From: a virus
Direction: 5' to 3' (one strand)
Virus record (IMG/VR): IMGVR_UViG_3300037258_000352
Coordinates: 40,287 to 104,286 of that record
Length of the DNA stretch: 64,000 nucleotides
Below, in pieces: positions 1 to 64,000 of the stretch. The notes under the pieces were generated by a model. That model was not told the origin of the DNA. It saw only the letters and a program-made list of their open reading frames with translations, and did no database searches. The position numbers and the translations under genes were made by a program. Within the stretch, counting starts at the first letter, position 1; each line of letters starts with the position of its first letter.

Positions 1-12
1 CACCGCAGTCAC

Positions 13-234
13 TCACTGGGGAAACGAGAGTGTTTCGCTGATAACGGTCATCGTGCCCCGCGCCCACCGGGGTAGCCGGTCGTCGGCCGCGATGTATCCG
101 GTTGCGCGTGCGGCGATCTCACCGTCGTCAGTGGGATCCACTTCCCCGGGTGCGATCCATTCGGCTTCGAGTGCGGCTGCGTGCCAAGCTTCGGGGTCGA
201 CGTCGATCTCGATGACGATTCGCGCTCTGATCAC
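13..234 (-). CDS. Small protein, unknown function
   Basis: Encodes 73 residues with no domain I recognise; it is Trp-containing and acidic in the centre. The GTG start is chosen because the element's repeated ribosome-binding cassette precedes it in variant form (GACGCGGAGG, 244-253), after a hairpin at 258-272. It is transcribed alone from its own promoter and is the last leftward gene seen here. The role is unknown. Confidence 0.6.
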   Translation of the reverse strand: MIRARIVIEIDVDPEAWHAAALEAEWIAPGEVDPTDDGEIAARATGYIAADDRLPRWARGTMTVISETLSFPQ

Positions 235-243
235 TGTGGTGTC

Positions 244-317
244 CCTCCGCGTCTACCGGCGTCCGCCACGCCAGTCTGTAATGTCACAAGACTACATCCG
301 TGGGTGGTGACCGTCAA
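244..317 (-). promoter_or_regulatory. Class A promoter, leader hairpin and RBS for the 13-234 gene
   Basis: On the minus strand, TTGACG (312-317), a 17-base spacer, and TAGTCT (289-294). A hairpin GGCGT-loop-ACGCC (258-272) with a GGCGG loop follows, then GACGCGGAGG. The stop codon TAG of the upstream gene is the first three bases of the -10 box. Confidence 0.7.
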
Positions 318-465
318 CGGTTACCGGGGAGGGTCCGAAGTCGATCGGACCGATCCGGATCCCCGACGGGTCCACCCCGTCCATCGCGGCGAGCTTGTCC
401 CGCATCGAGGTCAACACCTCAGCCAGGACCCGCTCCACACCCAACGAGACCTCACACCGGCACAT
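292..465 (-). CDS. Small protein, unknown function
   Basis: 57 residues starting MCRCEVSLGVERVLAEVL. An amphipathic N-terminal helix is followed by a Gly/Pro/Ile-rich tail. The ATG overlaps the stop of the preceding gene as TGATG, so translation is probably coupled. Its 3' end contains both the -35 and -10 boxes of the next promoter. No family recognised. Confidence 0.6.
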   Translation of the reverse strand: MCRCEVSLGVERVLAEVLTSMRDKLAAMDGVDPSGIRIGPIDFGPSPVTVDGHHPRM

Positions 466-740
466 CAGAGCAGCGCCAGCACGATCACCAAACAACCCAC
501 CACCATCAACGACACCGCGAACGTCGCCAGCATCGCCCGGTACTCCGCGCGCTTCACCGCGATCATCAGGTCCTCATCCGCTAACACCGTCGCCAACGCT
601 GCGGGGCCCTGCTCCACGACACCAACCGATCCACCCATGGTCAGGAACTTGGCCATCAACTCCGCTGCCTCCCGAGCAGTCCCACACCCCACAGTGAGGG
701 AGTCGGCCCCGTTTTTCGTTTCGACTGTGTAGCTCTTCAT
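465..740 (-). CDS. Tail-anchored small membrane protein
   Basis: 91 residues: a soluble N-terminal region of about 65 residues, then one hydrophobic C-terminal segment (about residues 69-90), so it is probably tail-anchored. ATG at 738-740 is preferred over an in-frame TTG nine bases upstream because it sits 11 bases from the GGAGG of the repeated cassette (752-761). Function unknown. Confidence 0.65.
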   Translation of the reverse strand: MKSYTVETKNGADSLTVGCGTAREAAELMAKFLTMGGSVGVVEQGPAALATVLADEDLMIAVKRAEYRAMLATFAVSLMVVGCLVIVLALL

Positions 741-751
741 GCTGATCAATC

Positions 752-817
752 CCTCCGTGTCCTCGTTCCGCTGTGCCTTACATCCCGTATAATCGCGAGG
801 GCCGGCCCGGGTGTTAC
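752..817 (-). promoter_or_regulatory. Class B promoter and RBS for the 465-740 gene
   Basis: On the minus strand, GTAACA (812-817), 17 bases, GATTAT (789-794), then a GCGGA-containing leader with a poorly formed stem and GACACGGAGG (752-761). The -10 differs from the usual GATACA of this class. Confidence 0.55.
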
Positions 818-845
818 ACCCTGACCGGCCCTGGATTCCCGACGC

Positions 846-1352
846 TCACACCGCTTCGGAGGGTAACCCCGGGCCAGCGTGTTCGGTGAGGTATTCCCGC
901 CACGTCCAATCCAGTCGCCCGTTCCACAGACCGTCCTCGACGGTGGCGGTGGAGAACAACGCCGCCCGGCTCGCTGCGACCCGCCCGACCCGGAAGTAGG
1001 CGCCCTGCGGGTCGAACCCTTCCACTCGCAACGCCCGCCCCGCCGCTTCGAGCGCTAGCCACGCGTCCCGCAGCTCCGGGTACGCGATGGCGACCACCTC
1101 CCGCCGGCGGTCGAGCTCGACACTGCGGCGCGCGGACCGGAGGGCCTGCTCGGCTTGGGCGTAGGTCAGGGTCCATCCGGTAGCGGCTTTGACGTGGGAC
1201 CGCCCGAGGGTCATCACCCGACCGTCGGGGTTGACGACGTCGTAGAGGTGTTTCAGTGGCCGGCCGCAGTGGTCACACGACCCCTCGGTGTGCCGGATCC
1301 CCGTCAAATACCAAGCGCTGGACCCGATCTGCGCTGCTGCGGTGGGGCTCAT
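846..1352 (-). CDS. Zinc-ribbon-containing protein, unknown function
   Basis: 168 residues. Near residues 26-30 a CDHCGRP motif suggests half of a zinc-binding site. The rest is charged and probably helical (an Arg/Ala-rich stretch around 80-130). ATG lies 5 bases after the repeated GACACGGAGG cassette. It is transcribed from a class B promoter. Similar zinc-knuckle proteins are common in actinomycete mobile elements, but I cannot assign a function. Confidence 0.7.
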   Translation of the reverse strand: MSPTAAAQIGSSAWYLTGIRHTEGSCDHCGRPLKHLYDVVNPDGRVMTLGRSHVKAATGWTLTYAQAEQALRSARRSVELDRRREVVAIAYPELRDAWLALEAAGRALRVEGFDPQGAYFRVGRVAASRAALFSTATVEDGLWNGRLDWTWREYLTEHAGPGLPSEAV

Positions 1353-1357
1353 GTCGT

Positions 1358-1428
1358 CCTCCGTGTCTCCGGGCCGGTCCGCTCCGGCCCTCTGACCTGT
1401 CTATCGCCGCCCGGGCGCGGTTCGTTAC
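1358..1428 (-). promoter_or_regulatory. Class B promoter, leader hairpin and RBS for the 846-1352 gene
   Basis: On the minus strand, GTAACG (1423-1428), 17 bases, GATAGA (1400-1405), a hairpin of seven base pairs with loop AGCGGA (1371-1390), and GACACGGAGG (1358-1367). The TAA of the upstream gene (1425-1427) lies inside the -35 box. Confidence 0.75.
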
Positions 1429-1748
1429 CGGTGCCTAAACCCCCGCTTCACCAGCGCGCTGGTAATCACCTGGTCCGTCTGGACGGCTTTCCGGGCCGCC
1501 GCCAGCGTCGGGTAAGGGCCCTGCTCAGGGTCGGTGGACCAGCAGATCCCCACCCACCACTGACCCTTACCTCCGGTCGCTACTCCGTCGGCGTCGCGTT
1601 TGGTGACGTACCCGCCGGTAGTGGACTCCGTCCCGGCCTGTAGCAACACCACCTCGTACAAGGGGTAGTCGGCCCGGGACACGCTGAACTCCCTCACCCG
1701 CAACCGCAGCGCGACAGTGCGCGCCTTGCGGGTTTTCGTGGTGGACAT
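1425..1748 (-). CDS. Small protein, unknown function
   Basis: 107 residues with a basic N-terminus and a central WWVGICWSTD motif. It looks like a small beta-sheet protein, possibly nucleic-acid binding. The ATG at 1746-1748 has a GGGAGAGG ribosome site; the longer in-frame start at 1775 has none. No family recognised. Confidence 0.65.
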   Translation of the reverse strand: MSTTKTRKARTVALRLRVREFSVSRADYPLYEVVLLQAGTESTTGGYVTKRDADGVATGGKGQWWVGICWSTDPEQGPYPTLAAARKAVQTDQVITSALVKRGFRHR

Positions 1749-1771
1749 GGCCTCTCCCTGGTCGTTGGTGG

Positions 1772-1915
1772 TCACGAGTTGCCGACGATGGTCACAGCGC
1801 CGGTGATGATCAGGGCCGCGACCACGACGAGTACCGCACCGGTCACACCGACGAAAGCGGCACCACCGACAGCAACCGTGACCGTGAGCCCAAGCAGGAT
1901 CAAAATCACGGCCAT
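1772..1915 (-). CDS. Small double-pass membrane protein
   Basis: 47 residues, almost entirely hydrophobic, with two membrane-spanning segments separated by a Gly-rich turn. ATG at 1913-1915 follows the GACACGGAGG cassette. Position next to other small membrane proteins suggests an envelope role, but nothing specific can be said. Confidence 0.65.
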   Translation of the reverse strand: MAVILILLGLTVTVAVGGAAFVGVTGAVLVVVAALIITGAVTIVGNS

Positions 1916-1924
1916 CGCGTGCCT

Positions 1925-1994
1925 CCTCCGTGTCTGGAGCGGGTCCGCACCCGCCCTACACACCTTGTATCGCTACCCGCCCCGCCGGTGTTAC
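1925..1994 (-). promoter_or_regulatory. Class B promoter, leader hairpin and RBS for the 1772-1915 gene
   Basis: On the minus strand, GTAACA (1989-1994), 17 bases, GATACA (1966-1971), hairpin GCGGGT-GCGG-ACCCGC (1939-1954), GACACGGAGG (1925-1934). The upstream gene's stop codon TAA (1991-1993) lies inside the -35 box. This is one of the cleanest copies. Confidence 0.8.
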
Positions 1995-2218
1995 AGCGCG
2001 CACTCCGCGACGATGGTCCGCATCGCCACCGTGACCGCGAGCCTGAACGCGTCGAGCTCGAACCTCGATCCCTCGATGACAACGTCGCATCCACCGGGAC
2101 CGATGAGGACCAGACCCCACCCATCGTTGGCGATCCGCGACCCGTCGGGCAGCACCTCCCCCGGGTAAGCGACCCGCACCGGCGCCGTCGCCGGCAGCGA
2201 CTCCACACGCTCAGCCAT
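1991..2218 (-). CDS. Small protein, unknown function
   Basis: 75 residues beginning MAERVESLPATAP, with alternating hydrophobic strands and a GGCDVVIEGSRFEL segment suggesting a small beta barrel. ATG at 2216-2218 with a CGGAG ribosome site. Its TAA stop forms part of the next promoter's -35 box. No family recognised. Confidence 0.6.
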   Translation of the reverse strand: MAERVESLPATAPVRVAYPGEVLPDGSRIANDGWGLVLIGPGGCDVVIEGSRFELDAFRLAVTVAMRTIVAECAL

Positions 2219-2238
2219 CACCAATCACTCCGATCCGG

Positions 2239-2610
2239 TTAGGGGCAGCACACCAGGCACGGTGGGTGCGAGGTCGCGCCGCAGTAGCACTCCGTTGGTG
2301 CGTCGTACTCGGGGGCGGGCCCGTGGTCGGGTGCCACTGGGCCGTGGCCCTTGCGGATCACGTTGCCCCGCCCGGGGTCCTCCCCGTCGCACAACTCCCG
2401 GTCACCACCGACGCCAGCGACGACCGCCCGCCATGGGGCCTGGGTCGCGATCCGTTCCACCCCGACCCGGCACCGTTGGCAAGACCCGAGCAGCGCGTCC
2501 CCCGCTGGGTCCGGTGCTGGCGTCGGTCGTTGCCGTGGGCGAGGTCTGCTAGCGACAACCGCCCGGGCGAGACCGATCACGCCGGCGTAGAACTCATCGG
2601 CCGGGCCCAT
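2239..2610 (-). CDS. Cysteine-rich protein, unknown function
   Basis: 123 residues with two Cys-rich parts: CQRCRV near the middle and a C-terminal CYCGATSHPPCLVCC run, likely binding zinc. The ATG overlaps the stop of the upstream zinc-ribbon miniprotein as TGATG. Together they look like a cassette of small zinc proteins. Function unknown. Confidence 0.6.
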   Translation of the reverse strand: MGPADEFYAGVIGLARAVVASRPRPRQRPTPAPDPAGDALLGSCQRCRVGVERIATQAPWRAVVAGVGGDRELCDGEDPGRGNVIRKGHGPVAPDHGPAPEYDAPTECYCGATSHPPCLVCCP

Positions 2611-2726
2611 CACGCGGTCGGATCACTGATCAGGCAGAGCGGGCAGTAATCCACACCGACCGGCACCGGTGTACCGCACCCGACGCAGTCGGCCAGCTTC
2701 ACCCACAATCGACATAGGTATCTCAC
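2610..2726 (-). CDS. Zinc-ribbon miniprotein
   Basis: 38 residues. Two CxxC knuckles (CVGC at about residues 14-17 and CPLC at 28-31) define a minimal zinc ribbon. The GTG start overlaps the stop of the preceding gene as GTGA, and the stop overlaps the next ATG as TGATG. This tight coupling on both sides is the main evidence that such a short frame is real. Partner or target unknown. Confidence 0.65.
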   Translation of the reverse strand: MRYLCRLWVKLADCVGCGTPVPVGVDYCPLCLISDPTA

Positions 2727-2932
2727 GCCCTGCTCCCTCCTTTGTTGGGTCGGATCTCGAAACCGGACATGGCTAGCGCGTGGTGCAGTGCGACGACGTC
2801 CTCATCGAACATCACCGGCCACGGGCACCCACCGAGATTGCACACCGTCATCCCGTATCGGCAGGCTCGGTGACCCGACCGGATTTGCTCCACAACCTGT
2901 CGCAGCGCGGTCAGGCCAGCGTCCCCGGACAT
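2723..2932 (-). CDS. Small cysteine-containing protein, unknown function
   Basis: 69 residues. After an N-terminal helix (residues 1-20) comes a CRYGMTVCNLGGCPWP segment that may bind metal. ATG at 2930-2932 overlaps the preceding stop as TGATG. The long upstream extension of this frame lacks coding character and was rejected. Confidence 0.65.
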   Translation of the reverse strand: MSGDAGLTALRQVVEQIRSGHRACRYGMTVCNLGGCPWPVMFDEDVVALHHALAMSGFEIRPNKGGSRA

Positions 2933-3111
2933 CAGAGCCACCCGTTCGCGAATCCGACCAGGGCCAGTTCGCGGTGCATCTTCACGATGGGCTCGGCTGC
3001 GTGGTCGGGGAGGATCCACTCCAAACCGGTGGGATCTACGGTCCGCCAGGATTCGGGGATCGCGTCGGCGACCTGCTCGAAATTGCGTAACCACACCTCG
3101 TGAGTGGTCAT
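2932..3111 (-). CDS. Small protein, unknown function
   Basis: 59 residues beginning MTTHEVWLRNFEQVADAIP, mostly helical and acidic. The ATG at 3109-3111 follows GACACGGAGG (3122-3131) and a hairpin with a CCGGG stem. No promoter of either class is visible before this leader, so it may be read from upstream. Function unknown. Confidence 0.65.
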   Translation of the reverse strand: MTTHEVWLRNFEQVADAIPESWRTVDPTGLEWILPDHAAEPIVKMHRELALVGFANGWL

Positions 3112-3167
3112 TTGCTTCCGTCCTCCGTGTCCCAGCCGGGTCCGTCGCCCGGCGCTCGCTACCTGCG

Positions 3168-3383
3168 TCATCCCCTGGGGAGGATCCGTGTCCTCTCGCG
3201 GTACTCATTGCAAATCCCGATGATCTGAGCGTCGCTGAGGTGTTGGACCACGCCGTGATCGGTGACCAATCGCCCCGCCGACTGCAAGATCTGTCGCATG
3301 ACAGCCGGGACCACAACCCGAGCTTTCTTCCCTTCCAGCGTGCGGTAGGTGACGAGGTGCTCAACCTCAGTGTCCGTGGACAT
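3168..3383 (-). CDS. Small protein, possibly DNA binding
   Basis: 71 residues with a basic core (RTLEGKKARVVVPAVMR) and a C-terminal helix-rich part ending in NEYRERTRILPRG. It could be a small DNA-binding protein, but no clear helix-turn-helix is visible. The start uses a variant leader (AAGGGAGG). Confidence 0.6.
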   Translation of the reverse strand: MSTDTEVEHLVTYRTLEGKKARVVVPAVMRQILQSAGRLVTDHGVVQHLSDAQIIGICNEYRERTRILPRG

Positions 3384-3458
3384 GGGGGCCTCCCTTGTCT
3401 CGGTGGCCCGGGTGGGGCCGCTCACTATCTGTATCGCCGCCCGGTGTGCGGGTGTTAC
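3384..3458 (-). promoter_or_regulatory. Class B promoter for the 3168-3383 gene
   Basis: On the minus strand, GTAACA (3453-3458), 17 bases, GATACA (3430-3435), then a C-rich leader and an AAGGGAGG ribosome site instead of the usual cassette. The upstream TAA stop (3455-3457) is inside the -35 box. Confidence 0.7.
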
Positions 3459-3658
3459 GCCGCCCACGCGAGCAGTCCCGCATACACTGCTTCCTCGACC
3501 AGTTCCGGGTCCGGGATGTGGCGGATGAACTCCCGCTTCGCGCCGTCGTCGTGTTTCCCACCCGACTCGACCCGGATCGACCCGTACCCCAACAGGCGTT
3601 GCACGTAGGTCTGCTCCACCGTCAAATCGGTGTGCTCGCCCCCTGCATCTCCAGCCAA
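3455..3658 (-). CDS. Small protein, unknown function
   Basis: 67 residues with a GYGSIRVESGGKHDDGAKREF segment. The start is uncertain: only TTG at 3656-3658 opens the frame and it is preceded directly by a stop. The frame ends exactly in the next promoter, as its neighbours do, which supports it being a gene. Confidence 0.5.
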   Translation of the reverse strand: MAGDAGGEHTDLTVEQTYVQRLLGYGSIRVESGGKHDDGAKREFIRHIPDPELVEEAVYAGLLAWAA

Positions 3659-3685
3659 CTAGTCCACGTCGTCGTGCACACAACC

Positions 3686-4138
3686 TCACCTCCACCTGTT
3701 AGCGCGGTCGATGGACGCACCAACAGCCTCATCAACCGTGGGGTAGATATGGATCCCACGACGGGTGGCCAGTTCCCGGAGATAGGCGCGGGCACGGTTT
3801 AAGTCCTTCAACTCGCGCCCTGTGATGGTCTGGCCGTCGATCACAGTTCCGTCGGTGATGTTGTGGATGACGAGCAGGGCGTCGTACGAGTTGACGGTGG
3901 CCACGAACTCGGTCGCCTCCAGCATCGACGCGATGGCCCGGGTCTGGTGGTCGATGACGAACAGCACCTCAACGGACGCGATCTTCGCGTCGGCTTCGGC
4001 CTTCACGAGTTCTGGGGACCAGTCCTCAACTTGAGGGTTGTAGTAGGACACCCCCGCTGCCTCTAGCAGGGGGATGGCGATGTCCGCGCGCCACGTGGTC
4101 GGGTTGCAGCTTCCGCCTAGGAACAGGTGTGGCCTCAT
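3686..4138 (-). CDS. Nucleoside 2-deoxyribosyltransferase-like protein
   Basis: 150 residues. The N-terminus LFLGGSCNPTTWR and the following SYYNPQVEDW match the Nuc_deoxyrib_tr2 type of deoxyribosyltransferase fold, which cleaves or exchanges bases on nucleosides or related nucleotides. The C-terminal half (YPTVDEAVGAS) also fits that fold. In a phage it could help nucleotide salvage or degrade a signal nucleotide; the substrate is not visible. ATG at 4136-4138 follows the repeated cassette. The long upstream extension is not coding. Confidence 0.7.
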   Translation of the reverse strand: MRPHLFLGGSCNPTTWRADIAIPLLEAAGVSYYNPQVEDWSPELVKAEADAKIASVEVLFVIDHQTRAIASMLEATEFVATVNSYDALLVIHNITDGTVIDGQTITGRELKDLNRARAYLRELATRRGIHIYPTVDEAVGASIDRANRWR

Positions 4139-4147
4139 TCGTTTACT

Positions 4148-4254
4148 CCTCCGTGTCTGTGCTGGCCCGCACCAGCAACCCCCAGGGTAAACCTGGGTGG
4201 TCCCAGCGTCAACGCTTACAACCTGTGTATCGGCCGGGACCACCACCGCGTTAC
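4148..4254 (-). promoter_or_regulatory. Stacked class B and class A promoters, leader hairpin and RBS for the 3686-4138 gene
   Basis: On the minus strand, class B GTAACG (4249-4254), 17 bases, GATACA (4226-4231), then 13 bases later class A TTGACG (4207-4212), 17 bases, TACCCT (4184-4189). Hairpin GCTGG-loop-CCAGC (4161-4176) and GACACGGAGG (4148-4157) follow. Both promoters feed the same leader. Confidence 0.75.
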
Positions 4255-4442
4255 ACCCGCAGGTCCTCCCCAGGACACCGAGCCCGGAGACCCACCGGGT
4301 AATACCACCGGATCGTCGCGAAATCCTCCCCGGGAGCCAACAGTCCCAGGCGGGGTGTGTGACACCGGGCGCACCGCTGCTCGTACTCGGCGTGGTCACC
4401 CAACACCCCACGCGCCCCGGGTTCCCACACATGCCCACACAT
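4251..4442 (-). CDS. Zinc-binding miniprotein
   Basis: 63 residues. A CGHVWEP motif at the start and RCARCH in the middle look like a four-ligand zinc site seen in many small actinophage proteins. ATG at 4440-4442 overlaps the upstream gene by 47 bases, so a later GTG is possible. Its TAA stop lies in the class B -35 box of the next promoter. Function unknown. Confidence 0.55.
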   Translation of the reverse strand: MCGHVWEPGARGVLGDHAEYEQRCARCHTPRLGLLAPGEDFATIRWYYPVGLRARCPGEDLRV

Positions 4443-4662
4443 GCCCACCCAGGTCCGAGACAGCGACCGGGGTCGCCGGGGCCGAGGGTGGAGCGCCCAC
4501 CGGCACGATCACATAATCCGGATCGAGGGTCACCCCGTGGGTGTCGTAGGCACCGCACCGCAACGGCCGGCGGATCACGACGCCACCCGCCGGATCCGCA
4601 CCACCACCGGCACGCCACCCGCACCGACCCGCCCTGCTCGTGGTGGACCTCGAAACTGTCAT
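4396..4662 (-). CDS. Small protein, unknown function
   Basis: 88 residues; the middle (DPDYVIVPVGAPP) looks like a folded beta segment and the N-terminus is basic. The ATG overlaps the stop of the gene before as ATGA. A different frame over the first half also looks protein-like, so the start or frame could be imperfect. Confidence 0.5.
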   Translation of the reverse strand: MTVSRSTTSRAGRCGWRAGGGADPAGGVVIRRPLRCGAYDTHGVTLDPDYVIVPVGAPPSAPATPVAVSDLGGHVWACVGTRGAWGVG

Positions 4663-4985
4663 CCGGGAGCCGGCTCCACGCCCGCGCGGTGCTCCACCAT
4701 CAACACATCCACCACATGCCGAGTCAACCGCGGCGCGTACGGGTGCCCGTCATGCGGCGCGTCCCACGTCATCCACGGGATCCCCTGCTGCGCCTTCCCC
4801 AGGTCCGGGCGCAGCACGTGGGGGGCACCGCAAGTTCGGCATCCTGCGAGCCATTCCCACGGCACGTCCCCACCCAGCGTGAGGATCCCCACCTGGTGGG
4901 CGCTGCTTACCCCACTCGCGGCGGCCGGGCCCACCGCAGGTTCTGGGGTTCCGTCACCCACCGGGTGACTACCACCTGTCGTCAC
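4659..4985 (-). CDS. Small protein with a CxxC pair, unknown function
   Basis: 108 residues. CRTCGAPHVLRP near residue 50 suggests a zinc ligand pair, followed by a His/Asp-rich part (MTWDAPHDGHPYAPRL). GTG start overlaps the MerR-like gene's stop as GTGA. Probably one operon with the regulator upstream. Confidence 0.6.
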   Translation of the reverse strand: MTTGGSHPVGDGTPEPAVGPAAASGVSSAHQVGILTLGGDVPWEWLAGCRTCGAPHVLRPDLGKAQQGIPWMTWDAPHDGHPYAPRLTRHVVDVLMVEHRAGVEPAPG

Positions 4986-5476
4986 GATCCCGGCGGCGTC
5001 CCCAAGAGCCGCAACCCATCGACGTCGACGACGACCCGGACCCCCGGCGCCAACACCCCACCATTACGCGCGGCAGTCGCCGCCCCAGACGGCTCCAACC
5101 CCGCAGACACCAAGACGTGCATCAACTGCGCCACCTCCACCTCACCAGCCGGCCACGACCGTCGACGACCCGACCCGCAACCAGGGTTCGCGGCCTGCAG
5201 GTAACCGCTCCGCGTCCAGTAGTCCAACGTCCGGTACGTCAACCCCGGGACCGCCTCCTGAATCTCCCGGTACGACACCGGGGCCTCCGTCACGACGGAG
5301 ATGCACTTCTCGCACCGCCGGCCGCGCCCGGTGTCCCGCCACGGCACCACCCGAGCTGGTTCCCCGCACAGGGTTTTCGCGCCGTCCACCGCGTGCGCGA
5401 CAACGAATTCCGGGTCAGCGTGGCGACCTACCGTCTCCCGCCACACGACTGGTGTGTCCTCCCCTGGCCCGGGCAT
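4982..5476 (-). CDS. MerR-like helix-turn-helix protein
   Basis: 164 residues. The central part reads YREIQEAVPGLTYRTLDYW, a MerR-type winged helix-turn-helix (about residues 68-115), which binds DNA as a dimer. The first 60 residues contain CGE and CEKC, suggesting an extra zinc-binding domain. It probably regulates genes of this operon or acts as an excision-type architectural factor. ATG overlaps the upstream stop as TGATG. Confidence 0.7.
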   Translation of the reverse strand: MPGPGEDTPVVWRETVGRHADPEFVVAHAVDGAKTLCGEPARVVPWRDTGRGRRCEKCISVVTEAPVSYREIQEAVPGLTYRTLDYWTRSGYLQAANPGCGSGRRRSWPAGEVEVAQLMHVLVSAGLEPSGAATAARNGGVLAPGVRVVVDVDGLRLLGTPPGS

Positions 5477-5703
5477 CAGCGGGACCCCGCGAGGAGGTCC
5501 CCCGAGTCACCGGAATGAGCTGGCCCACGCACCGGGGCGACTGGCTCATCCTTGGGTGGGTTCGGGCAGAACCCCGGCGTCGACCCACACGCCACCACCG
5601 GGCCCTCCCGCATCACCGCCCCCGCAGCGCCACCCACAACCCCCACCGCGAACGCCAACACCAGCGACACCACAAACACCACAACCTGCCGGTTCACCGC
5701 CAC
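5476..5703 (-). CDS. Single-pass membrane protein
   Basis: 75 residues with one N-terminal hydrophobic segment (about residues 7-32) and a short Pro-rich tail with two Cys, probably outside the membrane. GTG at 5701-5703 follows an AGGAGG ribosome site. Unknown role. Confidence 0.65.
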   Translation of the reverse strand: MAVNRQVVVFVVSLVLAFAVGVVGGAAGAVMREGPVVACGSTPGFCPNPPKDEPVAPVRGPAHSGDSGDLLAGSR

Positions 5704-5972
5704 CGCGGACCTCCTAACCGACTGAGCAAATCCACGAGGGGACCCACCTCAGTCACCGGTACCGATATTTGCCTCGTCGGATCCGAGTCAAGGTAAAACG
5801 ACCAAGCGTCTCGTTCCGGGCTCCGGATCACGATCAGCGTCGATGGTGCCCCATCATGCCGCCGACCGGGTATCGCCACCCGAAGCTGCTCATTCTGCGG
5901 GACCTCCGCGTGCGGGCCAGGCAGGTCAACCAACTGCACGACACCTCCCCTATCGGAACGGACTGTCACCAT
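5694..5972 (-). CDS. Small protein, unknown function
   Basis: 92 residues starting MVTVRSDRGGVVQLVDLPG, a likely beta-rich fold (PSTLIVIRSPERDAWSFYL). ATG at 5970-5972 overlaps the upstream stop. No family recognised. Confidence 0.6.
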   Translation of the reverse strand: MVTVRSDRGGVVQLVDLPGPHAEVPQNEQLRVAIPGRRHDGAPSTLIVIRSPERDAWSFYLDSDPTRQISVPVTEVGPLVDLLSRLGGPRWR

Positions 5973-6208
5973 CGGTGGGTGTCCGCTGTCCACCCGAAGA
6001 ACCGGGATAAACGACGCGGGTACCAACCTCGCCCACCACATTTACGGCACGCCCCCCGCACCACCACCCGGAAGATCAACGAAACCGCTTTCCGCCACCC
6101 AGCACCGTTGCACCGCAGGCACGCCTTTTCGGGACTTCGCCACGCGTTGTAGAGCATCGCCCCGGACCCACCGACAACGGCGACACCGGCCGCCTCAATC
6201 ACGATCAT
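5966..6208 (-). CDS. Membrane-associated zinc-finger protein
   Basis: 80 residues. A short hydrophobic N-terminus (IEAAGVAVVGGSGAML) is followed by CLRCNGAGW and CRKCGGRGW, two CxxCxGxG motifs as in the DnaJ zinc-binding region. It may hold a zinc-stabilised hairpin for protein contact. ATG at 6206-6208 lies 12 bases from GGAGG; an in-frame GTG at 6212-6214 has better spacing. The gene lies directly downstream of the TGTCAC repeat cluster. Confidence 0.6.
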   Translation of the reverse strand: MIVIEAAGVAVVGGSGAMLYNAWRSPEKACLRCNGAGWRKAVSLIFRVVVRGACRKCGGRGWYPRRLSRFFGWTADTHRW

Positions 6209-6231
6209 GTCCACCGTGGACCTCCCGGGTC

Positions 6232-6410
6232 CCTCGTGTGTCACGGGCACCTCCCGTGACACCGTCACGGCTAGTCACGGGCCGTGTCACGGCGTCGTCA
6301 CGCGGGTTTGTCACGGGCTGTCACGCGTGACAAACCCGGTGACCTCACACCCACCGCCCGCACCGTCCCCCCCGACTGTCACGGCTGTCACAGGGCCCGT
6401 GTCATACCTT
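6232..6410. repeat. Cluster of TGTCACGG repeats (iteron-like)
   Basis: GTCAC or its complement occurs about a dozen times in under 180 bases, for example at 6240, 6256, 6264, 6274, 6286, 6297, 6310, 6320, 6339, 6378 and 6387. Several copies extend to TGTCACGGGC. A perfect palindrome TGTCACGCGTGACA lies at 6319-6332. The stretch is non-coding and sits between the transfer-like genes and the MerR-like operon. It may be an origin, a partition or transfer site, or a dense operator. Confidence 0.7.
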
Positions 6411-6851
6411 GCTCGCGGCCATACTCCTTCGCTGGTGCAACATCCGCGCACCGCGCTCCAGCCTATGGAAATTGCGCATCAACAGCGGGGTCACTTCCCG
6501 CCGAGCGGTACGTAAATCGCCCACACCGAACAGTCGCCTAAATTCGGACAGGTCATCACACCCGGAGTCGTCTCCCCATGACTGGGAGTACCTGACGTCG
6601 TAGCCGTGGACTTTGTGGAGCCACAGGGCGATGGCTTGGACCCCAGCGACGAGGACGAGCCCGTATTCGTGGGGTTTCGCGTCGCAGTCGTTCCCGGAGA
6701 GTTCCACTTTCCCTTCCGCGCCGCCGCGGATGGGTTGGACATGCGCTTTCCGGGTTCGGATTTTCAGTTCCGTCGCGGTCAACGCATGCCCAGCTTCGTG
6801 GATAGCGACACCCATGAGCAGATCAATCTCACGGGGTGGGGTGGGGGTCAT
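6402..6851 (-). CDS. Predicted zinc metallopeptidase (HEAGH motif)
   Basis: 149 residues. GVAIHEAGHALTATEL (about residues 14-29) is a classic HExxH zinc-protease motif, in the context seen in FtsH/M41-like peptidases. A later YGLVLVAGVQAIA could carry the helix with further ligands. The third zinc ligand is not certain, so activity is inferred. ATG overlaps the stop of the ATPase gene upstream as ATGA. Confidence 0.65.
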   Translation of the reverse strand: MTPTPPREIDLLMGVAIHEAGHALTATELKIRTRKAHVQPIRGGAEGKVELSGNDCDAKPHEYGLVLVAGVQAIALWLHKVHGYDVRYSQSWGDDSGCDDLSEFRRLFGVGDLRTARREVTPLLMRNFHRLERGARMLHQRRSMAASKV

Positions 6852-8293
6852 GCTGCTGCCTCATTCCCCCCGACCTGCGGGTTCCGCACCGGAATCCACC
6901 CACGGTCAGACTTCTCGATCCGACCGTCCTTGGCCATGTACTTATAGAGACTGGCCCTTGACCACCCGCAATCAGCGAGGAGGTTGATAAACGAGTTCGC
7001 TTCCAACCGGTCCGTGCCGCTGGCCAGGAACTCGGTGACTACTTCGGCGAGGACCTCCGCGAACTCCTCCGGGGTCAGACCGTCTTTCGGGGGGTCCCCG
7101 ATCATCCGGGCGACTGTGGGGTGGGTGGGGGCGTCCGGGTCAGCGAGTTCCGTGTCATCGTCAAGGTCGGATGCGTCGAGCTCGAAATCAACGTCTCCGT
7201 CGTCGTTGGTGACGATGATCCGGTCTCCGACCAGGGCCAGTTCCGACTCCTCAAGCTCGGGGTCGTCGTCGTAGAGCTCCTCGAGCGCGGCGAGGTACTC
7301 CGCGTCGTCGGGATCGAACCCATCGATTTCGTCGTCATCAGCGTCGACGTCTATGGGGGTCGGTGCGACGGCTTGCGCCGCAGCGACCAACGCCGACCCA
7401 GTCACAGGACCGGGGACGATCATCCCGTTCTGCTTGACTAGGTCCAACGGGGTGATGTGAGTGGTCCACAAGTCCCCCAGCGAATCTGCGGTGACCTGGC
7501 ACATGTCCCCGAGGTTCGCGGCGACATACGCGGCAGCCGACGCGAACGTGTGCTCACCGACCCCATCGGACCACGACCGGTGGGTCATCAACTTCTCCCG
7601 GACCGTCATCCCGGGACCGACGAGGTAGTGCATCCCGGGGTCGTCGGCGCCCCACTGCGACGGTTTCGCGCCGGCGTTGACGACTTCCTCTGGGAGGGAG
7701 TACTGGTCGTATTCGGAGTCGGTGATGCCGTACGCGCGGTAGGACCCCATCTGGTTCCGGACGGTGGTGGGGATGTTGTCCCAGGTTGGTTGCTGGATGC
7801 TGTACGTGAGTTGCCCACCAGCGGACCGCAACGCGACCGCGAGCCCGACGATCTCCTTGGACTCGGCCAGTCTCCACGCCTCTTCGATGTGGATCCGCAG
7901 GAACCGCAGGCTCGATGACGGGGCCCACTGCTTGAGACCTTCCCTCGAGAGGTGGCTGGTCCGCTCCGGCAGGGTGCGGTTGAGGAGTTGCCGCAGGAGC
8001 CGCTTCGCGCGACCGGGGTCGATCTCGTACATCTGCAGGCACCCAGCGACGTCTTGGTAGGACTGGATGCCTTTGACGGTGTCAATCAAAATCTGGTCGA
8101 TGCGCATCGCACCGCAGGTCAGCAGGACCGGGAGTTCCCCCCACGTCTTCCCGGAGCCGGTGGTCCCGGAGATCAGGCAGTGGACCCCACCCTCGGGTCG
8201 AGCGATTCTGAACAGGCCGGTTTCCCCGTCGGAGCGGCGGCTGACGGGGATCCCGGAGAACGGGTTCGCGCCCTTGAGGAGCTTGATCTTCAT
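6848..8293 (-). CDS. TraB/FtsK-like DNA translocase ATPase
   Basis: 481 residues, soluble. Walker A GTTGSGKT near residue 40 and a Walker-B-like LRFLRIHIEEAW near residue 130 define a P-loop ATPase of the FtsK/TraB group, which moves double-stranded DNA between cells or compartments. The middle (PEEVVNAGAKPSQWGADDPGM) is like the Streptomyces plasmid transfer type. An acidic stretch (about 330-400) precedes a C-terminal winged helix (CGWSRASLYKYMAKDGRIEK). It lacks membrane segments, which the next gene upstream supplies. The ATG at 8291-8293 has an AGGAG site. Confidence 0.75.
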   Translation of the reverse strand: MKIKLLKGANPFSGIPVSRRSDGETGLFRIARPEGGVHCLISGTTGSGKTWGELPVLLTCGAMRIDQILIDTVKGIQSYQDVAGCLQMYEIDPGRAKRLLRQLLNRTLPERTSHLSREGLKQWAPSSSLRFLRIHIEEAWRLAESKEIVGLAVALRSAGGQLTYSIQQPTWDNIPTTVRNQMGSYRAYGITDSEYDQYSLPEEVVNAGAKPSQWGADDPGMHYLVGPGMTVREKLMTHRSWSDGVGEHTFASAAAYVAANLGDMCQVTADSLGDLWTTHITPLDLVKQNGMIVPGPVTGSALVAAAQAVAPTPIDVDADDDEIDGFDPDDAEYLAALEELYDDDPELEESELALVGDRIIVTNDDGDVDFELDASDLDDDTELADPDAPTHPTVARMIGDPPKDGLTPEEFAEVLAEVVTEFLASGTDRLEANSFINLLADCGWSRASLYKYMAKDGRIEKSDRGWIPVRNPQVGGNEAAA

Positions 8294-8295
8294 GA

Positions 8296-9123
8296 CTACT
8301 TCACTCCTACGAGCAGACCGGGCCACGGTTGGGCATCTTCGATGGGGTTGAGGTGCATGACGGTGACGTCACAGATTTGGGCGTTGCGGGACTTCGGGCG
8401 GGCGTAGACCTTCATTGATCCGGGGGGGAACCCGTGCGCGGACTCCACCGAAGCGATGTCCCGCTGGAACTCCAGCATCGTGTCCCCCGGGGCGAGCCGG
8501 AGTGTGCCTTCGCTGCGGAACTCCGACACCCGCCGCAACGCGAGGGACGCCCCGTCGTGGCCGGCCATCTTCATGGGGGTGTCGGGTGGGTTCTGGGCGG
8601 CGAGGATCTCCGCGAGCTCCGCGACCCGATGCCTAGCGTTGATCCTGGTGTTCCAGATCGCGGCCAACGCGGACCCACCAGCGAAGAACGTCGCGATGGT
8701 GAACCCGTGGGTGGAGAACACCCACCCCGGGTTACCGGTGGTGAAGGTGATGAACCCGGTGATGGTGCACAGCGACAGCCACGCCCCCCCGAACGCGGTG
8801 GTGGCTACCCCGTGCCAGCGGGCGGTCCCGGTGTGGGACCGTTGGGTTTGCCACACCGAGTACGTCATCCCGATCGTCGCGACCATGATCAGCGCCACGG
8901 TCCCCGCCCGGCTCCACGCGGTTTCAACGAACGCGTGGAGCACGGTCCCCGCTAGCCAGAACAAGCCGAGGACGACCCACGGGATGAAGTGGACGGCGTG
9001 GTCGTGCAACGCGTGCCCGACCACGCCTCCGGATCCGGTGCGGGCACCCGTCCCAGCGCTGGGACCGCGCGGAGGAGCCGGCGGGCGTGTCTGCCGGGTG
9101 CTCGACCTGAATCCCTTACCCAT
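8296..9123 (-). CDS. Multi-pass membrane protein of the transfer-like module
   Basis: 275 residues. A basic Pro-rich N-terminus (1-30) is followed by about five membrane segments (about 45-165) and a cytoplasmic domain. It directly precedes the soluble TraB/FtsK-like ATPase with a 2-base gap. This may be the membrane half of a translocase split into two proteins. Plasmid spread (Spd) proteins are an alternative. Confidence 0.65.
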   Translation of the reverse strand: MGKGFRSSTRQTRPPAPPRGPSAGTGARTGSGGVVGHALHDHAVHFIPWVVLGLFWLAGTVLHAFVETAWSRAGTVALIMVATIGMTYSVWQTQRSHTGTARWHGVATTAFGGAWLSLCTITGFITFTTGNPGWVFSTHGFTIATFFAGGSALAAIWNTRINARHRVAELAEILAAQNPPDTPMKMAGHDGASLALRRVSEFRSEGTLRLAPGDTMLEFQRDIASVESAHGFPPGSMKVYARPKSRNAQICDVTVMHLNPIEDAQPWPGLLVGVK

Positions 9124-9138
9124 TTCCGTTCCCCTGTC

Positions 9139-9531
9139 TTACGCGGCGTTACGCCGACGGTTGCCGCCGTTGTTCTGATTATTGTTCTGTCCACCCTGAC
9201 CGTTGTTCTGGCCCTTCCGGGAACGGCTCGGGACGAACACGGCGCTGAGGATCCCTTCCGCGTTGCCCATCATTTTCGAGCAATGCGACATCAGCAACGC
9301 GGACCGGTGAAGGTCCCGAGCGATTCGAGCTGCCGCTTGCTCCTTCTCTTTCTGCGACATCAACGCCCCCCGCGACGGGGAATGAGCGAGACGCTTTTTA
9401 GCGACCCGGGAAATGATTTGCATCTCCATTCCAGCGTTGAGGAACAAGTTAGCCATGTCGTGGATCCATGCGCGCATCGCACCGGGGTCACGCAATACTG
9501 CTTCGTCCGCTGTGCGCCTCGTGATACCCAT
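9139..9531 (-). CDS. Small Asn/Gln-tailed protein of the transfer-like module
   Basis: 130 residues. The first 90 are helical, with MSQKEKEQAAARIARDL in the centre. The last 30 are a disordered Gly/Asn/Gln repeat ending in a basic run. It may bridge DNA and the membrane proteins around it. No family recognised. Confidence 0.6.
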   Translation of the reverse strand: MGITRRTADEAVLRDPGAMRAWIHDMANLFLNAGMEMQIISRVAKKRLAHSPSRGALMSQKEKEQAAARIARDLHRSALLMSHCSKMMGNAEGILSAVFVPSRSRKGQNNGQGGQNNNQNNGGNRRRNAA

Positions 9532-9575
9532 TGCCTTTTACCCTCTCTCGATTTCCTTGGTGTGCCTGACTTCGA

Positions 9576-10079
9576 TCAGCCGTTGCAGCCGGCGCAATGG
9601 ACGGGGATCCCCGCGCAACCCTTCCCGCTGCGGGACATGGCCAGCAGCATCACCAGCGCGAGGACAATCCCTAACCCGACTGTCCCCTCAGCGACCGCGG
9701 CGCCGTGGACCCCGAACCACGTTCCGATCCCGTGGATGATCCGGTAGAGCCCGTACATTCCCAGCGACGCGCTGCCGGCGATCAGGGCGTATTTCACGAT
9801 CGGGCCGGCGGCGATGACGTAGTCGATGGCTTCGACTTGGGATCCGTCGGGGATCCCGATGGGGATGGTGGGTGCGCCTGGGGTGACGAACACCCGGTAG
9901 GTGACCTGCCCCGGGGTGACCGGGGTGAGTTGCTCCGGGGTGCGGACCGCGACACCCATCTCCTGGTACCGGCCCGCCGTGTACATCACGTCAGCGAGGT
10001 AGCCGTTCAGGACCCGTTCCTCGATCTGGGTGATCGTGGTGGTCGGGTGGGTGGTGGGGATGAGCTGGGTGGGTGACAT
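9576..10079 (-). CDS. Membrane protein of the transfer-like module
   Basis: 167 residues. A soluble N-terminal 90 residues is followed by two membrane segments (about 95-150) and a short Cys-containing tail. Clustered with other transfer-like membrane genes in the same order of transcription. Specific role unknown. Confidence 0.6.
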   Translation of the reverse strand: MSPTQLIPTTHPTTTITQIEERVLNGYLADVMYTAGRYQEMGVAVRTPEQLTPVTPGQVTYRVFVTPGAPTIPIGIPDGSQVEAIDYVIAAGPIVKYALIAGSASLGMYGLYRIIHGIGTWFGVHGAAVAEGTVGLGIVLALVMLLAMSRSGKGCAGIPVHCAGCNG

Positions 10080-10103
10080 GGCGGGGTCTCCGGGGTGGGT
10101 GGG

Positions 10104-10970
10104 TTACGCCGCGAGGACGCGGGCGAGTTGGCGGGCGGTGGTGTCGGTGACCCGGTACCCCACCGGGAGGCGGGTGGGGAGCTCAGTCATGAGGACCCGA
10201 CGGCCGGTGGTGAGGCCCCGCTGCCCCCGCTCGTCCCGGAGTTCCCGGGCGGCGGCGTAGATGGTGGGGTCCACCCCGGGGGGTGGGGTGGTGGCGTTCG
10301 GTGTGGGGACGAGTTCCAGCTCCACCCCGGGGTGCGGAGTCCCGGGGTGGGCTGGCTCGTCCCCCGCGGGGGTGTGGGTGGGGGGCACCGTCACCCGGGG
10401 GAAGTCCCCCGCGGGGTCGAGGTCTGGGGTGGGGTCACCCGTGGTGCGGTCCGAGAGGCCCCGGAGGTCGGCCAGGAGGGATTCGAGTTCCGCGTCGACG
10501 TCGTCGAGTTCACCCGTGGGGGAGGTGTCCAGCTCGGTGCGGATCTCCGCGAAGTGTCGACGGACCCGGGGGGCGGCTTCCGCTAGGAGCAGGATCAGGC
10601 CGGGGGCTACGGAGTGCAGCAGGATCCCCGACGGGACCGCTGCGGCGGCGGACACCCAAATGTTCATCGCCCAGGTCGCGATGCCGGCGAACCACATGGT
10701 CCCGGTGAGCCAGGGTTCTTTCCGGCCGTAGTCGGCGAGGATGCTCCCGAACACGATCGCGGTCCCGAGGGTGATGGAGGCCATTGGGTCGAGGAGCCAC
10801 GCGATCCACCACTCGAAGCTGTGCCAAGGGTGGCCTGCGGATGCGAATCGTTGGACGTTGACCATCGTGAACACGAGGGCCAGCACAGCGACGGCGGTCA
10901 GGGCGTAGGCACCCCAGCGGCCCATGCGGGTCAACCATTCCGCCTCGTCGCGCTGGTTGGTGGTGTCCAT
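10104..10970 (-). CDS. DUF2637-like membrane protein (Spd-type)
   Basis: 288 residues. Four hydrophobic segments between about 20 and 125, with WIAWLLDPMASITLG, match the DUF2637 family found in actinomycete conjugative elements and some actinophages. The C-terminus has an acidic Pro-rich linker and a possible winged helix (about 240-288). It probably helps intermycelial spread or anchors the ATPase. ATG at 10968-10970 follows GGAAAGGA. It is the first gene of the leftward transfer-like operon. Confidence 0.65.
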   Translation of the reverse strand: MDTTNQRDEAEWLTRMGRWGAYALTAVAVLALVFTMVNVQRFASAGHPWHSFEWWIAWLLDPMASITLGTAIVFGSILADYGRKEPWLTGTMWFAGIATWAMNIWVSAAAAVPSGILLHSVAPGLILLLAEAAPRVRRHFAEIRTELDTSPTGELDDVDAELESLLADLRGLSDRTTGDPTPDLDPAGDFPRVTVPPTHTPAGDEPAHPGTPHPGVELELVPTPNATTPPPGVDPTIYAAARELRDERGQRGLTTGRRVLMTELPTRLPVGYRVTDTTARQLARVLAA

Positions 10971-11099
10971 CGGTGCTGGTCCTTTCCCCGTAGGTTGTTT
11001 GGTGGTGCCGTCCGGTCGAGGTCTGTAATCGGCGCCCGACCGGACAGCACCTTGTGATGTTACATCCCTACGTGTTAGCACATGCGACACCCGGTCACG

Positions 11100-11137
11100 T
11101 TACATACTGAATACCCAGTATAGGTAGACTCCGTGAC
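11100..11137 (+). promoter_or_regulatory. Promoter and operator-like inverted repeat before the XRE regulator
   Basis: ATACTG-6-CAGTAT is a perfect inverted repeat at about 11104-11121. TAGACT (11125-11130) lies 7 bases before the ATG at 11138, so the transcript would be leaderless or nearly so. The repeat overlaps the promoter and is a natural site for autoregulation. Confidence 0.55.
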
Positions 11138-11974
11138 ATGACGGGATCAATCGGGGCCGGGCTACGCCGGCGACAACTCGCGGAGATACTCACCGAGCTC
11201 CGCAAGACCAGCGGTAAAGACCAGGTCGCCGCTGCTGCGGCGTGTGACTGCTCCCGACCTCAGATCAGCAATTTCGAGTCCGGGAGATACGTCCCGAGCC
11301 GGTTGGAGCTCCCCGCCCTGCTGGAGTGCTACGGCGCGCTGGACCGGCTCCCTGAGCTGGAGGAACTCCGGGCCGCGGCGAACGAACCAGGCTGGTACTC
11401 GACGTATGGCCTGCCGGTGTGGTTGCAGTCCTATGTGCGGCTTGAGGACGACGCGATCCAGGTTCGGTGTTTCGCGTCTGGTCTGGTCCCGGGGCTGCTG
11501 CAAACCCAGGACTACGCCCGGACGGTTCAGCAGGAACACGGGGCCAGCACCCCGGAGGTTCAGCGGCGGCTCGCGGTCCTCGCGGGACGGCAGAAGCGGC
11601 TAGGGATAGGGATGACCCTGTCCGTGGTGGTGTCGGAGGCGTTGCTGCACCTGACCGTGTGTATGGGTGAGGTGGGGGTGGAACAGCTCGCGAGTCTCGC
11701 GGCGACGAGGGTCGCGGAGGTCCTGGTCCTGCCGTACTCGGCGGCCCTGACGCGGGGGATCGGTCACTGGACGGTCCTCGACTTCCCGATGGGGGTGTCC
11801 CCGGTCGCGTATGAGGAACATGCGATCGGTGGGCACCTAGCGGATGATCGGGGACTGGTAGGGAAGTTGGCCTCGCTGTATCAGGAGCTGCACTCCGCGG
11901 CTCTATCAGTGGAGGACAGTGCAACGAAGATCAGGCAGGTCATGGGTCTAACCAAGGAAGGGACAAGGCGATGA
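11138..11974 (+). CDS. XRE-family regulator with DUF5753 domain
   Basis: 278 residues. Residues 10-70 form a Cro/CI-type helix-turn-helix (DQVAAAAACDCSRPQISNFE). The remainder matches DUF5753, the ligand- or partner-binding region seen in the large actinomycete family that pairs with DUF397 proteins. Some of these pairs act in development and some as toxin-antitoxin-like modules (Scr1/Scr2). It is divergent from the transfer-like operon and may control both directions. The start is leaderless-like. Confidence 0.85.
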   Translation: MTGSIGAGLRRRQLAEILTELRKTSGKDQVAAAAACDCSRPQISNFESGRYVPSRLELPALLECYGALDRLPELEELRAAANEPGWYSTYGLPVWLQSYVRLEDDAIQVRCFASGLVPGLLQTQDYARTVQQEHGASTPEVQRRLAVLAGRQKRLGIGMTLSVVVSEALLHLTVCMGEVGVEQLASLAATRVAEVLVLPYSAALTRGIGHWTVLDFPMGVSPVAYEEHAIGGHLADDRGLVGKLASLYQELHSAALSVEDSATKIRQVMGLTKEGTRR

Positions 11975-12192
11975 AGATCGAAGGCGTCGACGTTGGGCAG
12001 GTTGGGGAGTTCGTGAAGGCGACCGCGAGCGAGTCGGTGGACAAGTGTGTGTCCGTCGCGGTGACGAGCACGGGGCATCGGGTGGTGCGGCATTCCACGC
12101 GGGTCGGTGGTGCGGAGATCCCGTTCGATCGGGATGAGTGGTCCGCGTTCCTCGTCGGGGTCCATGCGGGTGAGTTCGACATCGCCGACTGA
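11971..12192 (+). CDS. DUF397 domain protein, partner of the XRE regulator
   Basis: 73 residues matching DUF397 (CVSVAVTSTGHRVVRHST followed by IPFDRDEWSAFLVGV). These small proteins are nearly always encoded beside an XRE/DUF5753 regulator and bind it. ATG overlaps the regulator's stop as ATGA. Its presence on a mobile element could link the element to host developmental control. Confidence 0.85.
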   Translation: MKIEGVDVGQVGEFVKATASESVDKCVSVAVTSTGHRVVRHSTRVGGAEIPFDRDEWSAFLVGVHAGEFDIAD

Positions 12193-12257
12193 CCGGTGTG
12201 GTGTGGGGCGGTCCCTTCGCGAGACGCGGGCGAGGGGACCGTCGCCGTTTCCGGGGT

Positions 12258-12361
12258 GTAACGCCGGCTGGGGTGTGGCCGATACAGGGGTGTAAGCGTT
12301 GACACCCGCACACCACAGGTTTACTCTTGAGAGGTCGGTGCGGACCGACGGGACACGGAGG
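12258..12361 (+). promoter_or_regulatory. Stacked class B and class A promoters, leader hairpin and RBS
   Basis: GTAACG (12258-12263), 17 bases, GATACA (12281-12286), then TTGACA (12299-12304), 17 bases, TACTCT (12322-12327). Hairpin GGTCGGT-GCGG-ACCGAC (12333-12349) begins 5 bases after the -10, and GACACGGAGG follows (12352-12361). This is the most complete copy in the window. Confidence 0.85.
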
Positions 12362-12371
12362 AATCAAGGCG

Positions 12372-12794
12372 ATGGGCAAGTACAACCTCGGCGACATCAG
12401 GGTCAGCTACCACGCCACCGCCTACGCGGTGAACGGCAAAGCCATCAACCATGGTCACTTCTACGCTGACTTCGACTCGATCGAGGCTGCCCGTGAATGG
12501 GCTGGCCGGTTGTTCCGCGACCAGCACACGCGCTACGGACAGTCTCAGGTCGGCTCGGTCCAGATCCACGGCCGGGAGATGACGCTGGGGATCGAGGGTT
12601 GGAACGAGACCAGCGATTTCAGCAAGTCGCACTACGAGACGGTCCTGACCGACCAACCCATCGTGCTGGGCGCTGCTGATCTAGCGCTGCGCTGCTACGA
12701 CACGACCGTGATGGACTACTTCGAGACGGTCCACCCCCGCCGCGTTGACGGCACCTGCCACTGCGGGGACCCAACCCGCAACGTGAGCCTCTGA
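12372..12794 (+). CDS. Conserved-looking protein, unknown function
   Basis: 140 residues. The N-terminal MGKYNLGDIRVSYHATAYAV looks like a start of a beta-sheet domain; CHCGDP near the end may bind metal. ATG is 10 bases after the GGAGG of the best promoter cassette, so it should be strongly expressed. It is followed by many small genes on the same strand. No family recognised. Confidence 0.7.
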   Translation: MGKYNLGDIRVSYHATAYAVNGKAINHGHFYADFDSIEAAREWAGRLFRDQHTRYGQSQVGSVQIHGREMTLGIEGWNETSDFSKSHYETVLTDQPIVLGAADLALRCYDTTVMDYFETVHPRRVDGTCHCGDPTRNVSL

Positions 12795-12885
12795 TCGTTT
12801 CCTCTACCCCCGGCTGGGATGACCTGCACCTGAGCGTCAGGCCGCTAATCCCCCCGGGGGACTCCCCCGACACGGAGGGCAAGCC

Positions 12886-13098
12886 ATGTTCACCATAGGG
12901 ATCGTGTTGATCCTCCTGAAACTCGTGGGGGTGCTCTCCTGCTCGTGGACGGTCCTGCTGGTCCTCGTCGCGGTGATGGAGATCGCCCGGTGGGTGTGGG
13001 CAGTGATCCAGTTCGGGACCCTCGTCACCGCTGTTCGGCGGTCGCCGGTCCGGAGGACACGGCGGTCTCGCCCCCGGTCCCGCCAGCGGTTGTTCTGA
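12886..13098 (+). CDS. Small membrane protein with basic tail
   Basis: 70 residues: two hydrophobic segments (about 2-45) and a strongly basic C-terminus (RRSPVRRTRRSRPRSRQR) that could touch nucleic acid or lipid headgroups. Preceded by GACACGGAGG (12869-12878) and a CCCCCGGGGG palindrome instead of the usual hairpin. Confidence 0.65.
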   Translation: MFTIGIVLILLKLVGVLSCSWTVLLVLVAVMEIARWVWAVIQFGTLVTAVRRSPVRRTRRSRPRSRQRLF

Positions 13099-13122
13099 AC
13101 ACGGGAGAGGAGGACGGAGGCC

Positions 13123-13227
13123 ATGACTGACCGTCTGTTGGGTGACGAGTTCTACGCCGAGCTGGACGCGATCGACGCCCTGCTCGATGAGGCTGAGGCG
13201 GCGTTACCCATCGAAGCCGACAAGTAG
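13123..13227 (+). CDS. Acidic miniprotein
   Basis: 34 residues, acidic and helical (DEFYAELDAIDALLDEAEAA). A GGAGAGGAGGACGGAGG ribosome site supports it. The pairing of an acidic miniprotein with the poly-arginine miniprotein next door is notable, but a direct interaction is only a guess. Confidence 0.55.
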   Translation: MTDRLLGDEFYAELDAIDALLDEAEAALPIEADK

Positions 13228-13264
13228 CGGGATCCGAGCACCACCGACACGGAGGACAGAGCGG

Positions 13265-13332
<68 letters not shown>

Positions 13333-13336
<4 letters not shown>

Positions 13337-13722
13337 ACCGTAAACCGTTCACCACCGACACCACTTTCCTGTTCGTTGACGGCCCCCCTGACGGCCGGAG
13401 GTTCCCGATCACCCTGGCGTGGTCACCGGAAGCACCGTTGGAGGTTTGGTTCCTGTTCCCCCACCCGCACCCGTGGTGGATGGTGTCCCGGGACCTCCTC
13501 GCGGGGGGCCTGACCACCGACGCTGGTCAGGGGGATGTGAGAGTCAGCCCGCACCGCCCGGCCGGTGTCAATATCGTGCTCCACGGTCGGCAGTTCAGTG
13601 TGGCGGTGAGGGTATCCCGCCGGATGTTGCGGGTGTTCCTGAACAAGACGTTTCAGCGGATCCCCGCCGGGCAGGAGGTGATCCCGGAGCTAGACCGCGA
13701 GTTACAGGAGCTGACTGGCTGA
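13333..13722 (+). CDS. SsgA-like sporulation/cell-division regulator
   Basis: 129 residues. WWMVSRDLLAGGL, then GQGDVRVSPH and a C-terminal FLNKTFQRIPAGQE, match the SsgA/SsgB-like protein family in order and spacing. These proteins occur in sporulating actinomycetes and direct septum placement and FtsZ recruitment. On a mobile element this could adjust host division or sporulation. ATG overlaps the poly-arginine miniprotein's stop, so the two are coupled. Confidence 0.8.
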
Positions 13723-13769
13723 CTAGTACGGAGTGACCACCGTAAATCAACGAACACGGAGGAGTCATC

Positions 13770-13961
13770 ATGGCATGGCGGCGTAGGCGCAGGCACAACG
13801 AGGGCATCTTCTACATGGACACGAGCCGGTTCCGGCCGTCGTCGTGGGGTGTGCACATCGCGGCGTTGACGTACAACGTCACCCGGCATATCGGGAGTAT
13901 CCGGTTGCCGTTTGGGTTCGGGTCGTTGACCTTCGGGTCTGGGCGGCGGGGGCGTCGGTGA
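13770..13961 (+). CDS. Small basic protein sharing MAWRRRRR start
   Basis: 63 residues: MAWRRRRR, then a likely beta domain (WGVHIAALTYNVTRHIGSIRLPF) and a Gly/Arg tail. The first eight residues equal those of the poly-arginine miniprotein, suggesting the miniprotein arose from a duplicate by repeat expansion. RBS is AACACGGAGG, a one-base variant of the cassette. Confidence 0.65.
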   Translation: MAWRRRRRHNEGIFYMDTSRFRPSSWGVHIAALTYNVTRHIGSIRLPFGFGSLTFGSGRRGRR

Positions 13962-14260
13962 TGCGCACGCTCACGGATCTCGTTCCGTTCCCGTTGGTGA
14001 CGTCGGGCCGGCACGGGTACTGGGGTGCGAGTCCCATGCTCAAAGTCCTGACCTACGCCCTGCGTGGCGCGCTCGAGACCGGGGAACCGACCGGGTCGAT
14101 CGTGTTGCAGATCGGTGGGGAACTCCTCAACGAGCGGGCCCCGACACCGGATGAGATGGACTTCAACGAGGACGCGTACTGGGAGCGGCAGCGTGAGCTC
14201 CAGCAGGGCGTTGTGGGAGTCCGAGGTCGAGCCGCACTCGGAGGGTGTGTTCTCCCATGA
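13961..14260 (+). CDS. Small protein, unknown function
   Basis: 99 residues beginning MRTLTDLVPFPLVTSGRHGYW. A helical centre (LKVLTYALRGALETGEPTGS) and acidic part follow. ATG overlaps the previous stop as TGATG. No family recognised. Confidence 0.65.
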   Translation: MRTLTDLVPFPLVTSGRHGYWGASPMLKVLTYALRGALETGEPTGSIVLQIGGELLNERAPTPDEMDFNEDAYWERQRELQQGVVGVRGRAALGGCVLP

Positions 14261-15219
14261 GTGAGTTCCTGCCGTCGGACTACCTGACCCACGACACCCC
14301 CGCCGGACCGAGGTTCGCTTACCCGCGACCGCAGTTAGAGGACTACCCCTCTCATTGGCAAGACAAGCCAGCGGTGACGTGGGCGACCCCAGACGAGTCG
14401 TGGGTCACGATCGTTGAGGTCGGGTCGTGGCTTGTCGCGGACACCCCGGTTCGGGTGGTCACCGCGTCGTGGCTGCCGCCGACCCGACCGGGCCCATGGC
14501 GGAAGACAACGGACCCACCGCTGGATCCGTACGCCCGGCCAGCGTGGGACGCGGCACCAGAGGTGCCTCCTGCGGAGGAGGTGGAGCATCACGACACCCA
14601 CTTGGTGGAGACCTGTCTGCGGTGTGAACTCTTCCGGGTTCTGCACGACCGGCCCAGGGTTCAGTCACCACCAGAGACCCGGACCGTGGATTTCACGTCA
14701 TGGGTCCCGCTGCCTGGTGCACCGGACCCCGACCCGGACAAGCAGTGGGTCCTCAACGATTCGAGCGCGGTCGCGGTCTACGGCGCGCACACCGCGCACC
14801 TGTGGCCCGGGTACCTCCCCGGGTTCCGGGACCGGGTGTACGAGCTGCTGCAGGCCGACCCGCGGGTTCAGTACGTGTTCGACGCGAAGAACCACCGTGA
14901 CCAGACACCCGGGTCGCTACAAACAACCGTGCCGATTAGGTGGGACACCCCGAAGACATCGATCCGGTCGAGGACCGGTGCCCGGGGTCAGAAGCTGCGG
15001 GGTCGGGAGGAGATCCCGCAGCCGATCGCGCACTCCGCCCGGACAACGCTCGTGGTTCCCACCGGGGTATCCGGCGCGACCAAGGCGGAAGCGTTGGCCC
15101 GGTGGGACTCCGAGATCGCCCGTTACGTGGGGCTGCTGGTCCCAGTCGATGTGGTCACCTGCAACCGGTGTGACGGGCACGGTCACCTGCTGGCCCGCGA
15201 CGTCGAGGAGGAGACATGA
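14257..15219 (+). CDS. Large protein with C-terminal zinc motif, unknown function
   Basis: 320 residues. Acidic and Pro-rich first half with a CLRCELF motif near residue 125; the C-terminus has CNRCDGHGH, a second possible zinc ligand set. The stretch from about 250 (TTLVVPTGVSGATKAEALARWD) looks folded. ATG overlaps the upstream stop as ATGA. I cannot assign a function. Confidence 0.7.
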   Translation: MSEFLPSDYLTHDTPAGPRFAYPRPQLEDYPSHWQDKPAVTWATPDESWVTIVEVGSWLVADTPVRVVTASWLPPTRPGPWRKTTDPPLDPYARPAWDAAPEVPPAEEVEHHDTHLVETCLRCELFRVLHDRPRVQSPPETRTVDFTSWVPLPGAPDPDPDKQWVLNDSSAVAVYGAHTAHLWPGYLPGFRDRVYELLQADPRVQYVFDAKNHRDQTPGSLQTTVPIRWDTPKTSIRSRTGARGQKLRGREEIPQPIAHSARTTLVVPTGVSGATKAEALARWDSEIARYVGLLVPVDVVTCNRCDGHGHLLARDVEEET

Positions 15220-15404
15220 CGGCGACCACCGTGGTCGTGTTGCCGTTGCTGTGCGGGACCGGTCTGGTCCTAGCCCTGGTCGGGCTCGCGCTCGTCGTGC
15301 AGCTACGCCGACTACCCGAGGACGGGACGTCGTGGTTCGTGGTGGGTGTGGGGATCGTGGTGTTCCTCGCGATCCTGGGCTTGATGACCGCAGGAGGGGC
15401 GTGA
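15216..15404 (+). CDS. Small double-pass membrane protein
   Basis: 62 residues with two hydrophobic segments (about 4-28 and 40-60) joined by a charged loop. ATG overlaps the previous stop as ATGA. Unknown role. Confidence 0.65.
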   Translation: MTATTVVVLPLLCGTGLVLALVGLALVVQLRRLPEDGTSWFVVGVGIVVFLAILGLMTAGGA

Positions 15405-15628
15405 TGGCCGTCCCTCCCGATTGGACCTGCCTGCTCTCCGCGTTGAAACTCATCAGCCGGGGTGGCTACAACGACATCTCCCCGTTCCATTGCGAGACCG
15501 ACGTGTTGACGGTCATGGCCGACCCCGAGATGTTCACCAGCACCGAGCTAGATCAGCTCGCCGAGTGGGGTTTCGATGCCGGGCCGGATGCTGGCACGTT
15601 CACCTCTCGCCGTTTCGGGAGCGCGTGA
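15404..15628 (+). CDS. Small protein, unknown function
   Basis: 74 residues, MAVPPDWTCLLSALKLISRGG at the start; acidic, with an internal STELDQLAEWGFD helix. ATG overlaps the previous stop as TGATG, and its own stop overlaps the next gene the same way. Confidence 0.65.
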   Translation: MAVPPDWTCLLSALKLISRGGYNDISPFHCETDVLTVMADPEMFTSTELDQLAEWGFDAGPDAGTFTSRRFGSA

Positions 15629-15975
15629 TGAGCCGGTTCGATTACAACGTCGCCCGGACCCTACGGATCGCGGACACCCCATTCGGCGGGCTGGTCATGG
15701 CCGCGATCCTCAAGTCCGACCCGCACAACCGGGCGCTGCTCCGCGCGGTGTTCCCCGACGTGTGGGACGAGCTCAACGCCCGGGAGAACGCTCCCGGTGG
15801 GCACCTGGACAGTGATGACGTCCCGGTCCGGTTGGTCGTGACCGAGGTGGGTCCGGGCGAACCCCTGTTGCGGCCGGTGTGCCCGCGCTGCGAGCGACCG
15901 TGGACCGAGCCAGCGTGTGGGGTCATCCACCAGATCATCGGCGCGGACGGGCGCCTCCACATCTACCCGCTATGA
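15628..15975 (+). CDS. Protein with CPRC motif, unknown function
   Basis: 115 residues; CPRCERPWTEPAC near the C-terminus may bind zinc and HQIIGADGRLHIYPL ends the chain. Helical N-terminal half. ATG coupled to the previous gene by TGATG. Confidence 0.65.
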   Translation: MSRFDYNVARTLRIADTPFGGLVMAAILKSDPHNRALLRAVFPDVWDELNARENAPGGHLDSDDVPVRLVVTEVGPGEPLLRPVCPRCERPWTEPACGVIHQIIGADGRLHIYPL

Positions 15976-15991
15976 CGACGCCTTCCGGGCC

Positions 15992-16282
15992 GTGAAGGGT
16001 CGTCGGCTCAACGTTCATCACACGTTCGTCCTCGTCGGAGGAGAGAGGTGGTACGCCGTGATCGACGGTGAGATCGTCAGTGTCCGGCCGGTGGAGCTCG
16101 CGGAGTCCCGGGGTACCGGTACGTGTGTGCATTGCCAGGGGGAGTGCCGGTCCTATTGCAAGTCGTGTCGTAAGCCGGTGTGCTCGGGTGACTTCGACGT
16201 TCACCGGGGGGATCACGACCCGGAGGACCGGACCGCGACGTGGACCCGAACCGCCTCCCTAGCCAACATTGACGGTATGTAG
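15992..16282 (+). CDS. B-box-like zinc-finger protein
   Basis: 96 residues. The C-terminal half has CVHC, CRSYCKSCRKPVC and HRGDH, spaced like a B-box zinc finger. The N-terminal VLVGGERWYAVIDGEIVSV is a short beta unit. Start GTG at 15992 is coupled to the gene before through a seven-codon frame (15972-15995). A GTG at 16058 is an alternative. Its last codons (IDGM) contain the -35 box of the next promoter. Confidence 0.65.
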   Translation: MKGRRLNVHHTFVLVGGERWYAVIDGEIVSVRPVELAESRGTGTCVHCQGECRSYCKSCRKPVCSGDFDVHRGDHDPEDRTATWTRTASLANIDGM

Positions 16283-16331
16283 GTTGAAGTGTAGCCTTGA
16301 GGGAGTCGGTGCGGACCGGCAGACACGGAGG
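16269..16331 (+). promoter_or_regulatory. Class A promoter, leader hairpin and RBS
   Basis: TTGACG (16269-16274), 17 bases, TAGCCT (16292-16297), hairpin GTCGGT-GCGG-ACCGGC (16305-16320), GACACGGAGG (16322-16331). The -35 box is within the coding end of the upstream gene. Confidence 0.8.
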
Positions 16332-16345
16332 GACCAAAGATCACG

Positions 16346-16486
16346 ATGGACAGGAAAGAGATCAGCCGGGCGCTGGCCAAGGCGATCGCCTACAAGAACT
16401 GCGGCAAAGAAGACGAAGCCCGAGAGTGGGCCCGGAAGCTGATCGAACTCCTAGAGCTCGCTGAAATCCTGACCAAGGAAAGCTGA
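16346..16486 (+). CDS. Helical miniprotein
   Basis: 46 residues, charged, fully helical (ISRALAKAIAYKNCGKEDEA and onward). Expressed from its own class A promoter, which suggests a real role for such a small protein. No family recognised. Confidence 0.65.
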   Translation: MDRKEISRALAKAIAYKNCGKEDEAREWARKLIELLELAEILTKES

Positions 16487-16527
16487 GCGCGGGTCTGACG
16501 GGGACCTGGGACACGGAGGACACGATC

Positions 16528-17070
16528 ATGTTCCGCACCAAGAAAAGCATGCAGCAGGAGTGGGACGCATGCATCATCAGCTACGGTCGTGAATGCAACG
16601 ACCAGCTCAACACTGCGCGGAGAATCGCGCGCTGGTCAGCGCGGATCCCTTGGTGGGAACTGCGGCTCCCCCTGAACCGGTGGGAGACCACCTGCCGAGC
16701 AGCAGCTGCTGACGCCACCGTTGAAGCTGACCGAATGGTCCTCGACCCAGACAACCCCCGCAACGGCGGTGACGGTGGCGATGAGTGGAAACCCGGCCCT
16801 GGGTTCTGGGAGGTGTTCACCGTTCGGGAGGTCGCGTCGACGCTGCTGTGGCTCGCGTACTCCCTGCTCGTCGGGATCGCTGTCATGGCCGGGGTCCTGA
16901 TCCTCATCATCGGCCGCAACCGCGGGGTGTCCGACTCCCCCATGGACGTCCTCTACACGCTGGCCGCGATCGCGGCGGGGGTTTGGTCGGTGCTGGTGTT
17001 CCAGTGGGCCTGCCACGCCCTTGCGGCCGGTGCTGGTCTCGCTCTGCGGTACGTGTGGGGTCCGCGATGA
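16528..17070 (+). CDS. Membrane protein, two segments
   Basis: 180 residues. A soluble N-terminal 100 residues is followed by two membrane segments (about 108-130 and 142-172). ATG follows GACACGGAGG (16510-16519) without a visible promoter or standard hairpin. First of a run of four small membrane or envelope genes. Confidence 0.65.
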   Translation: MFRTKKSMQQEWDACIISYGRECNDQLNTARRIARWSARIPWWELRLPLNRWETTCRAAAADATVEADRMVLDPDNPRNGGDGGDEWKPGPGFWEVFTVREVASTLLWLAYSLLVGIAVMAGVLILIIGRNRGVSDSPMDVLYTLAAIAAGVWSVLVFQWACHALAAGAGLALRYVWGPR

Positions 17071-17324
17071 AACCGACACCCGACGTTGAGATCACCGGGA
17101 CCGCGACCCGGATGAACGTCGAACCCGACCCGGTGACCGGGGGGATCGTCCTGGTCACCTACGCGGAAATGGACGACGGTCGAGTCGGTCGGGTGTGGCT
17201 GAGGATCCCCGCGGACGCGCTCGCCTACTTCACGGACCGGCTCCCGCCGGCCCCGTCGGACCCGACGGTCGACCCGCCCTCGCCGGCCCACTGCACGGGC
17301 CGGCGTGTTGTTGGGCGGTGGTGA
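17067..17324 (+). CDS. Small beta-rich protein, unknown function
   Basis: 85 residues; ITGTATRMNVEPDPVTGGIV followed by YAEMDDGRVGRVWLRI suggests a small beta sheet. ATG overlaps the previous stop as ATGA. Confidence 0.6.
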   Translation: MKPTPDVEITGTATRMNVEPDPVTGGIVLVTYAEMDDGRVGRVWLRIPADALAYFTDRLPPAPSDPTVDPPSPAHCTGRRVVGRW

Positions 17325-17328
17325 CCAG

Positions 17329-17514
17329 GTGAGCGACCTCCGTCGGTTCCATCTGGACCCGGGCCGCATGCCGATCTGGCTGATGCTGGCTATCGTCGCG
17401 CTGTTCACGGTGGCTTCCGCGTTCCCGGCCATCGACACCGAGTGCGCATTAGTGGCCCTCGGGCTCACGGTGGGGACGTTCACCGTCCGGGTCATCATCA
17501 GGAGACCCCGGTGA
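17329..17514 (+). CDS. Small membrane protein
   Basis: 61 residues with two hydrophobic segments (about 17-33 and 38-56). GTG start 4 bases after the preceding gene; the next GTG overlaps its stop. Confidence 0.6.
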   Translation: MSDLRRFHLDPGRMPIWLMLAIVALFTVASAFPAIDTECALVALGLTVGTFTVRVIIRRPR

Positions 17515-17678
17515 AAACGTGGCCGTGGCCAGTGTGGGTCGTCGTGCTGGTCGCGGGCCTGATCCTGACTGGGGTCGTGTTCCCCTATATCGGGGACTCG
17601 GTCACCGCCCGCGCTGCCGCGTTCCTCGGTGGGGTCTTCATCGGGTGGTCGGCGAACATCGCTGCGCGGAGGTTCTAA
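17511..17678 (+). CDS. Small membrane protein
   Basis: 55 residues, two hydrophobic segments (about 5-25 and 32-50). GTG overlaps the upstream stop as GTGA and its TAA overlaps the next ATG as TAATG. Confidence 0.6.
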   Translation: MKTWPWPVWVVVLVAGLILTGVVFPYIGDSVTARAAAFLGGVFIGWSANIAARRF

Positions 17679-18457
17679 TGGCTCGCCGTCGCCGGTTCCG
17701 GTGCGGGACGGTGTACTGCCTGCGGGTGATGCGCCGGTCCCGCTGGACTGGGCGACTGCGGTTGTCCCGTGGGTACATCGGTCAAACCAGGTACCGGGAC
17801 TACCGCAAGAGAGTAGATCAACATCTTTACGGGGCTTGGTTCAATAATGAGTGGACCCCCCCGAAGTACTGGGCCCATGAGGTCGTTGACTACTACCCCC
17901 TGTGGCAGTCCGACCGGTGGTGCGACTGGGGCCTCGACACCCGGGAGTTCCTGTGCATCCGGGTGTTGTTCCCACTGCACAACATCATTTGGAATCTTGG
18001 CAACCCGCGGCGGATCATCCCCCCACCCATCGACCAGCGGTTGTACCCCACCCCGGATCAGATCACTGCCGTAGAGCGGTACCCCGGGAAACCTCGCCGC
18101 CCCGTGATCCCCGCATGGCCCGCTGACATGCAACACGCATCCCGGGTCGCTGACCACTATCAGGCACCCACCACCCCGCGGGTGTTCAGTGGGTCGTTCC
18201 TGGTCAAGTGGGTTGTGTTGGCTGCGGTCCTGCTGATGTTCATCCCTGGATTGCCCGGGTGGGATGTGACCGCGGGGACCGTGGGGTGGGTAGCCAACGG
18301 AGTGGGGTGGGGTGTCACCCACGGGCGGGAGCTGGGTGGGTTACTGGCCCTCGGTGTGGTGGCGTGGCTGCTGTCCCGTCACCAACTCCGCCGGCGGGGG
18401 ACCACCCGCACACGGACTCGGCGCCCGGCGCGTCGTCGTAAGACACCACTGTTCTGA
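17678..18457 (+). CDS. Membrane-anchored GIY-YIG nuclease-like protein
   Basis: 259 residues. TVYCLRV (GIY position) and, after a short insert, RGYIGQTRYRDYRKRVDQH (YIG position with the following Arg and His) begin a GIY-YIG fold. A Glu in TREFLCIRVLFPLHN and the downstream Asn fit the remaining catalytic positions. Two membrane segments follow (about 176-196 and 214-234), then a basic tail. GIY-YIG enzymes cut DNA; a membrane-tethered version could act on entering or leaving DNA. It follows three membrane miniprotein genes. Confidence 0.65.
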   Translation: MARRRRFRCGTVYCLRVMRRSRWTGRLRLSRGYIGQTRYRDYRKRVDQHLYGAWFNNEWTPPKYWAHEVVDYYPLWQSDRWCDWGLDTREFLCIRVLFPLHNIIWNLGNPRRIIPPPIDQRLYPTPDQITAVERYPGKPRRPVIPAWPADMQHASRVADHYQAPTTPRVFSGSFLVKWVVLAAVLLMFIPGLPGWDVTAGTVGWVANGVGWGVTHGRELGGLLALGVVAWLLSRHQLRRRGTTRTRTRRPARRRKTPLF

Positions 18458-18482
18458 TCACAGAGAAAAGGGAGGACACGTC

Positions 18483-18656
18483 ATGGTTTGGCCGCTGACC
18501 CCATGGGGTGCAGGACGATCACCGGACCGCCCTGCAGAGCCCACGCTCACCGAGTACGACGCCGCAAAGAACTCACCAGGAGTCACCTACGGTCGGGTTC
18601 GGGGCAACATTTTCACCGGGTACTGGTTGGAGCCGTCCGGACCGACCGGCGATTGA
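18483..18656 (+). CDS. Small protein, unknown function
   Basis: 57 residues (MVWPLTPWGAGRSPDRP start), likely disordered at first, then a GRVRGNIFTGYWLEP segment. Ribosome site GGGAGGACACG. Unknown role. Confidence 0.6.
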   Translation: MVWPLTPWGAGRSPDRPAEPTLTEYDAAKNSPGVTYGRVRGNIFTGYWLEPSGPTGD

Positions 18657-18698
18657 AATCGCCAGCAAGCAGCGACTGATTCAGACACGGAGGAAGAG

Positions 18699-18866
18699 AT
18701 GACACCGCTCGTAGTTCCCCCCGAAACCTGGGTGCGTATCCCCGGGTCCAACTTCGAGGTGTGGCACCGGCAGTACCGGAACGTGGTCATCACCGACCAC
18801 TACAAAGGAGCCCACGGTCTCGGTCTTCGGATCGTTCCCACGACAGGAGAACCAACCGATGCCTAG
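18699..18866 (+). CDS. Small protein, unknown function
   Basis: 55 residues with an aromatic-rich centre (NFEVWHRQYRNVVITDHYKG). ATG follows GACACGGAGG (18684-18693). Overlaps the next gene by 8 bases. Confidence 0.6.
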   Translation: MTPLVVPPETWVRIPGSNFEVWHRQYRNVVITDHYKGAHGLGLRIVPTTGEPTDA

Positions 18867-18975
18867 GAACCCGAGCCCTGACGAGGTCCACAACCAAATC
18901 CAGGAACTGGAAGGCCGGACGATGGAAGACCTCCGGGACAACTGGACACTGCAACCCGTCAACGACGAGGACTGA
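18859..18975 (+). CDS. Acidic helical miniprotein
   Basis: 38 residues, MPRNPSPDEVHNQIQELEGR at the start; acidic helix. Tight coupling with both neighbours supports it. Confidence 0.55.
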   Translation: MPRNPSPDEVHNQIQELEGRTMEDLRDNWTLQPVNDED

Positions 18976-18979
18976 CCCG

Positions 18980-19108
18980 ATGCCGGGCGGGAGAAGCGAC
19001 GATGACGTCCACCCCGAACGGGAAGAAGGCAACGGGAAAACCGACAGAGGACCCGACCCCGACACCCAGGACGACCGGAAAACCAGCGACAACGGGAAAG
19101 GGAAGTGA
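18980..19108 (+). CDS. Hydrophilic disordered miniprotein
   Basis: 42 residues, nearly all charged or Gly/Asp/Asn; no hydrophobic core. Its TGA overlaps the next ATG as TGATG. It may be a linker, a decoy, or just a translation-coupling frame. Confidence 0.5.
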   Translation: MPGGRSDDDVHPEREEGNGKTDRGPDPDTQDDRKTSDNGKGK

Positions 19109-20193
19109 TGAGCCGTAGACGGCATTTCGTGGGGACGGTCCCCTGCCCCCACCCGGAGGAAGGCCTACAAACCGTCCTGCGGGGCTCCGACGACATCACC
19201 AGCATGAGCGACACCGAAAGCACCGACGGGCGCGCCGACTGGATCATCCCGATCCTCCAAGCCCGTACCCAACACGCCAACATCGTCGCGCTTAAGGGCC
19301 TGCACTACTACGACCGGGACACGTTCCACCTGTGGAACACGTGCGTGTGTATGCGCCGGCCGCGGCGGGACCTCACCTACTCGGCTATGGCGCTGCCGTA
19401 CGCGCGGCACGCTGAGGCGTGGTTCCCCACCTTCGAGCGGGTCACCGCCGCCCTCGGGCTCGGTGACGTCCTCTATCAGGTCGACGTCGCCGCACCGTTC
19501 ACGATGGCCGCGTTCACGTGGGGTCCCGGGGTGTTCGCGCATTACGACGACGAGGTCGCCGCCGCGGTCAAACAGATCGAGCAGGTCCTCCGGATCACCG
19601 GTGGGCGGGTCGTGTTCCAAATCAGCGCGCCCGTCGAAACGGTCCTGACCGCGTGGGCCCCGACAGCGGTCCGGGAAATGCAAGCCGAGGTGATGGCCGA
19701 CCGGATCGTGGGTCTCGCTGCCGCGTCCCCGGCGGGGACCGAGTTCATCGTCCACGAGTGCGTGGGCCGACCGAGGGGGAAACCGGTGACAGTGTTGAAG
19801 GACCTCGGTCCGGTCGCGGACCTCACCTCGGCGATCGTCCGTCGGTGGCCAGCGGGGCGGGTCCTCAACGCGATCCACCTACCCATCGGGGACGTCACCC
19901 ACCCAGCGCCGCTGGACCCGAACTATTACGCCCCGCTGCGGTGGCGGAACGTCCCCGCCCGGGTGGCTCTGATCGCGGGTCTAGCGAACCTCCACGTGCA
20001 GGACTCCCAGCAGCGCAGCGCGTTGCGGATCGCGGAGCTCGCCGCCGGCCGCGAGTTGGGGGTGTCCACCCCGTGCGGGTTGGGTGGTGATGAGGACCTG
20101 CTGGCCTCGATGATCCGCCGGACCCGGGACCTCGCCGTGATGCCGACCACGGTCGGGTCGTGGGACACGCTGATCGGTGACCGTGATGAGTGA
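19108..20193 (+). CDS. TIM-barrel-like protein, possibly related to MetE/UROD fold
   Basis: 361 residues. The end of the chain (HLPIGDVTHPAPLDPNYYAP and later GVSTPCGLGGDEDLLASM) resembles the barrel of cobalamin-independent methionine synthase or uroporphyrinogen decarboxylase-like proteins, where a CG(L)G near the end follows a HLPxGD-type strand. The substrate is unknown. A phage copy of such an enzyme would be unusual. The assignment is tentative. Confidence 0.4.
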   Translation: MSRRRHFVGTVPCPHPEEGLQTVLRGSDDITSMSDTESTDGRADWIIPILQARTQHANIVALKGLHYYDRDTFHLWNTCVCMRRPRRDLTYSAMALPYARHAEAWFPTFERVTAALGLGDVLYQVDVAAPFTMAAFTWGPGVFAHYDDEVAAAVKQIEQVLRITGGRVVFQISAPVETVLTAWAPTAVREMQAEVMADRIVGLAAASPAGTEFIVHECVGRPRGKPVTVLKDLGPVADLTSAIVRRWPAGRVLNAIHLPIGDVTHPAPLDPNYYAPLRWRNVPARVALIAGLANLHVQDSQQRSALRIAELAAGRELGVSTPCGLGGDEDLLASMIRRTRDLAVMPTTVGSWDTLIGDRDE

Positions 20194-20974
20194 CCGCGCG
20201 CTGCTGCACATCGTCCACATGGACGACTCCTTTACCGAAGTCGAGGTGGGCGTCGAGGGTGCGCAGCACTGGTTACACACCCCGATGGGTCTGGTCATCG
20301 ACGCCGGTGACGACACGGGCATGTGGACCCGGTGGCCGTTCGCGACGGTCAAGAGCTACACCGTGACCCCCATCGATGGCACCAACGACGTCGCCGCCCT
20401 GGACCCGGGCACCACCACAGCCGGGTCTGACGCCGGCGTCATAGACCCGGACGACGTGACCGAGCCCGGGACCCGATGGTCGACGCTGTGCGTCCGAGAC
20501 GGCCGGCAGGACGGGGCAGTGACCGTCGGGGACTCCCGGCTCCCCGCCGCGGTGGTCCTCGACTCAATCCGGGTCCGTGGCGTAGCAGAAGCCGCGCGGA
20601 TGTGGCCGGCGCTGACTGACGACGACCTCAGGGTGTTGACGACTCTGGTGGTGGACCTCGACATGCGGGCCGCCACCACCGAACGGCCCGGGCCGTCGAC
20701 GGTGACCAACCCGCACCGGGTCCAGCTGTGCTGGGTCGACGACCAGAACCACGGGCGGGTCAGTGTGTTCCCGAACCGGGCCCCGGTCCACTCGATGGTC
20801 GCCCGGGTCCTGGCCGGGGAGGACCTCGGGGCCGTCGCCCGGGACTACGACATCCCCCGCCACGAGCTGGCGGTCGTGGTCCGGCTCGCGGAGGAACTGA
20901 TCACCAACGTCGACGGACCCGAGCACCTCGGGGCACCCGACCGGGCCACCTACGAGCAGCAGGGAGGGTTCTGA
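20186..20974 (+). CDS. Protein with C-terminal DUF433-like helix-turn-helix
   Basis: 262 residues. The C-terminal 60 residues (APVHSMVARVLAGEDLGAVA then YDIPRHELAVVVRL) fit the DUF433 wHTH type often tied to toxin-antitoxin-like modules. The N-terminal half is beta-rich and includes PLGL-like repeats of unknown fold. ATG overlaps the upstream stop by 8 bases. Confidence 0.55.
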   Translation: MSDRALLHIVHMDDSFTEVEVGVEGAQHWLHTPMGLVIDAGDDTGMWTRWPFATVKSYTVTPIDGTNDVAALDPGTTTAGSDAGVIDPDDVTEPGTRWSTLCVRDGRQDGAVTVGDSRLPAAVVLDSIRVRGVAEAARMWPALTDDDLRVLTTLVVDLDMRAATTERPGPSTVTNPHRVQLCWVDDQNHGRVSVFPNRAPVHSMVARVLAGEDLGAVARDYDIPRHELAVVVRLAEELITNVDGPEHLGAPDRATYEQQGGF

Positions 20975-21582
20975 TGTCCCGGGGCGCCCGGTGGGTCACC
21001 GCGGTCCTCGTCGCGGCTGGTGTCGCTGTGGCGGGGTGTCAGAGCACCACCGCGACCCGGTCCCCGATCGTGATCTCGGCGGTGGACCCGGGGACGGTCG
21101 CGCCACCGTATGACCGGGACAAGGATTTCGGTCGGGGGTGGGCCACCGTCCACGGGCACTGCGACACCCGCGAAGCCGTCCTCGAGCGTGACGCTGCGCT
21201 CAACGCGGTCGACACCGACGGTGACGGCTGCAAAGACGACGGCCCGATCGTCGATTTGTACACCGGGAACACGATCCTGCCGGCGCAGGCGCAGATCGAC
21301 CACGTGTACTCCCTGCGGCAGGCGTGGGTGGGGGGTGCGTGGAAGTGGAGCGCGGTGCAGCGCCGGATATTCGCGTTGGACATGGGGAACCTGCGGGCGG
21401 TGACCAGCGCGGTGAACGACCGCAAGGGGGACCTCGGACCAAGCCAGTGGCGCCCGCCGGCGCGGTCCGGGTGGTGCGGTTACCAGATGATTTTCAGGGC
21501 GACAGCGGTCCGGTGGAACCTGCCGATCACCCCCGCCGACGACACCGCTCTGCGGGACATGGCCGGGACCTGCCCCAAATAG
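20974..21582 (+). CDS. Secreted lipoprotein HNH nuclease (DUF1524-like)
   Basis: 202 residues. A signal peptide with lipobox VAVAGC (Cys at about residue 22) marks an exported lipoprotein. The mature part has IDHVYSLRQAWVGGA, NLRAVTSAVNDRKGD and WRPP, the hallmarks of DUF1524 HNH nucleases, with conserved His, Asn and Lys in place. Extracellular DNA cutting by a surface-bound enzyme is likely. In a phage or conjugative element it could exclude incoming DNA or help take over resources. Confidence 0.8.
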   Translation: MSRGARWVTAVLVAAGVAVAGCQSTTATRSPIVISAVDPGTVAPPYDRDKDFGRGWATVHGHCDTREAVLERDAALNAVDTDGDGCKDDGPIVDLYTGNTILPAQAQIDHVYSLRQAWVGGAWKWSAVQRRIFALDMGNLRAVTSAVNDRKGDLGPSQWRPPARSGWCGYQMIFRATAVRWNLPITPADDTALRDMAGTCPK

Positions 21583-21585
21583 CAA

Positions 21586-21625
21586 CCGGCCCCGGCAGGT
21601 GATCTGGGGGGCCTGCCAGGGCCGG
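21586..21625. terminator. Bidirectional terminator between convergent genes
   Basis: CCGGCCCCGGCAGG pairs with CCTGCCAGGGCCGG (one mismatch on each side). It separates the rightward operon from the leftward gene at 21671. Confidence 0.6.
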
Positions 21626-21670
21626 TGGGGGTGGGACGGAGGATCCCTTGGGGCCCTCAGATTACCTCAT

Positions 21671-21988
21671 TCAGCGGCGGTGGCCACGGTCGTCGCCGCC
21701 ACGATCATTCCAATGGCCGCGACCGTCGTTCTGCCAGTGATCCCACGACCCGTGGCCGTAGCGGTCACCGTGCCAGTACCAGCGGGTGTTCTGGTAGCAG
21801 GCCTGGTTCCACCGGTTACGCCAGTCATCACAATCGACCCACCAGTACGGCTGAGCGACGGACACAGCGGGGGCAGACGACGCGGCGGGGGTCACAGTGG
21901 CAGCGGACGCGCTACCGGCACCGAGTACAGCGGTCGCGGCTCCAGCAACGAGCAGAGCGATGGTCCCACGTGTGGCATGTCCAACCAT
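21671..21988 (-). CDS. Secreted protein, His/Trp/Gly-rich
   Basis: 105 residues. Signal peptide with an AXA-type site near residue 31 (GSASA). The mature chain is rich in Trp, His, Asp and Gly (DRYGHGSWDHWQND), suggesting a disordered metal-binding surface protein. ATG at 21986-21988 follows GGGAGA; an upstream in-frame ATG lacks good spacing. Confidence 0.65.
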   Translation of the reverse strand: MVGHATRGTIALLVAGAATAVLGAGSASAATVTPAASSAPAVSVAQPYWWVDCDDWRNRWNQACYQNTRWYWHGDRYGHGSWDHWQNDGRGHWNDRGGDDRGHRR

Positions 21989-22110
21989 TCGGGATCTCCC
22001 TTGCATCGAATCGGGTAGTACCCCATTGAGGACGCTGGGTGTCGTGTAGTCGTTGCCCGACTGGGCGGTAATCTAGACTGAGGGTGTAGCCGGTGGGGTG
22101 ATGTACGTCG

Positions 22111-22404
22111 TTAGACGTAGTTACCGTCGCCCGGGTCGATTTCTAGTTGCTCAGGTGGGATGTCTTCCCAGCCGGCGCTGTCTGCTGCGATCGCGCGGCA
22201 GTCCACGCACAGCAGGTGCGGTTCCCCCATGTACGCCGCCGGCATGACAGCGACCCCACCGCATTCCTCGACCTTCGGCACCGCACCCGTTACGAGGGAA
22301 TGCGCGGTGTAAGCCCACCGCTGCCGGCAGACCCCGTCTCCACCGGTGACCCACCCGTTGATCGGATCAACCACGGGGGGTTCATCACTGGTCATCGCGC
22401 TCAT
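22111..22404 (-). CDS. Small Cys-containing protein, unknown function
   Basis: 97 residues; VCRQRWAYTAHSLV and CVDCRAIAADS, with possibly two zinc-ligand pairs. ATG at 22402 is close to GGAGG; ATG at 22393 is an alternative. Stop lies in a TACGTC-4-GACGTA inverted repeat. No function assigned. Confidence 0.55.
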   Translation of the reverse strand: MSAMTSDEPPVVDPINGWVTGGDGVCRQRWAYTAHSLVTGAVPKVEECGGVAVMPAAYMGEPHLLCVDCRAIAADSAGWEDIPPEQLEIDPGDGNYV

Positions 22405-22428
22405 GCACCTCCAACACCGCCGACCGGT

Positions 22429-23013
22429 CTAGTACGTCGATCGCACTTCTAGGTAGAGGGCTGACGGTGCAGGTGGAGGGTCGATGCGGCACGACTTACT
22501 CATATGGCGGGAATCGTCGTCAGCGACCAGCCGCAACCCAGGAAGGTCCCGGCGCGGACCACGGGCGAGGGCATCGCAGCACGCTTTAAGTAAGGGCCAC
22601 CGGTTGTCTTCGTCCGCTCCCCGATTGTGGCCCGGTGCCCACACGAGGACGACGTCCATATGCCGGCAGGGCTGTAAACCAGATCTGGTGGCGACGACCG
22701 TGACGGCGTCGATGACTTCTTTCACTGCATGATGACGCTTCGTCCAGTGCGCCCGGGAGTTCGCTTGCAGCGGGTCCCAGATGGGTCGGTGGGTGACCAC
22801 CTTGCGTGTTTTCTGGTTGATCTTCGGCCAGCCACCCCGACCTGTTTTGACCTCGAAAGCGGTATCCCACCTCGGTAGCGGGAGGATCACCCACCCGTCT
22901 GGCGGAGGATCATCGAGGACAATGAGGTCCGCGATTGGTCCTCGGGTAGCCCGGTCCACGGGAAGTTCGAGCCCGTCGAGGGGGATCTGCCCGAAGTTAT
23001 GACGGACGGTCAC
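22429..23013 (-). CDS. rusA: RusA-type Holliday junction resolvase
   Basis: 194 residues. NSRAHWTKRHHAVKEVIDAV, then GADEDNRWPLLKACCDAL and VADDDSRHM contain the three acidic residues and Lys of the RusA family, which resolves four-way DNA junctions. The N-terminal 60 residues are extra. GTG at 23011-23013 overlaps the upstream stop as GTGA, better than an earlier GTG. It would clear recombination or packaging intermediates. Confidence 0.85.
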   Translation of the reverse strand: MTVRHNFGQIPLDGLELPVDRATRGPIADLIVLDDPPPDGWVILPLPRWDTAFEVKTGRGGWPKINQKTRKVVTHRPIWDPLQANSRAHWTKRHHAVKEVIDAVTVVATRSGLQPCRHMDVVLVWAPGHNRGADEDNRWPLLKACCDALARGPRRDLPGLRLVADDDSRHMSKSCRIDPPPAPSALYLEVRSTY

Positions 23014-23237
23014 TGTGGATCCCCCGGCATCCGCCACTGCCCGTCCGCGGTGAGCGCGTCCTCAACCCCACCCGCTGCTGCTGTGTACCCCCCGGAGCGG
23101 GTGAAGTGGTCACCCCTGGCGCGTTGCCGCCACTCCGCGACCAGGACCCGCAGTTGCCCTCTCAGAGCGCCGTGGCGCAACGCGGCCTGTCGGGAGTACT
23201 CCGCGCACGCGCACCGGCACGACCCGTGGTCATCCAT
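23010..23237 (-). CDS. Small Cys/Arg-rich protein, unknown function
   Basis: 75 residues with CRCACAEYSRQAALRHGALR near the start, perhaps metal-binding. Coupled to both neighbours by short overlaps in the RusA operon. Confidence 0.55.
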   Translation of the reverse strand: MDDHGSCRCACAEYSRQAALRHGALRGQLRVLVAEWRQRARGDHFTRSGGYTAAAGGVEDALTADGQWRMPGDPQ

Positions 23238-23649
23238 GATCTGGTTCCGTCGGGCGGGCGCGGGTGTTCGCGGCGATGATGTGAGTCAGGAGCGTTTTCG
23301 TGTCCGTCGTTAGCGCGTCCTCAACGTCGCCGGCGGCCACGTCGTACGCCACCCCGACCGCGATGTTCCCGGTGGTGCCCCGCACGCGCAGAGTCCGTGC
23401 CAGGGCCCGCCACCCCACCGCCGCAGTGGTCAAGGTGTCCCGGAACGCGGCGTGAGCGAGCGCGATTTGGGAACACAGTTCCCCGTCGGGGTTGTCGACC
23501 GCGCGGGTCAGGTACTCCGTATCAGTGGGCAAGTCGGGACCGTATTCGAGCCCGGACTCGACGTTGACCCACGTAGCACCTTCCCTCCTGACTAGGAGGT
23601 GACTGGTCAGGCCGTAGGGGATCACCGCGACCTCAGGGAAATTAACCAC
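23230..23649 (-). CDS. Protein of unknown function in the RusA operon
   Basis: 139 residues; MVNFPEVAVIPYGLTSHLLV at the start suggests beta strands, followed by helical parts (QIALAHAAFRDTLTTAAVGW). GTG at 23647-23649 chosen because it lies just after the upstream stop. Confidence 0.6.
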   Translation of the reverse strand: MVNFPEVAVIPYGLTSHLLVRREGATWVNVESGLEYGPDLPTDTEYLTRAVDNPDGELCSQIALAHAAFRDTLTTAAVGWRALARTLRVRGTTGNIAVGVAYDVAAGDVEDALTTDTKTLLTHIIAANTRARPTEPDHG

Positions 23650-23651
23650 CG

Positions 23652-23936
23652 TTAACCACCCCTGACCTGGATGTTTGTGGGGTTCGCTGCCCACCGCAGC
23701 AGCGCGCGGCCGGTGGGTGTCAACCGGTGGCGTTCCCCGGGGTCGACTAGGCCACGGCGGGTGAGCGCGGCCAGGAGACGGGGGGTGCCGATCACGAGTT
23801 GCGCCGCGTCGGGGCCGTGGGTGGCCAGGGTGACCCGGAACGACGTCCGCATGTTCTCCGTCAATAGTCCCCAGGTGTGGTCGGCGTACCCACCGCCGGG
23901 GAGCTCCACCCGCGACACGGGGACCGTCCTAGTCAT
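23652..23936 (-). CDS. Small winged-helix-like protein
   Basis: 94 residues. The C-terminal part (RLLAALTRRGLVDPGERHRL then TPTGRALLRW) looks like a winged helix. A DNA-binding role is inferred. ATG overlaps the upstream stop as ATGA. Confidence 0.6.
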   Translation of the reverse strand: MTRTVPVSRVELPGGGYADHTWGLLTENMRTSFRVTLATHGPDAAQLVIGTPRLLAALTRRGLVDPGERHRLTPTGRALLRWAANPTNIQVRGG

Positions 23937-24394
23937 CGCCGGACCGTCCCGTCGGGGCGGGTGACTACACCCGTCGCGTGGGCGTTCAGGGTGATCCCGT
24001 CCCCGAGGGACTCGGCCAACTCCGGGCCGGTCGCGGTCCCCGCGCTGGGCGTGTTGGCCGGCGGGGCGGTAGCGAAGTGGGTACCGAGGACGACCCACGT
24101 GATCGTGCCGGTGATCTCCGCGCGGTCGGTGTAGTTGTCGGGGTCGCCAGCGACGGCTTGGGTGATGGTGAGGTCCCCGCTGTGCGGGCCGCGGCGTTCC
24201 TGGTGGATCAGCCACACCTCGTCGACGAGGGTGATGCTCAGAACGGTCCCGTCGCTGAACGCGAGGAGCCCACCGACGCTGTCGTGGGAGTCGCATGGGC
24301 TTTCGCCCTCAGTGTTGAGGGCGAAGAACTCTTCGCAGATGTCGCCGTCGATTTCGATGAGGTCGTCGCTGGCGCCGGTGATGATCACACTCAT
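23933..24394 (-). CDS. Acidic beta-rich protein, unknown function
   Basis: 153 residues; MSVIITGASDDLIEIDGDIC start, acidic, with beta segments; no family recognised. CGGAGG ribosome site (GACACC follows it rather than preceding). Confidence 0.65.
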   Translation of the reverse strand: MSVIITGASDDLIEIDGDICEEFFALNTEGESPCDSHDSVGGLLAFSDGTVLSITLVDEVWLIHQERRGPHSGDLTITQAVAGDPDNYTDRAEITGTITWVVLGTHFATAPPANTPSAGTATGPELAESLGDGITLNAHATGVVTRPDGTVRR

Positions 24395-24603
24395 GGTGTC
24401 CTCCGTGGTGGTTGGTGGTGGAGCAGTGGGAGCAGCCCCGCTGCTTCGAGTTCCGCTTTCTTCGCTGCGATGACCTCCGCGAGGTCCCGTTGCACCGGCC
24501 CGGGTGGTGGCGTGAGCACCGCGGACGGTGTGGCGTGTTTGTGGGGTCGCTGCGTCGCCCACGCGTGGATCAACGCGACGAGCCGGGCGGTTTTAGCGTC
24601 CAC
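24391..24603 (-). CDS. Small protein, unknown function
   Basis: 70 residues, helical with a Pro-rich centre. The GTG at 24601-24603 has a GGAGGAGGAA ribosome site with 6 bases of spacing; the upstream ATG at 24621 has none. Confidence 0.6.
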   Translation of the reverse strand: MDAKTARLVALIHAWATQRPHKHATPSAVLTPPPGPVQRDLAEVIAAKKAELEAAGLLPLLHHQPPRRTP

Positions 24604-24814
24604 GGTGGTTTCCTCCTCCATAGGTGTTCGCGAGGAGATCCTCGACCTCCCGGGGGACGACGCCGGCGACGTGGTTGACGACGAACCGTGATAGCGCGAC
24701 CAGGACCCGTTGGGTCCGCGCGGCTTGCCGGGTCATCCCGATCACGAGGACCAGGTTCACGCCACCTACTAGGACCGTGACACCGACCACGAACAACGCC
24801 ATGTGCTGACTCAT
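24593..24814 (-). CDS. Single-pass membrane protein
   Basis: 73 residues: one N-terminal membrane segment (about 5-27) and a soluble C-terminus. ATG overlaps the previous stop as ATGA. Confidence 0.65.
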   Translation of the reverse strand: MSQHMALFVVGVTVLVGGVNLVLVIGMTRQAARTQRVLVALSRFVVNHVAGVVPREVEDLLANTYGGGNHRGR

Positions 24815-25125
24815 GGCGCGGGGGTGTGGTTAGCCATCCGGTCGATGACCCGCAGGGCCTCAATGAAATCGTCCTGGGTGGGTTCCGCGTCAGCGTCGGC
24901 GTACCGGACCACCGCGGTCGCGAGGGTCTCAGCGGCGTACTGGGACCCGACGGTGAGCATCACGAGCCGTTGCTCACCGGTCGCGACGGCCGCGTCAACG
25001 AACTGTGCCGCTTTCACGTGGAGAGCCTCGTCGTCGGCGGGTCCGATGGTGGTGTTCCACCGGTGGTGCAGGAGCAGGTGCAGTGCTTTCACCGCATCCT
25101 CCCGGTGTTGATCATCGGTTTGCAT
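24811..25125 (-). CDS. Helical acidic protein, unknown function
   Basis: 104 residues, MQTDDQHREDAVKALHLLLH start, mostly helix. ATG lies 5 bases after GACACGGAGG (25131-25140), whose first bases are the stop codon of an upstream LexA-like frame. No promoter visible. Confidence 0.65.
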   Translation of the reverse strand: MQTDDQHREDAVKALHLLLHHRWNTTIGPADDEALHVKAAQFVDAAVATGEQRLVMLTVGSQYAAETLATAVVRYADADAEPTQDDFIEALRVIDRMANHTPAP

Positions 25126-25138
25126 GGTGTCCTCCGTG

Positions 25139-25625
25139 TCATTCCCCGGTTTCGATGGTGATCATTCGAGGGCCGGATCCCCGCGTGATCCGGCCTTTCG
25201 TCACGAGCTCTTGGAGTTGGTAGGCGACGCTCGACGGGGAACTCCACCCGCCGGGCGTCGTCGTTACGGCCGGCGACCGCTGTCGCGTGGTGACAAGCCG
25301 CGTCTCTCGGTAAGCCGATCAGGTCGGGGTGCTCGATGTACTCGGCAGGGTAGTTCTCCCGGGCGTACACCCCACCCTCACGGTTCCGTTTCCACACGTG
25401 CATCAGCGCGGCGCCCTTGTCGAGGTCGCTCATCTGGTCCCACGGTGGCAGTCTGGACGCCTCTAGCCACTGCTTGGGGTGAGTTCCCCCACCGAGGCAC
25501 CGGTTCAGGCGGGGGCCGTGACCCAACAGGACCGGCATGCCGCGATTCTGCCGTTTCGCCCACGGCACGACCTGGTCGCACACGATGCACGCCCCGAACC
25601 CGAACTTGATCTCCCGATATGGCAT
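25139..25625 (-). pseudogene. Zinc-binding protein with out-of-frame LexA-like winged helix
   Basis: The gene starts at ATG 25623-25625 after GACACGGAGG. Its frame gives about 125 residues (CIVCDQVVPWAKR, MSDLDKGAALMHVWKRN) and then turns poor in coding character and runs on to 25089. From about 25250 down to 25139 another frame reads SPSSVAYQLQELVTKGRIT and RGSGPRMITIETGE, a typical winged-helix ending of the L-E-X-A type, and it stops exactly at the next ribosome cassette. That second frame has no start codon of its own. So the gene is either frameshifted or needs recoding. Confidence 0.45.
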
Positions 25626-25657
25626 TGCCGTCCTCCGTGTCTGCTGGTGAGCCGCTG

Positions 25658-25741
25658 CTACTCCTGGTCGCTTCCTCCGGTGGGGTCTGGTGAGTCGCCG
25701 AACGTTTCCTCGTACGTCCCGCCGCATCCTTCGCAACCCAT
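25658..25741 (-). CDS. Zinc-knuckle miniprotein
   Basis: 27 residues, MGCEGCGGTYEETFG start. CxxC near the N-terminus and a strong GGGGAGG ribosome site 5 bases before ATG support it. Unknown role. Confidence 0.5.
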   Translation of the reverse strand: MGCEGCGGTYEETFGDSPDPTGGSDQE

Positions 25742-25802
25742 GGTCACCTCCCCTCGGTCGGTTGGTCCCGTTCTGGTGAGTTACGCGTCGGTGTGGTGGG
25801 TG

Positions 25803-25952
25803 TCAGTCCTGGGTGGCCTCCTGGGGGTAGGCGATCGCGTCGGGTTGGTGGCCCTCGTCGAGGGACCGCTCAATGAACTCCTCGGGGGTTTCCCCGACGT
25901 GGCGGTGACCCGCGCCGTACTGGCCGCGACCCTCCGAACTCGTGCTGCGCAT
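25803..25952 (-). CDS. Small acidic protein, unknown function
   Basis: 49 residues, with YGAGHRHVGETPEEFIERSL; acidic helix at the end. CGGAG ribosome site. The longer frame upstream is not coding. Confidence 0.55.
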   Translation of the reverse strand: MRSTSSEGRGQYGAGHRHVGETPEEFIERSLDEGHQPDAIAYPQEATQD

Positions 25953-26020
25953 CAGCGTGATCTCCGTTCTGTGATAGTGGCCGGGCCGTGGGGCAGGCCG
26001 GGCCCGGCACGTGTAACCCG

Positions 26021-26248
26021 TTATGCGGCCCAGTAAGCGCTGCGGCGCGCCACCAACGCCCGACCTAGCTGAGGGTGGTTCGCGGTGTGCACGACACCGT
26101 GTACCGCTGCCCTCGACAACCGACCGGACTTGCTGAGCGTCGCGATCCCGGACTGAGTGATCTCGGCTGCGAGGACTGGTTTCCCTATGCGGGTCGCGTT
26201 CACGGTGCACACCTTGCAGGTGCACTCAACGCGGGTGGTCTCATCCAT
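26021..26248 (-). CDS. Small Cys-pair protein, unknown function
   Basis: 75 residues with VECTCKVCTVNATRIGKP near the N-terminus, then an ITQSGIATLSKSGRLSRAAVH segment like a helix-turn-helix. DNA binding with a zinc knuckle is possible. ATG after GACACGGAGG with a class B promoter. Confidence 0.6.
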   Translation of the reverse strand: MDETTRVECTCKVCTVNATRIGKPVLAAEITQSGIATLSKSGRLSRAAVHGVVHTANHPQLGRALVARRSAYWAA

Positions 26249-26253
26249 GTCAG

Positions 26254-26321
26254 CCTCCGTGTCTCGCGGGGTCCCGTTGACCCTCACACCTATGTATCGC
26301 CGGGTCGGGCCCGGGTGTTAC
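26254..26321 (-). promoter_or_regulatory. Class B promoter, leader and RBS for the 26021-26248 gene
   Basis: On the minus strand, GTAACA (26316-26321), 17 bases, GATACA (26293-26298), GACACGGAGG (26254-26263). Upstream gene's TAA (26318-26320) lies in the -35 box. The stem (GCGGGGTC... region) is imperfect. Confidence 0.7.
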
Positions 26322-26635
26322 AGCTGACCCCCGATCATTTCCGTCATGACAGCCCGCATTACCTGACCGTCATCAACAGACCCCCGCGAGCGTCCCCGTC
26401 GTTTCGGGCAGGGCTTTCTCCGTGCGTCGATCGGTCCGTTGGATGAGCTGTACGACGGGCCCGCGACCGCAGTCGCGCCGCAACGCTGGCAGGTCCCAAT
26501 TTTGTGGTAGGAGTGGCCAGCGCGGTGGGAGTTGGGTCCGACGACCCATTTCAGTTCGTGGCCGTGGCCGGCTGCGCGTCGTGTGAGGGTCCGCACGGTG
26601 TGCTCGGTCTCTTCGATTTCGAGTTGAGTGGCCAC
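26318..26635 (-). CDS. Zinc-ribbon protein, unknown function
   Basis: 105 residues. CQRCGATAVAGP is a zinc knuckle between a Trp/His-rich middle and a basic tail (RRKPCPKRRGRSRG). GTG at 26633-26635 follows the cassette; the N-terminal extension upstream is rejected. Confidence 0.65.
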   Translation of the reverse strand: MATQLEIEETEHTVRTLTRRAAGHGHELKWVVGPNSHRAGHSYHKIGTCQRCGATAVAGPSYSSSNGPIDARRKPCPKRRGRSRGSVDDGQVMRAVMTEMIGGQL

Positions 26636-26644
26636 GATCGTTGC

Positions 26645-26708
26645 CCTCCGTGTCTGGTTGGTCCGCACCAACACCCACAACACTACATGCGAGGGTACCA
26701 ACCGTCAA
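26645..26708 (-). promoter_or_regulatory. Class A promoter, leader hairpin and RBS for the 26318-26635 gene
   Basis: On the minus strand, TTGACG (26703-26708), 17 bases, TAGTGT (26680-26685), hairpin GTTGGT-GCGG-ACCAAC (26657-26672), GACACGGAGG (26645-26654). The stop TGA of the upstream gene is within the -35 box. Confidence 0.8.
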
Positions 26709-27145
26709 TGGTGGGTTCCTGCGACTCGTGGTCGGGAACGGGGACGCTCCGGACCGGTCTCCCCCGCGTCATCCACAACCGGCCACTCCCCCAACACCAC
26801 AAGCTCAACCTCAGTCACCCCGACCCGCAGATGCCCGACCCCCGTGACCGTGTTCCACCACCACCACTCCCGATCGTTCCCGACACCAACTAGCGCGCGG
26901 ACAGCTTCCCGCTCCACTACACCAGCCGATCGGATCCGGGTCGTTAGCCCAGGGTCAGACAGTGAAACGCTCGCATGCCAAACTGGCTTGCCGTCGGATA
27001 AGCGCGCTCAACGGTCAACCGCGAGAATGATCGTGATCAGGTTCCCCCCTGGGATAATCCTGCGCTGGGTCAGCGGAGGTAGATCTTCTGGGTTGTTCGC
27101 CCGGTTCAGAGGATGCTCAAGGGCATATCTCTGCTGGTCATCCAT
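26705..27145 (-). pseudogene. Protein frame interrupted by one in-frame TGA
   Basis: ATG at 27143-27145 opens 45 codons (MDDQQRYALEHPLNRANNPE onward), ending in TGA at 27008-27010. The same frame then continues for 100 codons with coding character (LSDGKPVWHASVSLSD, then REWWWWNTVTGVGH) and ends at 26705. The two parts read as one 145-residue protein with a single TGA between an arginine and an alanine. Point mutation or stop readthrough are equally compatible. Confidence 0.55.
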
Positions 27146-27209
27146 TACACACTCACTTTCTGGTTAATCGCCGAGTCGAACTTCCGGTTACCTTGCCGGT
27201 CCGGGCGGA

Positions 27210-27731
27210 TCACAGGACCGCCGTGAGGACCGCAGCAGCACCCAACCACGCGCAGTGCCACGACTGATCCAGCGCGTACGCACCGGTACCGAGTGTTGAG
27301 TTGTCCCACTCAACTGGATCATCCTTTCCGGCCTCGTACAAATCCACTACGACGGTGTCGTTGGAGTCCCACGCAGCAAGATGTCGTGGCTGTCCGAGCT
27401 GGTAGAACCCACTCTTCCCGAGCCTGTCGCAGAGCCGTTGCAGCGTGAATCGGCGGTCGGCCCAGTAGTGCGTCACCCCAGACACGACCTGGCCGACGGC
27501 GAACCCCCACCACGTGATGGGTAGGTCGAACCCCCACCACACCGCACCCACCGCCGCTGCAGTGGTCAGGGTGTAGGTCAGGACATGCACACCGCACGCA
27601 CGGCGACCTGGCCACCCAGGGAGCTCCTTATCCCGTTCCTGGTCCCCGGTCTGAATCCAATGGTCGGCCACCGAGTGCGCGATCAGCAGCGTCACCGCGA
27701 CCACCGCGAACGTCGGACCAGATGGCGTCAC
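27210..27731 (-). CDS. DUF3307-like membrane protein
   Basis: 173 residues. AHSVADHWIQTGDQERDKELPG and the later VSGVTHYWADRRFT match the DUF3307 pattern, with three to four membrane segments (about 10-125). The soluble end (DNSTLGTGAYALDQ) is followed by one more hydrophobic segment. GTG overlaps the previous stop as GTGA. Unknown biochemical role. Confidence 0.6.
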   Translation of the reverse strand: MTPSGPTFAVVAVTLLIAHSVADHWIQTGDQERDKELPGWPGRRACGVHVLTYTLTTAAAVGAVWWGFDLPITWWGFAVGQVVSGVTHYWADRRFTLQRLCDRLGKSGFYQLGQPRHLAAWDSNDTVVVDLYEAGKDDPVEWDNSTLGTGAYALDQSWHCAWLGAAAVLTAVL

Positions 27732-28519
27732 GCCGGGACCTCCCCATCGGTGCCGGCGCGTTCCACCGCGGTGTAGTACACCGACAACTTGACCGGGGTC
27801 AGGTTCGGGCACGGTGGGTGCTCAACACCCCACGTCAGGAAGTAGCCGTCGGGGGTGTCGTGGAGCCCGAGGTGGTAGTACCGACCGTGGTCGACCCGGA
27901 CGATGACCGGCTGGACGTCGTAGGCGTCGAGGACCGGACCCAGCTTCGGGCGTTGACTGAGCAGCTCAAGGTCCGTACGCCACTGGGCACCCTTGCGACC
28001 CCGTTTCGGGATCAACCATTCCCGTTCCAGGTTAGCTGACAGCCCTTCCGGGGCCTCCTGGCCGTCCGCGACGACGAACCCGAGACACTCCAGCTCGTAG
28101 CCCGCGCGGCGGTGCCACGTCGAGTCGACGCCCGGGTGGGCTTGTTTCCACGGGGTCATCACCTCGTCGTGGAACTGTTTGATCCGCGCGGACAGGGCCC
28201 GCAATGCCCCCGCGAGCTCGTCGCTCGCGCGGTAGGCGTACTTACTATTCGTGGTCATCGCTTCCTCGTTTCTGCGCTGCGGGAACTCGTCCCAGGGCCG
28301 GCTACGTGAACTCAAACAGGAGGGGGTGCCGTGACTTCGGTGGATCCACGACTCACCCTGGGACCGCACGATCACCGCGTCGGTGCAGTTCCGGCACACA
28401 CCGACCAGCGCGTACCCCACCCGCTCAGCCACGCGCGGGACCACACGCGCCACTGAAACGGGGATCGGATCAGCGGTGGTCCCGGCGATGGCGTGGGCGA
28501 CTAGATCGCGGGTGCTCAT
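27728..28519 (-). CDS. Two-part protein, possibly fused small genes
   Basis: 263 residues. Residues 1-87 carry a CRNC knuckle; after MTTNSKYAYRASDEL (residue 88) comes a helical and beta-rich domain of about 175 residues. A ribosome site (AACGAGGAAGCG) precedes that ATG at 28256-28258, so an internal start or an in-frame fusion is likely. The joint is marked by a 16-base repeat shared with the end of the gene upstream. Confidence 0.55.
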   Translation of the reverse strand: MSTRDLVAHAIAGTTADPIPVSVARVVPRVAERVGYALVGVCRNCTDAVIVRSQGESWIHRSHGTPSCLSSRSRPWDEFPQRRNEEAMTTNSKYAYRASDELAGALRALSARIKQFHDEVMTPWKQAHPGVDSTWHRRAGYELECLGFVVADGQEAPEGLSANLEREWLIPKRGRKGAQWRTDLELLSQRPKLGPVLDAYDVQPVIVRVDHGRYYHLGLHDTPDGYFLTWGVEHPPCPNLTPVKLSVYYTAVERAGTDGEVPA

Positions 28520-28538
28520 CGGGGGAACTCGTCCCAGG
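28281..28538. repeat. 16-base direct repeat flanking a gene junction
   Basis: GGGAACTCGTCCCAGG occurs at 28281-28296 and 28523-28538. It encodes WDEFP in both places, at the end of the DUF5131 gene and inside the next gene. The 242-base spacing suggests insertion or recombination. Confidence 0.7.
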
Positions 28539-29895
28539 TTCGGCCGTCGAGGTCCCGGCCGCCGGCTTTAGGGGTCCGCCCGCCCCATTGTTTGAACAGG
28601 AACGGGACCCGCGCTGTCGTGGCCTGGTCCCGTAGCGCCCGGACCCAGTCCGGGTTCATCGGGCGGGTCACGGCACCCGACTCGCCCCCGACGATGACCC
28701 AGTCGATCCGGTGGCCGTAGGTGCCGGCGTGGGAGGACTTGCACTTGCAGTCGTCGACGCGGTCCACGAACCGGTTAGCGATCGAGCACCAGCCCTTATC
28801 GAGTCGCGGCGCGAGGGTCATGAACCGGTCGAGGTCCACCGCGGTCAGCAGCGGCTCACACGACAGGAAATGCACCGCGGCGGGGGTGTCCAGCAACGCG
28901 GGGATCCGAAGCTCGGCGCGCTGCTGGTCTTCGACGCTGACCCCCAACCAGACGCAGTCAAGTACCCGACGCTCACCCGGAGACGTAGGTCGGCCATGGA
29001 TCGGCGTTGACCATTGCCGTCCAGTGAGCACGTTGCGTACCTGCGTGTCGCTAACCGGGTAGTCCTTCGCGATCGAATAAGCCGATTCGCCGGCCTCGCC
29101 GCGTGATCGAATCGTCCCGACGTCGCGTTGAGTCAGCTTGGACCACGACTGCCCCGACCCGTGTTCGATGCGGTCCCCCCAGTTTGCGACCTGCGTCCCC
29201 CACTGCAAGTTCGACCACCGGTTGTCGGCCGCGTCGCCATTGAGGTGCCGAGCCTGCTCATCTGCTCGGGGCGCCCGCGAGAACGCGTGAAGGACGGCCC
29301 GGTGCACGAGCACAGACTCACCTCTCCGCGGCGATCCCTCGCGGTGAAGACGGACCCGCATGTGCCCTTGTTCGCCTTCCTCCAGCCGCATCCCGGATCT
29401 CGTGTCGGCCCGCTTGCCGAGGATCTGGCCGCTGGTGGTGACGACGTATCCAGGGAAGCCGGGCACGGGCGCCTCCAGGTAAGGCTCCTCGATCTCCCCT
29501 GAGTACCAGCGGCGAACCCACGAACGCATCCGGCCGTGCCGTTTAGTTAGGATCTGATACCTGTGCTGCGGGGCGGCCCCCATTGACTGCCAGACACGGG
29601 CGATGAACTCGTCAGGAACGTCCTTATGAAACAAATCCGACATCGAATTGACGAATATCAGGCGGGGTTTTTTCCACCGCAACGGTATCGACAGGGCGTC
29701 GTCGTGGATCGTGAGCCCGAACCCGGGGCCGCTGGTCCGCGGGTCCCCATCGGTTTGGTATTTCGCCTGGCCCATCCCTTTGAGCCGGCCGGCCATGGTC
29801 AGGGCGTAGCAGTTGTCGCAACCGGGGGTCACGCGGTCGCATCCGGTGGTGGGGTTCCAGACCTTGTCGGCCCACTCGATCGCGGTGTCAGCCAC
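28516..29895 (-). CDS. DUF5131 (Gp37/Gp68-like) protein with inserted HNH domain
   Basis: 459 residues. The first 120 residues (WNPTTGCDRVTPGCDNCYA, FVNSMSDLFHKDVP, YQILTKR) and the last part (VWLGVSVEDQ, FLSCEPLL, DWVIVGGESG) form a DUF5131 protein, a family with a radical-SAM-like cysteine arrangement found in many phages. Between them (about residues 140-300) lies NUMOD4 plus HNH_3 (HLNGDAADNRWSNLQWGTQ) and a helix-turn-helix. The frame is uninterrupted and no intein splice residues are visible. The HNH part is probably a homing endonuclease invading the gene in frame. Confidence 0.8.
   Translation of the reverse strand: MADTAIEWADKVWNPTTGCDRVTPGCDNCYALTMAGRLKGMGQAKYQTDGDPRTSGPGFGLTIHDDALSIPLRWKKPRLIFVNSMSDLFHKDVPDEFIARVWQSMGAAPQHRYQILTKRHGRMRSWVRRWYSGEIEEPYLEAPVPGFPGYVVTTSGQILGKRADTRSGMRLEEGEQGHMRVRLHREGSPRRGESVLVHRAVLHAFSRAPRADEQARHLNGDAADNRWSNLQWGTQVANWGDRIEHGSGQSWSKLTQRDVGTIRSRGEAGESAYSIAKDYPVSDTQVRNVLTGRQWSTPIHGRPTSPGERRVLDCVWLGVSVEDQQRAELRIPALLDTPAAVHFLSCEPLLTAVDLDRFMTLAPRLDKGWCSIANRFVDRVDDCKCKSSHAGTYGHRIDWVIVGGESGAVTRPMNPDWVRALRDQATTARVPFLFKQWGGRTPKAGGRDLDGRTWDEFPR
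29005..29485 (-). mobile_element. In-frame NUMOD4/HNH homing-endonuclease insertion
   Basis: Starts near PGFPGYVVTTSGQILG (NUMOD4), includes HNH_3 with the conserved His-Asn pair, and ends after a helix-turn-helix (YSIAKDYPVSDTQVRNVLTG). DUF5131 relatives normally go directly from the KR-R-SWVRRW helix to the VWLGVSVED strand. Confidence 0.65.
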
Positions 29896-30076
29896 CAGTG
29901 GTCTCCACTTCGGTCATGGCGTACAGCCGCCAGTCGGTGTACCCGGCTGCCTGGCACTCCGCTAGCGATTTGCGGCCAGCGTCGAGGGTGGGGTGGACCT
30001 CCGCGTCCCAGTTCTCCACCAGCCGCCCACCTTCCGGGCCGGCGACGATGTACCCGGCGACCTCACGCATGGTCAT
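29888..30076 (-). CDS. Small protein, unknown function
   Basis: 62 residues, likely a small beta-alpha unit (DAGRKSLAECQAAGYTDWRL). ATG overlaps the upstream gene's end. Confidence 0.55.
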   Translation of the reverse strand: MTMREVAGYIVAGPEGGRLVENWDAEVHPTLDAGRKSLAECQAAGYTDWRLYAMTEVETTGG

Positions 30077-31100
30077 CGGTGCCCGTCCCCGTCATCTCCT
30101 GCAGCATTGTGGAGCTCTTCGCGAGCTTCCGGGCGTTGTCCTCGGCGGTCCGGCACATCTCGGCGGTGATCCGCGGCTTGCCGTCTCTGTAGGTGTTCGC
30201 GATCCGGTACAGAGCAGCGGATGCGTAGTCGAGAATGGGGAACAGGTCCCGGTACACCGCGCGGTCGGCGTCGTTTCCACCAGCGACCGAGAGGGCGATG
30301 TCGCTACCGGGGTACCAGTACCGATCCCGCGTCCGGTCGCGGTGCCACGTCGACGGGTCATCCCCGGTCACGTCGTGAACGTCGCGGTCGCAATACCAGT
30401 CGTACTGGTCGTGTTTCGTTCCACACTTCGGCGGGTCGGCGAGCTCGGTGTCGTCCTCGCACGGGGGCAGCGTGTGATACCGGCCTCGCTGGTCATCGGT
30501 GCGCTGAGCCAGCGGTGAGTCACCGTCTGTCCAGCGAATCCTGTAGGTAGAAGATGCGTGTTGCAGTGTGTGACGTTCCCCGCTCAACGGATGATGCAGC
30601 GTGTCGCAGTACACGTCCCATTCTGGGTGCCTCGCTCGGCACCACGACGATGGACGTGATTCCGGCCCGTTCCATTCGTGGCCGCAATGCGCGCAGCGCA
30701 GCCACCCACCGATCAAGCGATCGTGGTATCGGCCGTCTTGGCGGCTCCACCGACACTCGGGACACGGCACTTCCTGTGGTTCCGCTGATGCCTGTGGTTG
30801 ACCGAGATGGATGGGTCCGAGGGCGTCGTGGACGGTATGGGTGGCGTCGTCGCTGACCCACCATTCGAGCCCGAGCCCTGAGTTGCGGTGGTAGAGGTGA
30901 CCGGTGCCGTGGGGGAGTTGGGTGCACCGGACGGTGTCCCGGTCGGGGTGTGGTTCTCCGCATTGCAGCGCCTCTACCGCTTGGCGCGCTAAGACCTGTC
31001 GCGTCTCCTCACTCAGAAGGACACCTGCGTAGTTGGCTTCGTCTGTGCTGTCATCCCACGCGTTTAGCACGCGTTGCACCTGATCGTCGGTGCTATCCAT
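30063..31100 (-). CDS. Multi-zinc-knuckle protein, unknown function
   Basis: 345 residues with CPECRW and CAHCGHEWNGP in a central zinc region and two later Cys/His clusters (YCDTLHH, WYCDRDVHDV). N-terminal and C-terminal helices. ATG is 6 bases after GACACGGAGG. No family recognised. Confidence 0.65.
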   Translation of the reverse strand: MDSTDDQVQRVLNAWDDSTDEANYAGVLLSEETRQVLARQAVEALQCGEPHPDRDTVRCTQLPHGTGHLYHRNSGLGLEWWVSDDATHTVHDALGPIHLGQPQASAEPQEVPCPECRWSRQDGRYHDRLIGGWLRCAHCGHEWNGPESRPSSWCRARHPEWDVYCDTLHHPLSGERHTLQHASSTYRIRWTDGDSPLAQRTDDQRGRYHTLPPCEDDTELADPPKCGTKHDQYDWYCDRDVHDVTGDDPSTWHRDRTRDRYWYPGSDIALSVAGGNDADRAVYRDLFPILDYASAALYRIANTYRDGKPRITAEMCRTAEDNARKLAKSSTMLQEMTGTGTDDHA

Positions 31101-31106
31101 CACTTG

Positions 31107-31170
31107 CCTCCGTGTCGTTTGGGTCCCGCAACCCACCCATAAACCTACACCTACAGGTACTAGTGGGCAA
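31107..31170 (-). promoter_or_regulatory. Class A promoter, leader hairpin and RBS for the 30063-31100 gene
   Basis: On the minus strand, TTGCCC (31165-31170), 17 bases, TAGGTT (31142-31147), hairpin TGGGT-TGCGGG-ACCCA, GACACGGAGG (31107-31116). Confidence 0.75.
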
Positions 31171-31173
31171 CCG

Positions 31174-31440
31174 TCACCGGTGTCGCCACCGGATGATGTT
31201 CCGCATCCACTGCCGAAACCGGCGACGCCTACCCCGACCACCCGACCGGATCGCAGCCAGCGCCGTGTTGACGTCAACGAACTCCAGTATCGGTTCACGG
31301 TCCGCTGCTTCACGCCACCGCGCGAGGACCTCCACGACCTCCTCCGTGCCGGGATGACCACCCCGCGCGATCTCGTCGAGGAGCCGGTCGTCGGCGTGAA
31401 CCGCAGTGAGGTCCACCGGTGGCTCGTGCTCGTCATCCAT
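31174..31440 (-). CDS. RsdA-like anti-sigma factor
   Basis: 88 residues. ADDRLLDEIARGG, VVEVLARWREAADREPI and VNTALAAIRSG match the sigma-binding N-terminal domain of RsdA, the anti-SigD factor of mycobacteria and relatives. It lacks the membrane anchor of RsdA and ends with a basic helix (RRRRFRQWMRNI). It could take the host SigD or the element's own ECF sigma out of play. ATG overlaps the previous gene's end. Confidence 0.65.
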   Translation of the reverse strand: MDDEHEPPVDLTAVHADDRLLDEIARGGHPGTEEVVEVLARWREAADREPILEFVDVNTALAAIRSGGRGRRRRFRQWMRNIIRWRHR

Positions 31441-31651
31441 CGCTGCCCCGCTTGGACTGGACCACCGTGAGCTGAAACTCCGCGCCGTCGTCGCAGCGGA
31501 TCACCAGGCCCGTGTTCGTCGTCATCATCAACTCGTGCTCGAAGGTGTTGACCTCTTTCAACTGGTCCAGGAACTCCTCATCGTCGTCGGTGACCCCGGT
31601 CCCGTTGGTGAGGAGCCCGATTAGGGTCCGCACCACCCCTTGCTCATTCAT
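31433..31651 (-). CDS. Small acidic protein, unknown function
   Basis: 72 residues; MNEQGVVRTLIGLLTNGTG start; acidic. ATG 5 bases after GACACGGAGG (31657-31666). Next to the anti-sigma gene. Confidence 0.6.
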   Translation of the reverse strand: MNEQGVVRTLIGLLTNGTGVTDDDEEFLDQLKEVNTFEHELMMTTNTGLVIRCDDGAEFQLTVVQSKRGSDG

Positions 31652-31656
31652 GTCGT

Positions 31657-31727
31657 CCTCCGTGTCGTCGAGGGCCCACCGCTGGGGCCGTACACCCATG
31701 TATCGAGATCCTGGTCCTGAGCGTTAC
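31657..31727 (-). promoter_or_regulatory. Class B promoter, leader hairpin and RBS for the 31433-31651 gene
   Basis: On the minus strand, GTAACG (31722-31727), 17 bases, GATACA (31699-31704), hairpin GGCCC-CAGCGGT-GGGCC, GACACGGAGG. This would drive the anti-sigma gene too. Confidence 0.75.
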
Positions 31728-31766
31728 CCGGCTCCGGTGACGGGCACGTCGACGCACACCCGCCCG

Positions 31767-31970
31767 TCAGGTTTCGGTGGGGGCCAGGACCCGGAGCCAT
31801 TCGCTGACGCCTACGGTTTCCTGGCATCCACCGGACACCCGGACCACCGACGCGGCGATCTGCGCGAGCTGTGCGTGAACCGCAGCCAACGGTACATAAT
31901 GTTGAGTATCTGTTCTCACTGATAGGTCTAGGAGACGTTCCGCCTCGAGGAAATGTTCAGGTCCGTTCAT
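31767..31970 (-). CDS. Small helical protein, unknown function
   Basis: 67 residues, MNGPEHFLEAERLLDLSVR start; likely helical hairpin. ATG overlaps the methyltransferase stop as ATGA. Confidence 0.6.
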   Translation of the reverse strand: MNGPEHFLEAERLLDLSVRTDTQHYVPLAAVHAQLAQIAASVVRVSGGCQETVGVSEWLRVLAPTET

Positions 31971-32761
31971 TTCGTGGCCTCCACGATCAGGGTGTGGATA
32001 TCGGTCCCGACCGATCGAAACGCCCCGACCGGTGCTTGCCGGAACGTGCCCCCGACCTCCTCGATCAGCGCCCGGGTCGCGGCGATGGGGCGTTGCCGCC
32101 CGTACCCCAGTGAGGGCGGCACGATCGCCCGTAGCTGCCCACCGGGGAGGAGCCGGTCCCACGCGAGGGCCAGGTGCTGCGCCCACGCGTACCGCTGCCC
32201 CGGCAGGGTAAACGGGGGGTTCATGACGACCGCGTCGAACCGGATCCCCGCCGGGCCCGCGAACTCCGCGTAGTCCTCCAGGGTGCCGTCCCACACGTGC
32301 ATCCCCACCGGCCCGTTACGCCGTAGATAGGTCCTACGGACGGGGTCCGGTTCCACCGCAGTGATGTGGACCGCGAGGTACCGGTCCCGGATGGCGCGGA
32401 CCAAGGCCCCGTCACCAGCTGACGGTTCCAGCACCCGCGCCCCGGCGGGCAGGTCCAACCCGTCGACGAGCTCCGTAGCTAGTTCGGGTGGGGTCGGCCA
32501 GTAGGACATTTCCTTATCCCGGTACGCCGACGGGGGTGGTAGGACCGTGACCCCCGTCAGCGTCTGCAGGTCCGGGCGAGGGTCCCGCTGGTACACGAAC
32601 GCTCGCTCCCGGGTGTCCCAGTGACCACCGCCGGCGAGCCGGGGCAGGACCTGGTGGACCTCGATGTAGGTGGTGCGGTCGGTGATGATGGGGGTGCGGA
32701 TCGTGTTGTGGTCCGCGACCGCGCCGCACAGGACATCGTGCGCGGCCTGTGACAAAGTCAT
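31967..32761 (-). CDS. DNA adenine methyltransferase (gamma-class-like)
   Basis: 264 residues. LEPSAGDGALVRAI binds S-adenosylmethionine and VVMNPPFTLPGQRYA is the NPPF catalytic motif of N6-adenine methyltransferases. It would methylate the element's DNA and could protect it from restriction. No target-recognition subunit is visible next door. ATG overlaps the DUF3560 gene's stop as TGATG. Confidence 0.8.
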   Translation of the reverse strand: MTLSQAAHDVLCGAVADHNTIRTPIITDRTTYIEVHQVLPRLAGGGHWDTRERAFVYQRDPRPDLQTLTGVTVLPPPSAYRDKEMSYWPTPPELATELVDGLDLPAGARVLEPSAGDGALVRAIRDRYLAVHITAVEPDPVRRTYLRRNGPVGMHVWDGTLEDYAEFAGPAGIRFDAVVMNPPFTLPGQRYAWAQHLALAWDRLLPGGQLRAIVPPSLGYGRQRPIAATRALIEEVGGTFRQAPVGAFRSVGTDIHTLIVEATK

Positions 32762-33795
32762 CACGGAGTCACCTCCTGCGGGGTGTCGGTGAGCTCGTCG
32801 AGGTCGAGGGTGTCTTCGGGTGGTGTCGCCGGCTCGTGAGCGGTGATCTTGTCGACGGGGACCTTGTCGTTCCACGAGTAGTCCGTTTTGACGCTCACAG
32901 TCACTTTGTTGACCTTGACGACCTCACGCCATCCACCCCAGTACTTGATCAGGTCACCGGGTTTGATCACCGACAGGTCCACCGGGTTGAAACGCCCCGC
33001 CGCGATCTCACCGGCGAGGAACTCCTGCCAGTACCGGATCTGCTCATCCAAATACGCGACCCGGATCAGGACCTGCTCCCGGTGCGTTCCCGTCGCTGGG
33101 CCGTGCTCGAACACGTACACCGGCTGGCGCTTACCGTCCAGTGAGCGGTTGGTGTACCCGTCGAGGGTCCGTTGGTCCCGCCGCCGGTCCGCTTCCAACG
33201 TCTTGAGCCGGCGCATCACGGTCCCGTGGTTCTCCCGGTGCCGCATGTGGTTCGCTGCGGACTCCGCACCCTGCGCGGCGCGCGCTGCTTCCTCCCCGGC
33301 CTCGATCGACTTCCGTTGGTGACCGTCCATGCGCTTGAGGTCCCGGCGGTGACCCCGCTCGGAGTGGTGGCCCCGCAGGATCGGTTGACCCATGGGGATC
33401 CCGTCCGCGATTTCCTGCGCCGCAGCCCACCGCGAGTCGGCCTCACTCTGCTTCCGGGCGGCTTTCGCGGCGAGCGCGTCGGCCCGGTCATCCATGTGTT
33501 CGGCGCGGTCGGCTTCGGATTCCTCCATTGAACGGGGTGGGGCCTCGACCTCGATTTCCACCTCGAACCCAGCTTCGCGGAGCACGTCGGCGGTGGCCTC
33601 GAATAAACCAAGGTTCGGGGCCCGGTCGCGGGAGTGTGAGACGCCGATCATGCGGATCGACGGCATGTACCTCCATCCCCGGATCCGGAACGTGGCCTGA
33701 GCTGCTTTGATCGCTTCCCACGCCCCGTCGCCCTTACAGGTCCCGTCTAGCAGGGTGCCGTCGGCGGCGGTGTGCACGATCCGTAGCGCGCTCAC
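32761..33795 (-). CDS. DUF3560 protein
   Basis: 344 residues. The helical middle (RADALAAKAARKQSEADSRW then PMGQPILRGHHSERGHRRDL) matches DUF3560. The C-terminal part (KPGDLIKYWGGWREVVKVNK) is a small beta domain. Family function unknown, but members sit on plasmids and phages. GTG at 33793-33795 overlaps the upstream stop as GTGA. Confidence 0.75.
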   Translation of the reverse strand: MSALRIVHTAADGTLLDGTCKGDGAWEAIKAAQATFRIRGWRYMPSIRMIGVSHSRDRAPNLGLFEATADVLREAGFEVEIEVEAPPRSMEESEADRAEHMDDRADALAAKAARKQSEADSRWAAAQEIADGIPMGQPILRGHHSERGHRRDLKRMDGHQRKSIEAGEEAARAAQGAESAANHMRHRENHGTVMRRLKTLEADRRRDQRTLDGYTNRSLDGKRQPVYVFEHGPATGTHREQVLIRVAYLDEQIRYWQEFLAGEIAAGRFNPVDLSVIKPGDLIKYWGGWREVVKVNKVTVSVKTDYSWNDKVPVDKITAHEPATPPEDTLDLDELTDTPQEVTP

Positions 33796-34115
33796 AGTAG
33801 GACTGCCACATCGAACCGTGCGTCCACGACGAGTTCCTTCGCGATGACGTTGACCGCGCAACCGGGGCACAGCAGCTCATAACCGGGGATCGACACGGTT
33901 CCGAGCCCGTGGGCGGTGTCGTCGGAGCACCGGACGTATGTCCGGACCTGGGTGCCGTTGGGGGCGGTGAGGGCCTCCGCGTTGACGACCCAGTCCAACC
34001 CGGACAGGGCGTTGAGGCTGTCGATGGTGTTCTGCTGGTCGTTTCCTGCGCGGGTGGCCATCCCGATCGCTGACTCGACTATGGGGTCGAGGCCGGTTGT
34101 GAATCCCGTGTCCAT
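33792..34115 (-). CDS. Small protein with Cys cluster, unknown function
   Basis: 107 residues; helical N-terminus, then YVRCSDDTAHGLG and LLCPGCAVNVIAKELV. ATG follows GACACGGAGG (34126-34135) and a class B promoter. Confidence 0.65.
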   Translation of the reverse strand: MDTGFTTGLDPIVESAIGMATRAGNDQQNTIDSLNALSGLDWVVNAEALTAPNGTQVRTYVRCSDDTAHGLGTVSIPGYELLCPGCAVNVIAKELVVDARFDVAVLL

Positions 34116-34125
34116 TGCTAGTGTC

Positions 34126-34193
34126 CCTCCGTGTCGTCCGGGTCCGTCACCCGGTGTCTACCTGTGTATCGCTGACCACCGACGGGGTGTTAC
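34126..34193 (-). promoter_or_regulatory. Class B promoter, leader hairpin and RBS for the 33792-34115 gene
   Basis: On the minus strand, GTAACA (34188-34193), 17 bases, GATACA (34165-34170), hairpin CCGGGT-GACGG-ACCCGG (34139-34154), GACACGGAGG (34126-34135). Confidence 0.8.
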
Positions 34194-34195
34194 AC

Positions 34196-34606
34196 CTAGC
34201 TTCGACGGTCCCGTAGGGCGAGGAGTTGCCCGATCTTTCGGCGCGCAGCGGGACCGGGGTTGTGGATGTCTCGTCTCCCGTGCTCCGCTGCGGCCGCGCC
34301 GCTGCCGAACAGTGCCACCGGGGACACGTAGTCCAGGACCGCGTCGAGGTCGATGGGGTCGGGGTGGACCCGGATCGCGAGGTTCTCCCGCATGTCGTGG
34401 CAGCCGACCCACCCGGCGCACAGGTGCCCGTCCTGTTGGTGGCAGAAGAACGCACCGGTCGCGCCGTCGATGGCCTGCTCCGCGATCGAGCCGTCGAAGC
34501 GGGGCAGCTTGTCGTACTCCTCCGCAGTCCACAGGCCGGAGGGGACGTCCCGCCGGTAGGGGCACGACGCGCACGGCCGTTGCCTGGGTGTGACCTGGTC
34601 AGCCAC
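34196..34606 (-). CDS. DUF6283 protein
   Basis: 136 residues. CASCPYRRDVPSGLWTAEEY, then FFCHQQDGHLCAGWVGCHD, gives the Cys/His set of DUF6283, an actinomycete and actinophage family with a probable metal site. GTG overlaps the upstream stop. Function unknown. Confidence 0.8.
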   Translation of the reverse strand: MADQVTPRQRPCASCPYRRDVPSGLWTAEEYDKLPRFDGSIAEQAIDGATGAFFCHQQDGHLCAGWVGCHDMRENLAIRVHPDPIDLDAVLDYVSPVALFGSGAAAAEHGRRDIHNPGPAARRKIGQLLALRDRRS

Positions 34607-35033
34607 CGTCGGTCACCCGCGTCGCGGTCCCTCCGGACAAGCCGGTCCCGGGCCCACCGACCGAGTAGGTGGAGCCCACGGGGTGGGCGTCGTAGTCGGG
34701 TTTGGGGACGCAGGTCCGCATGAACGCCCCACCATCCATCCCCGCCGCCGGCGGCAGCGTCATCCCCAGGGACCAGCAGTCCCCGTCGGGGTGATAGGCG
34801 CCGTGGTCGGTGACGGTCCACATCATCACCGGGGGTGCGGGGATGTCGCAGGGGTGGGACTGGCCGTCCGCGGGGACGTGGAAGCAGTCCGGGGCCGCGG
34901 TGTCCTGCGCTGGTGGGGTCGCGGGCGCGGCCGGTGTGGCGGGCGGCTGGTTGTAGGTCGCGGCCCAGAACAGGGCCGCGGCGATGATCAGGGCCTTAAC
35001 CCACCAGGGGATTCGCTTGAGCATGTGGATCAC
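34599..35033 (-). CDS. Anchored exported protein, unknown function
   Basis: 144 residues with an N-terminal hydrophobic segment (about 9-27), then an Ala/Pro/Thr linker and a folded tail with four Cys. Likely exported and membrane tethered. GTG overlaps the upstream stop as GTGA. Confidence 0.6.
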   Translation of the reverse strand: MIHMLKRIPWWVKALIIAAALFWAATYNQPPATPAAPATPPAQDTAAPDCFHVPADGQSHPCDIPAPPVMMWTVTDHGAYHPDGDCWSLGMTLPPAAGMDGGAFMRTCVPKPDYDAHPVGSTYSVGGPGTGLSGGTATRVTDGG

Positions 35034-35185
35034 GTCCCGAGGATCTGTTGGGCGGTGACCGCTGCTGCGTCGCTTCCTTCGTTGTCGAGCTGGTCAAACA
35101 ACCTAGTGGCGATTTCGGGCCGGCCAGTCGCTTGGGCGTGTTCGTAAGCGATTTGGATCGTGTCTAGCTTGCTGTCGCCCCACAT
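35030..35185 (-). CDS. Helical miniprotein
   Basis: 51 residues, MWGDSKLDTIQIAYEHAQAT start; helical. ATG 5 bases after GACACGGAGG with a class A promoter; its stop overlaps the next GTG. Confidence 0.65.
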   Translation of the reverse strand: MWGDSKLDTIQIAYEHAQATGRPEIATRLFDQLDNEGSDAAAVTAQQILGT

Positions 35186-35190
35186 AGCTA

Positions 35191-35253
35191 CCTCCGTGTC
35201 TGCGGGTTCCGCAACCCGCCCTTGACGTTACACGTGGGAGGGGCCCGCGACAA
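35191..35253 (-). promoter_or_regulatory. Class A promoter, leader hairpin and RBS for the 35030-35185 gene
   Basis: On the minus strand, TTGTCG (35248-35253), 17 bases, TAACGT (35225-35230), hairpin GCGGGTT-GCGG-AACCCGC (35202-35219), GACACGGAGG (35191-35200). Confidence 0.8.
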
Positions 35254-35283
35254 CCTTCCGGCTGCGGCGGGCCCCCCGGGTGT

Positions 35284-35311
35284 TACTTGAGTAGCGGTAC
35301 TTGAGTAGCGG
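35284..35311. repeat. 14-base tandem duplication
   Basis: TACTTGAGTAGCGG occurs twice in tandem immediately after the DUF4190-like gene's stop. It separates that stop from a class A promoter. Confidence 0.85.
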
Positions 35312-35932
35312 TCAGCCGACCTTCGTCCACGGAGCGCAACCCGAAGTGGTGAATCCAGCATCGCCGGCCGCGATAGTGACCGTCGCCTGACCCTTCGTCA
35401 GATCACTCGCCTTAATAGCCGACAGATCACCTGACAGATTCGACAGTCGGGCGTGGTAGCACATTGGGATCGCAGCCTCAGCCGGTCCCGCGGACTGCCA
35501 CGTCCCCGGGGTCATCTGGGCGGGCACGGTGTACGTGCCGTCCCCACCGATCGGGGAGCTCGGGTCGGTGCGGTCCGCGACCGGCGCGGACACACTCGGC
35601 AGAGCGGACATGCTCGGCAGGTCACCGTTGTGGATCGCGGTCGCGGTGTGCCCGGCGACGGCGATTGTCGCGGCGGTGACGACGATCCCGACCAGCGCGG
35701 CGATCGCACCGAGGACGATCCCGGCGATGCTGTGGCCCTTGTTCGTGGCCTGGCCGGCTTCGGCGCGGCGCATACCGAGCCACCCGAACACCAACGCGAG
35801 ACCAGCCAGGATGATCCCGAACACGGGGACCCAGCAGAACACGAGACCCACGATCCCCAGGACCAGGGCAGCGGTGCCGTACCCGTTACGTGGTGCTGTT
35901 GCGGGTGCGGGTGAAGCAGTTACAGTTTCCAT
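35312..35932 (-). CDS. DUF4190-like membrane protein with exported domain
   Basis: 206 residues: cytoplasmic start, two to three membrane segments (about 20-90, with GLVFCWVPVFGIILAGLAL as DUF4190 hallmark), and a C-terminal exported part with two Cys, possibly a small receptor-like fold. AGGAGG ribosome site; transcribed from a class B promoter at 36011-36039. Confidence 0.7.
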   Translation of the reverse strand: METVTASPAPATAPRNGYGTAALVLGIVGLVFCWVPVFGIILAGLALVFGWLGMRRAEAGQATNKGHSIAGIVLGAIAALVGIVVTAATIAVAGHTATAIHNGDLPSMSALPSVSAPVADRTDPSSPIGGDGTYTVPAQMTPGTWQSAGPAEAAIPMCYHARLSNLSGDLSAIKASDLTKGQATVTIAAGDAGFTTSGCAPWTKVG

Positions 35933-36010
35933 TGCAGTTCCTCCTTGGTGTGACGGGCCAGCCGGTCCGTTCTAGTGGGTTCCGGCTGGTCACCGTCCGT
36001 TGACATCCCC

Positions 36011-36039
36011 TGTATCGGCGCTCACTCTCTGGGCGTTAC
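36011..36039 (-). promoter_or_regulatory. Class B promoter for the 35312-35932 gene
   Basis: On the minus strand, GTAACG (36034-36039), 17 bases, GATACA (36011-36016). The TAA of the clamp-like gene (36036-36038) is inside the -35 box. The leader has a CAGCCGG hairpin but a plain AGGAGG site. Confidence 0.75.
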
Positions 36040-36836
36040 ACCGGGAGCTGGGGAGCGTCTTCTTTCTTCTTCACTGGCAGCGCGGGCTCGAACACCCGGA
36101 CCTGGGTGCCATGGTGCTGACCGTTGTCCTCGTCGAGCTTCGCCGCGCCGAACGCCGCGTGCCACATTGACCCGACCTCCACGACCACCGGTCGCCGTTG
36201 GTGGTTCTGGTACAGCGCGGGGGTCATCTTCCGGCGGTTCGCGACCTTCGCGATGATCTCCAGTGACCCCGCGTCGAGCCCATACCCAGCACTGGCCGGG
36301 ATCGGGTTCCGATGGTCGTCCTGGGGGACGATCGACGGGTCCGGCTCCAGCATCCGCGTAATACCGGTGGGGTAGTCGTCGAGGTCCTGCAGCGGGACGA
36401 CCATCGAAATCCCCCGAGCTCGGGTGGTGCGGTCCTCGGACACCGTCAACGTGTCCCCGGTGATCTCGATCCGGGTTTGGTGGGGAACACCCTTCGGGGC
36501 GGTTTTCCCTTTCGCGGTGAACGTTTTGATCAGAGACTGCGCGTCCTGCACCGTGACCAAAACCGGTTTGTGGAGCCGACCATCGCAGGGGCAGTGCCCT
36601 TGGGAGGCTACGGTGAATCCGTTGGTGCTCGTGGCGATCAACACATCCGACGGGACCGTGTCGATCAGGGTCGCCCCGTCGTCCTCATCTTCGGACGTGA
36701 ACACGACGTCGGTGTAATCAGTGCTCAGCAACACCGTCGCCAGGGTCGGGAACTCATCCGGTGTGTCACACGCGGTCAACACCGCGTCCGTGAGTAGACC
36801 CGTGAACTCCCGAGTCGATAACGATAAACCACTCAT
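36036..36836 (-). CDS. Sliding-clamp-like protein
   Basis: 266 residues. The middle (RIEITGDTLTVSEDRTTRA) and the overall strand-helix order resemble one to two domains of a DnaN-like clamp, as seen in other actinophages. A clamp would hold the polymerase on the replicating DNA. No polymerase gene was seen here, so a host polymerase may be used. The assignment is tentative. Confidence 0.45.
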   Translation of the reverse strand: MSGLSLSTREFTGLLTDAVLTACDTPDEFPTLATVLLSTDYTDVVFTSEDEDDGATLIDTVPSDVLIATSTNGFTVASQGHCPCDGRLHKPVLVTVQDAQSLIKTFTAKGKTAPKGVPHQTRIEITGDTLTVSEDRTTRARGISMVVPLQDLDDYPTGITRMLEPDPSIVPQDDHRNPIPASAGYGLDAGSLEIIAKVANRRKMTPALYQNHQRRPVVVEVGSMWHAAFGAAKLDEDNGQHHGTQVRVFEPALPVKKKEDAPQLPV

Positions 36837-37327
36837 AACATGCTCCTATCTGGGTTGCCATCCGCGAATATTCGGCAGTGTCGCCCGACGACGATCCCGT
36901 CGGCGAGCCATTCCGCGTGGCCCTCATCAGCGAGCCACCGAACCTGGTCGGGGTCAAGCCACCCCGGGTCAACCAGCAGAAGATGATCGGTTTTCTGCTG
37001 GTGATGCACCCGACAGAACGGGGTCCCGTTCTCCACGATCGACGGGCCACCCTGTCCCCGGGCGATCAGGTGGTCCATCTGCACCGGCATCGGGTGGGGG
37101 CAGTCGGGTACTCGGCACCACTCACCACGGAGCTCCACACAGTCCGCGCGCCACTGTGAGTCGTTGCGCCGCGGCGACCGGCGGGTGGGTCGCGGTTTGG
37201 GTTCCCGGGGTGTCGGCACCGTCCGGCGGGTGAACGCGGCCAGCCGGGACCGGTCCTGCCACGCCCGGTGGGTTTCCATGTTCGCGGTGAGCCCCGTCAA
37301 CCGGGTCAGCGGGCCGGAGCGTTTCAC
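36833..37327 (-). CDS. HNH endonuclease
   Basis: 164 residues. CRVPDCPHPMPVQMDHLIARGQGG and later CRVHHQQKT give the HNH core with structural zinc Cys. Such nucleases often work with phage terminases, but this copy is far from the packaging genes. GTG at 37325-37327 overlaps the upstream stop as GTGA. Confidence 0.8.
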   Translation of the reverse strand: MKRSGPLTRLTGLTANMETHRAWQDRSRLAAFTRRTVPTPREPKPRPTRRSPRRNDSQWRADCVELRGEWCRVPDCPHPMPVQMDHLIARGQGGPSIVENGTPFCRVHHQQKTDHLLLVDPGWLDPDQVRWLADEGHAEWLADGIVVGRHCRIFADGNPDRSML

Positions 37328-37440
37328 GCTGCACCGACCAGCAGCAGGAACCCGCACCCCACGATGACCCACAGGGCAACGGTCGGGGTGAACCACTCCG
37401 GGAGCTTCGCCGTCAGCCACGCATCGAACCGGCCGGTCAT
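37324..37440 (-). CDS. Single-pass membrane miniprotein
   Basis: 38 residues with one membrane segment (about 17-37). ATG overlaps the previous stop as ATGA and its stop overlaps the HNH gene's GTG. Coupling supports this short frame. Confidence 0.6.
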   Translation of the reverse strand: MTGRFDAWLTAKLPEWFTPTVALWVIVGCGFLLLVGAA

Positions 37441-37724
37441 TCCGGAGTCACCACCCCGAATGGTGACCCCTCAGCGTGTGGTTCCAACGCCAACAGCGCC
37501 CGCCCAAGCTCGTGGGCCTCTGTGAGGGTCATCGACACCGCCGCCGCGCACCGCGGGGCCACGATCCCCACCCCCACGGTCCCGTCGCCGCGCATCACGA
37601 TCCCCAACGACCGCTGATCCGAGGTGACGCAATCCTCGGTGAGGGACGCCATCGACCACCGGTAGTGCCGGCCGTCGAGGAGCCAGTACGCGTCCGCGAT
37701 CCGGATCCCGGTGGGCTCGGTCAT
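37437..37724 (-). CDS. Small protein, unknown function
   Basis: 95 residues starting MTEPTGIRIADAYWLLDGRH; beta-rich with a Gly-rich centre. ATG overlaps the previous stop as ATGA. Confidence 0.6.
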   Translation of the reverse strand: MTEPTGIRIADAYWLLDGRHYRWSMASLTEDCVTSDQRSLGIVMRGDGTVGVGIVAPRCAAAVSMTLTEAHELGRALLALEPHAEGSPFGVVTPE

Positions 37725-38026
37725 GACGAACCACCGGTGACCGGGTCCACCGTGACGGGTCTGGTCGTGAGCGTCACCGACCGGATCCGCCGGGACGGAA
37801 CGAGGACCTCCACGGAGTCCCCGGTCCGGATCGACACCACCCCGTCCGGGTCCCCGACACCGGTGAGGAGGTCCCCCCGCAGACCTTCGTACGCCGACGC
37901 GGTGTACGCATCCCACGGTGAGGTCAGGGCCCGGTCTCCCCACGTCCGTTCGATGACGATCTGGACTTCAACTGGTGGCAGCATCGGTCGCGGGGTCGTC
38001 ATCCCCGCGAACATTCTTGTGGTCAT
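37721..38026 (-). CDS. Small protein, unknown function
   Basis: 101 residues with an SIRTGDSVEVLVPSRRIRSV beta domain at the end. GGGAG ribosome site and TGATG overlap with the previous gene. Confidence 0.6.
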   Translation of the reverse strand: MTTRMFAGMTTPRPMLPPVEVQIVIERTWGDRALTSPWDAYTASAYEGLRGDLLTGVGDPDGVVSIRTGDSVEVLVPSRRIRSVTLTTRPVTVDPVTGGSS

Positions 38027-38205
38027 CAGTACTCCCTTCGTAGTGACGTGTTGCGGGTGTCGGCTTGATTCGCCGCGCGTGCTTGGAGATCCAGCAACAC
38101 CGGCGGGACCATTAGTGGAGCAACGAGCCCCGGTGCTGGCCCGTGGTGGCACCGGAACGGGGCGTGTTCTACTCTGATCACTGAGCGGGTCGGGTGTCCG
38201 CTCAC
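38026..38205 (-). CDS. Small basic protein, unknown function
   Basis: 59 residues; start GTG overlaps the previous stop as GTGA, and its stop overlaps the next gene as TGATG. CHHGPAPG near the middle. Weak sequence features; existence rests on the overlaps. Confidence 0.5.
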   Translation of the reverse strand: MSGHPTRSVIRVEHAPFRCHHGPAPGLVAPLMVPPVLLDLQARAANQADTRNTSLRREY

Positions 38206-38351
38206 GTGGCCCCACCGGGCCTGCCGCCTCCGCAGCGGATAGTGAACCGACACCCCCTGCTCAGGGCCTCCGGGTCGGTTTGGTGTTGGAAGATTGAGCA
38301 GCCCCCGAGGCGGCTCCTCCTCCGTGTCGCACCAAACCACCGGAGGCCCAT
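38202..38351 (-). CDS. Small Cys/Arg-rich protein, unknown function
   Basis: 49 residues, MGLRWFGATRRRSRLGGCS start, ending in CRFTIRCGGG. Contains a perfect GACACGGAGG (38319-38328) inside its coding region without a start codon at the usual distance. Its own ribosome site is poor. Confidence 0.45.
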   Translation of the reverse strand: MGLRWFGATRRRSRLGGCSIFQHQTDPEALSRGCRFTIRCGGGRPGGAT

Positions 38352-38358
38352 CCCCGTT

Positions 38359-39489
38359 TCAGTCCCCCGCGGCGTCCTCCGGTGCCGAGGGTGGTTCCTG
38401 CGCCAGTTCCTCGAGCGTGACCATCAGATCACCAACCAAGCGGTGCTGACGCATCAACGACACCATGTATCCGACCTGGTCGGAGGTCAGGTCCGTGACC
38501 GCCTTGAGTGGTTCAGGTAAGTCCAGGGCCCGGGTGAGGATCCGGAGCCGCTTCTCCCGCTGCTTACCCTCGGTCCCGATCCCCGCAGCGAGGAACAGGT
38601 CGTACATCATCTGGACCCGCTCCGTAGCGTCGTCCGGGATCGGCGCCAGATCCGCCGAGTCCACCACCTCGTTCTCCCCGGCCGGCGGCTCCACCGACGA
38701 GATCTGCACCGGGCCCACTGCCGCGACGGTGGCGGGGAACTCCTCGTCGATGGTGGACGCCCCGTCCCGGATCTGGGAGTAGGCCTCCAACAGTTCCGCG
38801 AGGTCCAACGCGTCCCATTCGTTGGTGGGTCGGCCACCGAGCCGCGCGACGAGCCGTTCCTTCCGGACCCCGAGCTCCTCCCACTTCCCGACCGCGTTAC
38901 GGATCTTCTGGGGCATCGGGACGGTGCCACCACCAGTCAACGTCTGGTGACACAACTCGACGGCGCGGTCCACGAACCACAGGGGCAGGATCGTCGCGAT
39001 CGTTTCCCGCAGGTGCCGCGACGCGATACTCGTGTTGTTCGTCATGATCGACCCCATGTCGGTGAGGTCCTCCGGACCGGTATCAGACTTGTCCCGTTTG
39101 TGTTCCACGACCACGATCCGCGACGACCGGGAGTTTTTCTGCGCGTCCCACGCGTAAGCCAGCAACTCCGACTTACCTGGGGTGCGGGACAGCTCAGCCA
39201 TGCCCCATTGCGTGTTACCCCAAATCCGGGCCAACTCTTTCATGAGGTGGATCGTGGGACCGGTGATCTGCTTCCCACCCTTAGGGACTTTGTAGATCGC
39301 TTTCCGGGCCATCGCCGGCAGGCGGCACAGTTGCTCCATCTCCTCCTGCACCGCCACCAAATCCCGGGGGACTTGCTGCGCGACGAGGATCGCGGCGTAC
39401 ACCTCCGCGGCGACCCGGTTCCCCTCGATCATCGTGCTCTGGCTCGCTGCCCCGTGCGCACCGTGGGGAAGAGCAACGCTCGTTGTCAT
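38359..39489 (-). CDS. Putative single-strand annealing protein (RecT-like)
   Basis: 376 residues. KAIYKVPKGGKQITGPTIHL, YAWDAQKNSRSSRIVVVEHK and TIATILPLWFVDRAVELC form a pattern I associate with phage annealing or recombination proteins encoded next to an exonuclease. The acidic C-terminus ends in DAAGD. The ATG follows GACACGGAGG, which here codes for DTEG at the end of the exonuclease gene, so the two are coupled. Confidence 0.5.
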   Translation of the reverse strand: MTTSVALPHGAHGAASQSTMIEGNRVAAEVYAAILVAQQVPRDLVAVQEEMEQLCRLPAMARKAIYKVPKGGKQITGPTIHLMKELARIWGNTQWGMAELSRTPGKSELLAYAWDAQKNSRSSRIVVVEHKRDKSDTGPEDLTDMGSIMTNNTSIASRHLRETIATILPLWFVDRAVELCHQTLTGGGTVPMPQKIRNAVGKWEELGVRKERLVARLGGRPTNEWDALDLAELLEAYSQIRDGASTIDEEFPATVAAVGPVQISSVEPPAGENEVVDSADLAPIPDDATERVQMMYDLFLAAGIGTEGKQREKRLRILTRALDLPEPLKAVTDLTSDQVGYMVSLMRQHRLVGDLMVTLEELAQEPPSAPEDAAGD

Positions 39490-39490
39490 G

Positions 39491-40405
39491 TCAGTTTCCC
39501 TCCGTGTCGTTACTGGTATCGAGTGCTCCGCTTTCCCACGCGTTCTCTAACCGCTTCTCCGTCCACCTCGGCAACGCTAGGGACACCACCCCCGCCGGGT
39601 ACCCGGGCCATACTCCGGTGCGGGTGCATTCCCGGTAGGTGTCGATCGCTTTCCGGTTCAGAACTCTCCCCCACTGGATCGCTTCCGGCTCGGGTTGCGC
39701 GACCCGTACTAAATAGGGGGGGTCCGACATTTGGAACACCAGCAGGAACACCACCCCCGCCGGTCCGACCAGACCGAGGGCCTCCGCGGCGTCGATGTAC
39801 CACGCGCCCTGCTGGGCGTAGCCGTAGGTCGCCATCGTTTTTTCCATCGCGGTGACGTCGACACCTACCGTAGTTTTATAGTCGCAGATGATCATCGGGT
39901 CGGTGTCATCACCGGGGATGACCAGGTCCAACCGGGCCCGCCGCCACACCTCGAACTCGTAGTCCACCCAGAACATCGACTGCTCCACCGCACCCCGACC
40001 TGGGTGGAACAGGGCACGGGCGTCGGGGTTCGCGCGGAGCACCGACTCCATTTCCCGGGTCCGGGCGTAGTCCCGGAGCAGCATCGGGACCCGGCCTGCG
40101 GCGTGCGCGAAGGCCTTCTGCTGCTGCGCGGCTTTGGTTTTCCAGTCGTCCGCGTCGACGACGACGATGGGGGACCCGACGCCGAGCATCCGCCAGTGCG
40201 CGGCGGTCCCGAAGTCCATCGCCTTGGTCCGAGGGCCGGTGCGGTGCCGCCAGTGATGGAACAACGCGGGGCACGACGGGGGCAGCAACCGGCGCGCACC
40301 TGATGACGACAGGGACCCACCCGGGACCAAGTCCCGGTGGTAGTCCTCATCGGTCATGTCGTACACACCGGGGGTGTCGATGATGACCTGCTCGACAGTG
40401 GTCAC
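39491..40405 (-). CDS. PD-(D/E)XK exonuclease (DUF3799/RecE-like)
   Basis: 304 residues. MTDEDYHRDLVPGGSLSSSG at the start, FGTAAHWRM, and LDLVIPGDDTDPMIICDYKT with the D...D-K catalytic set match DUF3799 nucleases, which resect DNA for the annealing protein. GTG at 40403-40405 overlaps the upstream stop as GTGA. With the annealing gene it forms a recombination pair. Confidence 0.8.
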   Translation of the reverse strand: MTTVEQVIIDTPGVYDMTDEDYHRDLVPGGSLSSSGARRLLPPSCPALFHHWRHRTGPRTKAMDFGTAAHWRMLGVGSPIVVVDADDWKTKAAQQQKAFAHAAGRVPMLLRDYARTREMESVLRANPDARALFHPGRGAVEQSMFWVDYEFEVWRRARLDLVIPGDDTDPMIICDYKTTVGVDVTAMEKTMATYGYAQQGAWYIDAAEALGLVGPAGVVFLLVFQMSDPPYLVRVAQPEPEAIQWGRVLNRKAIDTYRECTRTGVWPGYPAGVVSLALPRWTEKRLENAWESGALDTSNDTEGN

Positions 40406-41133
40406 CTGGGGTCCGCGTGGCTGAATGGGACCTCGATAACGGTGGGTCGCGGGGTGGGGACAGACAGGTCCATCACCGAGTCCACCGCGAGGACCGCGGC
40501 GATGCACTCCGTCAAATCCCGGCGCAACTCCGGGGACAACCGCAGCCGGTACTTCGGAGCGGGCCGGGACTCGAACTCAAATACGGTCTGGGTCTCATGC
40601 CACCGCTGCCGTAACCGCGCGGGGAACGCCCAACTCTGGGCGTCGGCGTCACCTTCTACGTCGCGGACGCACCACACCAGCATCTGGTCCGGGCGGGCCA
40701 GCGACGGCCGGACCCCGTCGGCGCGGAGAACGGGGATCCCTTGGAACGTCCACCCACCCGGTTCCCACCGCACCAAACGGATCGGGGGAACTGTTTTATC
40801 GGATCGGGAATCGGTTGCGTACCTGGCCCGTAGTTCAGCGTCGGGGGGTAACGCTGGCATGTATCGAACGTCGAGCCCATCCGCGACTACCCACGGGTAC
40901 GCGGATGCGTAACTCAACGGCACCCCAGGTCGGCGGCTGATCACACCCTTATCCCGGAGGGAGTCGATGATGTTCCCCACGTTCTGTCGGGATGTCCCCC
41001 ATTCTTGGGCGATCTCTCCGGAACTTTTCCCGGCGCGCATAGCGTCGAGGAGTTGCCATTCCCGGGTGGACAGGTCTATGGGCACAGACGCCTCCTGCGT
41101 GTCAGATGGTTGGAGCGCGACAAGCCCCATCAT
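40402..41133 (-). CDS. Helix-turn-helix regulator
   Basis: 243 residues. REWQLLDAMRAGKSSGEIAQ then SRQNVGNIIDSLRDKGVISR is a LuxR/FaeA-like winged helix (about residues 22-75). A large C-terminal part of unknown fold follows. It heads the recombination operon and may autoregulate it. ATG is 6 bases after GACACGGAGG. Confidence 0.65.
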   Translation of the reverse strand: MMGLVALQPSDTQEASVPIDLSTREWQLLDAMRAGKSSGEIAQEWGTSRQNVGNIIDSLRDKGVISRRPGVPLSYASAYPWVVADGLDVRYMPALPPDAELRARYATDSRSDKTVPPIRLVRWEPGGWTFQGIPVLRADGVRPSLARPDQMLVWCVRDVEGDADAQSWAFPARLRQRWHETQTVFEFESRPAPKYRLRLSPELRRDLTECIAAVLAVDSVMDLSVPTPRPTVIEVPFSHADPR

Positions 41134-41139
41134 TTGGTC

Positions 41140-41208
41140 CCTCCGTGTCTGCCGGTCCGCTACCGACGCTTACCGCATGATCCTACACCTGCACCCACTA
41201 CCTGACTA
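41140..41208 (-). promoter_or_regulatory. Class A promoter, leader hairpin and RBS for the recombination operon
   Basis: On the minus strand, TAGTCA (41203-41208), 17 bases, TAGGAT (41180-41185), hairpin CGGT-AGCGG-ACCG, GACACGGAGG (41140-41149). The upstream gene's stop TAG (41206-41208) is the start of the -35 box. The -35 is weak. Confidence 0.6.
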
Positions 41209-41472
41209 TGTGTTGGGGGTGTCGGTGAGGTAGTAACCGACACCCGTCCCGCGCTTGCACAGGGCCTCGTACCAACCCCACCCGGCGCGCCGGGCGACCG
41301 GATGCTCGTGACGCTGCGTGCAATACGGGCACAGGACGACCCCAACCATCCACCGCCCCAACCCCGGATCCCCGGGGTCCCGGTCCTCGATCTCCGAGGA
41401 GTAGGTGTTCACCCGACGCCCGGGGTCCTCATCGAAACCGACCGTCGGGTGATCACCCATGTACCGGATCAC
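41206..41472 (-). CDS. Small Cys-pair protein, unknown function
   Basis: 88 residues; VVLCPYCTQRHEHPV is a likely zinc knuckle before an aromatic GWGWYEALCKRG segment. GTG overlaps the methyltransferase stop as GTGA. Confidence 0.6.
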   Translation of the reverse strand: MIRYMGDHPTVGFDEDPGRRVNTYSSEIEDRDPGDPGLGRWMVGVVLCPYCTQRHEHPVARRAGWGWYEALCKRGTGVGYYLTDTPNT

Positions 41473-42227
41473 CCGACGCCACCGAACGTGAGGACACCCT
41501 GCGACAGTCGGGCTGTCACCGCCCGTTCACACTGCGCTTCCCGCTTCTCGAACCCGATCGCACGCCGGCCCGTCGCTCGAGCTGCGACCAGCGTGGAGCA
41601 GCTACCAGCGAAGCAATCAAGGATCAGACCACCCAGTGGACAGCCGTATTCAATCAGAGGCTCAAGGATCCCCCGTGGCTTCTCAGTCTCGTTAATAGCG
41701 GTGCCGTGCATGGATCGTGAGTAGATGACCGAGCCCATCATGCGAGGACCACCGTTGTGACTCACATAGGAACCAGAGTCGATGTGCCCGGTGTGGGCCG
41801 GTTGTGCCTTGCGACGGACCTGCTTCTTGACTGCATCCTGCGTCGTTGGGGCGAGATGGTGAACGTCCGACCACGGACCTCGGTACCAGTGCGTTGCGTG
41901 CTCATGCATTCGCCGGAATCGGTCAGCGTGGAACGTTGACCCGTTGTGCTTCTCCCACACCACGTCCTGCGAGAACTTCCAGCCCGTGAACTCATCCCGC
42001 CTATCGAGGAACATCCGCATCGACCCGAAACACCACATCGAGTTCCCCGGGATCAGCGACGGCCACCCAGCGGGCCACCGGTCCCAATCCAGACTCGTCT
42101 CCCCGTACGGGGGATCACACACGGTGAGGTCCGGGACGATCCCCAACTCGGGGAGGATGTCCCGGAAGTCCCCGCAGTACAACGTGACCTCGTCGTCGGC
42201 GTAGTAGGGCTCCGGGCGGGTCACCAT
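41469..42227 (-). CDS. DNA methyltransferase (DPPY, beta-class-like)
   Basis: 252 residues. VCDPPYGETSLDWD is the catalytic DPPY and LDCFAGSCSTLVAARATGRR the cofactor-binding motif of the N6/N4 methyltransferase family. The order DPPY before FxGxG fits the beta class. Middle region (residues 80-180) should choose the target. ATG overlaps the helicase stop. Confidence 0.85.
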   Translation of the reverse strand: MVTRPEPYYADDEVTLYCGDFRDILPELGIVPDLTVCDPPYGETSLDWDRWPAGWPSLIPGNSMWCFGSMRMFLDRRDEFTGWKFSQDVVWEKHNGSTFHADRFRRMHEHATHWYRGPWSDVHHLAPTTQDAVKKQVRRKAQPAHTGHIDSGSYVSHNGGPRMMGSVIYSRSMHGTAINETEKPRGILEPLIEYGCPLGGLILDCFAGSCSTLVAARATGRRAIGFEKREAQCERAVTARLSQGVLTFGGVG

Positions 42228-44614
42228 GGTTGCCCGATCCCTATCCGGGCGTACTTCCCCACGAACGACAGCCGCACGTCCCCCGTCGGCCCGTTCCTAT
42301 GTTTGTCGACGATCACCGTGATGTCCTGCGGTTCGTCATCACGACGCCACAGCAACAGGATCTTCGACGCGTTGTGACCCACCGCGCGGGACTCCCGCAG
42401 GTCCTCCTTCGTTGGCCGGCCACCGATCCGTTTCGTCGGCTCCGAGTTGAGCTGATGCAACACCACGATCGGGCACCCGAGCTGCTTCGCGAGCTCCTTA
42501 AGCTCCCACGACAACCGCGACAACTGCTCCTGCCGGGACACCTTCGGATCCGCCGGCGACATCAACGACAACTGATCCACCACCACCAACCCCGGGTGCC
42601 CCAACTGCTGACACCGCGCCCGGATCTGCGCCACAGACAACCCGGGGGTGTCATCCACCCACAAGGGCCACTCCTGAATCCGCTCCGCAGCTTTCTTCGC
42701 CCGGTACTGATCTTCCGGTCCGAGCTGGTGTTCCATCAGATCCGACAGGGGGACGGTGCCAACGTCCGCGACCCACCGGGCCATGACCTCATCCGTCGTC
42801 ATTTCCAGGGTGAACATCACCGTCCGGACCCCGTCTTGGGCCGCGGCCCGCGCGATCGACCCCCCGAACAGGGAGTTGTGCGTAGGGATCATCGTCGGCC
42901 CTGCGAGGTAGAGGTGATCACTGTTGTCGACCTCGATACACCGCACGGGGACGCTTGCCACTGGCCGGACCGCGCGAATCATCCTGCGGGATGACCGCTG
43001 TGGGGCTCTCTGCCGCTCTACTTTCCTGGTTAGTTTGAAGACTTTGTCTCCGGGCGTAAAATTGATCATGTAGCAGGTTGAGGACTTCTCCGTCCTGCCT
43101 TTGACCCGTTTGGTTCGCATGGTGGCTCGGTACCCAAGACTCAGGATCAGTTCTAGAGTTCCCTCGGCCAGCACCTTGCTGGTGACAGCGAACTGGACCT
43201 TTCCTAGTTTGCAGACATACCCGTCGGTGTCTAGTAGCCCGGCTAGTAGCTCCCGGCGTTGTCCTACAGACGCCCGCAGGTAGGCGACCGGAATGTGTTT
43301 GTTCATCACTAAACCGGCGCGCCTTAGATCTGTGATCAGTCCATAGACTGTCCTATGGGGACACGTCCTCACTGCTTTCCCGATGGGTGGCCCTACTTCA
43401 TAACCGCAGAACGAGATGTTGTCGAACACTTCTGGATCAGCGCCGCACATCGTCCCATGCAAGGAATCACCGTCTCCGAGCCAGCAACCCAACACATAAG
43501 GATCTATCGGGAGATCTTCCGACTCGGGTAACTCCAACGGAGCTGCCAGCTTGACCGAGTGGTTGACGTATGTCCCGAATCGGAGCGTCGCCATGATCTG
43601 CTCCGTCGTCACCACTGAGGGATGGATCTGCTTCCACCGCTGGTCGATGGAATAAGGGGAGGTCCTGGCCAGGGTGTTATCAACGTGGGTGCATCGTGAA
43701 GATCGTGTCTCCGTCAGCCACTGGTGATCTGCGTCCGCTACGAGCACTGATCCGTCAGAGAACTCCACCTCATAGCAGGGACGACCCGTCATCACCGGGG
43801 TCGCGTTCGTGACCGTGGTCGGTTTGCCGTCCGCTCCGAACACTTGGTCGCCTACCTGAACCGTGCCCATGGTCGTCCAACCTGTCGGCGTGGCCAGGGG
43901 CGTATCCAGAGCGAGAGCCTTCCCGACGCTGGTGTTGGCTGCGACGACGATCAGCTCACCGATCCGCAACCCCCCGGAGAGTTGCTCATCGAGCGCTGGC
44001 CACGACGTTTTCACGACCCCCACCGGAGGCCGGTCCAACGACTCAATGAACGACCACACCGCCGGCTCCGCATGCACCAGCGTCTGCGACTGGTCCCGGG
44101 ACGTGGTGGCGTCGGTGAACTCCCGGCGCGCGAAGTCCAACACCTCATCCAGCGACGCGCCTTTCGACCCGTGCTCCGCGAGTTGAGTGATCCGCAAACC
44201 GGCCTCCCGGACCCGCCGCAGCACAGCTTTCGCGGCGACGATCTCCGCGTAGTAGGTGACGTTCGCGGCGGTGGGAGTGGCTTGCATCAGGGTGTGCAGG
44301 TACGGGCCGCCCCCCACCCGCAGGAGCTCACCACGCCGGTCCAACTCCTCCGACACGGTCACAGGGTCCGCGGGTTCCCCGCCCGCCCACAACGCCGTCA
44401 CAGCAGCCCAGATTTGGCTGTGACCGGGCCGGTAGAAGTCTTCCGGGGTCAACACCCCGGCGACGTCGTCCAACGCCCTAAACGACACCAGAACCGACCC
44501 GAGGACCGCTTGCTCCGCGTGGAGGTCCTGCGGTGGCTGGTTGTCCAGCTCGGGTTCGCCCTCCTCGCTCGGGGCGTCGTCCCATCCGGAGGTGTCAGCG
44601 GACACCGGGAACAC
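42221..44614 (-). CDS. dnaB: Replicative DnaB helicase with intein
   Basis: 797 residues before splicing. N-terminal DnaB domain (LHAEQAVLGSVLVSFRALDD) and C-terminal RecA-like motor (FGGSIARAAAQ, VVVDQLSLMSP, LHQLN), which unwinds DNA at the fork. A 348-residue intein splits the Walker A motif between NTSVGK and SLFGG. Without the intein the protein is about 449 residues, the usual DnaB size. The start GTG at 44612-44614 overlaps the loader gene by 20 bases; a later GTG at 44602 is possible. The DnaC-like loader upstream is its partner. Confidence 0.9.
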   Translation of the reverse strand: MFPVSADTSGWDDAPSEEGEPELDNQPPQDLHAEQAVLGSVLVSFRALDDVAGVLTPEDFYRPGHSQIWAAVTALWAGGEPADPVTVSEELDRRGELLRVGGGPYLHTLMQATPTAANVTYYAEIVAAKAVLRRVREAGLRITQLAEHGSKGASLDEVLDFARREFTDATTSRDQSQTLVHAEPAVWSFIESLDRPPVGVVKTSWPALDEQLSGGLRIGELIVVAANTSVGKALALDTPLATPTGWTTMGTVQVGDQVFGADGKPTTVTNATPVMTGRPCYEVEFSDGSVLVADADHQWLTETRSSRCTHVDNTLARTSPYSIDQRWKQIHPSVVTTEQIMATLRFGTYVNHSVKLAAPLELPESEDLPIDPYVLGCWLGDGDSLHGTMCGADPEVFDNISFCGYEVGPPIGKAVRTCPHRTVYGLITDLRRAGLVMNKHIPVAYLRASVGQRRELLAGLLDTDGYVCKLGKVQFAVTSKVLAEGTLELILSLGYRATMRTKRVKGRTEKSSTCYMINFTPGDKVFKLTRKVERQRAPQRSSRRMIRAVRPVASVPVRCIEVDNSDHLYLAGPTMIPTHNSLFGGSIARAAAQDGVRTVMFTLEMTTDEVMARWVADVGTVPLSDLMEHQLGPEDQYRAKKAAERIQEWPLWVDDTPGLSVAQIRARCQQLGHPGLVVVDQLSLMSPADPKVSRQEQLSRLSWELKELAKQLGCPIVVLHQLNSEPTKRIGGRPTKEDLRESRAVGHNASKILLLWRRDDEPQDITVIVDKHRNGPTGDVRLSFVGKYARIGIGQPW
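42875..43918 (-). mobile_element. Class 3-type intein with LAGLIDADG endonuclease
   Basis: 348 residues, from ALALDTPLATP to PTHN, followed by Ser. It starts with Ala, not Cys or Ser, and has Trp in block B (DADHQWLTET), Cys in block F (VRCIEVDN) and Thr before the final HN. This matches the WCT set of class 3 inteins. YVLGCWLGDGDS and LAGLLDTDGY are the two LAGLIDADG motifs. Base composition is visibly lower in GC than the surrounding gene. Confidence 0.85.
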
Positions 44615-45248
44615 CCCGACGCAAATCCGGGCCCCTGAACGGGACCACCGTGGCCGACTCCATCAGCCGGGACGTCACCCGCTCACCGAACTTCTCACCG
44701 AACTCACTAGGCGGAACATTCGTGGTGATCAAAGTCGGGCGCATCCACTCATACCGGGCATTAATCAACCGGTCGAACACCTCATCAGTCCACGCCGAAT
44801 CCTTCGTTGCGCCCACGTCGTCGATGACCAGGACCGACGCCCCAGCGAGGCCCTCGAACACCTCTTCCGAGTCCACCCCCTGCCGCGGCCGTAACGACGC
44901 GAACAACCCCGTCGCCGTCACAAACTGCCACCGGCAATACACCCCCGACACCGACAAGGCCCGCAACGCCCCCCACGCCTGCCAAGACTTCCCACGACCG
45001 GCCTTACCCGCCAACACCAACGACGGTCCCGACCGGATCACCGGGTACTGGTTCCGCATCCCATCGACCGCTTCCGCGATGACATCCCGGACCCACCGGT
45101 CAACCTGCGGATCGGTCACGGTCGCGTCCCGGTGCCGGGCCGGTAAGTGTTCCTGCAGCCGGGTTCGTCCTTCCTTGTCGGCTTCCTCGATGGCGTAATC
45201 CGCTGCCCCATCGTCGGTGGTGACCCGCACTATCACCGCATCACTCAT
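44595..45248 (-). CDS. DnaC/IstB-like helicase loader ATPase
   Basis: 217 residues. Walker A AGKAGRGKS and Walker B VLVIDDVGATK, followed by ERVTSRLMESATVV with the Arg finger region, match DnaC-like AAA+ loaders that place DnaB on DNA. ATG follows GACACGGAGG (45258-45267), whose first bases are the stop of the gene upstream. It lies just upstream of dnaB. Confidence 0.85.
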   Translation of the reverse strand: MSDAVIVRVTTDDGAADYAIEEADKEGRTRLQEHLPARHRDATVTDPQVDRWVRDVIAEAVDGMRNQYPVIRSGPSLVLAGKAGRGKSWQAWGALRALSVSGVYCRWQFVTATGLFASLRPRQGVDSEEVFEGLAGASVLVIDDVGATKDSAWTDEVFDRLINARYEWMRPTLITTNVPPSEFGEKFGERVTSRLMESATVVPFRGPDLRRGVPGVR

Positions 45249-45265
45249 GATCGTTGTCCTCCGTG

Positions 45266-46204
45266 TCAGTAGTTCATCGGCGCGTCATACGCGTCGTCCG
45301 CGAGGTGCTCGAAATGCCGCGCGTAACCTCCGCTACCCCGCCTATCGCTGCCCGAGCGCCCAGCGTTACCGACCGTGGCCGGCTCGTCCTCCCACCGCTG
45401 CCCGTTGAGCCACGTCGTCGCGTGCGCCACGTAGGACCCCGTCCGGTGCAGCTCCACGACGTACCGATCCAACCCAGCCATGATCACATCCGGGTCGGCT
45501 GCCTTGATCGCTTTCGGCCACGCCTTCCACGCGTCCTTCTTGGCCGTCTTTCGGGGGTAAACCGCCCAGAACTTGGCGAAGGTTTCCTCGGCTTTGCGGT
45601 TGATCGGGACAACCGGCCTAGACGAGGTCGGTGAGGGCATCCCGTCCAGCGTTCCCTGTCCGTCCTGGCTGGGGTTGGCCTGCGCCGCGCGCGCGGGTGC
45701 GCCTACGCGTGTGTGCGCCCGCGCCCGTGGAGAGATGATCTCTTCGTTAGAAGAGATCAAGGGGTTAGTGGTCGGTTCCACTGGTCGGTTAACTTCAAAA
45801 GAGTCTTTGGCCGGCTCAGCAGGTGAGCCGGGGGGGGCCTGCAGGTGAGCCGGGGGGGGCTCAGGGATGGACCGGGGGGGGCTCACCTTTGGTGGGAGCG
45901 TCGAAATGTGGAAGTTCCACCCGGCGAGCCCCCCGTCACTTCTGGTCCGGGCGGTCTTCGCGACGACGTTGATCTCTTCCAGTTTCACCATCGCTCGTTT
46001 GTAGGAGGAGACGCTGAGGCCGGCTCGTTCAGCGACCGCTTCTCGGCTGGGGAAGCAGTCACCGCCGCTGTCGGCGAAGCTGCGGAGCGCGATGTAGACG
46101 CGGAGACTGGCGCCGTCGAGGTCGTATTGGAGTAGCCAGATCGGGATGATCGAGTACGGGCCGATGTCTGTGGTGACCCGGGAGTTCTCTTGCTGTTCGC
46201 TCAT
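45266..46204 (-). CDS. Replication-initiator-like winged-helix protein
   Basis: 312 residues. The N-terminal 100 residues are a winged helix (SREAVAERAGLSVSSYKRAM) as in phage replication initiators. After a disordered linker, FWAVYPRKTAKKDAWKAWPK and YVAHATTWLNGQRWEDE give the C-terminal helical part found in such initiators and DnaD-like proteins. It should recognise the origin and recruit the loader. ATG overlaps the previous stop as ATGA. Confidence 0.75.
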   Translation of the reverse strand: MSEQQENSRVTTDIGPYSIIPIWLLQYDLDGASLRVYIALRSFADSGGDCFPSREAVAERAGLSVSSYKRAMVKLEEINVVAKTARTRSDGGLAGWNFHISTLPPKVSPPRSIPEPPPAHLQAPPGSPAEPAKDSFEVNRPVEPTTNPLISSNEEIISPRARAHTRVGAPARAAQANPSQDGQGTLDGMPSPTSSRPVVPINRKAEETFAKFWAVYPRKTAKKDAWKAWPKAIKAADPDVIMAGLDRYVVELHRTGSYVAHATTWLNGQRWEDEPATVGNAGRSGSDRRGSGGYARHFEHLADDAYDAPMNY

Positions 46205-46884
46205 CGGGAGCCACCGCCGACGACGTTGGTCCATTCGTGATCGAACTCGATGCGGATCCCGGACCCGTGTTGATTTCTAGGCGCGTTCACTCCGTGGTGG
46301 TATGCGCTGACGGCAGGACCGATCAGTTCGAGTGGATCTTCGGACCCGAAGTCGAACCACTCACCGTGTGCTCGATAGCGAGCCAGAGTGCAATGCAGGT
46401 GCGCCTCCAGGGCGTATCCCCCGGGTGTAGTCCACTGAACTTCTAGCGGAGCCGGCGACATGTTTCGGATCGAACGGAGCCGCGCCGACACGTTCTTGGT
46501 GCGTCCGATCTTCACAAGGCGGCTGGTTGATGAACCGATTAGGTAGACGACCTCTCCGGCCACGGGAGAGCGGGGGGCGGTCACCTTCTGCGCCCCTCGC
46601 GTCCCGGTCAGTGCGCTAGCTAGTAGCGATGGGATCGTCCACGAGATGTGTCCCGCAGGATGCTCGTCTACTTCGAGTTCTCCCAGCGTGACGAGGTTGT
46701 TCACGGATTGTCGAGTTGTGGCGAGATCTAGCCGGGCTAGGTCAGCTACTTGCTGGTAGCTGCCTGCGACTCCGGAGTGGTCGTCGCCACCTCCGCTGCA
46801 CTCGGTCAAGCAGAGGAAGACGAAAACGTCGGTGCTGGTGGCAGCAGAGTTCCGCCAGACCCATGCGGTGGTGCGGGCGCTCAT
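46201..46884 (-). CDS. HTH plus T5orf172/GIY-YIG-type protein
   Basis: 227 residues. The N-terminal 80 residues have a winged helix similar to that of the next gene (VADLARLDLATTRQSVNNLV). The C-terminal 100 residues (GEVVYLIGSSTSRLVKIGRT, then LEAHLHCTLARYR, GEWFDFG) match the T5orf172 GIY-YIG-like domain. It could be a nuclease that acts at or near the origin. The combination next to an initiator gene is unusual. Confidence 0.7.
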   Translation of the reverse strand: MSARTTAWVWRNSAATSTDVFVFLCLTECSGGGDDHSGVAGSYQQVADLARLDLATTRQSVNNLVTLGELEVDEHPAGHISWTIPSLLASALTGTRGAQKVTAPRSPVAGEVVYLIGSSTSRLVKIGRTKNVSARLRSIRNMSPAPLEVQWTTPGGYALEAHLHCTLARYRAHGEWFDFGSEDPLELIGPAVSAYHHGVNAPRNQHGSGIRIEFDHEWTNVVGGGSR

Positions 46885-46931
46885 GACGCCACCGTCAGCG
46901 AGGAGGCGTTGGATGGGATGGTCGTGGACAT
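46881..46931 (-). CDS. 16-residue leader frame coupled to the HTH/T5orf172 gene
   Basis: MSTTIPSNASSLTVAS followed by a TGA that overlaps the next ATG as ATGA. The short frame may couple translation or control entry into the replication operon. Only the overlap supports it. Confidence 0.35.
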   Translation of the reverse strand: MSTTIPSNASSLTVAS

Positions 46932-46976
46932 GTGGTACGTTTCCTTTACTCAGTTCTCATTGATTGGCATGGATGG

Positions 46977-47001
46977 AAGCGGCCCCGTGGCAGGGCCGCT
47001 T
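46977..47001. terminator. Hairpin terminator after the sigma-factor gene
   Basis: AAGCGGCCC pairs with GGGCCGCTT around a 7-base loop, with T-rich bases beyond it on the plus side. It ends sigma-gene transcription before the replication operon. Confidence 0.55.
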
Positions 47002-47017
47002 TCGTCGTTTCAGGGGC

Positions 47018-47668
47018 TCACGCCACCACCCCCACGTCCTCGTGGAGCCATGACGCAGCGTCGTCGGGGAGTAGCTGAGCGAGACGCCTGATCGCCCTGT
47101 GCTGCAGCGCTTTCACGGCACCGTCGTTGCGGTTCAATGCCGCTGCGGTCTCCGTGACGGACAGGCCAGCGTAGAACCGTAGGCCGATGCAATCCCGCTG
47201 GTCTCTGGGTAGTTTCCGGAGACACGTCGTGAGGTGCTGGGCGTAGAACTTGGTCATGATCCGGCTGATGGCTTCGCCGGCGGTGTTTTCTTCCGCGTAC
47301 CGTTCGGGGACTTTGTCGACGGTCCGGTCCCAGCGGTGTCTCGCTGATCGGACGTGGTCGAGGAGGAGGTTCCGGGCGATGGTGACGACCCACGCACCGA
47401 ACTCTTTCCCGTTGCCACGGTCAGCGACGGATTGGATCCTCCGCAGTGCGCGGCACCACACTTCACCGGCCATTTGCTCGACGGTGGAGCGGTCGCGGTC
47501 GTCGAGCCGGTAGAGGAGGTACCGGTAGATCATCAGGTGGTGTCGTTCGTACAGGACGCTGAAAGCGTCGCGGCCTGTGTCGCCGCCCTGCTGGGCGAGG
47601 GTGACGAGTTCCCAGTCCCCGAGTGGGGCGTTGTCCAGTACGTTTACTGTCGATGGCTGAGCGGTCAT
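47018..47668 (-). CDS. ECF-type sigma factor
   Basis: 216 residues. Region 2 (FSVLYERHHLMIYRYLLYRL and VEQMAGEVWCRALRRI) and region 4 (LPRDQRDCIGLRFYAGLSVT, then GAVKALQHRAIRRL) of an ECF sigma factor. It directs RNA polymerase to non-housekeeping promoters. The element has a second promoter class (GTAAC-17-GATACA), and -35 boxes of GGAAC/GTAAC type fit ECF factors. No adjacent anti-sigma, but an RsdA-like protein is at 31.2 kb. RBS is a variant cassette (GACACAGAAGGAGC). Confidence 0.85.
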   Translation of the reverse strand: MTAQPSTVNVLDNAPLGDWELVTLAQQGGDTGRDAFSVLYERHHLMIYRYLLYRLDDRDRSTVEQMAGEVWCRALRRIQSVADRGNGKEFGAWVVTIARNLLLDHVRSARHRWDRTVDKVPERYAEENTAGEAISRIMTKFYAQHLTTCLRKLPRDQRDCIGLRFYAGLSVTETAAALNRNDGAVKALQHRAIRRLAQLLPDDAASWLHEDVGVVA

Positions 47669-47722
47669 CGAACGATGCTCCTTCTGTGTCGGTTCTCCCC
47701 GCGGGCAGCGGGCCGGTATCGG

Positions 47723-48214
47723 TTAGGGGTTTCGAGGGGGACCAGTCGCGAGCTGGTCCCCCTCGCATGTGTCGGGATGGTTACCGCCCGTGGTTGGGAC
47801 GGTGAGCCCGGTCATGGAGTGGTGGGCCCGGGCGGTGTGGTGCCGGCCGTAGATGCACGTGGACCCGTCGGGGAGTTTGAAGTCGCAGTACTCCCCGCGC
47901 ATGGTGGGGGTGCCGTGCCCGAGTCGGGCCAGCAGCACGGTGATCACGGTCGCGGCGCGTTCGGCGTTCCATGCGGGGGTGGTTTTGTCGTCGGGTGAGT
48001 CCCACGCGTTGTCGAGGTCGTACAGCCACGAGGAGATGTCCTCGGCGAGGTCCGCTCGGGTAGCGGGGTCGATGAACGGGCTGAACGCGGCGGTGGCCAC
48101 TTCCTGCCCGGTCGGGCATTCCCACGCGTCGCCGTGGACGCGTGACTTGACGTGACCGAGCGCGCGGCACACCGCGGCGGTGGCCTGCTGGTGGATGTGC
48201 CGGGGCCTCACCAT
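47723..48214 (-). CDS. Protein of unknown function upstream of the sigma factor
   Basis: 163 residues; helical N-terminal 95 residues with SPFIDPATRADLAEDISSWL, then EYCDFKLPDGSTCIYGRHH, a possible metal site. ATG overlaps the upstream stop. Its last codons form a 13-pair hairpin (47733-47765). Confidence 0.6.
   Translation of the reverse strand: MVRPRHIHQQATAAVCRALGHVKSRVHGDAWECPTGQEVATAAFSPFIDPATRADLAEDISSWLYDLDNAWDSPDDKTTPAWNAERAATVITVLLARLGHGTPTMRGEYCDFKLPDGSTCIYGRHHTARAHHSMTGLTVPTTGGNHPDTCEGDQLATGPPRNP
47733..47765. other. Perfect 13-base-pair hairpin at a gene end
   Basis: CGAGGGGGACCAG pairs with CTGGTCCCCCTCG around TCGCGAG. It is within the last codons of the upstream gene and before the sigma-factor leader. 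No T-run follows, so termination is uncertain; transcript processing is an alternative. Confidence 0.6.
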
Positions 48215-48879
48215 GCCACCTCGTGCTCAACGGTCCACCGCTGGTAGGTGGGCAGGGTGTAGGTCACGTCGGGGCAGGAGCGGGACAGGTCCACTGTGCT
48301 CGGGAACACGGCGACGTTGTCGGGGAAATCGGTGGCCACGGGGACAGGGTCCTCGCTGGGGTTGATCAATAGCAGCTCACCTAACGCGATGAGTTCCACC
48401 ACGGCGTCGGCGATGGGTTCAAGGTCGGCTTCGGTGTGCTGTTGGCCGCGTGCGACGTTGTCGCTGGTGTTGTTCCACAGGTACGTGTATCCGGGCCACG
48501 GCGCTGGTTCGAGGTCGGCCGCTTCGTCCCACGCGAGGTTCAACAACACTTGGCGGGCCAGGCCAGTCGCGCGGGAGTAGGCGAACACCCACTCGAACAC
48601 GTTCAGCGGCAGCCCAGTGCGGGCCTCGATCTGACGGTCGGCGAGGGTTTCCGCAGTGCACAGGATCGTGCCGTGGTGTTCGTCGTGGCGGTAGCAGTCG
48701 AGGCCCGGGTCCCACACCCAGTACCGCTGGAGGTGGTCGGTGTGTGTTTGGGGCCAGATAGCCGTAACCCCGGACTGGTCGGGGGACTGGTCCGGGGTTC
48801 GTGCTGATGCGGTGGCCCCAACGACGGGACGACAACCGTCGCTCAGCGTACCGGATGGTGGGGGGGTCGTGTGGGGCAT
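48208..48879 (-). CDS. Protein of unknown function
   Basis: 223 residues, with YWVWDPGLDCYRHDEHHGTI and a helical centre (FEWVFAYSRATGLARQVLLN). ATG at 48877-48879 follows AGGAGG. First gene of the leftward sigma-factor operon. Confidence 0.65.
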   Translation of the reverse strand: MPHTTPPPSGTLSDGCRPVVGATASARTPDQSPDQSGVTAIWPQTHTDHLQRYWVWDPGLDCYRHDEHHGTILCTAETLADRQIEARTGLPLNVFEWVFAYSRATGLARQVLLNLAWDEAADLEPAPWPGYTYLWNNTSDNVARGQQHTEADLEPIADAVVELIALGELLLINPSEDPVPVATDFPDNVAVFPSTVDLSRSCPDVTYTLPTYQRWTVEHEVAW

Positions 48880-49000
48880 GTGTGCCTCCTGGTTGTCGTG
48901 TTGTTCGGCCCTGCGGTCGAATTGCGTCGTTGGGTGGTTCCCCCCGGCGGGCATCACTCCGCAGGTTTGGTCACGTTACACCGTGAAGTCTTCCGCTGGG

Positions 49001-49029
49001 TATATCGCCCGCGAAGTTTTGGACGTTAC
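49001..49029 (-). promoter_or_regulatory. Class B promoter for the leftward sigma-factor operon
   Basis: On the minus strand, GTAACG (49024-49029), 17 bases, GATATA (49001-49006). If the ECF factor reads class B, it would activate its own operon. Confidence 0.65.
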
Positions 49030-49112
49030 TCCCCGCAGTCGATCACCACGCGCCGTGACATCACGCGCGCTGCGGAACCTCAGGTCACCGGGGACCCACA
49101 GCCGCCGGATCG

Positions 49113-49179
49113 TTGACGGGTGACCCGTTGGGTGTACGGTGGTGGGGTTGGTAGCGGACCAACACCCCTGACACGGAGG
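49113..49179 (+). promoter_or_regulatory. Class A promoter, leader hairpin and RBS for the rightward transfer/late genes
   Basis: TTGACG (49113-49118), 16 bases, TACGGT (49135-49140), hairpin GTTGGT-AGCGG-ACCAAC, GACACGGAGG (49170-49179). Confidence 0.75.
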
Positions 49180-49186
49180 ACCAGCA

Positions 49187-49252
49187 ATGCCCGATATCCG
49201 GACTCGTATCCACGGCGAGCCACCCATGGCTGAAAGCGAAGGTGGACGGTGA
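49187..49252 (+). CDS. 21-residue leader-like frame
   Basis: MPDIRTRIHGEPPMAESEGG plus Arg, after the cassette; its stop overlaps the next GTG as GTGA. Probably a coupling frame for the acidic-protein gene, or a genuine miniprotein. Confidence 0.45.
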   Translation: MPDIRTRIHGEPPMAESEGGR

Positions 49253-50214
49253 GCGCACCTGAACGGTTAACCAGCGGAAACAACCCAGTAGCGGTGCAGG
49301 TCGAGGAACCGAAACCAATCTGGTGGAGGTCGTTCATCGCGCAGCTCACCGGCCGGACACTGGACCGCGCTGTCGAGGTCGACGAGGTCGATCAGGATGA
49401 GGCGGTCGACCCCGAGTCCACGGAACCCGACACCACAAACACCATCGCTGGTGACGATGCCCCGGTTGGTGAACCGCTAGAAGCGGAACTCGTCGACGAG
49501 ATCCCCGCGCCAGCCGAGCCCGAGGTGCGGCCGGCGGACGAGACCGAACTCGAAGTCCTCGACGCGGAATTGGTTGAAGACCCACCGACCGTCGCCGCGG
49601 TCCCCGAGATAGCCGAGGTGGCCGACACACCGGTGGTGGAGATCCCCGACGTCGTTCACGTTCCCGAGGTCGAGGAGGTGGAACCGGAACCCGCTGCCGA
49701 GGTGGTTGAGGTCCCCGAGCTGGACGTTGCCCCCGCCACCGTGGTGTCGGAGCCCGAAGTTGAGGAGCCGGTCACTGTTGTTGAGGCACCGACACCCGAG
49801 TTGGAGGCCACCGACCCGGAGGTCGCAGACCCAGAGCCCAACGCAACCGTCTACGTGGAGGTCGAGGTAATTCCGTGTGACGACACCCGGGCCCCGTCTG
49901 GGCCGGTCAAAGATCGTGATGATCTGACGGAACGGTGGGTAGACGAACTCCGCAACGGAGGCCACCGCCAAGCACACGGGACGTGGGAAGACCGGGGCGT
50001 ATTCGGCGGCAAGAGTGAGTGCACCCTGCAGGTCGCCATCAACACCTATGACATCCCACTCGGTGAGCTGCGGGACAAGTACGGGGATCGGTTCATCGGG
50101 GAGGTACTCACCCGCAACGACATCGAGAGGCAGTCATTCGATCAGATCGCCGACTACATCGAGCGGACGCAACTGTCCCGGTCACGCCGGAAAGAAATGG
50201 AGATGGAGCGATGA
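49249..50214 (+). CDS. Acidic Pro/Glu/Val-rich protein of the transfer-like module
   Basis: 321 residues. Residues 40-210 are a low-complexity run of Pro, Glu, Val and Asp (VPEVEEVEPEPAAEVVEVPE type). The C-terminal 100 residues look folded (DLTERWVDELRNGGHRQ to YIERTQLSRSRRKEMEME). It probably spans a long distance as a flexible arm next to the coupling ATPase encoded downstream, by a 4-base overlap. Confidence 0.7.
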   Translation: MSAPERLTSGNNPVAVQVEEPKPIWWRSFIAQLTGRTLDRAVEVDEVDQDEAVDPESTEPDTTNTIAGDDAPVGEPLEAELVDEIPAPAEPEVRPADETELEVLDAELVEDPPTVAAVPEIAEVADTPVVEIPDVVHVPEVEEVEPEPAAEVVEVPELDVAPATVVSEPEVEEPVTVVEAPTPELEATDPEVADPEPNATVYVEVEVIPCDDTRAPSGPVKDRDDLTERWVDELRNGGHRQAHGTWEDRGVFGGKSECTLQVAINTYDIPLGELRDKYGDRFIGEVLTRNDIERQSFDQIADYIERTQLSRSRRKEMEMER

Positions 50215-51878
50215 CCGGCAAAACCGCAGGGTTCGCCGCTGCCGCCGTCGGTGCCGTCGCGCTCGTCGGGTGGTTCACCCACCCCGTCATCACCGTCGTT
50301 ACCTGCGTCGCACTGGCGTTGCTGGTCGGGTGGGGATCGGTGTGGCGCTACCAGCACGCTGGGTCCGCGACCCTGATGAGCCGGTGGACAGAACGGTCCC
50401 AGAAGCATCACGGGGTCGCGTCCGCCTGGTCGATCCTGCGGGTCTCCTCGACCTGGGCGGCCCGCCGGAAAGCGAAGGTCCTCCTCCCCGGCGTCACCGG
50501 ACGGGTCCACCACAGTCATCTCGCTACCCGATTGATCCGAGTCGGGTGGGTGTGGGTGGTGTCCACCGTTGAGCAACACACTCTGCGGTTCGGTGGGCCT
50601 CGACAGGGCAAGTCCGGGGAGTTGGGGACCCGGATCCTCGGCCCTGGGGCGGTCCTGGTCACCAGCACGGGCGGGGACCTGATCCGCAACACTGCGGCAC
50701 TCCGCGCCCGGGTCGGGCCGGTGTACGTCTTCAACCCCTGCAACATCGGTGGGATCAAGTCAACGGTCAGCTTCGGTCTCCTCGACGGGTGTGAGGAGCC
50801 ACCGGTCGCGGTGGCCCGCGCTACTGATCTCATTTCGGGGACACCGATGGGGCAGTCACATCGGAACGAGGAATGGGTCGAGCAGGCTAATTCGGCGCTC
50901 GCGTCGCTGATGCATGCCGCAGCGCTCGCCGGGAAAACGATGCACCACGTCCAACGGTGGGTCGCGGACCCCGACGGGGCCACCGCCGAAGTGCTGCGGT
51001 ACCTGAAAGCTTCCCCGGAACCGGCTATGGGATTTCAGGCGTTGCAGTTTTTCAATTCCGGTCGACCGCAGGCCTCGATCTGTATGACGATCATGCCGGC
51101 GTTGCGGTGGCTCGCTGATCCGGTGGCTACGAGATGCGCGGAGGCAGGGTCGTTCGACGTGGAGAAGTTCCTCAACGAGCAGGGCACGATCTATCTCCTC
51201 GCCGAGAAGGATGGGCTCGTGGCACCGTTGGTGACGGTATTCGCTGGTCACATTCTCCGCTCCGCACGCCGCATCGCTGATCGGCGCCCGCACGAACGGT
51301 TGACCCCCGGGTTCCGGGTGGTGCTCGATGAGGCCCCGTCGATCTGCCCCCTGCCGCTGCCGTCGTGGACCTCGGACATGGGTAAGCGGAACATCTCCAT
51401 GCACATCGGGGCGCAGTCCCTGTCACAACTGAAAGCCAGGTGGGGGGAGAACGGTGCGGGGGCGATCCTCACCAACTGTGGGACGGTGATGGTGTTCGGT
51501 GGAACGAAAGACACCGCCGGGCTGAGTACGTTCTCTACCCTGGCGGGGGAGCGGCATGAGGGCGGGAACCGGGCTCCTCTGTTGACGCCGGCGCAGTTCC
51601 AGCAGCTCTTGCCGTTGCATGCGGTGGTGTTCGCTAACGGGATTCTCCCGGTGATCGGGAAACCGGCGATGGTGTGGGATCGACGTGACTTCAAAATGGC
51701 GCGCCGGACCGCGGTGTGGTCCCCGAGGTTGGCTGCGGTGACCGGGCCGGTGAAGACGTGGCTGCGTCGTAAGCCAGTCCCAGTACCACCCCGGCGGATG
51801 GCTGCGCTGCCCGCTGGGTCGCCGGTGAAAGCGGAGTGGAAACCAGGCGTCACCGTTGGAGGCGACAGGAATGCCTAA
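50211..51878 (+). CDS. VirD4/TraG-type coupling protein
   Basis: 555 residues. Two N-terminal membrane segments (about 7-40), a Walker A of GPRQGKS type near residue 125, and a Walker B in FRVVLDEAPSICPLP near residue 370 with MHIGAQSLSQLKARWGENGA following. This is the pattern of type IV coupling proteins, which connect DNA to a secretion channel in conjugation. It is unusual next to phage terminases. Overlaps both neighbours. Confidence 0.85.
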   Translation: MTGKTAGFAAAAVGAVALVGWFTHPVITVVTCVALALLVGWGSVWRYQHAGSATLMSRWTERSQKHHGVASAWSILRVSSTWAARRKAKVLLPGVTGRVHHSHLATRLIRVGWVWVVSTVEQHTLRFGGPRQGKSGELGTRILGPGAVLVTSTGGDLIRNTAALRARVGPVYVFNPCNIGGIKSTVSFGLLDGCEEPPVAVARATDLISGTPMGQSHRNEEWVEQANSALASLMHAAALAGKTMHHVQRWVADPDGATAEVLRYLKASPEPAMGFQALQFFNSGRPQASICMTIMPALRWLADPVATRCAEAGSFDVEKFLNEQGTIYLLAEKDGLVAPLVTVFAGHILRSARRIADRRPHERLTPGFRVVLDEAPSICPLPLPSWTSDMGKRNISMHIGAQSLSQLKARWGENGAGAILTNCGTVMVFGGTKDTAGLSTFSTLAGERHEGGNRAPLLTPAQFQQLLPLHAVVFANGILPVIGKPAMVWDRRDFKMARRTAVWSPRLAAVTGPVKTWLRRKPVPVPPRRMAALPAGSPVKAEWKPGVTVGGDRNA

Positions 51879-52500
51879 GGGGTCGCGCCCTACGCGCGGC
51901 CGTCAGCGCACCGAGATAAGGATCAGACGGGACGCGGTGTCACCGCGTGCGGACGGAGGAACTGGCATGTCTTATAAGCGGATCCTGACCGGGGAGTTCG
52001 CGATCACCCCACCGCTGTCGTGGGGGGTTTATCACCACCTTGACCAGATGGACGAGGAAAAGGACTGCGTCCTGCAATTCGTTGAGAACATCAAGACGGT
52101 GGACCGGGAGGACGGGCAGCTCACCCAACGGTCCGCGAGTGGGATCATCCCGTCCACCGGTGAAGCGTGGCGTGACCCTTCGATCGAGCTTGCGGACATC
52201 GTGAAGCTGTGCCAGAGCTTGTGTTCCAAGCTGGTCGGTGGGATGTACTCCGTCGGCGAGGACGGACCGCTTGACACCTGGCGGTACTACACCGACAACC
52301 GTGGCCAACTGGTGAAGGACCAGGCGATCCTGGTGTGGCCGGACGGCCGGCGCGCGTACCAGGCGATCCCACGGTCGGAACTGCCCGGGCAGGAGTCCCT
52401 CAGCGGGTATGCGTTGGTCCTGGGCAGTGACGGGCCGACGGCGTGGTCCTCGCCGATCGACCCGGCGCAGATCATCACGGGGGCACCGTGGCAACGCTGA
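51871..52500 (+). CDS. Protein of unknown function after the coupling protein
   Basis: 209 residues from ATG 51871 (GGAGG 8 bases before); ATG at 51967 also has a good site (GGAGG). Basic N-terminus, then YHHLDQMDEEKDCVLQFVEN and a C-terminal beta part. No family recognised. Confidence 0.65.
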   Translation: MPKGSRPTRGRQRTEIRIRRDAVSPRADGGTGMSYKRILTGEFAITPPLSWGVYHHLDQMDEEKDCVLQFVENIKTVDREDGQLTQRSASGIIPSTGEAWRDPSIELADIVKLCQSLCSKLVGGMYSVGEDGPLDTWRYYTDNRGQLVKDQAILVWPDGRRAYQAIPRSELPGQESLSGYALVLGSDGPTAWSSPIDPAQIITGAPWQR

Positions 52501-52946
52501 ATTGGTCAACGAAGATCCCCGTCGCCCGGACGATGGGCGAGATCCAGCAGATGCTCGCAGAGCACGGCGCGGCCGGTGTCGCGACTCGCTACGTCGACAA
52601 AGAACCCGTCGGGGTCCAGTTCGCGCTGGACACCCCGCACGGACGGCGAACGTTCAACCTGCCCGTGGACATCGACGCGATGCACCAACTCCTGACCCGA
52701 CAGTCCCAGGCCGGGGAGATCCGGGGGACCTTGTCCGTCGGGGTGGTGCGCTCGAAGGAACACGCCGGTCGGGTGGCGTGGCGAGTCGTGAAGGACTGGC
52801 TCGCCGCGCAGCTCGCGTTGGTCGCTGCGGAGATGGCGTCCCTGGAGACGGTAATGCTCCCTTACCTGGTCGTGGACCACACCGGGACGACGCTGCACCA
52901 GCGGTACCTCGAACGTGGCCTGCCCGCATTGGAGGTCGGGTCATGA
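52488..52946 (+). CDS. Conserved-looking protein, unknown function
   Basis: 152 residues; a small alpha-beta fold (EIQQMLAEHGAAGVATRYVD, then helical VKDWLAAQLALVAAEMASLE). GTG start overlaps the previous stop. No family recognised. Confidence 0.7.
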   Translation: MATLNWSTKIPVARTMGEIQQMLAEHGAAGVATRYVDKEPVGVQFALDTPHGRRTFNLPVDIDAMHQLLTRQSQAGEIRGTLSVGVVRSKEHAGRVAWRVVKDWLAAQLALVAAEMASLETVMLPYLVVDHTGTTLHQRYLERGLPALEVGS

Positions 52947-53131
52947 CAGATCCGCAGATGGAGGAGCCCGTCTCGGTCTCTCCCGACCGTATCGGTGCAT
53001 GTCCGCACTGTTCATATCGTTGTGCGGTTCGGTGGATACGGACCGGGGAGGACAGTCGAGTACCGATTAACGATCCGTTATGCGGAGCCCGACCGGGGGA
53101 CGGATGTAGAACACATCCGGTCTCGTCATGA
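52943..53131 (+). CDS. Zinc-binding small protein
   Basis: 62 residues with IGACPHCSYRCAVRW and a later C-GARPGDGCRTHP. ATG overlaps the upstream stop as ATGA. Confidence 0.6.
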   Translation: MTDPQMEEPVSVSPDRIGACPHCSYRCAVRWIRTGEDSRVPINDPLCGARPGDGCRTHPVSS

Positions 53132-53625
53132 CTCGGCCCATGCTCGTGATTTACCGGGGCCTGCCAGGGTCGGGGAAGACGGTCCGTGCCAAAGCTGAGG
53201 TTGTCCAACATCCCCGCGGCGCGGTCGCCCGCGTCAACCGGGACGACATCCGGCAGCGGGTGTTCGCTACCGAATACCTCCCCGGTACGGGGGCGTTCGA
53301 GGGTCTGGTCACCGTCGCGCAGCACGCCCAGATCACGGCGCTGCTCCACGAAGGGGTGACCGTGATCTGCGACGACACGAACCTCTACCCGGAACACATC
53401 GCAGCTCTCATGCGCGTCGCGGTCGCGGCTGGCTGCGGATGGGAGATCCGGGACTTCACTCACGTCCCGGTGTCGACGTGCATCGCTCGGGACCGGACCC
53501 GGCTGCTGTCACCCCACGGTGGTTACGTCGGGGAGGAAATCATCCGCCGCATGTACGACAAACACTCCGTCGACGGGTGGGCTCCGATGCCCGTCCCTGA
53601 CCTGACCCTGGGGGTCACCGAATGA
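53128..53625 (+). CDS. Polynucleotide 5'-kinase-like P-loop protein
   Basis: 165 residues. YRGLPGSGKTVRAK is the Walker A motif, VNRDDIR and VICDDTNLYP are typical of the kinase domain of T4 polynucleotide kinase. It should phosphorylate DNA or RNA ends in repair. ATG overlaps the preceding stop as ATGA. Next to a DEDDh exonuclease. Confidence 0.75.
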   Translation: MTRPMLVIYRGLPGSGKTVRAKAEVVQHPRGAVARVNRDDIRQRVFATEYLPGTGAFEGLVTVAQHAQITALLHEGVTVICDDTNLYPEHIAALMRVAVAAGCGWEIRDFTHVPVSTCIARDRTRLLSPHGGYVGEEIIRRMYDKHSVDGWAPMPVPDLTLGVTE

Positions 53626-54383
53626 GCCCGACCCTGCTGTTCGCGGATCTCGAAACCACTGCTCTCACAGACGACGCGACCATCCTCGAAGCAGCGTGGG
53701 CGTTGACGGACGTCACCGGCCGGCTACTCGTGCCGCTGCGGTCCCGTTTCTGCGCGATCACCTCCGACCTACCGACCATTCCGTGGAAACGCAGCGCGAA
53801 CCGGGAACCGGTGTGGGTCGCGGACATCGCCCCCGGCCGCGACCCCGCCGCGCAGCAGATGGCCGTGGACTCCGGGCTGTTCGATGCGTGGCTCGCGTGC
53901 CCCGCGCACCGCCGGCTCCGGACCGGTGAGGAGCTGCAGCGGCTGATCCTCGACGACATCGACTCGGTGTGCGACCCGGACACCACAGTTCACCTCGCGG
54001 GGTCCGGGGTCGCGCAGTTCGACCATCCGCTGTTGCGGTTGCACTGCCCGGAGCTGGTGGTCCCGCGTGGGGAGTTCGGGGGCCCGGTCCATTACCGGAC
54101 CGTGGATCAGTCGGTGACGCTCACAACGTTGACGGGGGTCAGTAACGAGCCGATGACCACCGCGCTGATCGGGTGGTACTTCCGGCTCGATGGGTCCACT
54201 GACCCGGACATTCCACTCGCGATGCGCCCGCAGTACGCCTACAGCGACGACGTTGTGATGGCGTGGATGACGGGGGAACGTGGTAAGCACCGAGCCGCCC
54301 CGGACGTCGCTCGGGCGATCGTCGCGCACCGGGCCCTGTGGGCCTATGGGGCGTCGCTGCGAACCGATCTGGGGATCACATGA
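53622..54383 (+). CDS. DEDDh-type 3'-5' exonuclease-like protein
   Basis: 253 residues. LLFADLETTAL (DxE), GSGVAQFDHPLL (Asp in motif II) and HRAAPD (HxxxxD in motif III) give the DEDDh set of oligoribonuclease or DnaQ-type exonucleases. It may degrade RNA or DNA ends. ATG overlaps the kinase stop as ATGA. Confidence 0.75.
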   Translation: MSPTLLFADLETTALTDDATILEAAWALTDVTGRLLVPLRSRFCAITSDLPTIPWKRSANREPVWVADIAPGRDPAAQQMAVDSGLFDAWLACPAHRRLRTGEELQRLILDDIDSVCDPDTTVHLAGSGVAQFDHPLLRLHCPELVVPRGEFGGPVHYRTVDQSVTLTTLTGVSNEPMTTALIGWYFRLDGSTDPDIPLAMRPQYAYSDDVVMAWMTGERGKHRAAPDVARAIVAHRALWAYGASLRTDLGIT

Positions 54384-54493
54384 ACCGGCTCTTGTGGACG
54401 GCGGGGATCCTCACTGCGGTTCTGGCGTTCGTTTCGTTTCTGCTGTTGCTGCAGGCCGGGATCCGGCTTGGGGAGGTCACCGGTGGACGGTAA
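54380..54493 (+). CDS. Single-pass membrane miniprotein
   Basis: 37 residues with one hydrophobic segment (about 4-27). ATG overlaps the previous stop as ATGA; the next GTG starts 11 bases before its stop. Holin-like small proteins have this shape, but location before packaging genes is not diagnostic. Confidence 0.6.
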   Translation: MNRLLWTAGILTAVLAFVSFLLLLQAGIRLGEVTGGR

Positions 54494-54662
54494 CGACCCG
54501 CTCGGGGTCCGGAAGTCTAAGCCGTGGATGTGCCCGATCAAAGCGCACGAAGACCGGGCGTTGCTGCAGCATCTCCCGTTTGTTGAGGTCCGGGACGGGG
54601 TGTCGTACTGCACTTATTCGGGGTGTAAGCGGTCCAGCGTGGACGGCTTCTCCCGCAGATGA
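54483..54662 (+). CDS. Small Cys-containing protein, unknown function
   Basis: 59 residues, MDGNDPLGVRKSKPWMCPIK start, with MCPIKAHEDRALLQHL and YCTYSGCKRSS; one zinc-finger-like unit. Coupled to neighbours on both sides. Confidence 0.6.
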   Translation: MDGNDPLGVRKSKPWMCPIKAHEDRALLQHLPFVEVRDGVSYCTYSGCKRSSVDGFSRR

Positions 54663-54937
54663 TTCACGAAAGGACAGGGCTGATCATGAACGGTAATAGT
54701 GGGTTCCGGTCGGTGCTCAGTGAGTTGCTGATGCGGTTAGCGATGTGGACTGATCCGACGGGGCACCGCGCGGAGACCGCAGTCCCCCCTGGGATGGACC
54801 GGGACATGCCAAGGATGAGGTTGGAGCCGGTCGAACCGCCGTATTCCGACGCTGACCCGCTGCGCCCCGCGGTCCCCACGCAGCAGTCCCCCACCCGACG
54901 GCCGCGACCTGCGTCGCGTGGGAACGTGAAGCGGTGA
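54659..54937 (+). CDS. Small protein with disordered C-terminus, unknown function
   Basis: 92 residues; helical start, then Pro/Arg-rich disordered end. ATG at 54659 overlaps the previous stop; 54686 is an alternative. Confidence 0.6.
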   Translation: MIHERTGLIMNGNSGFRSVLSELLMRLAMWTDPTGHRAETAVPPGMDRDMPRMRLEPVEPPYSDADPLRPAVPTQQSPTRRPRPASRGNVKR

Positions 54938-55470
54938 CCGCGGACCCAGTGGTCCCGGTCAACGACGCGGGGCAACTCAGGACCCGCCTGGCCGGGTCAG
55001 TAGCGGACGTGGCTCGACTGTTCACACTGCGGGAACACCTGATCACCGCCGCGTGGGACGCGGGGATCGGGATCAAGTCGATCCGGGACACCGCGCAGAT
55101 CCCGACAGCCCGGACTGTTGACGACATCGTCAAGGAATACGCAGAGGAGCAGCGGGAGGTCATGTTCGCGGCGACTGCGGAACTGTGGAAGACCGGGCAG
55201 GTCATTCAGGACCGGTACGGGTTGCGGTGGCGCGCGGACACCAACATTTCCAGTGGGGAACGTGGATGGTTCTGCCGGTCGGTGGGGTTGAAGGTGTTCC
55301 TCACGGGGACACGGATGGCTGAACGGGGACCGTTGACCCTGATCCGTCAGGACCGGGTGTTCGCCGGTGAGACCGGGTCAGCGGAACGCCTCGCTGCGGT
55401 CGCCGCGAGAAAAGCAGGAGAAGTGGAAGACCAAGCCGTCACCGTGACCCCAGCGGAGGACCCAGAATGA
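54934..55470 (+). CDS. Protein of unknown function with helical N-terminus
   Basis: 178 residues. LREHLITAAWDAGIGIKSIR may be a helix-turn-helix part; the later GERGWFCRSVGLKVFLTGTR is beta-rich. GTG overlaps the previous stop as GTGA. Confidence 0.65.
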   Translation: MTADPVVPVNDAGQLRTRLAGSVADVARLFTLREHLITAAWDAGIGIKSIRDTAQIPTARTVDDIVKEYAEEQREVMFAATAELWKTGQVIQDRYGLRWRADTNISSGERGWFCRSVGLKVFLTGTRMAERGPLTLIRQDRVFAGETGSAERLAAVAARKAGEVEDQAVTVTPAEDPE

Positions 55471-55718
55471 CACCGTCCAGGTGGACGGGGAAACGATCCC
55501 GGTGCGTGAACTGCCGGCCGTTCGCTGACACCCCCTCCACCCATGTCGTGAAGCTCCCACCGGCACGGTGGTCATCGTGGGACCCCAGCTCAGCCCACGC
55601 CGAGCAGATCGTGAGGTTCCACCTCAGCGTCGGTGTCCCCGCCCGCGCGTACCGGTACCGGAGGATCCGGGGGACCCAACCCCGCCCCATCCCGAAAGTT
55701 CTGATCAGCGGTTACTAA
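55467..55718 (+). CDS. Small basic protein, unknown function
   Basis: 83 residues; CVNCRP near the start and RAYRYRRIRGTQPRPIPKV at the end. ATG overlaps the previous stop as ATGA. The last gene before a terminator. Confidence 0.6.
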   Translation: MTPSRWTGKRSRCVNCRPFADTPSTHVVKLPPARWSSWDPSSAHAEQIVRFHLSVGVPARAYRYRRIRGTQPRPIPKVLISGY

Positions 55719-55742
55719 CCCCCTGCGGCACCCTGGTTGACG

Positions 55743-55797
55743 GACCCGCCCCCGTGATGTCGTCCACCCCGACTCATCACGGTAGGCGGGTCGTTTC
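55743..55797 (+). terminator. Compound hairpin terminator
   Basis: GACCCGCC pairs with GGCGGGTC, and within it GTGATG pairs with CATCAC; a GTTTC tail follows. It ends the transfer/metabolism transcript before the DNA-modification genes. Confidence 0.65.
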
Positions 55798-55810
55798 ACG
55801 TTGTGTGACC

Positions 55811-55918
55811 ATGTGGCGGATTATTCGGGTAGGCGCTGGCGTGGTCCTGCTCGTGGTGATCGCTGCGGCGATGGGTTTCGGCGTCCTGCTCGGGATCCTG
55901 TACCTACTGTCCGTTTGA
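55811..55918 (+). CDS. Single-pass membrane miniprotein
   Basis: 35 residues, one hydrophobic segment from about 6 to 33. ATG 55811; no good ribosome site. First of three consecutive membrane miniprotein genes. Confidence 0.5.
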   Translation: MWRIIRVGAGVVLLVVIAAAMGFGVLLGILYLLSV

Positions 55919-55928
55919 GGAGGACACG

Positions 55929-56075
55929 TTGATCGCTCTGATCGTGCTGGGCTTGCTGGTTTGGGCCGCGCTCATCGTCGTGGGGTTCTTGGTTAAGAGC
56001 CTGTTCGTGCTCGGCATCGTGGGGATCGTGTTGTTCGTTGTCACCGCTGGTGTAGGTGTCGCGAAGCTGCTGTAA
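55929..56075 (+). CDS. Small membrane protein
   Basis: 48 residues with two hydrophobic segments. TTG start 6 bases after GGAGG. Unknown role. Confidence 0.6.
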   Translation: MIALIVLGLLVWAALIVVGFLVKSLFVLGIVGIVLFVVTAGVGVAKLL

Positions 56076-56229
56076 CTGCGACCGTGCTGGGCCTACAGGT
56101 GATAGAGACCCACTGGTAGGCCGTTGATACGACACCACCCGCAACCCACCCGATCGGGTGGCGTGGGTGATAAAACTGAGGGTCGAACGTCCCTCAGGCA
56201 CCTATACAACCCGGAAAGAGGCCCCGCCG
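56076..56229. other. Structured non-coding stretch between two membrane genes
   Basis: Three inverted repeats: GGCCTAC with GTAGGCC, perfect palindrome CCACCCGATCGGGTGG (56147-56162), and CTGAGG with CCTCAG around GTCGAACGTC. It may be a regulatory RNA, terminator or protein site. No gene is visible. Confidence 0.5.
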
Positions 56230-56385
56230 GTGATAGCTCTCGGTGTGATCCTGTTGATCCTCGGTTACGTCTTCGGGATCTCGATCGTCTGCGCTCTGGG
56301 GTTCATCCTGCTCATCACAGGTGTGATCCTGCTGCTCCTCGGGGGCTTCGGCCGGCCTGTCGGCGGCCGCACTTGGTACTACTGA
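56230..56385 (+). CDS. DUF6131 small membrane protein
   Basis: 51 residues. IALGVILLILGYVFGISIV then LLITGVILLLLGGFGRPVGG match DUF6131, a small two-span membrane protein family of actinomycetes. GTG start after GAAAGAGG. Its family is common in hosts, so this may be captured cargo. Confidence 0.7.
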   Translation: MIALGVILLILGYVFGISIVCALGFILLITGVILLLLGGFGRPVGGRTWYY

Positions 56386-56477
56386 TCAGACCACGTGGAC
56401 GGCGGTACGACAACTCGTTGACCTGCTGAAAGTTACCCCCTCCACACCGGCGGGTAACAAACCCCCGGAGGGCCATC

Positions 56478-57002
56478 TTGCCGACCCATGACTTGACCGT
56501 GGAACACGTCCCAGTCGGTGACCTCCGCACCTATCACCGCAACCCCCGACGCGGGAACACCACCGTCATCGCCCAGTCCCTGACGATCAATGGGCAATAT
56601 CGGACGCTGGCGGTGAACCGCGGCACCCACACCGGCCGCCCGAATGAGGTCCTGGCTGGGAATCACACGCTCATCGCGGCACGTGACCTTGGGTGGGACA
56701 CCGTCGCGGTCACCTACGTCGACGTCGACGACGACGTAGGTGACCGGATAGTGGCAGCGGATAACAGAACCGCGGATTTGGGGGAGTACGACGACCAGCT
56801 TCTCCTGGAACTCCTCGCGGACCTCCCCGACCTCGACGGCACGGGGTACGACCCAGGAGCGATCGCGGATCTAGAGAAGGCCCTCACGGAGCCGCAATTC
56901 GATCCAGAAGGGGACGACGCTCGACTCGACCGGAAGTCGGTCACCGACTGCCCCAGCTGCGGACACACGTTCACCCCCACAACCAGATCCATCACCGAGT
57001 GA
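56478..57002 (+). CDS. ParB-like domain protein
   Basis: 174 residues. VEHVPVGDLRTYHRNPRRGN, then ALAGNHT-like LAGNHTLIAARDLGW and ADNRTADLGEYD match the ParB/Srx-like nuclease fold used by many phages next to DNA modification genes. CPSCGHTF at the end is a zinc knuckle. TTG start 6 bases after GGAGG. Overlaps the Mom-like gene, so they are likely to act together. Confidence 0.75.
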   Translation: MPTHDLTVEHVPVGDLRTYHRNPRRGNTTVIAQSLTINGQYRTLAVNRGTHTGRPNEVLAGNHTLIAARDLGWDTVAVTYVDVDDDVGDRIVAADNRTADLGEYDDQLLLELLADLPDLDGTGYDPGAIADLEKALTEPQFDPEGDDARLDRKSVTDCPSCGHTFTPTTRSITE

Positions 57003-57703
57003 GGCGTCCTGTGTCGACTATCGCCCCCTGCGGTCGAGACGCAGCCCTCTATGCCGTCACTCATTGGCACTACACCAAGAAACTCCCCGCCGGTCGCCTC
57101 GTGTACCACGGGGTATGGGAACTCGATCAGCGCTACACCGGGGCCGTCATCTACGGGCGCGGAGCGAACGACCGCATGTCCAAGATGGTCGGCCTCACCC
57201 AAGTCGAATGCGCGGAACTGGTCCGCGTAGCTCTCCGCGACCACACCGCGCCCGTGACACAGATCCTCGCTGAGTCGATCCGACTACTCCGGTCATCGAA
57301 CCCGGGACTCCGGGCGATCGTCTCTTACGCCGACCCGGGGCAAGGGCACCACGGAGGTATCTACCAAGCCGGGAACTGGTTGTACCTGGGACTCGGGACG
57401 CTGAACAAAGAGTTCGTCATCCACGGACGCCAGATGCATCTCCGATCAGTCCACGCAGCGGGATGGAAACAATCCCTCGCGTGGGTCCGCGCCAACGTCG
57501 ACCCACGCGCCTACGAGGTCACCCCGCCCAGGAAGCACCGCTACGTCTATCCCCTGGACAAGCCCACTCGCCGTAAGACGACCAAACTGTCCCTGCCGTA
57601 CCCCTCTGCGGTCGAAGCGTCGGAGGTGACGCGCCCCGGTTCCATCGGGGAGGGCCGGGTTCAACTCCCGGCGACCGCTCAGCCCTTCCCGGAGTCAACA
57701 TGA
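56999..57703 (+). CDS. mom: Mom-like DNA-modification protein
   Basis: 234 residues. HWHYTKKLPAGRLVYHGVWE, VGLTQVECAELVRVAL, and VSYADPGQGHHGGIYQAGNW then LHLRSVHAAGW match the Mom protein of phage Mu in motif order. Mom transfers a small acyl-like group onto adenine, making DNA resistant to restriction. GTG at 56999 overlaps the ParB-like stop as GTGA. The gene lies just before the terminases, so it can act on DNA to be packaged. The basic C-terminus is extra. Confidence 0.8.
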   Translation: MRRPVSTIAPCGRDAALYAVTHWHYTKKLPAGRLVYHGVWELDQRYTGAVIYGRGANDRMSKMVGLTQVECAELVRVALRDHTAPVTQILAESIRLLRSSNPGLRAIVSYADPGQGHHGGIYQAGNWLYLGLGTLNKEFVIHGRQMHLRSVHAAGWKQSLAWVRANVDPRAYEVTPPRKHRYVYPLDKPTRRKTTKLSLPYPSAVEASEVTRPGSIGEGRVQLPATAQPFPEST

Positions 57704-58197
57704 CGGAACCTAAGCCCGACCTCCCGCAAACCACGCGACGTCAAAACCGTGGGAACAAGGGCGCCACCGTCACCACTAGCCCTGAAGCCATCGCCCGTCG
57801 GGAACGGGACTTGAGATGTGTGGAGCTCCGCAAGGCTGGTGCGACGTGGCAAGCGATCGCGGACACGGTGGGTTACGCCGACCCCGGGCACGCCTACCGC
57901 GGGTTCCAAGCGGTGATGAAGGACTACCCCCGTGAGGATGTCGAGACGGCCCGGAACATCATCAGCGACCGGTATGACGCGATGATCCGCGCCCTGTGGC
58001 CGAAGGTGTTGAAGGGTAATGAGTGGGCGATTGACCGGGTCACCCGGATCTCGGAAGCGCAAGCGAAGCTGCTCGGGGCGAACCGACCGGAGCGGGTGGA
58101 GATCTCGGTGGGTGCGACGGAGCTCGACGCGGCGTTGCGGGAGTTGGAGACGGAGATGAAGGCCCGGGCCGGTGGCGCACCAGTCCCGGTGGAGTAG
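57700..58197 (+). CDS. terS: Terminase small subunit
   Basis: 165 residues. KAGATWQAIADTVGYADPG is a helix-turn-helix near residues 45-65 and the helical middle (RYDAMIRALWPKVLKGNEWA) is the oligomer core. It should recognise packaging sites and activate the large subunit. ATG overlaps the previous stop as ATGA and the large subunit starts 6 bases later. Confidence 0.75.
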   Translation: MTEPKPDLPQTTRRQNRGNKGATVTTSPEAIARRERDLRCVELRKAGATWQAIADTVGYADPGHAYRGFQAVMKDYPREDVETARNIISDRYDAMIRALWPKVLKGNEWAIDRVTRISEAQAKLLGANRPERVEISVGATELDAALRELETEMKARAGGAPVPVE

Positions 58198-58203
58198 CAG
58201 GTA

Positions 58204-59967
58204 GTGCCGAGGGCGATCCACACGCTGGTCGCGGAGGCTGAGCAGGAGTTCGGTCCGGTTGGTGCTGCCCGGTTAGCGGAGAAGATTCGGTGCAAAGCCC
58301 GGCGGATGCGGATCCTGCGGGAGTGCCCGACGCCGGGGGCTCTTGCTCAGCGGTTGGTGCCGGACACGGTGCAGACCCCGATGCTGGATCGGGTCGACGC
58401 CGCGATCGTCGCTGCTGATGCTGGGACGCAACGTCGGTGGATCATCAACACGCCACCGCAGGAGGGGAAGTCCACCCGGATCTGTCGGGACGCTGCCCTG
58501 TGGTTGCTGCTGCGGAACCCGGACCGGCGGATCATCATCGCGTCGTATCAGCAGAACCTGGCGGAGGTATCGACCCTCGGGGTTCGTCGGCTAGTCGAAA
58601 CCTACGGGTCGCGGCCGGGGGATCCGGAGGAGAACAACCTCCTCGGTCTCGCTGTGGAGCGGACCCCGTCCGCGGCGGGGAACTGGCGCGTCGCCGGCCG
58701 TGAGGGCGGGATGATCGCTGTCGGGATCGGGTCGGGTACCACGGGACGGCCGGGTGACGTGATCGTCGTCGACGACCCCCTCGCGGACGCGGAAGCCGCG
58801 GACTCCCCGGTGCAGCGGCAGAAGGTCATCGACTGGTGGACAACGGTCGTCCAGTCCCGGCTGGTGGCCACGTCGATCGTGATCGTGGTCCAAACTCGTT
58901 GGAACGAGGCGGACCTGTCCGGGTGGTTGATCGACAACGATGGGACCGGTACTGGTCGCGACGCCCCACGGTATGAGGTCCTGTCCGTCCCCGCGCAAGC
59001 CGAGGCCAACGACCCGTTGGGGCGTGAGGTCGGGGAATGGCTCCGTTCCGCTCGGCAACGCACCGTCGAAGAATGGGAAGACACCCGCAAGGAAGTCATC
59101 AAGGGCGGTGTCCGGTGGTGGTTCGCGCTGTATCAGCAGCGACCGGCGCCACCTACTGGTGACACGTTCAAACTGGAATGGTTCGACCGGGACCGGGTGT
59201 GGGAACGCCCCCCCGGCCCACCACCGGTGGTGGTCATCGACCCCGCTGATAACACCGGGTCGGGGGATGAGGCGGGGATCATCGTCGCGTCCACCGACGT
59301 CCGTAACCAAATCTATTTAGGCCCGGACTACTCGGGGCATTACACCGTCGGCCGGTGGGTGCGTGTCGCTCTGCTCGCGGTGGCGCGACATAAAGCGGGG
59401 TCCCTGGTGTATGAGCAGTCCCTCGCTGGGCTCGCGCGGGACGTCGCGTACGGGTGGGACCAGCTCCACAAACAGGCCCGGATCCTGCGGCGGCTGAAAG
59501 CCACCGTGGTCCTCGACCCCGTCATCGTGGAGACCGCGGTCGGGGAGTTGTGCACCCTGGAGGACACCGATGACACCCGCGCGCAGTACCGCGCGGAGTT
59601 CATTGAGGTGTGGCCCCTGGTCGACGCGATCCTCGCTTACCCATCCACGGGCCCGTCGATCCGTCGGATCATCCCGAAGGGAACGAAAGCGTGGCGCGCG
59701 CAAGCCGCGTCACCCCGGTATGAGCATCGGGGTGTGTCGCACATCGGGGCGTTGGCTGAGTTGGAGCATCAGATGGTGACGTGGATGCCCGGCCAGAAGT
59801 CCCCGGACCGGATGGACACCGCGGTCCACGCTGTGCTGCTGCTGTCGGGTGCGTCGGTCGCGGTCCTGTCGTCGCCGAGTAAAACCCCGGAGCTCCCCAC
59901 CCGATCCACCCGTAACCCCAACCGGCGCGGTGGTGCGCTACCCCGTTCCACGATGACTCGCCGGTGA
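58204..59967 (+). CDS. terL: Terminase large subunit
   Basis: 587 residues. The ATPase half has PPQEGKSTRICRDA as Walker A-like, then VIVVDDPLADAEAADSP with Walker B, and VVQTRWNEADLSGW as coupling motif. The nuclease half has VVVIDPADNTGSGDEA (RNase H-like Asp). It cuts and drives DNA into the capsid. GTG start is used. The end reads RRGGALPRSTMTRR. Confidence 0.9.
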   Translation: MPRAIHTLVAEAEQEFGPVGAARLAEKIRCKARRMRILRECPTPGALAQRLVPDTVQTPMLDRVDAAIVAADAGTQRRWIINTPPQEGKSTRICRDAALWLLLRNPDRRIIIASYQQNLAEVSTLGVRRLVETYGSRPGDPEENNLLGLAVERTPSAAGNWRVAGREGGMIAVGIGSGTTGRPGDVIVVDDPLADAEAADSPVQRQKVIDWWTTVVQSRLVATSIVIVVQTRWNEADLSGWLIDNDGTGTGRDAPRYEVLSVPAQAEANDPLGREVGEWLRSARQRTVEEWEDTRKEVIKGGVRWWFALYQQRPAPPTGDTFKLEWFDRDRVWERPPGPPPVVVIDPADNTGSGDEAGIIVASTDVRNQIYLGPDYSGHYTVGRWVRVALLAVARHKAGSLVYEQSLAGLARDVAYGWDQLHKQARILRRLKATVVLDPVIVETAVGELCTLEDTDDTRAQYRAEFIEVWPLVDAILAYPSTGPSIRRIIPKGTKAWRAQAASPRYEHRGVSHIGALAELEHQMVTWMPGQKSPDRMDTAVHAVLLLSGASVAVLSSPSKTPELPTRSTRNPNRRGGALPRSTMTRR

Positions 59968-60017
59968 AACCCCAACAGTTCGGCCAGCGGGCCGGTTCGG
60001 TGAAGAAAGGGCGGTGA
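59964..60017 (+). CDS. 17-residue basic frame after terminase
   Basis: MKPQQFGQRAGSVKKGR, with GTG overlapping the terminase stop as GTGA. It may be a coupling frame. Existence rests on the overlap. Confidence 0.35.
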   Translation: MKPQQFGQRAGSVKKGR

Positions 60018-60023
60018 ACCCCA

Positions 60024-60515
60024 GTGACCATGCCGAGGTCCACCAACGCTGGCCGTGGTGAACTCGCCGGTCCAGCTCCGACGCGCCGGCAGGTCCGGTC
60101 GATCACCGTGATCGTTGACGCGGTCGGTCCGGGGGTGCTGCGGGTGTCTTCACCCTCGACACCGGGGTGGGCTGGTGAGGCCCGGACCCCGGCGCAGCTC
60201 GCGGCGCTGGTCGCGTCCGCGTTCGTCGAGTCCCAAGTCGCTGCGTATTCGATGTGGCGGGGTGTGCCCTACGAGCACGCCGACGGCACCACCTACCGCC
60301 GGCCGCGCCCGTCGCGACCTGGGCATCGGATGGATGTCCACGCCCCGCAGGAGTGGCGGATCTTGCCCGATGGGCGGTGGGTGGATCCGGGGTCCGGTCG
60401 GCGGTGGCGCCCTGATTCGCAGGTGGTCCAGAACGTTCAGCGGCGCCTAATCGCGTTAGGGCTCGACCCGACACCGGACACGGTAGATTCAGCCACCGAG
60501 GAGGACACCCAGTGA
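60024..60515 (+). CDS. Protein of unknown function near terminases
   Basis: 163 residues. Arg/Pro-rich first part, helical TPAQLAALVASAFVESQVAA, and PQEWRILPDGRWVDPGSGRR at the end. Head or connector proteins usually lie here, but I see no matching motif. Start GTG 60024; ATG 60030 is an alternative. Confidence 0.6.
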   Translation: MTMPRSTNAGRGELAGPAPTRRQVRSITVIVDAVGPGVLRVSSPSTPGWAGEARTPAQLAALVASAFVESQVAAYSMWRGVPYEHADGTTYRRPRPSRPGHRMDVHAPQEWRILPDGRWVDPGSGRRWRPDSQVVQNVQRRLIALGLDPTPDTVDSATEEDTQ

Positions 60516-60850
60516 CGACAGCGACACGGCAGGTAACGGTCCGGGGCCGGTGGTTCCCCGCTGATGTGGTCCTGCCTGGCCACCCGCATCCGTGGGGGCG
60601 TTGCTATGTGATCGCGACGGACACTGACCTGCACGTGTTCCGGAAGGTCGGGGAAGTCGCGGAGTGGGTGGCCCCGATCCGGTGGGACCAGACAGTGATC
60701 CCCATCGTGGAACGGAACGCCCGGAACGGGTTCAGTGTCTACACCGACGTGGGGCTCGCGGTGGTCACTCTCGGGTCGGGGTGCCGCTGCGGGTCGCTGG
60801 GTCGGTGGCGGGGCCCGTCGTGGGCGATGGTGGAACGGGCCCGCGGGTGA
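60512..60850 (+). CDS. Protein of unknown function near terminases
   Basis: 112 residues; beta-rich, CRCGSLGRWRGPSWA at the end. GTG overlaps the previous stop as GTGA. Confidence 0.6.
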   Translation: MTTATRQVTVRGRWFPADVVLPGHPHPWGRCYVIATDTDLHVFRKVGEVAEWVAPIRWDQTVIPIVERNARNGFSVYTDVGLAVVTLGSGCRCGSLGRWRGPSWAMVERARG

Positions 60851-61167
60851 CCGCTCGCACCGGTCGGACCCTCGGTCGGACCATCTACCGTCAGATCGGT
60901 CCTGACCGCAGCAAAGACGACACCTACCTTGGCGTCGCTGATACCCAGGAGATCGCGACTATCGCCGTCAACGCCCTGAACGGTGTCGGTATCTCCGCTG
61001 ACGTCGGTGGCCTCGGTCCGGGACCGTGGTACGCGGCCGGGCGGCTGGTGTACGCCCCACCCGCGATCGACGTCCTCACCGACTGGATCATCGCGATGGA
61101 CACCTCCGACCTCGCGGTCGAAGTCGTCGCCGCAGTCAACGTTGTGATCGCCCGGAGCGGCGGGTGA
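60847..61167 (+). CDS. Protein of unknown function near terminases
   Basis: 106 residues; RTIYRQIGPDRSKDDTYLGV start, then helical. GTG overlaps the previous stop as GTGA. Confidence 0.6.
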   Translation: MTARTGRTLGRTIYRQIGPDRSKDDTYLGVADTQEIATIAVNALNGVGISADVGGLGPGPWYAAGRLVYAPPAIDVLTDWIIAMDTSDLAVEVVAAVNVVIARSGG

Positions 61168-61448
61168 CCCGCGCGCTGGTCGTTGACGCGCTCGCTGCGT
61201 ACCGCATCACCCACCTGATCACCGAGGACACGATCCCGTTCGGTCGCGCCCGGACTTTCATCACCGACCGGTGGCCCGGGTCGCTGGCTGCGGAGTGGGT
61301 GGAATGCCCATGGTGCGCGGGGATGGCCGTCGCCGTCGGCGTCACCCTGGCGCGGGCCCTGATACCCAGGTGGTGGACACACCCGGCGACCGCGTTCGCC
61401 TGCAGCGCCATCACCGGTTTACTCGCCACCTGGGAACACCGGGACTGA
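61164..61448 (+). CDS. DUF1360-like membrane protein
   Basis: 94 residues. YRITHLITEDTIPFGRARTF and VECPWCAGMAVAVGVTLARA match DUF1360, small envelope proteins with two to three membrane segments and a CPxC motif. GTG overlaps the previous stop. In phages of actinomycetes these are often near packaging or lysis genes. Confidence 0.65.
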   Translation: MTRALVVDALAAYRITHLITEDTIPFGRARTFITDRWPGSLAAEWVECPWCAGMAVAVGVTLARALIPRWWTHPATAFACSAITGLLATWEHRD

Positions 61449-61471
61449 CCCACGAAGGGGATACCCGACTG

Positions 61472-61978
61472 ATGAGTGACACCAGCAGCGAGCGGGCACT
61501 GTCCCTCGTCCAAACCACCGCCCTGTACGCCACACGGTTCACGGGCGGAACGGTGCACGACGAGCAGTTCCTCGCGACTGCGACCGCGCAGTACAGGTGG
61601 TTAACCGGCCCGGCCGCGTTGATCATCACTCTCGGACCCGCTGTCGACCAGGTAACGGGCCGAACCACCGGAAATGAAGGAGATACGTTGAAGGACTCCG
61701 AGAAGGCGCTACTGAACGCCAACGCGGTCGACGCGAAGGGCAACCCCACTAGCGCACCGACCAGCCTGACCTACACCTCAGCCGACACCACGATCGCGAC
61801 GATCGTGACCGATGATGCTGGTACCTGGGTCGTGGCCGGCAGCCCCGGTTCGACCGTGGTCACCGGTGACTGGCCCGACAGCCCGTCCGGTGACATTCAG
61901 GGCACCGTCGCTGTCGATGTCACCGCCGGCGACGCGGTGTCGCTGAACATCAGCCTGGGCGCGCCAGTAGCCCAGTAG
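61472..61978 (+). CDS. Two-part virion-associated protein with Ig-like C-terminus
   Basis: 168 residues in one frame. Residues 1-70 are helical with FLATATAQYRWLTGPAAL. From LKDSEKALLNANAVDAKGNP (TTG at 61688) on, the sequence is a Big_2-like Ig fold, as in phage surface proteins. An AGGAG ribosome site sits 5 bases before that TTG, so a second product may start there. Confidence 0.6.
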   Translation: MSDTSSERALSLVQTTALYATRFTGGTVHDEQFLATATAQYRWLTGPAALIITLGPAVDQVTGRTTGNEGDTLKDSEKALLNANAVDAKGNPTSAPTSLTYTSADTTIATIVTDDAGTWVVAGSPGSTVVTGDWPDSPSGDIQGTVAVDVTAGDAVSLNISLGAPVAQ

Positions 61979-62013
61979 GGTCGGGTACCTGCCCCGGGCT
62001 AGACCCCGGGGTC

Positions 62014-62062
62014 GAAGAGGGCCGTGGACCCATCCTGCACCGGGGGGTTCGCGGCCCTCTTC
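62014..62062 (+). terminator. Hairpin terminator between virion-associated genes
   Basis: GAAGAGGGCCG pairs with CGGCCCTCTTC around a 27-base loop. A second hairpin (CCCCGG with CCGGGG) is just before it at about 61991-62011. Marks the end of the terminase transcript. Confidence 0.6.
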
Positions 62063-62159
62063 CTATGTGTGGGGGAATCGCGTGATCGCGTGGCTACTTG
62101 GGGTCACCCCGGTCGGGCGGTGATGATGACCCGATCAAGGTCGTGTGGAGGGCTCCCGA

Positions 62160-62558
62160 GTGCCGGAACCGTTGAGGATTAAGCAGGGCACCACGAGGGC
62201 TGTGCTCGTCACGGGGCTCCGCGACTCCCACGGCGCGCTGCTCGACCCGTCGGGGTGGGCGATCCACGGGGTAGCCAGGCCCGGGATTTGGGCGGATGTG
62301 GTCGCGGTGTGGCGCGACACCCCGGACACCGACCTGGGGGAGCTCCTCGCGGAAGTCGTCGACGCTGACCCGACCATTGATCCGACCGTGCAGGACGGGG
62401 AGAAGTGGATCGAACTCCACATTGATCCCGATGTGTCCCTGGCGTGGGTGACGTGGCGTGACGCGGACCTCGACGTCACCGTCACCGAATCCGGCACCGG
62501 TCGGACCGAAACGTTCCACACCGATCTCCATCTGATCCCCACCACAGTCCGAAGCTAG
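62160..62558 (+). CDS. Virion-associated protein, unknown function
   Basis: 132 residues. LRIKQGTTRAVLVTGLRDSH start and strand-rich body (VTWRDADLDVTVTESGTGRT) suggest a beta-sandwich tail or head adaptor. GTG at 62160 follows GGAGG at a distance of 8 bases. Confidence 0.6.
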   Translation: MPEPLRIKQGTTRAVLVTGLRDSHGALLDPSGWAIHGVARPGIWADVVAVWRDTPDTDLGELLAEVVDADPTIDPTVQDGEKWIELHIDPDVSLAWVTWRDADLDVTVTESGTGRTETFHTDLHLIPTTVRS

Positions 62559-62569
62559 GGAGTACCAGC

Positions 62570-62938
62570 ATGGCCGACGGTCTTTCCGCCACTGCAGCGA
62601 ATGCGCTGATCACGTCCCTGATCGGGTCCTACACGTGGGTTCAGCTCCACACCGGCGCACCCGGCGCGGCCGGAACATCGAACGTCGCGGGGAACACCAC
62701 CCGCAAGCAGGTCACGTCGTGGGGCAGCGTGTCCGGTGGCGCGGTCGTCACCGCAGTCGACCTCGCGTGGACCGCGGTGTCGACGTCGGAGACCTACTCC
62801 CACTTCTCCGTGTTCACCGCATCAAGCGCGGGGACTTTCGGGTTCTCTGGGTCGCTGACCGCGAACCCCGTCACCGCCGGCGACAACTTCACCATCCTCA
62901 GCGGCAACTTGGGGACATCTTTAACAGTTGCGAGTTGA
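62570..62938 (+). CDS. Tail-fibre-like small phage protein
   Basis: 122 residues. ANALITSLIGSYTWVQLHTG, then SNVAGNTTRKQVTSW and LTANPVTAGDNFTILSGNL resemble a small beta-rich protein common in actinophage tail regions. Likely a structural or host-contact part. Ribosome site GGGAG precedes ATG. Confidence 0.6.
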   Translation: MADGLSATAANALITSLIGSYTWVQLHTGAPGAAGTSNVAGNTTRKQVTSWGSVSGGAVVTAVDLAWTAVSTSETYSHFSVFTASSAGTFGFSGSLTANPVTAGDNFTILSGNLGTSLTVAS

Positions 62939-62954
62939 CCGAACGGGAGTGGTC

Positions 62955-63083
62955 ATGGTCTGTAACTCGTGCGGGTCCCACGACGTTAAGGCGACGCAGA
63001 TCGCGGATCCTCCCTCCCTGACTGACCGTCGCGTCATAGATCAGATTAGGAGTAACGAATGTCAGATCGTAGAGATCTCCTGA
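62955..63083 (+). CDS. Small zinc-knuckle protein, unknown function
   Basis: 42 residues, VCNSCGSHDVKATQIADPPS start. GGGAG ribosome site 5 bases before ATG. Overlaps the next gene by 25 bases. Confidence 0.55.
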   Translation: MVCNSCGSHDVKATQIADPPSLTDRRVIDQIRSNECQIVEIS

Positions 63084-63439
63084 TCGAACTAAATCGGTCT
63101 TTCCAACCGGACATAGATGGGTATTCGCAATACACCGACTGGGTCGGCACGGACGACGTCCTAGCCATCCGTGTTCGATGCGAGTACGACGCCTCTACCC
63201 TGCCGGGGACTTACGCGACCCTCATCCAAGAGGCGATGGACTTTGACCCGGATCACCCGAATGAGGCTTATTACTCTGACCTAACCGCGTCCACGCCCGT
63301 CGGATCGGACCTGTCGGCGCCGGCAACGGAGGTTCCTTTGACCTTGAGGTGGTTCCGGTTCGCGTTCGTCTACGACGCCGGACCGTCTCATGCTCCGCCT
63401 CCGGTCACTTTTAAGGTGACTGCGAGGAAGATCTCTTAA
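63059..63439 (+). CDS. Virion-associated protein of lower GC, unknown function
   Basis: 126 residues, acidic; DRRDLLIELNRSFQPDIDGY start. Base composition is visibly lower in GC and third positions use more A/T than in its neighbours. Probably acquired separately. AGGAG ribosome site. Confidence 0.6.
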   Translation: MSDRRDLLIELNRSFQPDIDGYSQYTDWVGTDDVLAIRVRCEYDASTLPGTYATLIQEAMDFDPDHPNEAYYSDLTASTPVGSDLSAPATEVPLTLRWFRFAFVYDAGPSHAPPPVTFKVTARKIS

Positions 63440-63461
63440 CGCCTAAAGCGAAGGGTGGAGC

Positions 63462-64000
63462 GTGGCCACTCGGCTATATGTCACCAACTCCACCACGCCG
63501 TTTACTCCGACAACCATCCGCGGCGGGTGGGAGTCGACCACGTCTGCGGTCATCAAATACCTGGGACCGGCCCCGGGTGGCACAGCAACGACCCGGGGCC
63601 AAGCGGAAACATCCACCAGCAACGTCTTCGACGTCCTCTTAGGCCGCTGGGTATCTGACGGAGCGGTCGCCGCCGGGAACCTGTCCGGCGTCATGAGCTG
63701 GGTCCTCGGGATGGCCGCGACCTCGTCGGTCTCGACCGACAACATGGGCCTCTACATCCACGCGTTCGTCACCGCTGGTAGCACCGACACCCTTCGGGGC
63801 ACCCTGCTCGCGAACTTCGTTGACACGGCCCTCATCCCCACTACGGGCACTGCGATGAGCAGCCTCGACCAAGCGATCACCACGGTCGCTATGTCGGTCG
63901 GGGACCGGGTCTGCGTCGAGATCGGATACCGGGCCCGGAACACCACCTCGTCGTCCCGCACCGGGACCATGAACTATGGCGGTGCGTTCGTCACCGACCT
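63462..64000 (+). CDS. Partial tail-fibre-like or virion surface protein
   Basis: Open to the end of the window, 179 or more residues. Thr/Ser/Gly-rich with beta-rich repeats (YVTNSTTPFTPTTIRGGWES; later GTLLANFVDTALIPTTGTAM). GTG at 63462 follows GGTGGAG. Likely a tail or surface structural protein. Confidence 0.6.
   Translation, partial: MATRLYVTNSTTPFTPTTIRGGWESTTSAVIKYLGPAPGGTATTRGQAETSTSNVFDVLLGRWVSDGAVAAGNLSGVMSWVLGMAATSSVSTDNMGLYIHAFVTAGSTDTLRGTLLANFVDTALIPTTGTAMSSLDQAITTVAMSVGDRVCVEIGYRARNTTSSSRTGTMNYGGAFVTD

Follow-up and report, generated by a model that had tools for sequence, protein, structure and literature searches.

The leader at positions 12258-12361 carries one of 18 copies of a short RNA hairpin whose stem sequence changes from copy to copy while pairing is kept around a CGG-containing loop. 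The window, i.e. the whole stretch of 64,000 nucleotides analyzed, comprises bases 40287-104286 of the IMG/VR virus record IMGVR_UViG_3300037258_000352, which has a total of 104,286 bases; coordinates below zero lie left of the window in the same record. The window contains sixteen copies, and two more lie immediately to its left (around -204 and around -3549). They consist of a 5-8 bp stem and a 4-5 nt loop containing CGG, end 1-6 nt before an extended Shine-Dalgarno (SD) sequence, and are without exception sense-oriented and immediately before an SD. Ten such leaders had been listed in the original prediction, and all were found in their places; the eight copies beyond these are 3135-3153, 16490-16508, 26269-26283, 31120-31135, 31673-31689, 41151-41167 and the two left of the window. 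Across the window, no Rfam family scored above the gathering threshold, and the leader hairpin is a shared RNA control element absent from the RNA family library searched. The leader at the start of this report and the other copies within the window are as follows (promoter classes A and B are defined further below).

12258-12284 (+): class B motif GTAAC-N17-CGATA, distal member of a tandem promoter pair
12299-12327 (+): class A promoter TTGACA-N17-TACTCT, proximal to the hairpin at 12334-12349
12334-12349 (+): hairpin GTCGGT-GCGG-ACCGAC; class A promoter 12299-12327 ends 6 nt upstream
12352-12361 (+): extended SD GACACGGAGG, behind the hairpin at 12334-12349
16305-16320 (+): hairpin GTCGGT-GCGG-ACCGGC; class A promoter 16269-16297; SD 16322-16331
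16490-16508 (+): hairpin CGGGTCT-GACGG-GGACCTG, between two genes, no recognisable promoter; SD 16510-16519
49147-49163 (+): hairpin GTTGGT-AGCGG-ACCAAC; class A promoter 49113-49140; SD 49170-49179
41151-41167 (-): hairpin GTCGGT-AGCGG-ACCGGC; weak promoter TAGTCA-N17-TAGGAT; SD 41140-41149
35202-35219 (-): hairpin GCGGGTT-GCGG-AACCCGC; class A-type promoter 35225-35253; SD 35191-35200
34138-34154 (-): hairpin CCGGGT-GACGG-ACCCGG; class B promoter 34167-34193; SD 34126-34135
31673-31689 (-): hairpin GGCCC-CAGCGGT-GGGCC; class B promoter 31701-31727; SD 31657-31666
31120-31135 (-): hairpin TGGGTT-GCGG-GACCCA; weak class A promoter 31142-31170; SD 31107-31116
26657-26672 (-): hairpin GTTGGT-GCGG-ACCAAC; class A promoter 26680-26708; SD 26645-26654
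26269-26283 (-): hairpin GGGTC-AACGG-GACCC; class B promoter 26295-26321; SD 26254-26263
4160-4177 (-): hairpin TGCTGGT-GCGG-GCCAGCA; class A promoter 4184-4212, class B 4228-4254 behind it; SD 4148-4157
3135-3153 (-): hairpin GCCGGGC-GACGG-ACCCGGC, C.A at the loop; SD 3122-3131
1937-1956 (-): hairpin GGGCGGGT-GCGG-ACCCGCTC; class B promoter 1968-1994; SD 1925-1934
1371-1390 (-): hairpin GGGCCGG-AGCGGA-CCGGCCC; class B promoter 1402-1428; SD 1358-1367
255-275 (-): hairpin ACTGGCGT-GGCGG-ACGCCGGT; class A promoter 289-317; SD GACGCGGAGG at 244-253
752-761: SD of a class B leader without a proper hairpin

The loop had been expected to be a fixed GCGG followed by A, or nearly so. Its CGG is indeed constant, but the 5′ part varies (GCGG, AGCGG, GACGG, AACGG and GGCGG), the A after CGG is present in only 13 of the 18 copies (CGGG or CGGT in 5 of 18), and the loop differs between clades. 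The GCGG loops are flanked by U-A, U-G or A.A.

All GACACGGAGG or GACGCGGAGG sites in the record (n = 29) were collected, and the best simple hairpin was sought in the 30 nt preceding each, without preselection for pairing. A hairpin score of at least 13 was reached at 20 of the 29 SD sites, and 18 of these 20 hairpins had CGG in the loop, compared with 10% of the loops of hairpins at random places. Upstream of other GGAGG sites, a CGG-loop hairpin was present in only 6 of 295 cases (Fisher p = 2.5e-17 against 18 of 29). When the 3′ arms were exchanged among the copies, the observed combination gave 87 of 90 paired against a mean of 42, which none of 20,000 permutations matched. For the ten copies with a tetraloop, 96.7% of cells were paired compared with 57.1% after shuffling, and the covariation was 1.02 compared with 0.22; 0 of 500 shuffles reached the observed values. 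Two-sided changes were seen at five of the six stem pairs in these ten copies, and sliding the partner by one base reduced pairing to below 47%. Whole-leader alignment with MAFFT misplaced the arms, and short hairpin-only alignments were used for the pair counts; counts from an alignment fitted to the covariance model were excluded from the evidence. Since the pair-count sets were assembled around the loop, the unbiased enrichment and the arm-exchange test weigh most.

The proposal that the stem changes in sequence yet still pairs was borne out by both kinds of test, and once more in the diverged relatives, whose stems and loops are different; altogether, covariation was seen in three sequence sets. 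Such compensating change indicates selection on RNA pairing, and, as read from the sequences, this is where the constraint acts. Compared with dinucleotide shuffles, the folding energies were mostly unremarkable for GC-rich sequence (z from -3.1 to +0.3); what supports the hairpin is therefore covariation and not stability. The named hairpin was part of the predicted structure in all ten leaders that were folded, with the SD predicted to be mostly unpaired.

The virus is an uncultured phage infecting actinobacteria. Phage genes in the record include a terminase and a DnaB helicase, and most structural genes appear to lie in the left part of the record, outside the window. Genes of the SsgA, WhiB and DUF5753 types suggest that the host is a sporulating actinomycete. 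Exact-stem patterns gave chance matches only in IMG/VR, no close relatives were obtained via the terminase and helicase, and a DNA search of isolated phages with genes 31967-33795 gave no match. Related uncultured phages, namely G001 (115 kb), G002, G003, G004 and G005, were found with promoter-plus-SD patterns. Over the part they share, G004 and the window's phage are close, with mostly 85-99% protein identity; G001 has non-structural genes in common with the window's phage at roughly 26-80% identity. The leader is also present in G001 and G002, where the loops are GACG(G/T), GCCG(G) or GGCG(G) and the stems again covary (94.3% paired compared with 60.4% shuffled; 17 hairpins were also tested by permutation), a result drawn from few related phages. 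The cation-efflux gene at -4215..-3568 has the hairpin GUAGGUC-AGCGGA-GACCUAC, and its orthologue at G001 leader 102730 has GGCCGGU-GACGU-ACCGGCC, with a different stem. Likewise, the hairpin is kept with a different sequence between gene 33792-34115 and its orthologue at G001 leader 20883, and the arms have changed with pairing intact between the corresponding leaders at G001 103774 and G002 30733. The covariance model detected copies in the related uncultured phages, but none in five isolated GC-rich actinophages (Tonitrus, Clawz, the stretch of TM4 searched, MossRose and R4), and nothing convincing in 297 actinomycete genomes, where its single match was not a leader. A scan of the genome collection gave two chromosomal class B-like promoters in Nocardia without a hairpin and four chance matches.

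Two unrelated promoter types stand at a fixed distance from the hairpin. Class A is HrdB-like (TTGAC-N16-20-TANNNT), and all six matches in the window lead into a hairpin. Class B (GTAAC-N17-CGATA) is present 11 times in the window compared with 0.11 expected, with a 17-base spacer in 11 of 11.

1402-1428, 1968-1994, 3432-3458, 4228-4254, 12258-12284, 26295-26321: class B motifs, first six of eleven
31701-31727, 34167-34193, 36013-36039, 45343-45369, 49003-49029: class B motifs, remaining five of eleven
47018-47668 (-): ECF sigma factor gene; best solved match 6dxo chain A, E 2.6e-32

Six CGG-loop copies are located directly behind class B (starts at 34193, 31727, 26321, 1994, 1428 and -3493), and two more have class B as the distal member of a tandem (4254/4212 and 12258/12299). 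More class B copies, without the hairpin, are found left of the window, and several class B leaders have no hairpin. In class A, six of seven stems start 5-7 nt past the -10 hexamer; in class B, the distance from CGATA to the stem is 8-12 nt. The originally predicted distance of 5-12 bases from the -10 box does not hold for the listed copy at 255-275, which starts 13 nt after it. By the usual promoter geometry the stem would start at +1 to about +6, and the proposed position at the start of the transcript agrees with this geometry in both classes. A strict promoter was found just upstream of 13 of the 18 SD sites with a hairpin compared with 1 of the 11 without (p = 0.0017), and genes inside operons have the same SD and no hairpin. 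This promoter enrichment suggests that the hairpin marks transcript-initial genes, whereas the SD is used at many genes. Judged by these promoter positions, the hairpin is on most early mRNAs of the phage.

The best solved match of the phage's ECF sigma factor, 6dxo chain A, is itself an ECF sigma factor, sigma-BldN of Streptomyces venezuelae. PMC2375139 quotes the sigma-BldN site as CGTAAC-N16-CGTTGA, which the class B motif resembles without being identical to it. One class B motif (49003-49029) precedes the genes that lead up to the sigma factor gene. The sigma factor is a candidate reader of the class B promoters, and the eleven class B motifs are likely a phage regulon of an ECF sigma factor.

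Repeated hairpins are known from T4, where, according to PMC8948821, CUUCGG hairpins (Tuerk 1988, as cited there) occur in many copies in one phage, mostly intergenic, with a constant loop and variable complementary stems, and a 5′ copy stabilizes an mRNA (the gene 32 leader). The present hairpins differ in having an NNCGG-like loop with mostly U-A, U-G or C-G closure, compared with C(UUCG)G in T4, and in being tied to transcription starts and one fixed SD in a GC-rich actinophage. The start-associated sequences (SAS) of cluster K mycobacteriophages, which lie a few nt before start codons, are also alike in being a repeated extended SD restricted to non-structural genes, with conserved bases beyond rRNA pairing, and about half of them carry an extra upstream inverted repeat (ESAS; PMC3203893). 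This 17-bp repeat is conserved in sequence, in contrast to the 5-8 bp stems found here, in which sequence is free and pairing is conserved, and those who described it saw little evidence that it forms an RNA hairpin (PMC3203893). The SAS core is GGGATAGGAGCCC, compared with GACACGGAGG here. As loop, SD and stem behavior differ, the leader hairpin, by its sequence features, belongs neither to the T4 CUUCGG hairpins nor to SAS/ESAS.

Tentatively, and with a probability that we put slightly below even, we favor a role in which the 5′-terminal leader hairpin shields the end of the mRNA and leaves the SD accessible, end protection being the simplest function. Acting in cis on the mRNAs of the phage itself and starting at or a few bases past the inferred +1, the hairpin would make the 5′ end double-stranded and thereby hinder pyrophosphate removal and 5′-end-dependent decay, and it would keep the SD free from upstream pairing. 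Non-structural genes could then be strongly expressed whichever sigma factor, host-type or phage ECF, starts the transcript, with the loop being kept through a compact fold or through a factor that recognizes the loop as well. A 5′ hairpin can stabilize bacterial mRNA and impede RppH (review, PMC3997798), and PMC8948821 describes stabilization of T4 gene 32 mRNA by a 5′ CUUCGG hairpin. The leader hairpin would be the functional counterpart of this stabilizing leader, extended to many transcription units.

Several observations speak against end protection. The individual folding energies are ordinary, so stability alone fails to explain the conservation, and a pure end-protector needs no constant loop. 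To our knowledge, the leader loops match no familiar superstable tetraloop. In transcripts from the distal tandem promoters (4254/4212 and 12258/12299) the hairpin would lie about 40 nt from the 5′ end, the copy at 16490-16508 has no visible promoter, and there are the hairpin-free class B leaders. The constant loop could reflect a compact fold of the kind known from T4 CUUCGG hairpins, or else recognition by a loop-binding factor.

A loop-binding factor is central to the next reading, a close rival with a somewhat lower probability, in which the hairpins form a multi-gene RNA operator and a phage or host factor reads the CGG loop to repress or activate translation of the set. The presence of CGG in the loop of 18 copies despite widely varying stems fits this reading, as does an SD only 1-6 nt away, near enough for cover. 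The shift in loop between clades (GCGG-type in that of the window's phage, G000, and GACG or GCCG in G001) is as expected from co-evolution with a phage-encoded factor, and slightly favors such a factor. There is precedent in T4 RegA, one phage protein that controls about 30 mRNAs, also early phage mRNAs with a common signal at the ribosome-binding site; RegA sites, however, are A+U-rich and unstructured (PMC3014915), and no RegA-like protein was seen here. Further against an operator, the Pfam and PHROGs scans recognized no RNA-binding candidate, with many proteins of unknown function, and no RNA-binding family was among the 25 of 38 Pfam families listed. Moreover, the hairpin follows transcript-initial genes and not every gene with the same SD, and loop stability alone can give constant loops, as for T4 CUUCGG. 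We regard it as rather unlikely that a phage-wide post-transcriptional regulon exists in which a dedicated phage factor would read the CGG loop on 15-18 transcripts of two sigma factors, with loop and factor co-evolving (GCGG- compared with GNCG-type).

Sites for CsrA/RsmA are hairpins close to the SD with GGA in the loop. The leaders are alike in that CGGA occurs both at or within the loop and in the SD (ACGGAGG), but GGA is not invariant in the loop, for which reason a CsrA site was set aside, and no CsrA domain was among the 25 of 38 Pfam families listed. Actinomycetes are, as far as we know, generally without CsrA. An intrinsic terminator was also set aside, as no T run follows the hairpin.

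A signal to RNA polymerase, put- or nut-like and conferring termination resistance from the transcript start, would agree with the hairpin's place there and with its independence of promoter class, but we consider it improbable; the many short transcription units would gain little from anti-termination, and no boxA-like partner was noticed. Very improbable is a DNA element, either a repressor-bound inverted repeat like the phiC31 CIR and the cluster A stoperators or a mobile REP-type hairpin. The many copies at promoters are each an inverted repeat, but they are all sense-oriented just before an SD, and complementarity is conserved while stem sequence is not, which no sequence-reading DNA protein requires. 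That hairpins were merely chosen by eye from GC-rich sequence rich in them, where 16% of random 30-nt stretches reach a score of 14, has a negligible chance of being right given the enrichment (p about 3e-17), the independent covariation in relatives and the absence from five GC-rich actinophages.

There are few documented cases of structured leaders common to most transcription units of one phage, and SAS/ESAS, the comparable repeats of actinophages, were judged not to be RNA structures. In the present phage, covariation was strong enough for an RNA family to be defined from one genome and then recovered in relatives. The leaders provide a ready test case for whether phages tag the mRNAs they make for stability or coordinated translation, and such a short leader could serve as an expression part for actinomycetes.

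Several other features of the record were observed. The DnaB helicase gene (42221-44614, -) has an intein-like insertion within the P loop (GKALALDTPLATPTGWTTMGTVQVGDQ), and PHROG terminase matches to this gene look like common intein similarity. Two genes (6848-8293, -, and 50211-51878, +) were noted for an FtsK/TraB-like ATPase akin to Streptomyces plasmid proteins, and a Pfam batch scan also indicated a TraG/TraD-like coupling protein, probably 50211-51878. These FtsK/TraB-like and TraG/TraD-like genes suggest a phage-plasmid or conjugative heritage. An intergenic cluster of GTCACGG in direct and inverted repeats (6236-6404) is iteron- or operator-like, and a GACGCA microsatellite (13275-13320) gives a TQTQTQ tract in a predicted protein and is possibly phase-variable. 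Possible anti-restriction functions were noted for a Mom-like DNA modification gene (57011-57703, +) and a cytosine methyltransferase-like gene left of the window (-3496..-2309). In an apparently unrelated virus (L034 and L067; IMGVR_UViG_3300017963_000003, 192 kb), several TTGAC promoters lead to a near-constant hairpin (GGCTGGCG-ATGAC-CGCTGGC type) followed by (A/G)ACACGGAGG, a layout similar to that of the window's phage, but with a fixed stem.

Follow-up and report, generated by a model that had tools for sequence, protein, structure and literature searches.

Phage genes and conjugation-type translocase genes on one circular replicon from an uncultivated-virus collection

The coupling protein operon and the terminase genes

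The window, a stretch of 64,000 nucleotides, corresponds to positions 40,287-104,286 of a 104,286-bp virus record (61% of the record). An earlier note on this DNA had described a conjugation-type coupling ATPase and terminase genes in one genome, and this observation is confirmed as a whole. The coupling protein operon and the terminase genes, all on the plus strand, consist of the following features.

49144..49180, +: phage leader cassette heading the operon (stem GGGGTTGGT...ACCAACACCCC, then TGACACGGAGGA); a 20-codon ORF comes next
49249..50214, +: acidic 321-aa protein, no Pfam, PHROG or NCBIfam match; its stop overlaps the start of the next gene by 4 nt, same operon
50211..51878, +: VirD4/TraG-type type IV coupling protein (T4CP), 555 aa; Pfam TraG-D_C 4.1e-20, T4SS-DNA_transf 3.2e-16
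51856..52500, +: DUF6205 protein directly downstream of the T4CP gene; Pfam PF19708 2e-9
57700..58197, +: probable small terminase subunit, directly 5' of the large subunit gene; best PHROG phrog_645 3e-28, weak HTH match
58204..59967, +: large terminase subunit (TerL); phrog_38 5e-68, Pfam Terminase_6N 3e-6

Both Pfam matches of the T4CP exceed their curated cut-offs, and the protein has two N-terminal hydrophobic stretches (membrane segments judged by inspection) with an intact Walker A (GGPRQGKS) and Walker B (VVLDE). It also matches VirD4-like NCBIfam models, at scores below the equivalog cut-offs. Its nearest relatives are actinobacterial plasmid proteins. In an alignment with five plasmid proteins, to which it is 28-32% identical overall and 31-34% identical by BLAST, the Walker A lysine, the TST...D motif and the LDE of Walker B are kept. 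Judged by these domains and motifs, the product of 50211-51878 is a genuine VirD4/TraG coupling protein, as the earlier note had proposed. Of the two terminase genes that the note had placed at 57700-59967, the large subunit is established by its profile matches, whereas the small one is assigned by position only, its best PHROG being labelled RNase E.

The T4CP matched 582 plasmid records and 0 of 50,697 phage records, and it matched no PHROG; none of the five plasmid homologues matched a PHROG, and the Pseudonocardia plasmid homologue matched no phage record. PF02534 was absent from 13 terminase-bearing plasmids and from two phages with a related terminase or capsid. Sequence searches found no relative of the T4CP in related viral fragments or in the whole Pseudonocardia thermophila genome, and searches of IMG/VR with the T4CP's own peptides gave no close relative. 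The alignment contained no stretch conserved enough for a wider IMG/VR scan, and with DnaB as bait no relatives spanning the T4CP region were found. On these searches, a VirD4/TraG protein in a phage appears rare.

The cassette at the head of the operon belongs to a leader that is shared across the genome. In many cases this leader consists of a short GC-rich stem-loop (for example GGTCGGTGCGGACCGAC) with GACACGGAGGA after it, a few bases 5' of the start codon; 39 sites with up to 2 mismatches were counted, most of them just upstream of genes. About 30 sites lie in the window, for example 1357(-), 4147(-), 12351(+), 16321(+), 25631(-), 41139(-) and 49169(+). Sites occur on both sides of the TraB block described below, and the site at 49169 precedes the T4CP operon, so the same cassettes are indeed used on both sides, as had been noted. 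The leader precedes many accessory and early genes and not the structural genes, and it resembles the start-associated sequences of some mycobacteriophages. A phage sigma factor gene (window 47018-47668; phrog_1740 6e-19) adjoins the replication genes, and its product may read leader-associated promoters.

The 4-nt overlap with the upstream gene and the phage's own leader at the head of the operon indicate that the T4CP gene is built into phage gene expression. This bears on the possibility that the gene is a 'moron', a stray or decaying gene acquired from a MobF plasmid and now without a role in transfer, in which case only the TraB module would matter, or neither. The products of its neighbours at 49249-50214 and 51856-52500 show no similarity to the neighbours of plasmid-type T4CPs. 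The DUF2637 protein and the relaxase that accompany the gene on plasmids are missing around it, and this, together with its absence from the other phage records, the related viral fragments and P. thermophila, would fit such an origin. However, the reading frame and the conserved motifs are intact, codon use fits the phage (GC3 0.80), and the operon structure argues for an integrated gene. We consider the moron explanation unlikely.

The TraB module and its repeat array

A second group of conjugation-type genes lies near the start of the window.

6239..6404, no strand: array of 12 TGTCACGG-like sites (up to 1 mismatch) in mixed orientation, 166 bp; candidate clt (TraB loading site)
6402..6851, -: 149-aa protein with a HEAGH metalloprotease-like motif, end of the TraB operon
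6848..8326, -: TraB C-terminal half, FtsK/SpoIIIE-type ATPase and C-terminal region; NF041214 positions 249-626 of 639, 1.3e-43
8296..9123, -: TraB N-terminal half (membrane anchor), separate gene; NF041214 positions 5-211 of 639, 4.6e-14; N-terminal part of phrog_24831
9139..9531, -: small basic protein of the TraB operon, no Pfam match
9576..10079, -: small membrane protein of the TraB operon (hydrophobic stretches by inspection), no Pfam or PHROG match
10104..11090, -: membrane protein, homologue of TraB's companion on Streptomyces plasmids (DUF2637-like arrangement); 38% identity over 162 aa, 4e-17
11138..11974, +: HTH_31-DUF5753 transcriptional regulator, divergent from the TraB operon; DUF5753 8.8e-30, HTH_31 7e-11, NF058600 2.8e-30

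The earlier note had placed a TraB/FtsK-like ATPase with DUF2637-like membrane proteins at 6.8-11.0 kb. The ATPase is borne out by NF041214 ('plasmid transfer protein TraB'), which covers the protein from its N-terminal membrane part to its C-terminal DNA-binding part over two adjacent genes. Neither half reaches the model's 800-bit equivalog cut-off, which makes this TraB a distant one, and identity to plasmid TraB proteins is only 25-33%; the TraB of Streptomyces plasmid NBC_01335 is 28% identical to the product of 6848-8326 over 509 aa, C-terminus included. The C-terminal region may be a winged helix. A single-sequence structure model of it has the order helix-helix-helix-strand-strand, but this model is weak (pLDDT 58), and the best PDB match had an E value of 0.6. 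As the profile coverage indicates, TraB is carried here as two adjacent genes. The downstream gene has a probable ATG start at 8293 with AGGAG upstream, right after the stop of the preceding gene, and a frameshift as the origin of the split is therefore less likely; a sequencing error retains a small probability.

With regard to the membrane proteins, Pfam DUF2637 gave no score for 10104-11090, but direct comparison identified it as a homologue of the protein beside TraB on NBC_01335. Relatives of this protein were found on 23 plasmids. phrog_24831 and phrog_25954 are matched both by the plasmid TraB and its partner and by the phage pair, and on four Streptomyces plasmids (NZ_CP108371, NZ_CP108719, NZ_CP109457 and NZ_CP109463) TraB and the partner are neighbours, spaced about 1 kb apart. 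On its homologies and gene order, the block at 6.8-11 kb is a TraB transfer module of plasmid type, and the chances that it is functional for transfer seem to us evenly balanced.

The repeat array is intergenic and lies just beyond the TraB operon. Its 12 sites compare with 0.46 expected in 380 bp from the genome-wide density, and the densest local 7-mer cluster has 7 exact copies in 170 bp, against a maximum of 4-5 across 25 simulated genomes. A search with a guessed transfer-site sequence gave no match. Short-repeat arrays are common to replication iterons, partition sites, operators and clt, and the TGTCACGG array might accordingly be an iteron, a partition site or an operator for repression; the phage must have an origin, and an intergenic position would suit one. 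This alternative has a substantial though lesser chance of being correct, since the replication initiator gene is 40 kb away and the array directly adjoins the TraB operon, with a position and make-up like those of known clt sites. On Streptomyces plasmids, clt takes the form of short repeats arrayed next to tra, and that of pWTY27 has four TGACACC repeats (PMC3583192). By this analogy, the array at 6239-6404 is a candidate clt.

The replicon, its host and the possible modes of transfer

The first 127 bases of the record are identical to its last 127 bases, which closes the molecule to a circle of 104,159 bp. A length of 127 bases is also a frequent assembler word length, and the circle join was therefore checked independently against a relative contig. 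This contig, IMGVR_UViG_3300047090_000169 (44.5 kb), has 93-96% identity in most of the regions it shares with the record; it begins in the tail genes, includes capsid and portal, crosses the join and continues to the genes past the terminase. A second relative (17 kb, about 85%) likewise crosses the join. The window thus comes from a single real genome rather than from a junction between two contigs, which agrees with the single replicon proposed in the earlier note. An assembly chimera, or a prophage and an ICE lying side by side, is rejected as extremely improbable. The contig does come from an uncultivated-virus collection, and nothing else was found in favour of such a junction; against it stand the circle, the relative across the join, the leader that flanks the TraB block and also precedes the T4CP operon, the even GC content (0.62-0.70) and the absence of a detectable tyrosine integrase.

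The rest of the element supplied the capsid and portal genes, and portal, major capsid, tail tube, head-tail adaptor, tape measure and endolysin were all found on the same replicon as the large terminase. The gene set, which includes the large terminase, portal, major capsid, tail tube, tape measure and endolysin of Caudoviricetes, is by annotation that of a complete long-tailed phage. A RecE-like exonuclease is also encoded. One replicon carrying phage genes and conjugation-type genes is well supported by the circle, the common leader, the independent relative across the join and the complete head, tail and lysis genes, and we regard this gene content and the single replicon as practically certain. 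The replication genes are ordinary phage primosome genes.

42221..44614, -: DnaB replicative helicase with an intein (LAGLIDADG endonuclease domain), by domain matches
44595..46234, -: DnaC-like loader (44595-45248; phrog_50 1.6e-31) and replication initiator (45266-46234; phrog_270 3.7e-42)

The insertion in DnaB has LAGLIDADG and Hom_end domains, and PHROGs finds the same domains inside terminase families. A phrog_2045 protein (window 28516-29895) is apparently split by an HNH endonuclease-like insertion at about residues 134-297. Two structural proteins have composite architectures: a multi-domain head protein (L001:6855-9338) combines an RNA-ligase-like N-terminus with portal-family and protease-family matches, and the C-terminal region of a capsid protein (L001:11004-13151) repeats a domain that is also present in the adjoining tail protein. 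At window 56478-57703 a ParB-like gene, which matches ParB-like PHROGs and a nuclease family and is possibly a nuclease, is followed by a Mom-like DNA modification gene; this pair probably serves DNA base modification against restriction. A predicted tRNA-Gly (TCC; window 57608-57680) lies within the 3' end of the Mom-like reading frame, right before the terminase genes. A GmrSD_C (type IV restriction endonuclease) domain match was found at window 20974-21582 (6e-6). The small gene at 13270-13722 contains an in-frame GACGCA hexamer repeat (7.7 perfect copies, window 13275-13320), and its product is possibly a length-variable protein.

Among the bacterial genomes searched, the head and tail genes are closest to an element of Pseudonocardia thermophila. 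A full-length relative of the capsid protein (47%) occurred in one bacterial genome of the scanned collection, on a 28-kb P. thermophila contig whose head-tail module is syntenic, and the host therefore probably belongs to Pseudonocardiales or a neighbouring group. Phages of Rhodococcus, Gordonia and Mycobacterium have terminases with 33-35% identity to this one. Among plasmids, the terminase mostly matches Streptomyces phage-plasmids of 85-94 kb, and for this reason it is plausible that the element is itself a phage-plasmid. The closed circle with a replication initiator is weak evidence of this kind, because permuted lytic phage genomes have the same features. Against it, ParA (AAA_31) had no match and no tyrosine integrase was found in the genome, so that neither partition nor plasmid maintenance genes were recognised, and replication is of the ordinary primosome type. 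The earlier suggestion of a phage/conjugative hybrid or phage-plasmid thus holds for the hybrid gene content and is plausible for the plasmid state.

No relaxase had been seen in the window, and this extends to the whole genome, in which PF08751 (TrwC-type) and PF03432 (MobA/VirD2-type) had no match and a HUH motif scan gave no believable gene. A motif scan likewise gave no candidate for the VirB4-like protein of a type IV secretion channel, the remaining P-loop genes being a kinase, the DnaC-like loader, DnaB and the terminase. Neither a cognate relaxase nor a VirB4-type channel for the T4CP was therefore found on the same element, and with ParA and a tyrosine integrase likewise missing, both a plasmid state and relaxase-dependent transfer are tentative. 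TraB-type transfer in actinobacteria requires neither a relaxase nor a type IV channel (PMC3218068, PMC12857230). The missing relaxase thus does not exclude conjugation, and TraB and its companions could work by themselves. For the VirD4/TraG protein, partners would have to come from a helper plasmid or the host; there are known cases of mobilizable elements that have their own coupling protein and reach the channel of a helper (PMC11389934).

The record is best explained as the complete circular genome of an uncultivated actinobacteriophage with acquired plasmid DNA-transfer genes, an explanation that as a whole we hold with confidence and doubt in equal measure. The phage might persist as an episome for part of its life, and the TraB halves and the membrane partner might assemble into a double-stranded DNA pump that loads at the TGTCACG array (clt). 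By analogy with the action of TraB for Streptomyces plasmids, such a pump would pass the entire phage circle, perhaps chromosomal DNA as well, un-nicked to a cell in direct contact, and the divergent HTH-DUF5753 gene would regulate the module. The VirD4/TraG protein could be a second, accessory translocase that docks phage DNA to the secretion channel of the host or a helper plasmid, with a relaxase supplied in trans, or that couples to another substrate. Its action in DNA transfer is possible but tentative. Points that count against the best explanation are that the T4CP is without the MobF relaxase and the DUF2637 neighbour of its plasmid relatives, and that TraB is split and only distantly similar to plasmid TraB. 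An actinobacterial phage, possibly a phage-plasmid, with TraB-type double-stranded DNA transfer is our best reading, and we would put it at an even chance; such a virus may spread in two ways, as viral particles and by passing directly from one cell to another. It is doubtful that the virus conjugates by two mechanistically different pumps, with TraB acting alone at the clt array and the first VirD4/TraG protein of a phage using a borrowed relaxase to send the phage genome through the type IV channel of a host or plasmid.

Both translocases might instead have been repurposed for host takeover or competition, for example with the T4CP engaging relaxosomes of the host or of plasmids, or the secretion channel, and so blocking conjugation by rival plasmids, or aiding DNA movement in the lytic cycle. 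The T4CP gene, 6.3 kb upstream of the terminase, points in the same direction, towards the packaging genes, and stands beside late genes, in a genome with no detectable relaxase. However, its leader type is common to accessory genes and not structural genes, the similar slot 5' of the terminase holds a TraB/FtsK-type transfer gene in pSLE1, NBC_00873 and pCQ3, and the related pZL12 needs a tra gene for conjugation (PMC3583192). Repurposing therefore seems quite unlikely to us, and TraB-type transfer remains the preferred reading.

Gene flow by phages and gene flow by conjugative elements are usually regarded as distinct routes. The two would coexist in a complete phage genome that has a VirD4/TraG protein and a TraB module of intact appearance, and actinobacterial phages would then be seen to draw on both families of translocase. 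Whether a phage genome can conjugate could be tested directly through TraB binding and clt-dependent transfer.

Comparison with known systems

The nearest known systems are the Streptomyces phage-plasmids pZL12, pSLE1, pSAM1 and pCQ3 (85-94 kb), which are mostly circular actinobacterial replicons similar in size to the phage described here and have a related large terminase (about 30-34%). Where examined, they carry a Tra translocase of the plasmid type, encoded a few kb before the terminase. In pCQ3, whose TerL matches the phage TerL, traA-traB lie about 4 kb upstream of TerL and TraB scores above the curated cut-off, and in pSLE1 and NBC_00873 a TraB/FtsK-like gene is just upstream of the terminase. 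In the phage, by contrast, it is a VirD4/TraG gene that lies upstream of the terminase, and the TraB module is located elsewhere; none of the 13 terminase-bearing plasmid records has a VirD4/TraG protein. The T4CP gene thus stands roughly in the slot of the TraB/FtsK gene of these phage-plasmids, which may be a like-for-like replacement or coincidence. A pSLE1 protein named 'type IV secretory system conjugative DNA transfer family protein' in RefSeq was considered as a precedent for the T4CP and rejected; it matches TraB/FtsK proteins and has no similarity to the phage T4CP. pZL12 is reported both to conjugate and to form phage, and its conjugal transfer depends on a tra gene together with two adjacent genes (PMC3583192). 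pSLE1, which shares synteny with pZL12 (PMC4487206), is reported to have ParA/ParB and integrases, unlike the phage, in which neither ParA nor a tyrosine integrase was found.

The Streptomyces linear plasmids pFRL2 and NBC_01335 have TraB with a membrane partner. Their TraB is homologous to that of the phage (28-33%) and matches the same PHROGs, and the partner of NBC_01335 is 38% identical. They have a single-gene TraB followed by the partner and are typed MOBF, whereas the phage has a split TraB in the reversed order and no relaxase. Close relatives of the T4CP (33-34%) occur on MobF plasmids of actinobacteria (Streptomyces GD-15H, Pseudonocardia pPA12743CP and Natronoglycomyces p1), where the T4CP is paired with a MobF relaxase and, in two of the three, has a DUF2637 protein nearby. 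In the phage neither lies near the T4CP gene, and capsid, tail and terminase genes are present instead. In the virus record IMGVR_UViG_2791355012_000001 (54,762 bp), genes for a related terminase and a DUF2637 protein lie near a weak TraB/FtsK match, and this record is possibly another phage with a TraB-like module.

Phages with conjugation-type genes are already known, as pCQ3, pSLE1 and pZL12 illustrate. As far as the searched collections show, what is new here is a VirD4/TraG protein in a phage, two types of translocase in one phage genome and a TraB split into two genes.
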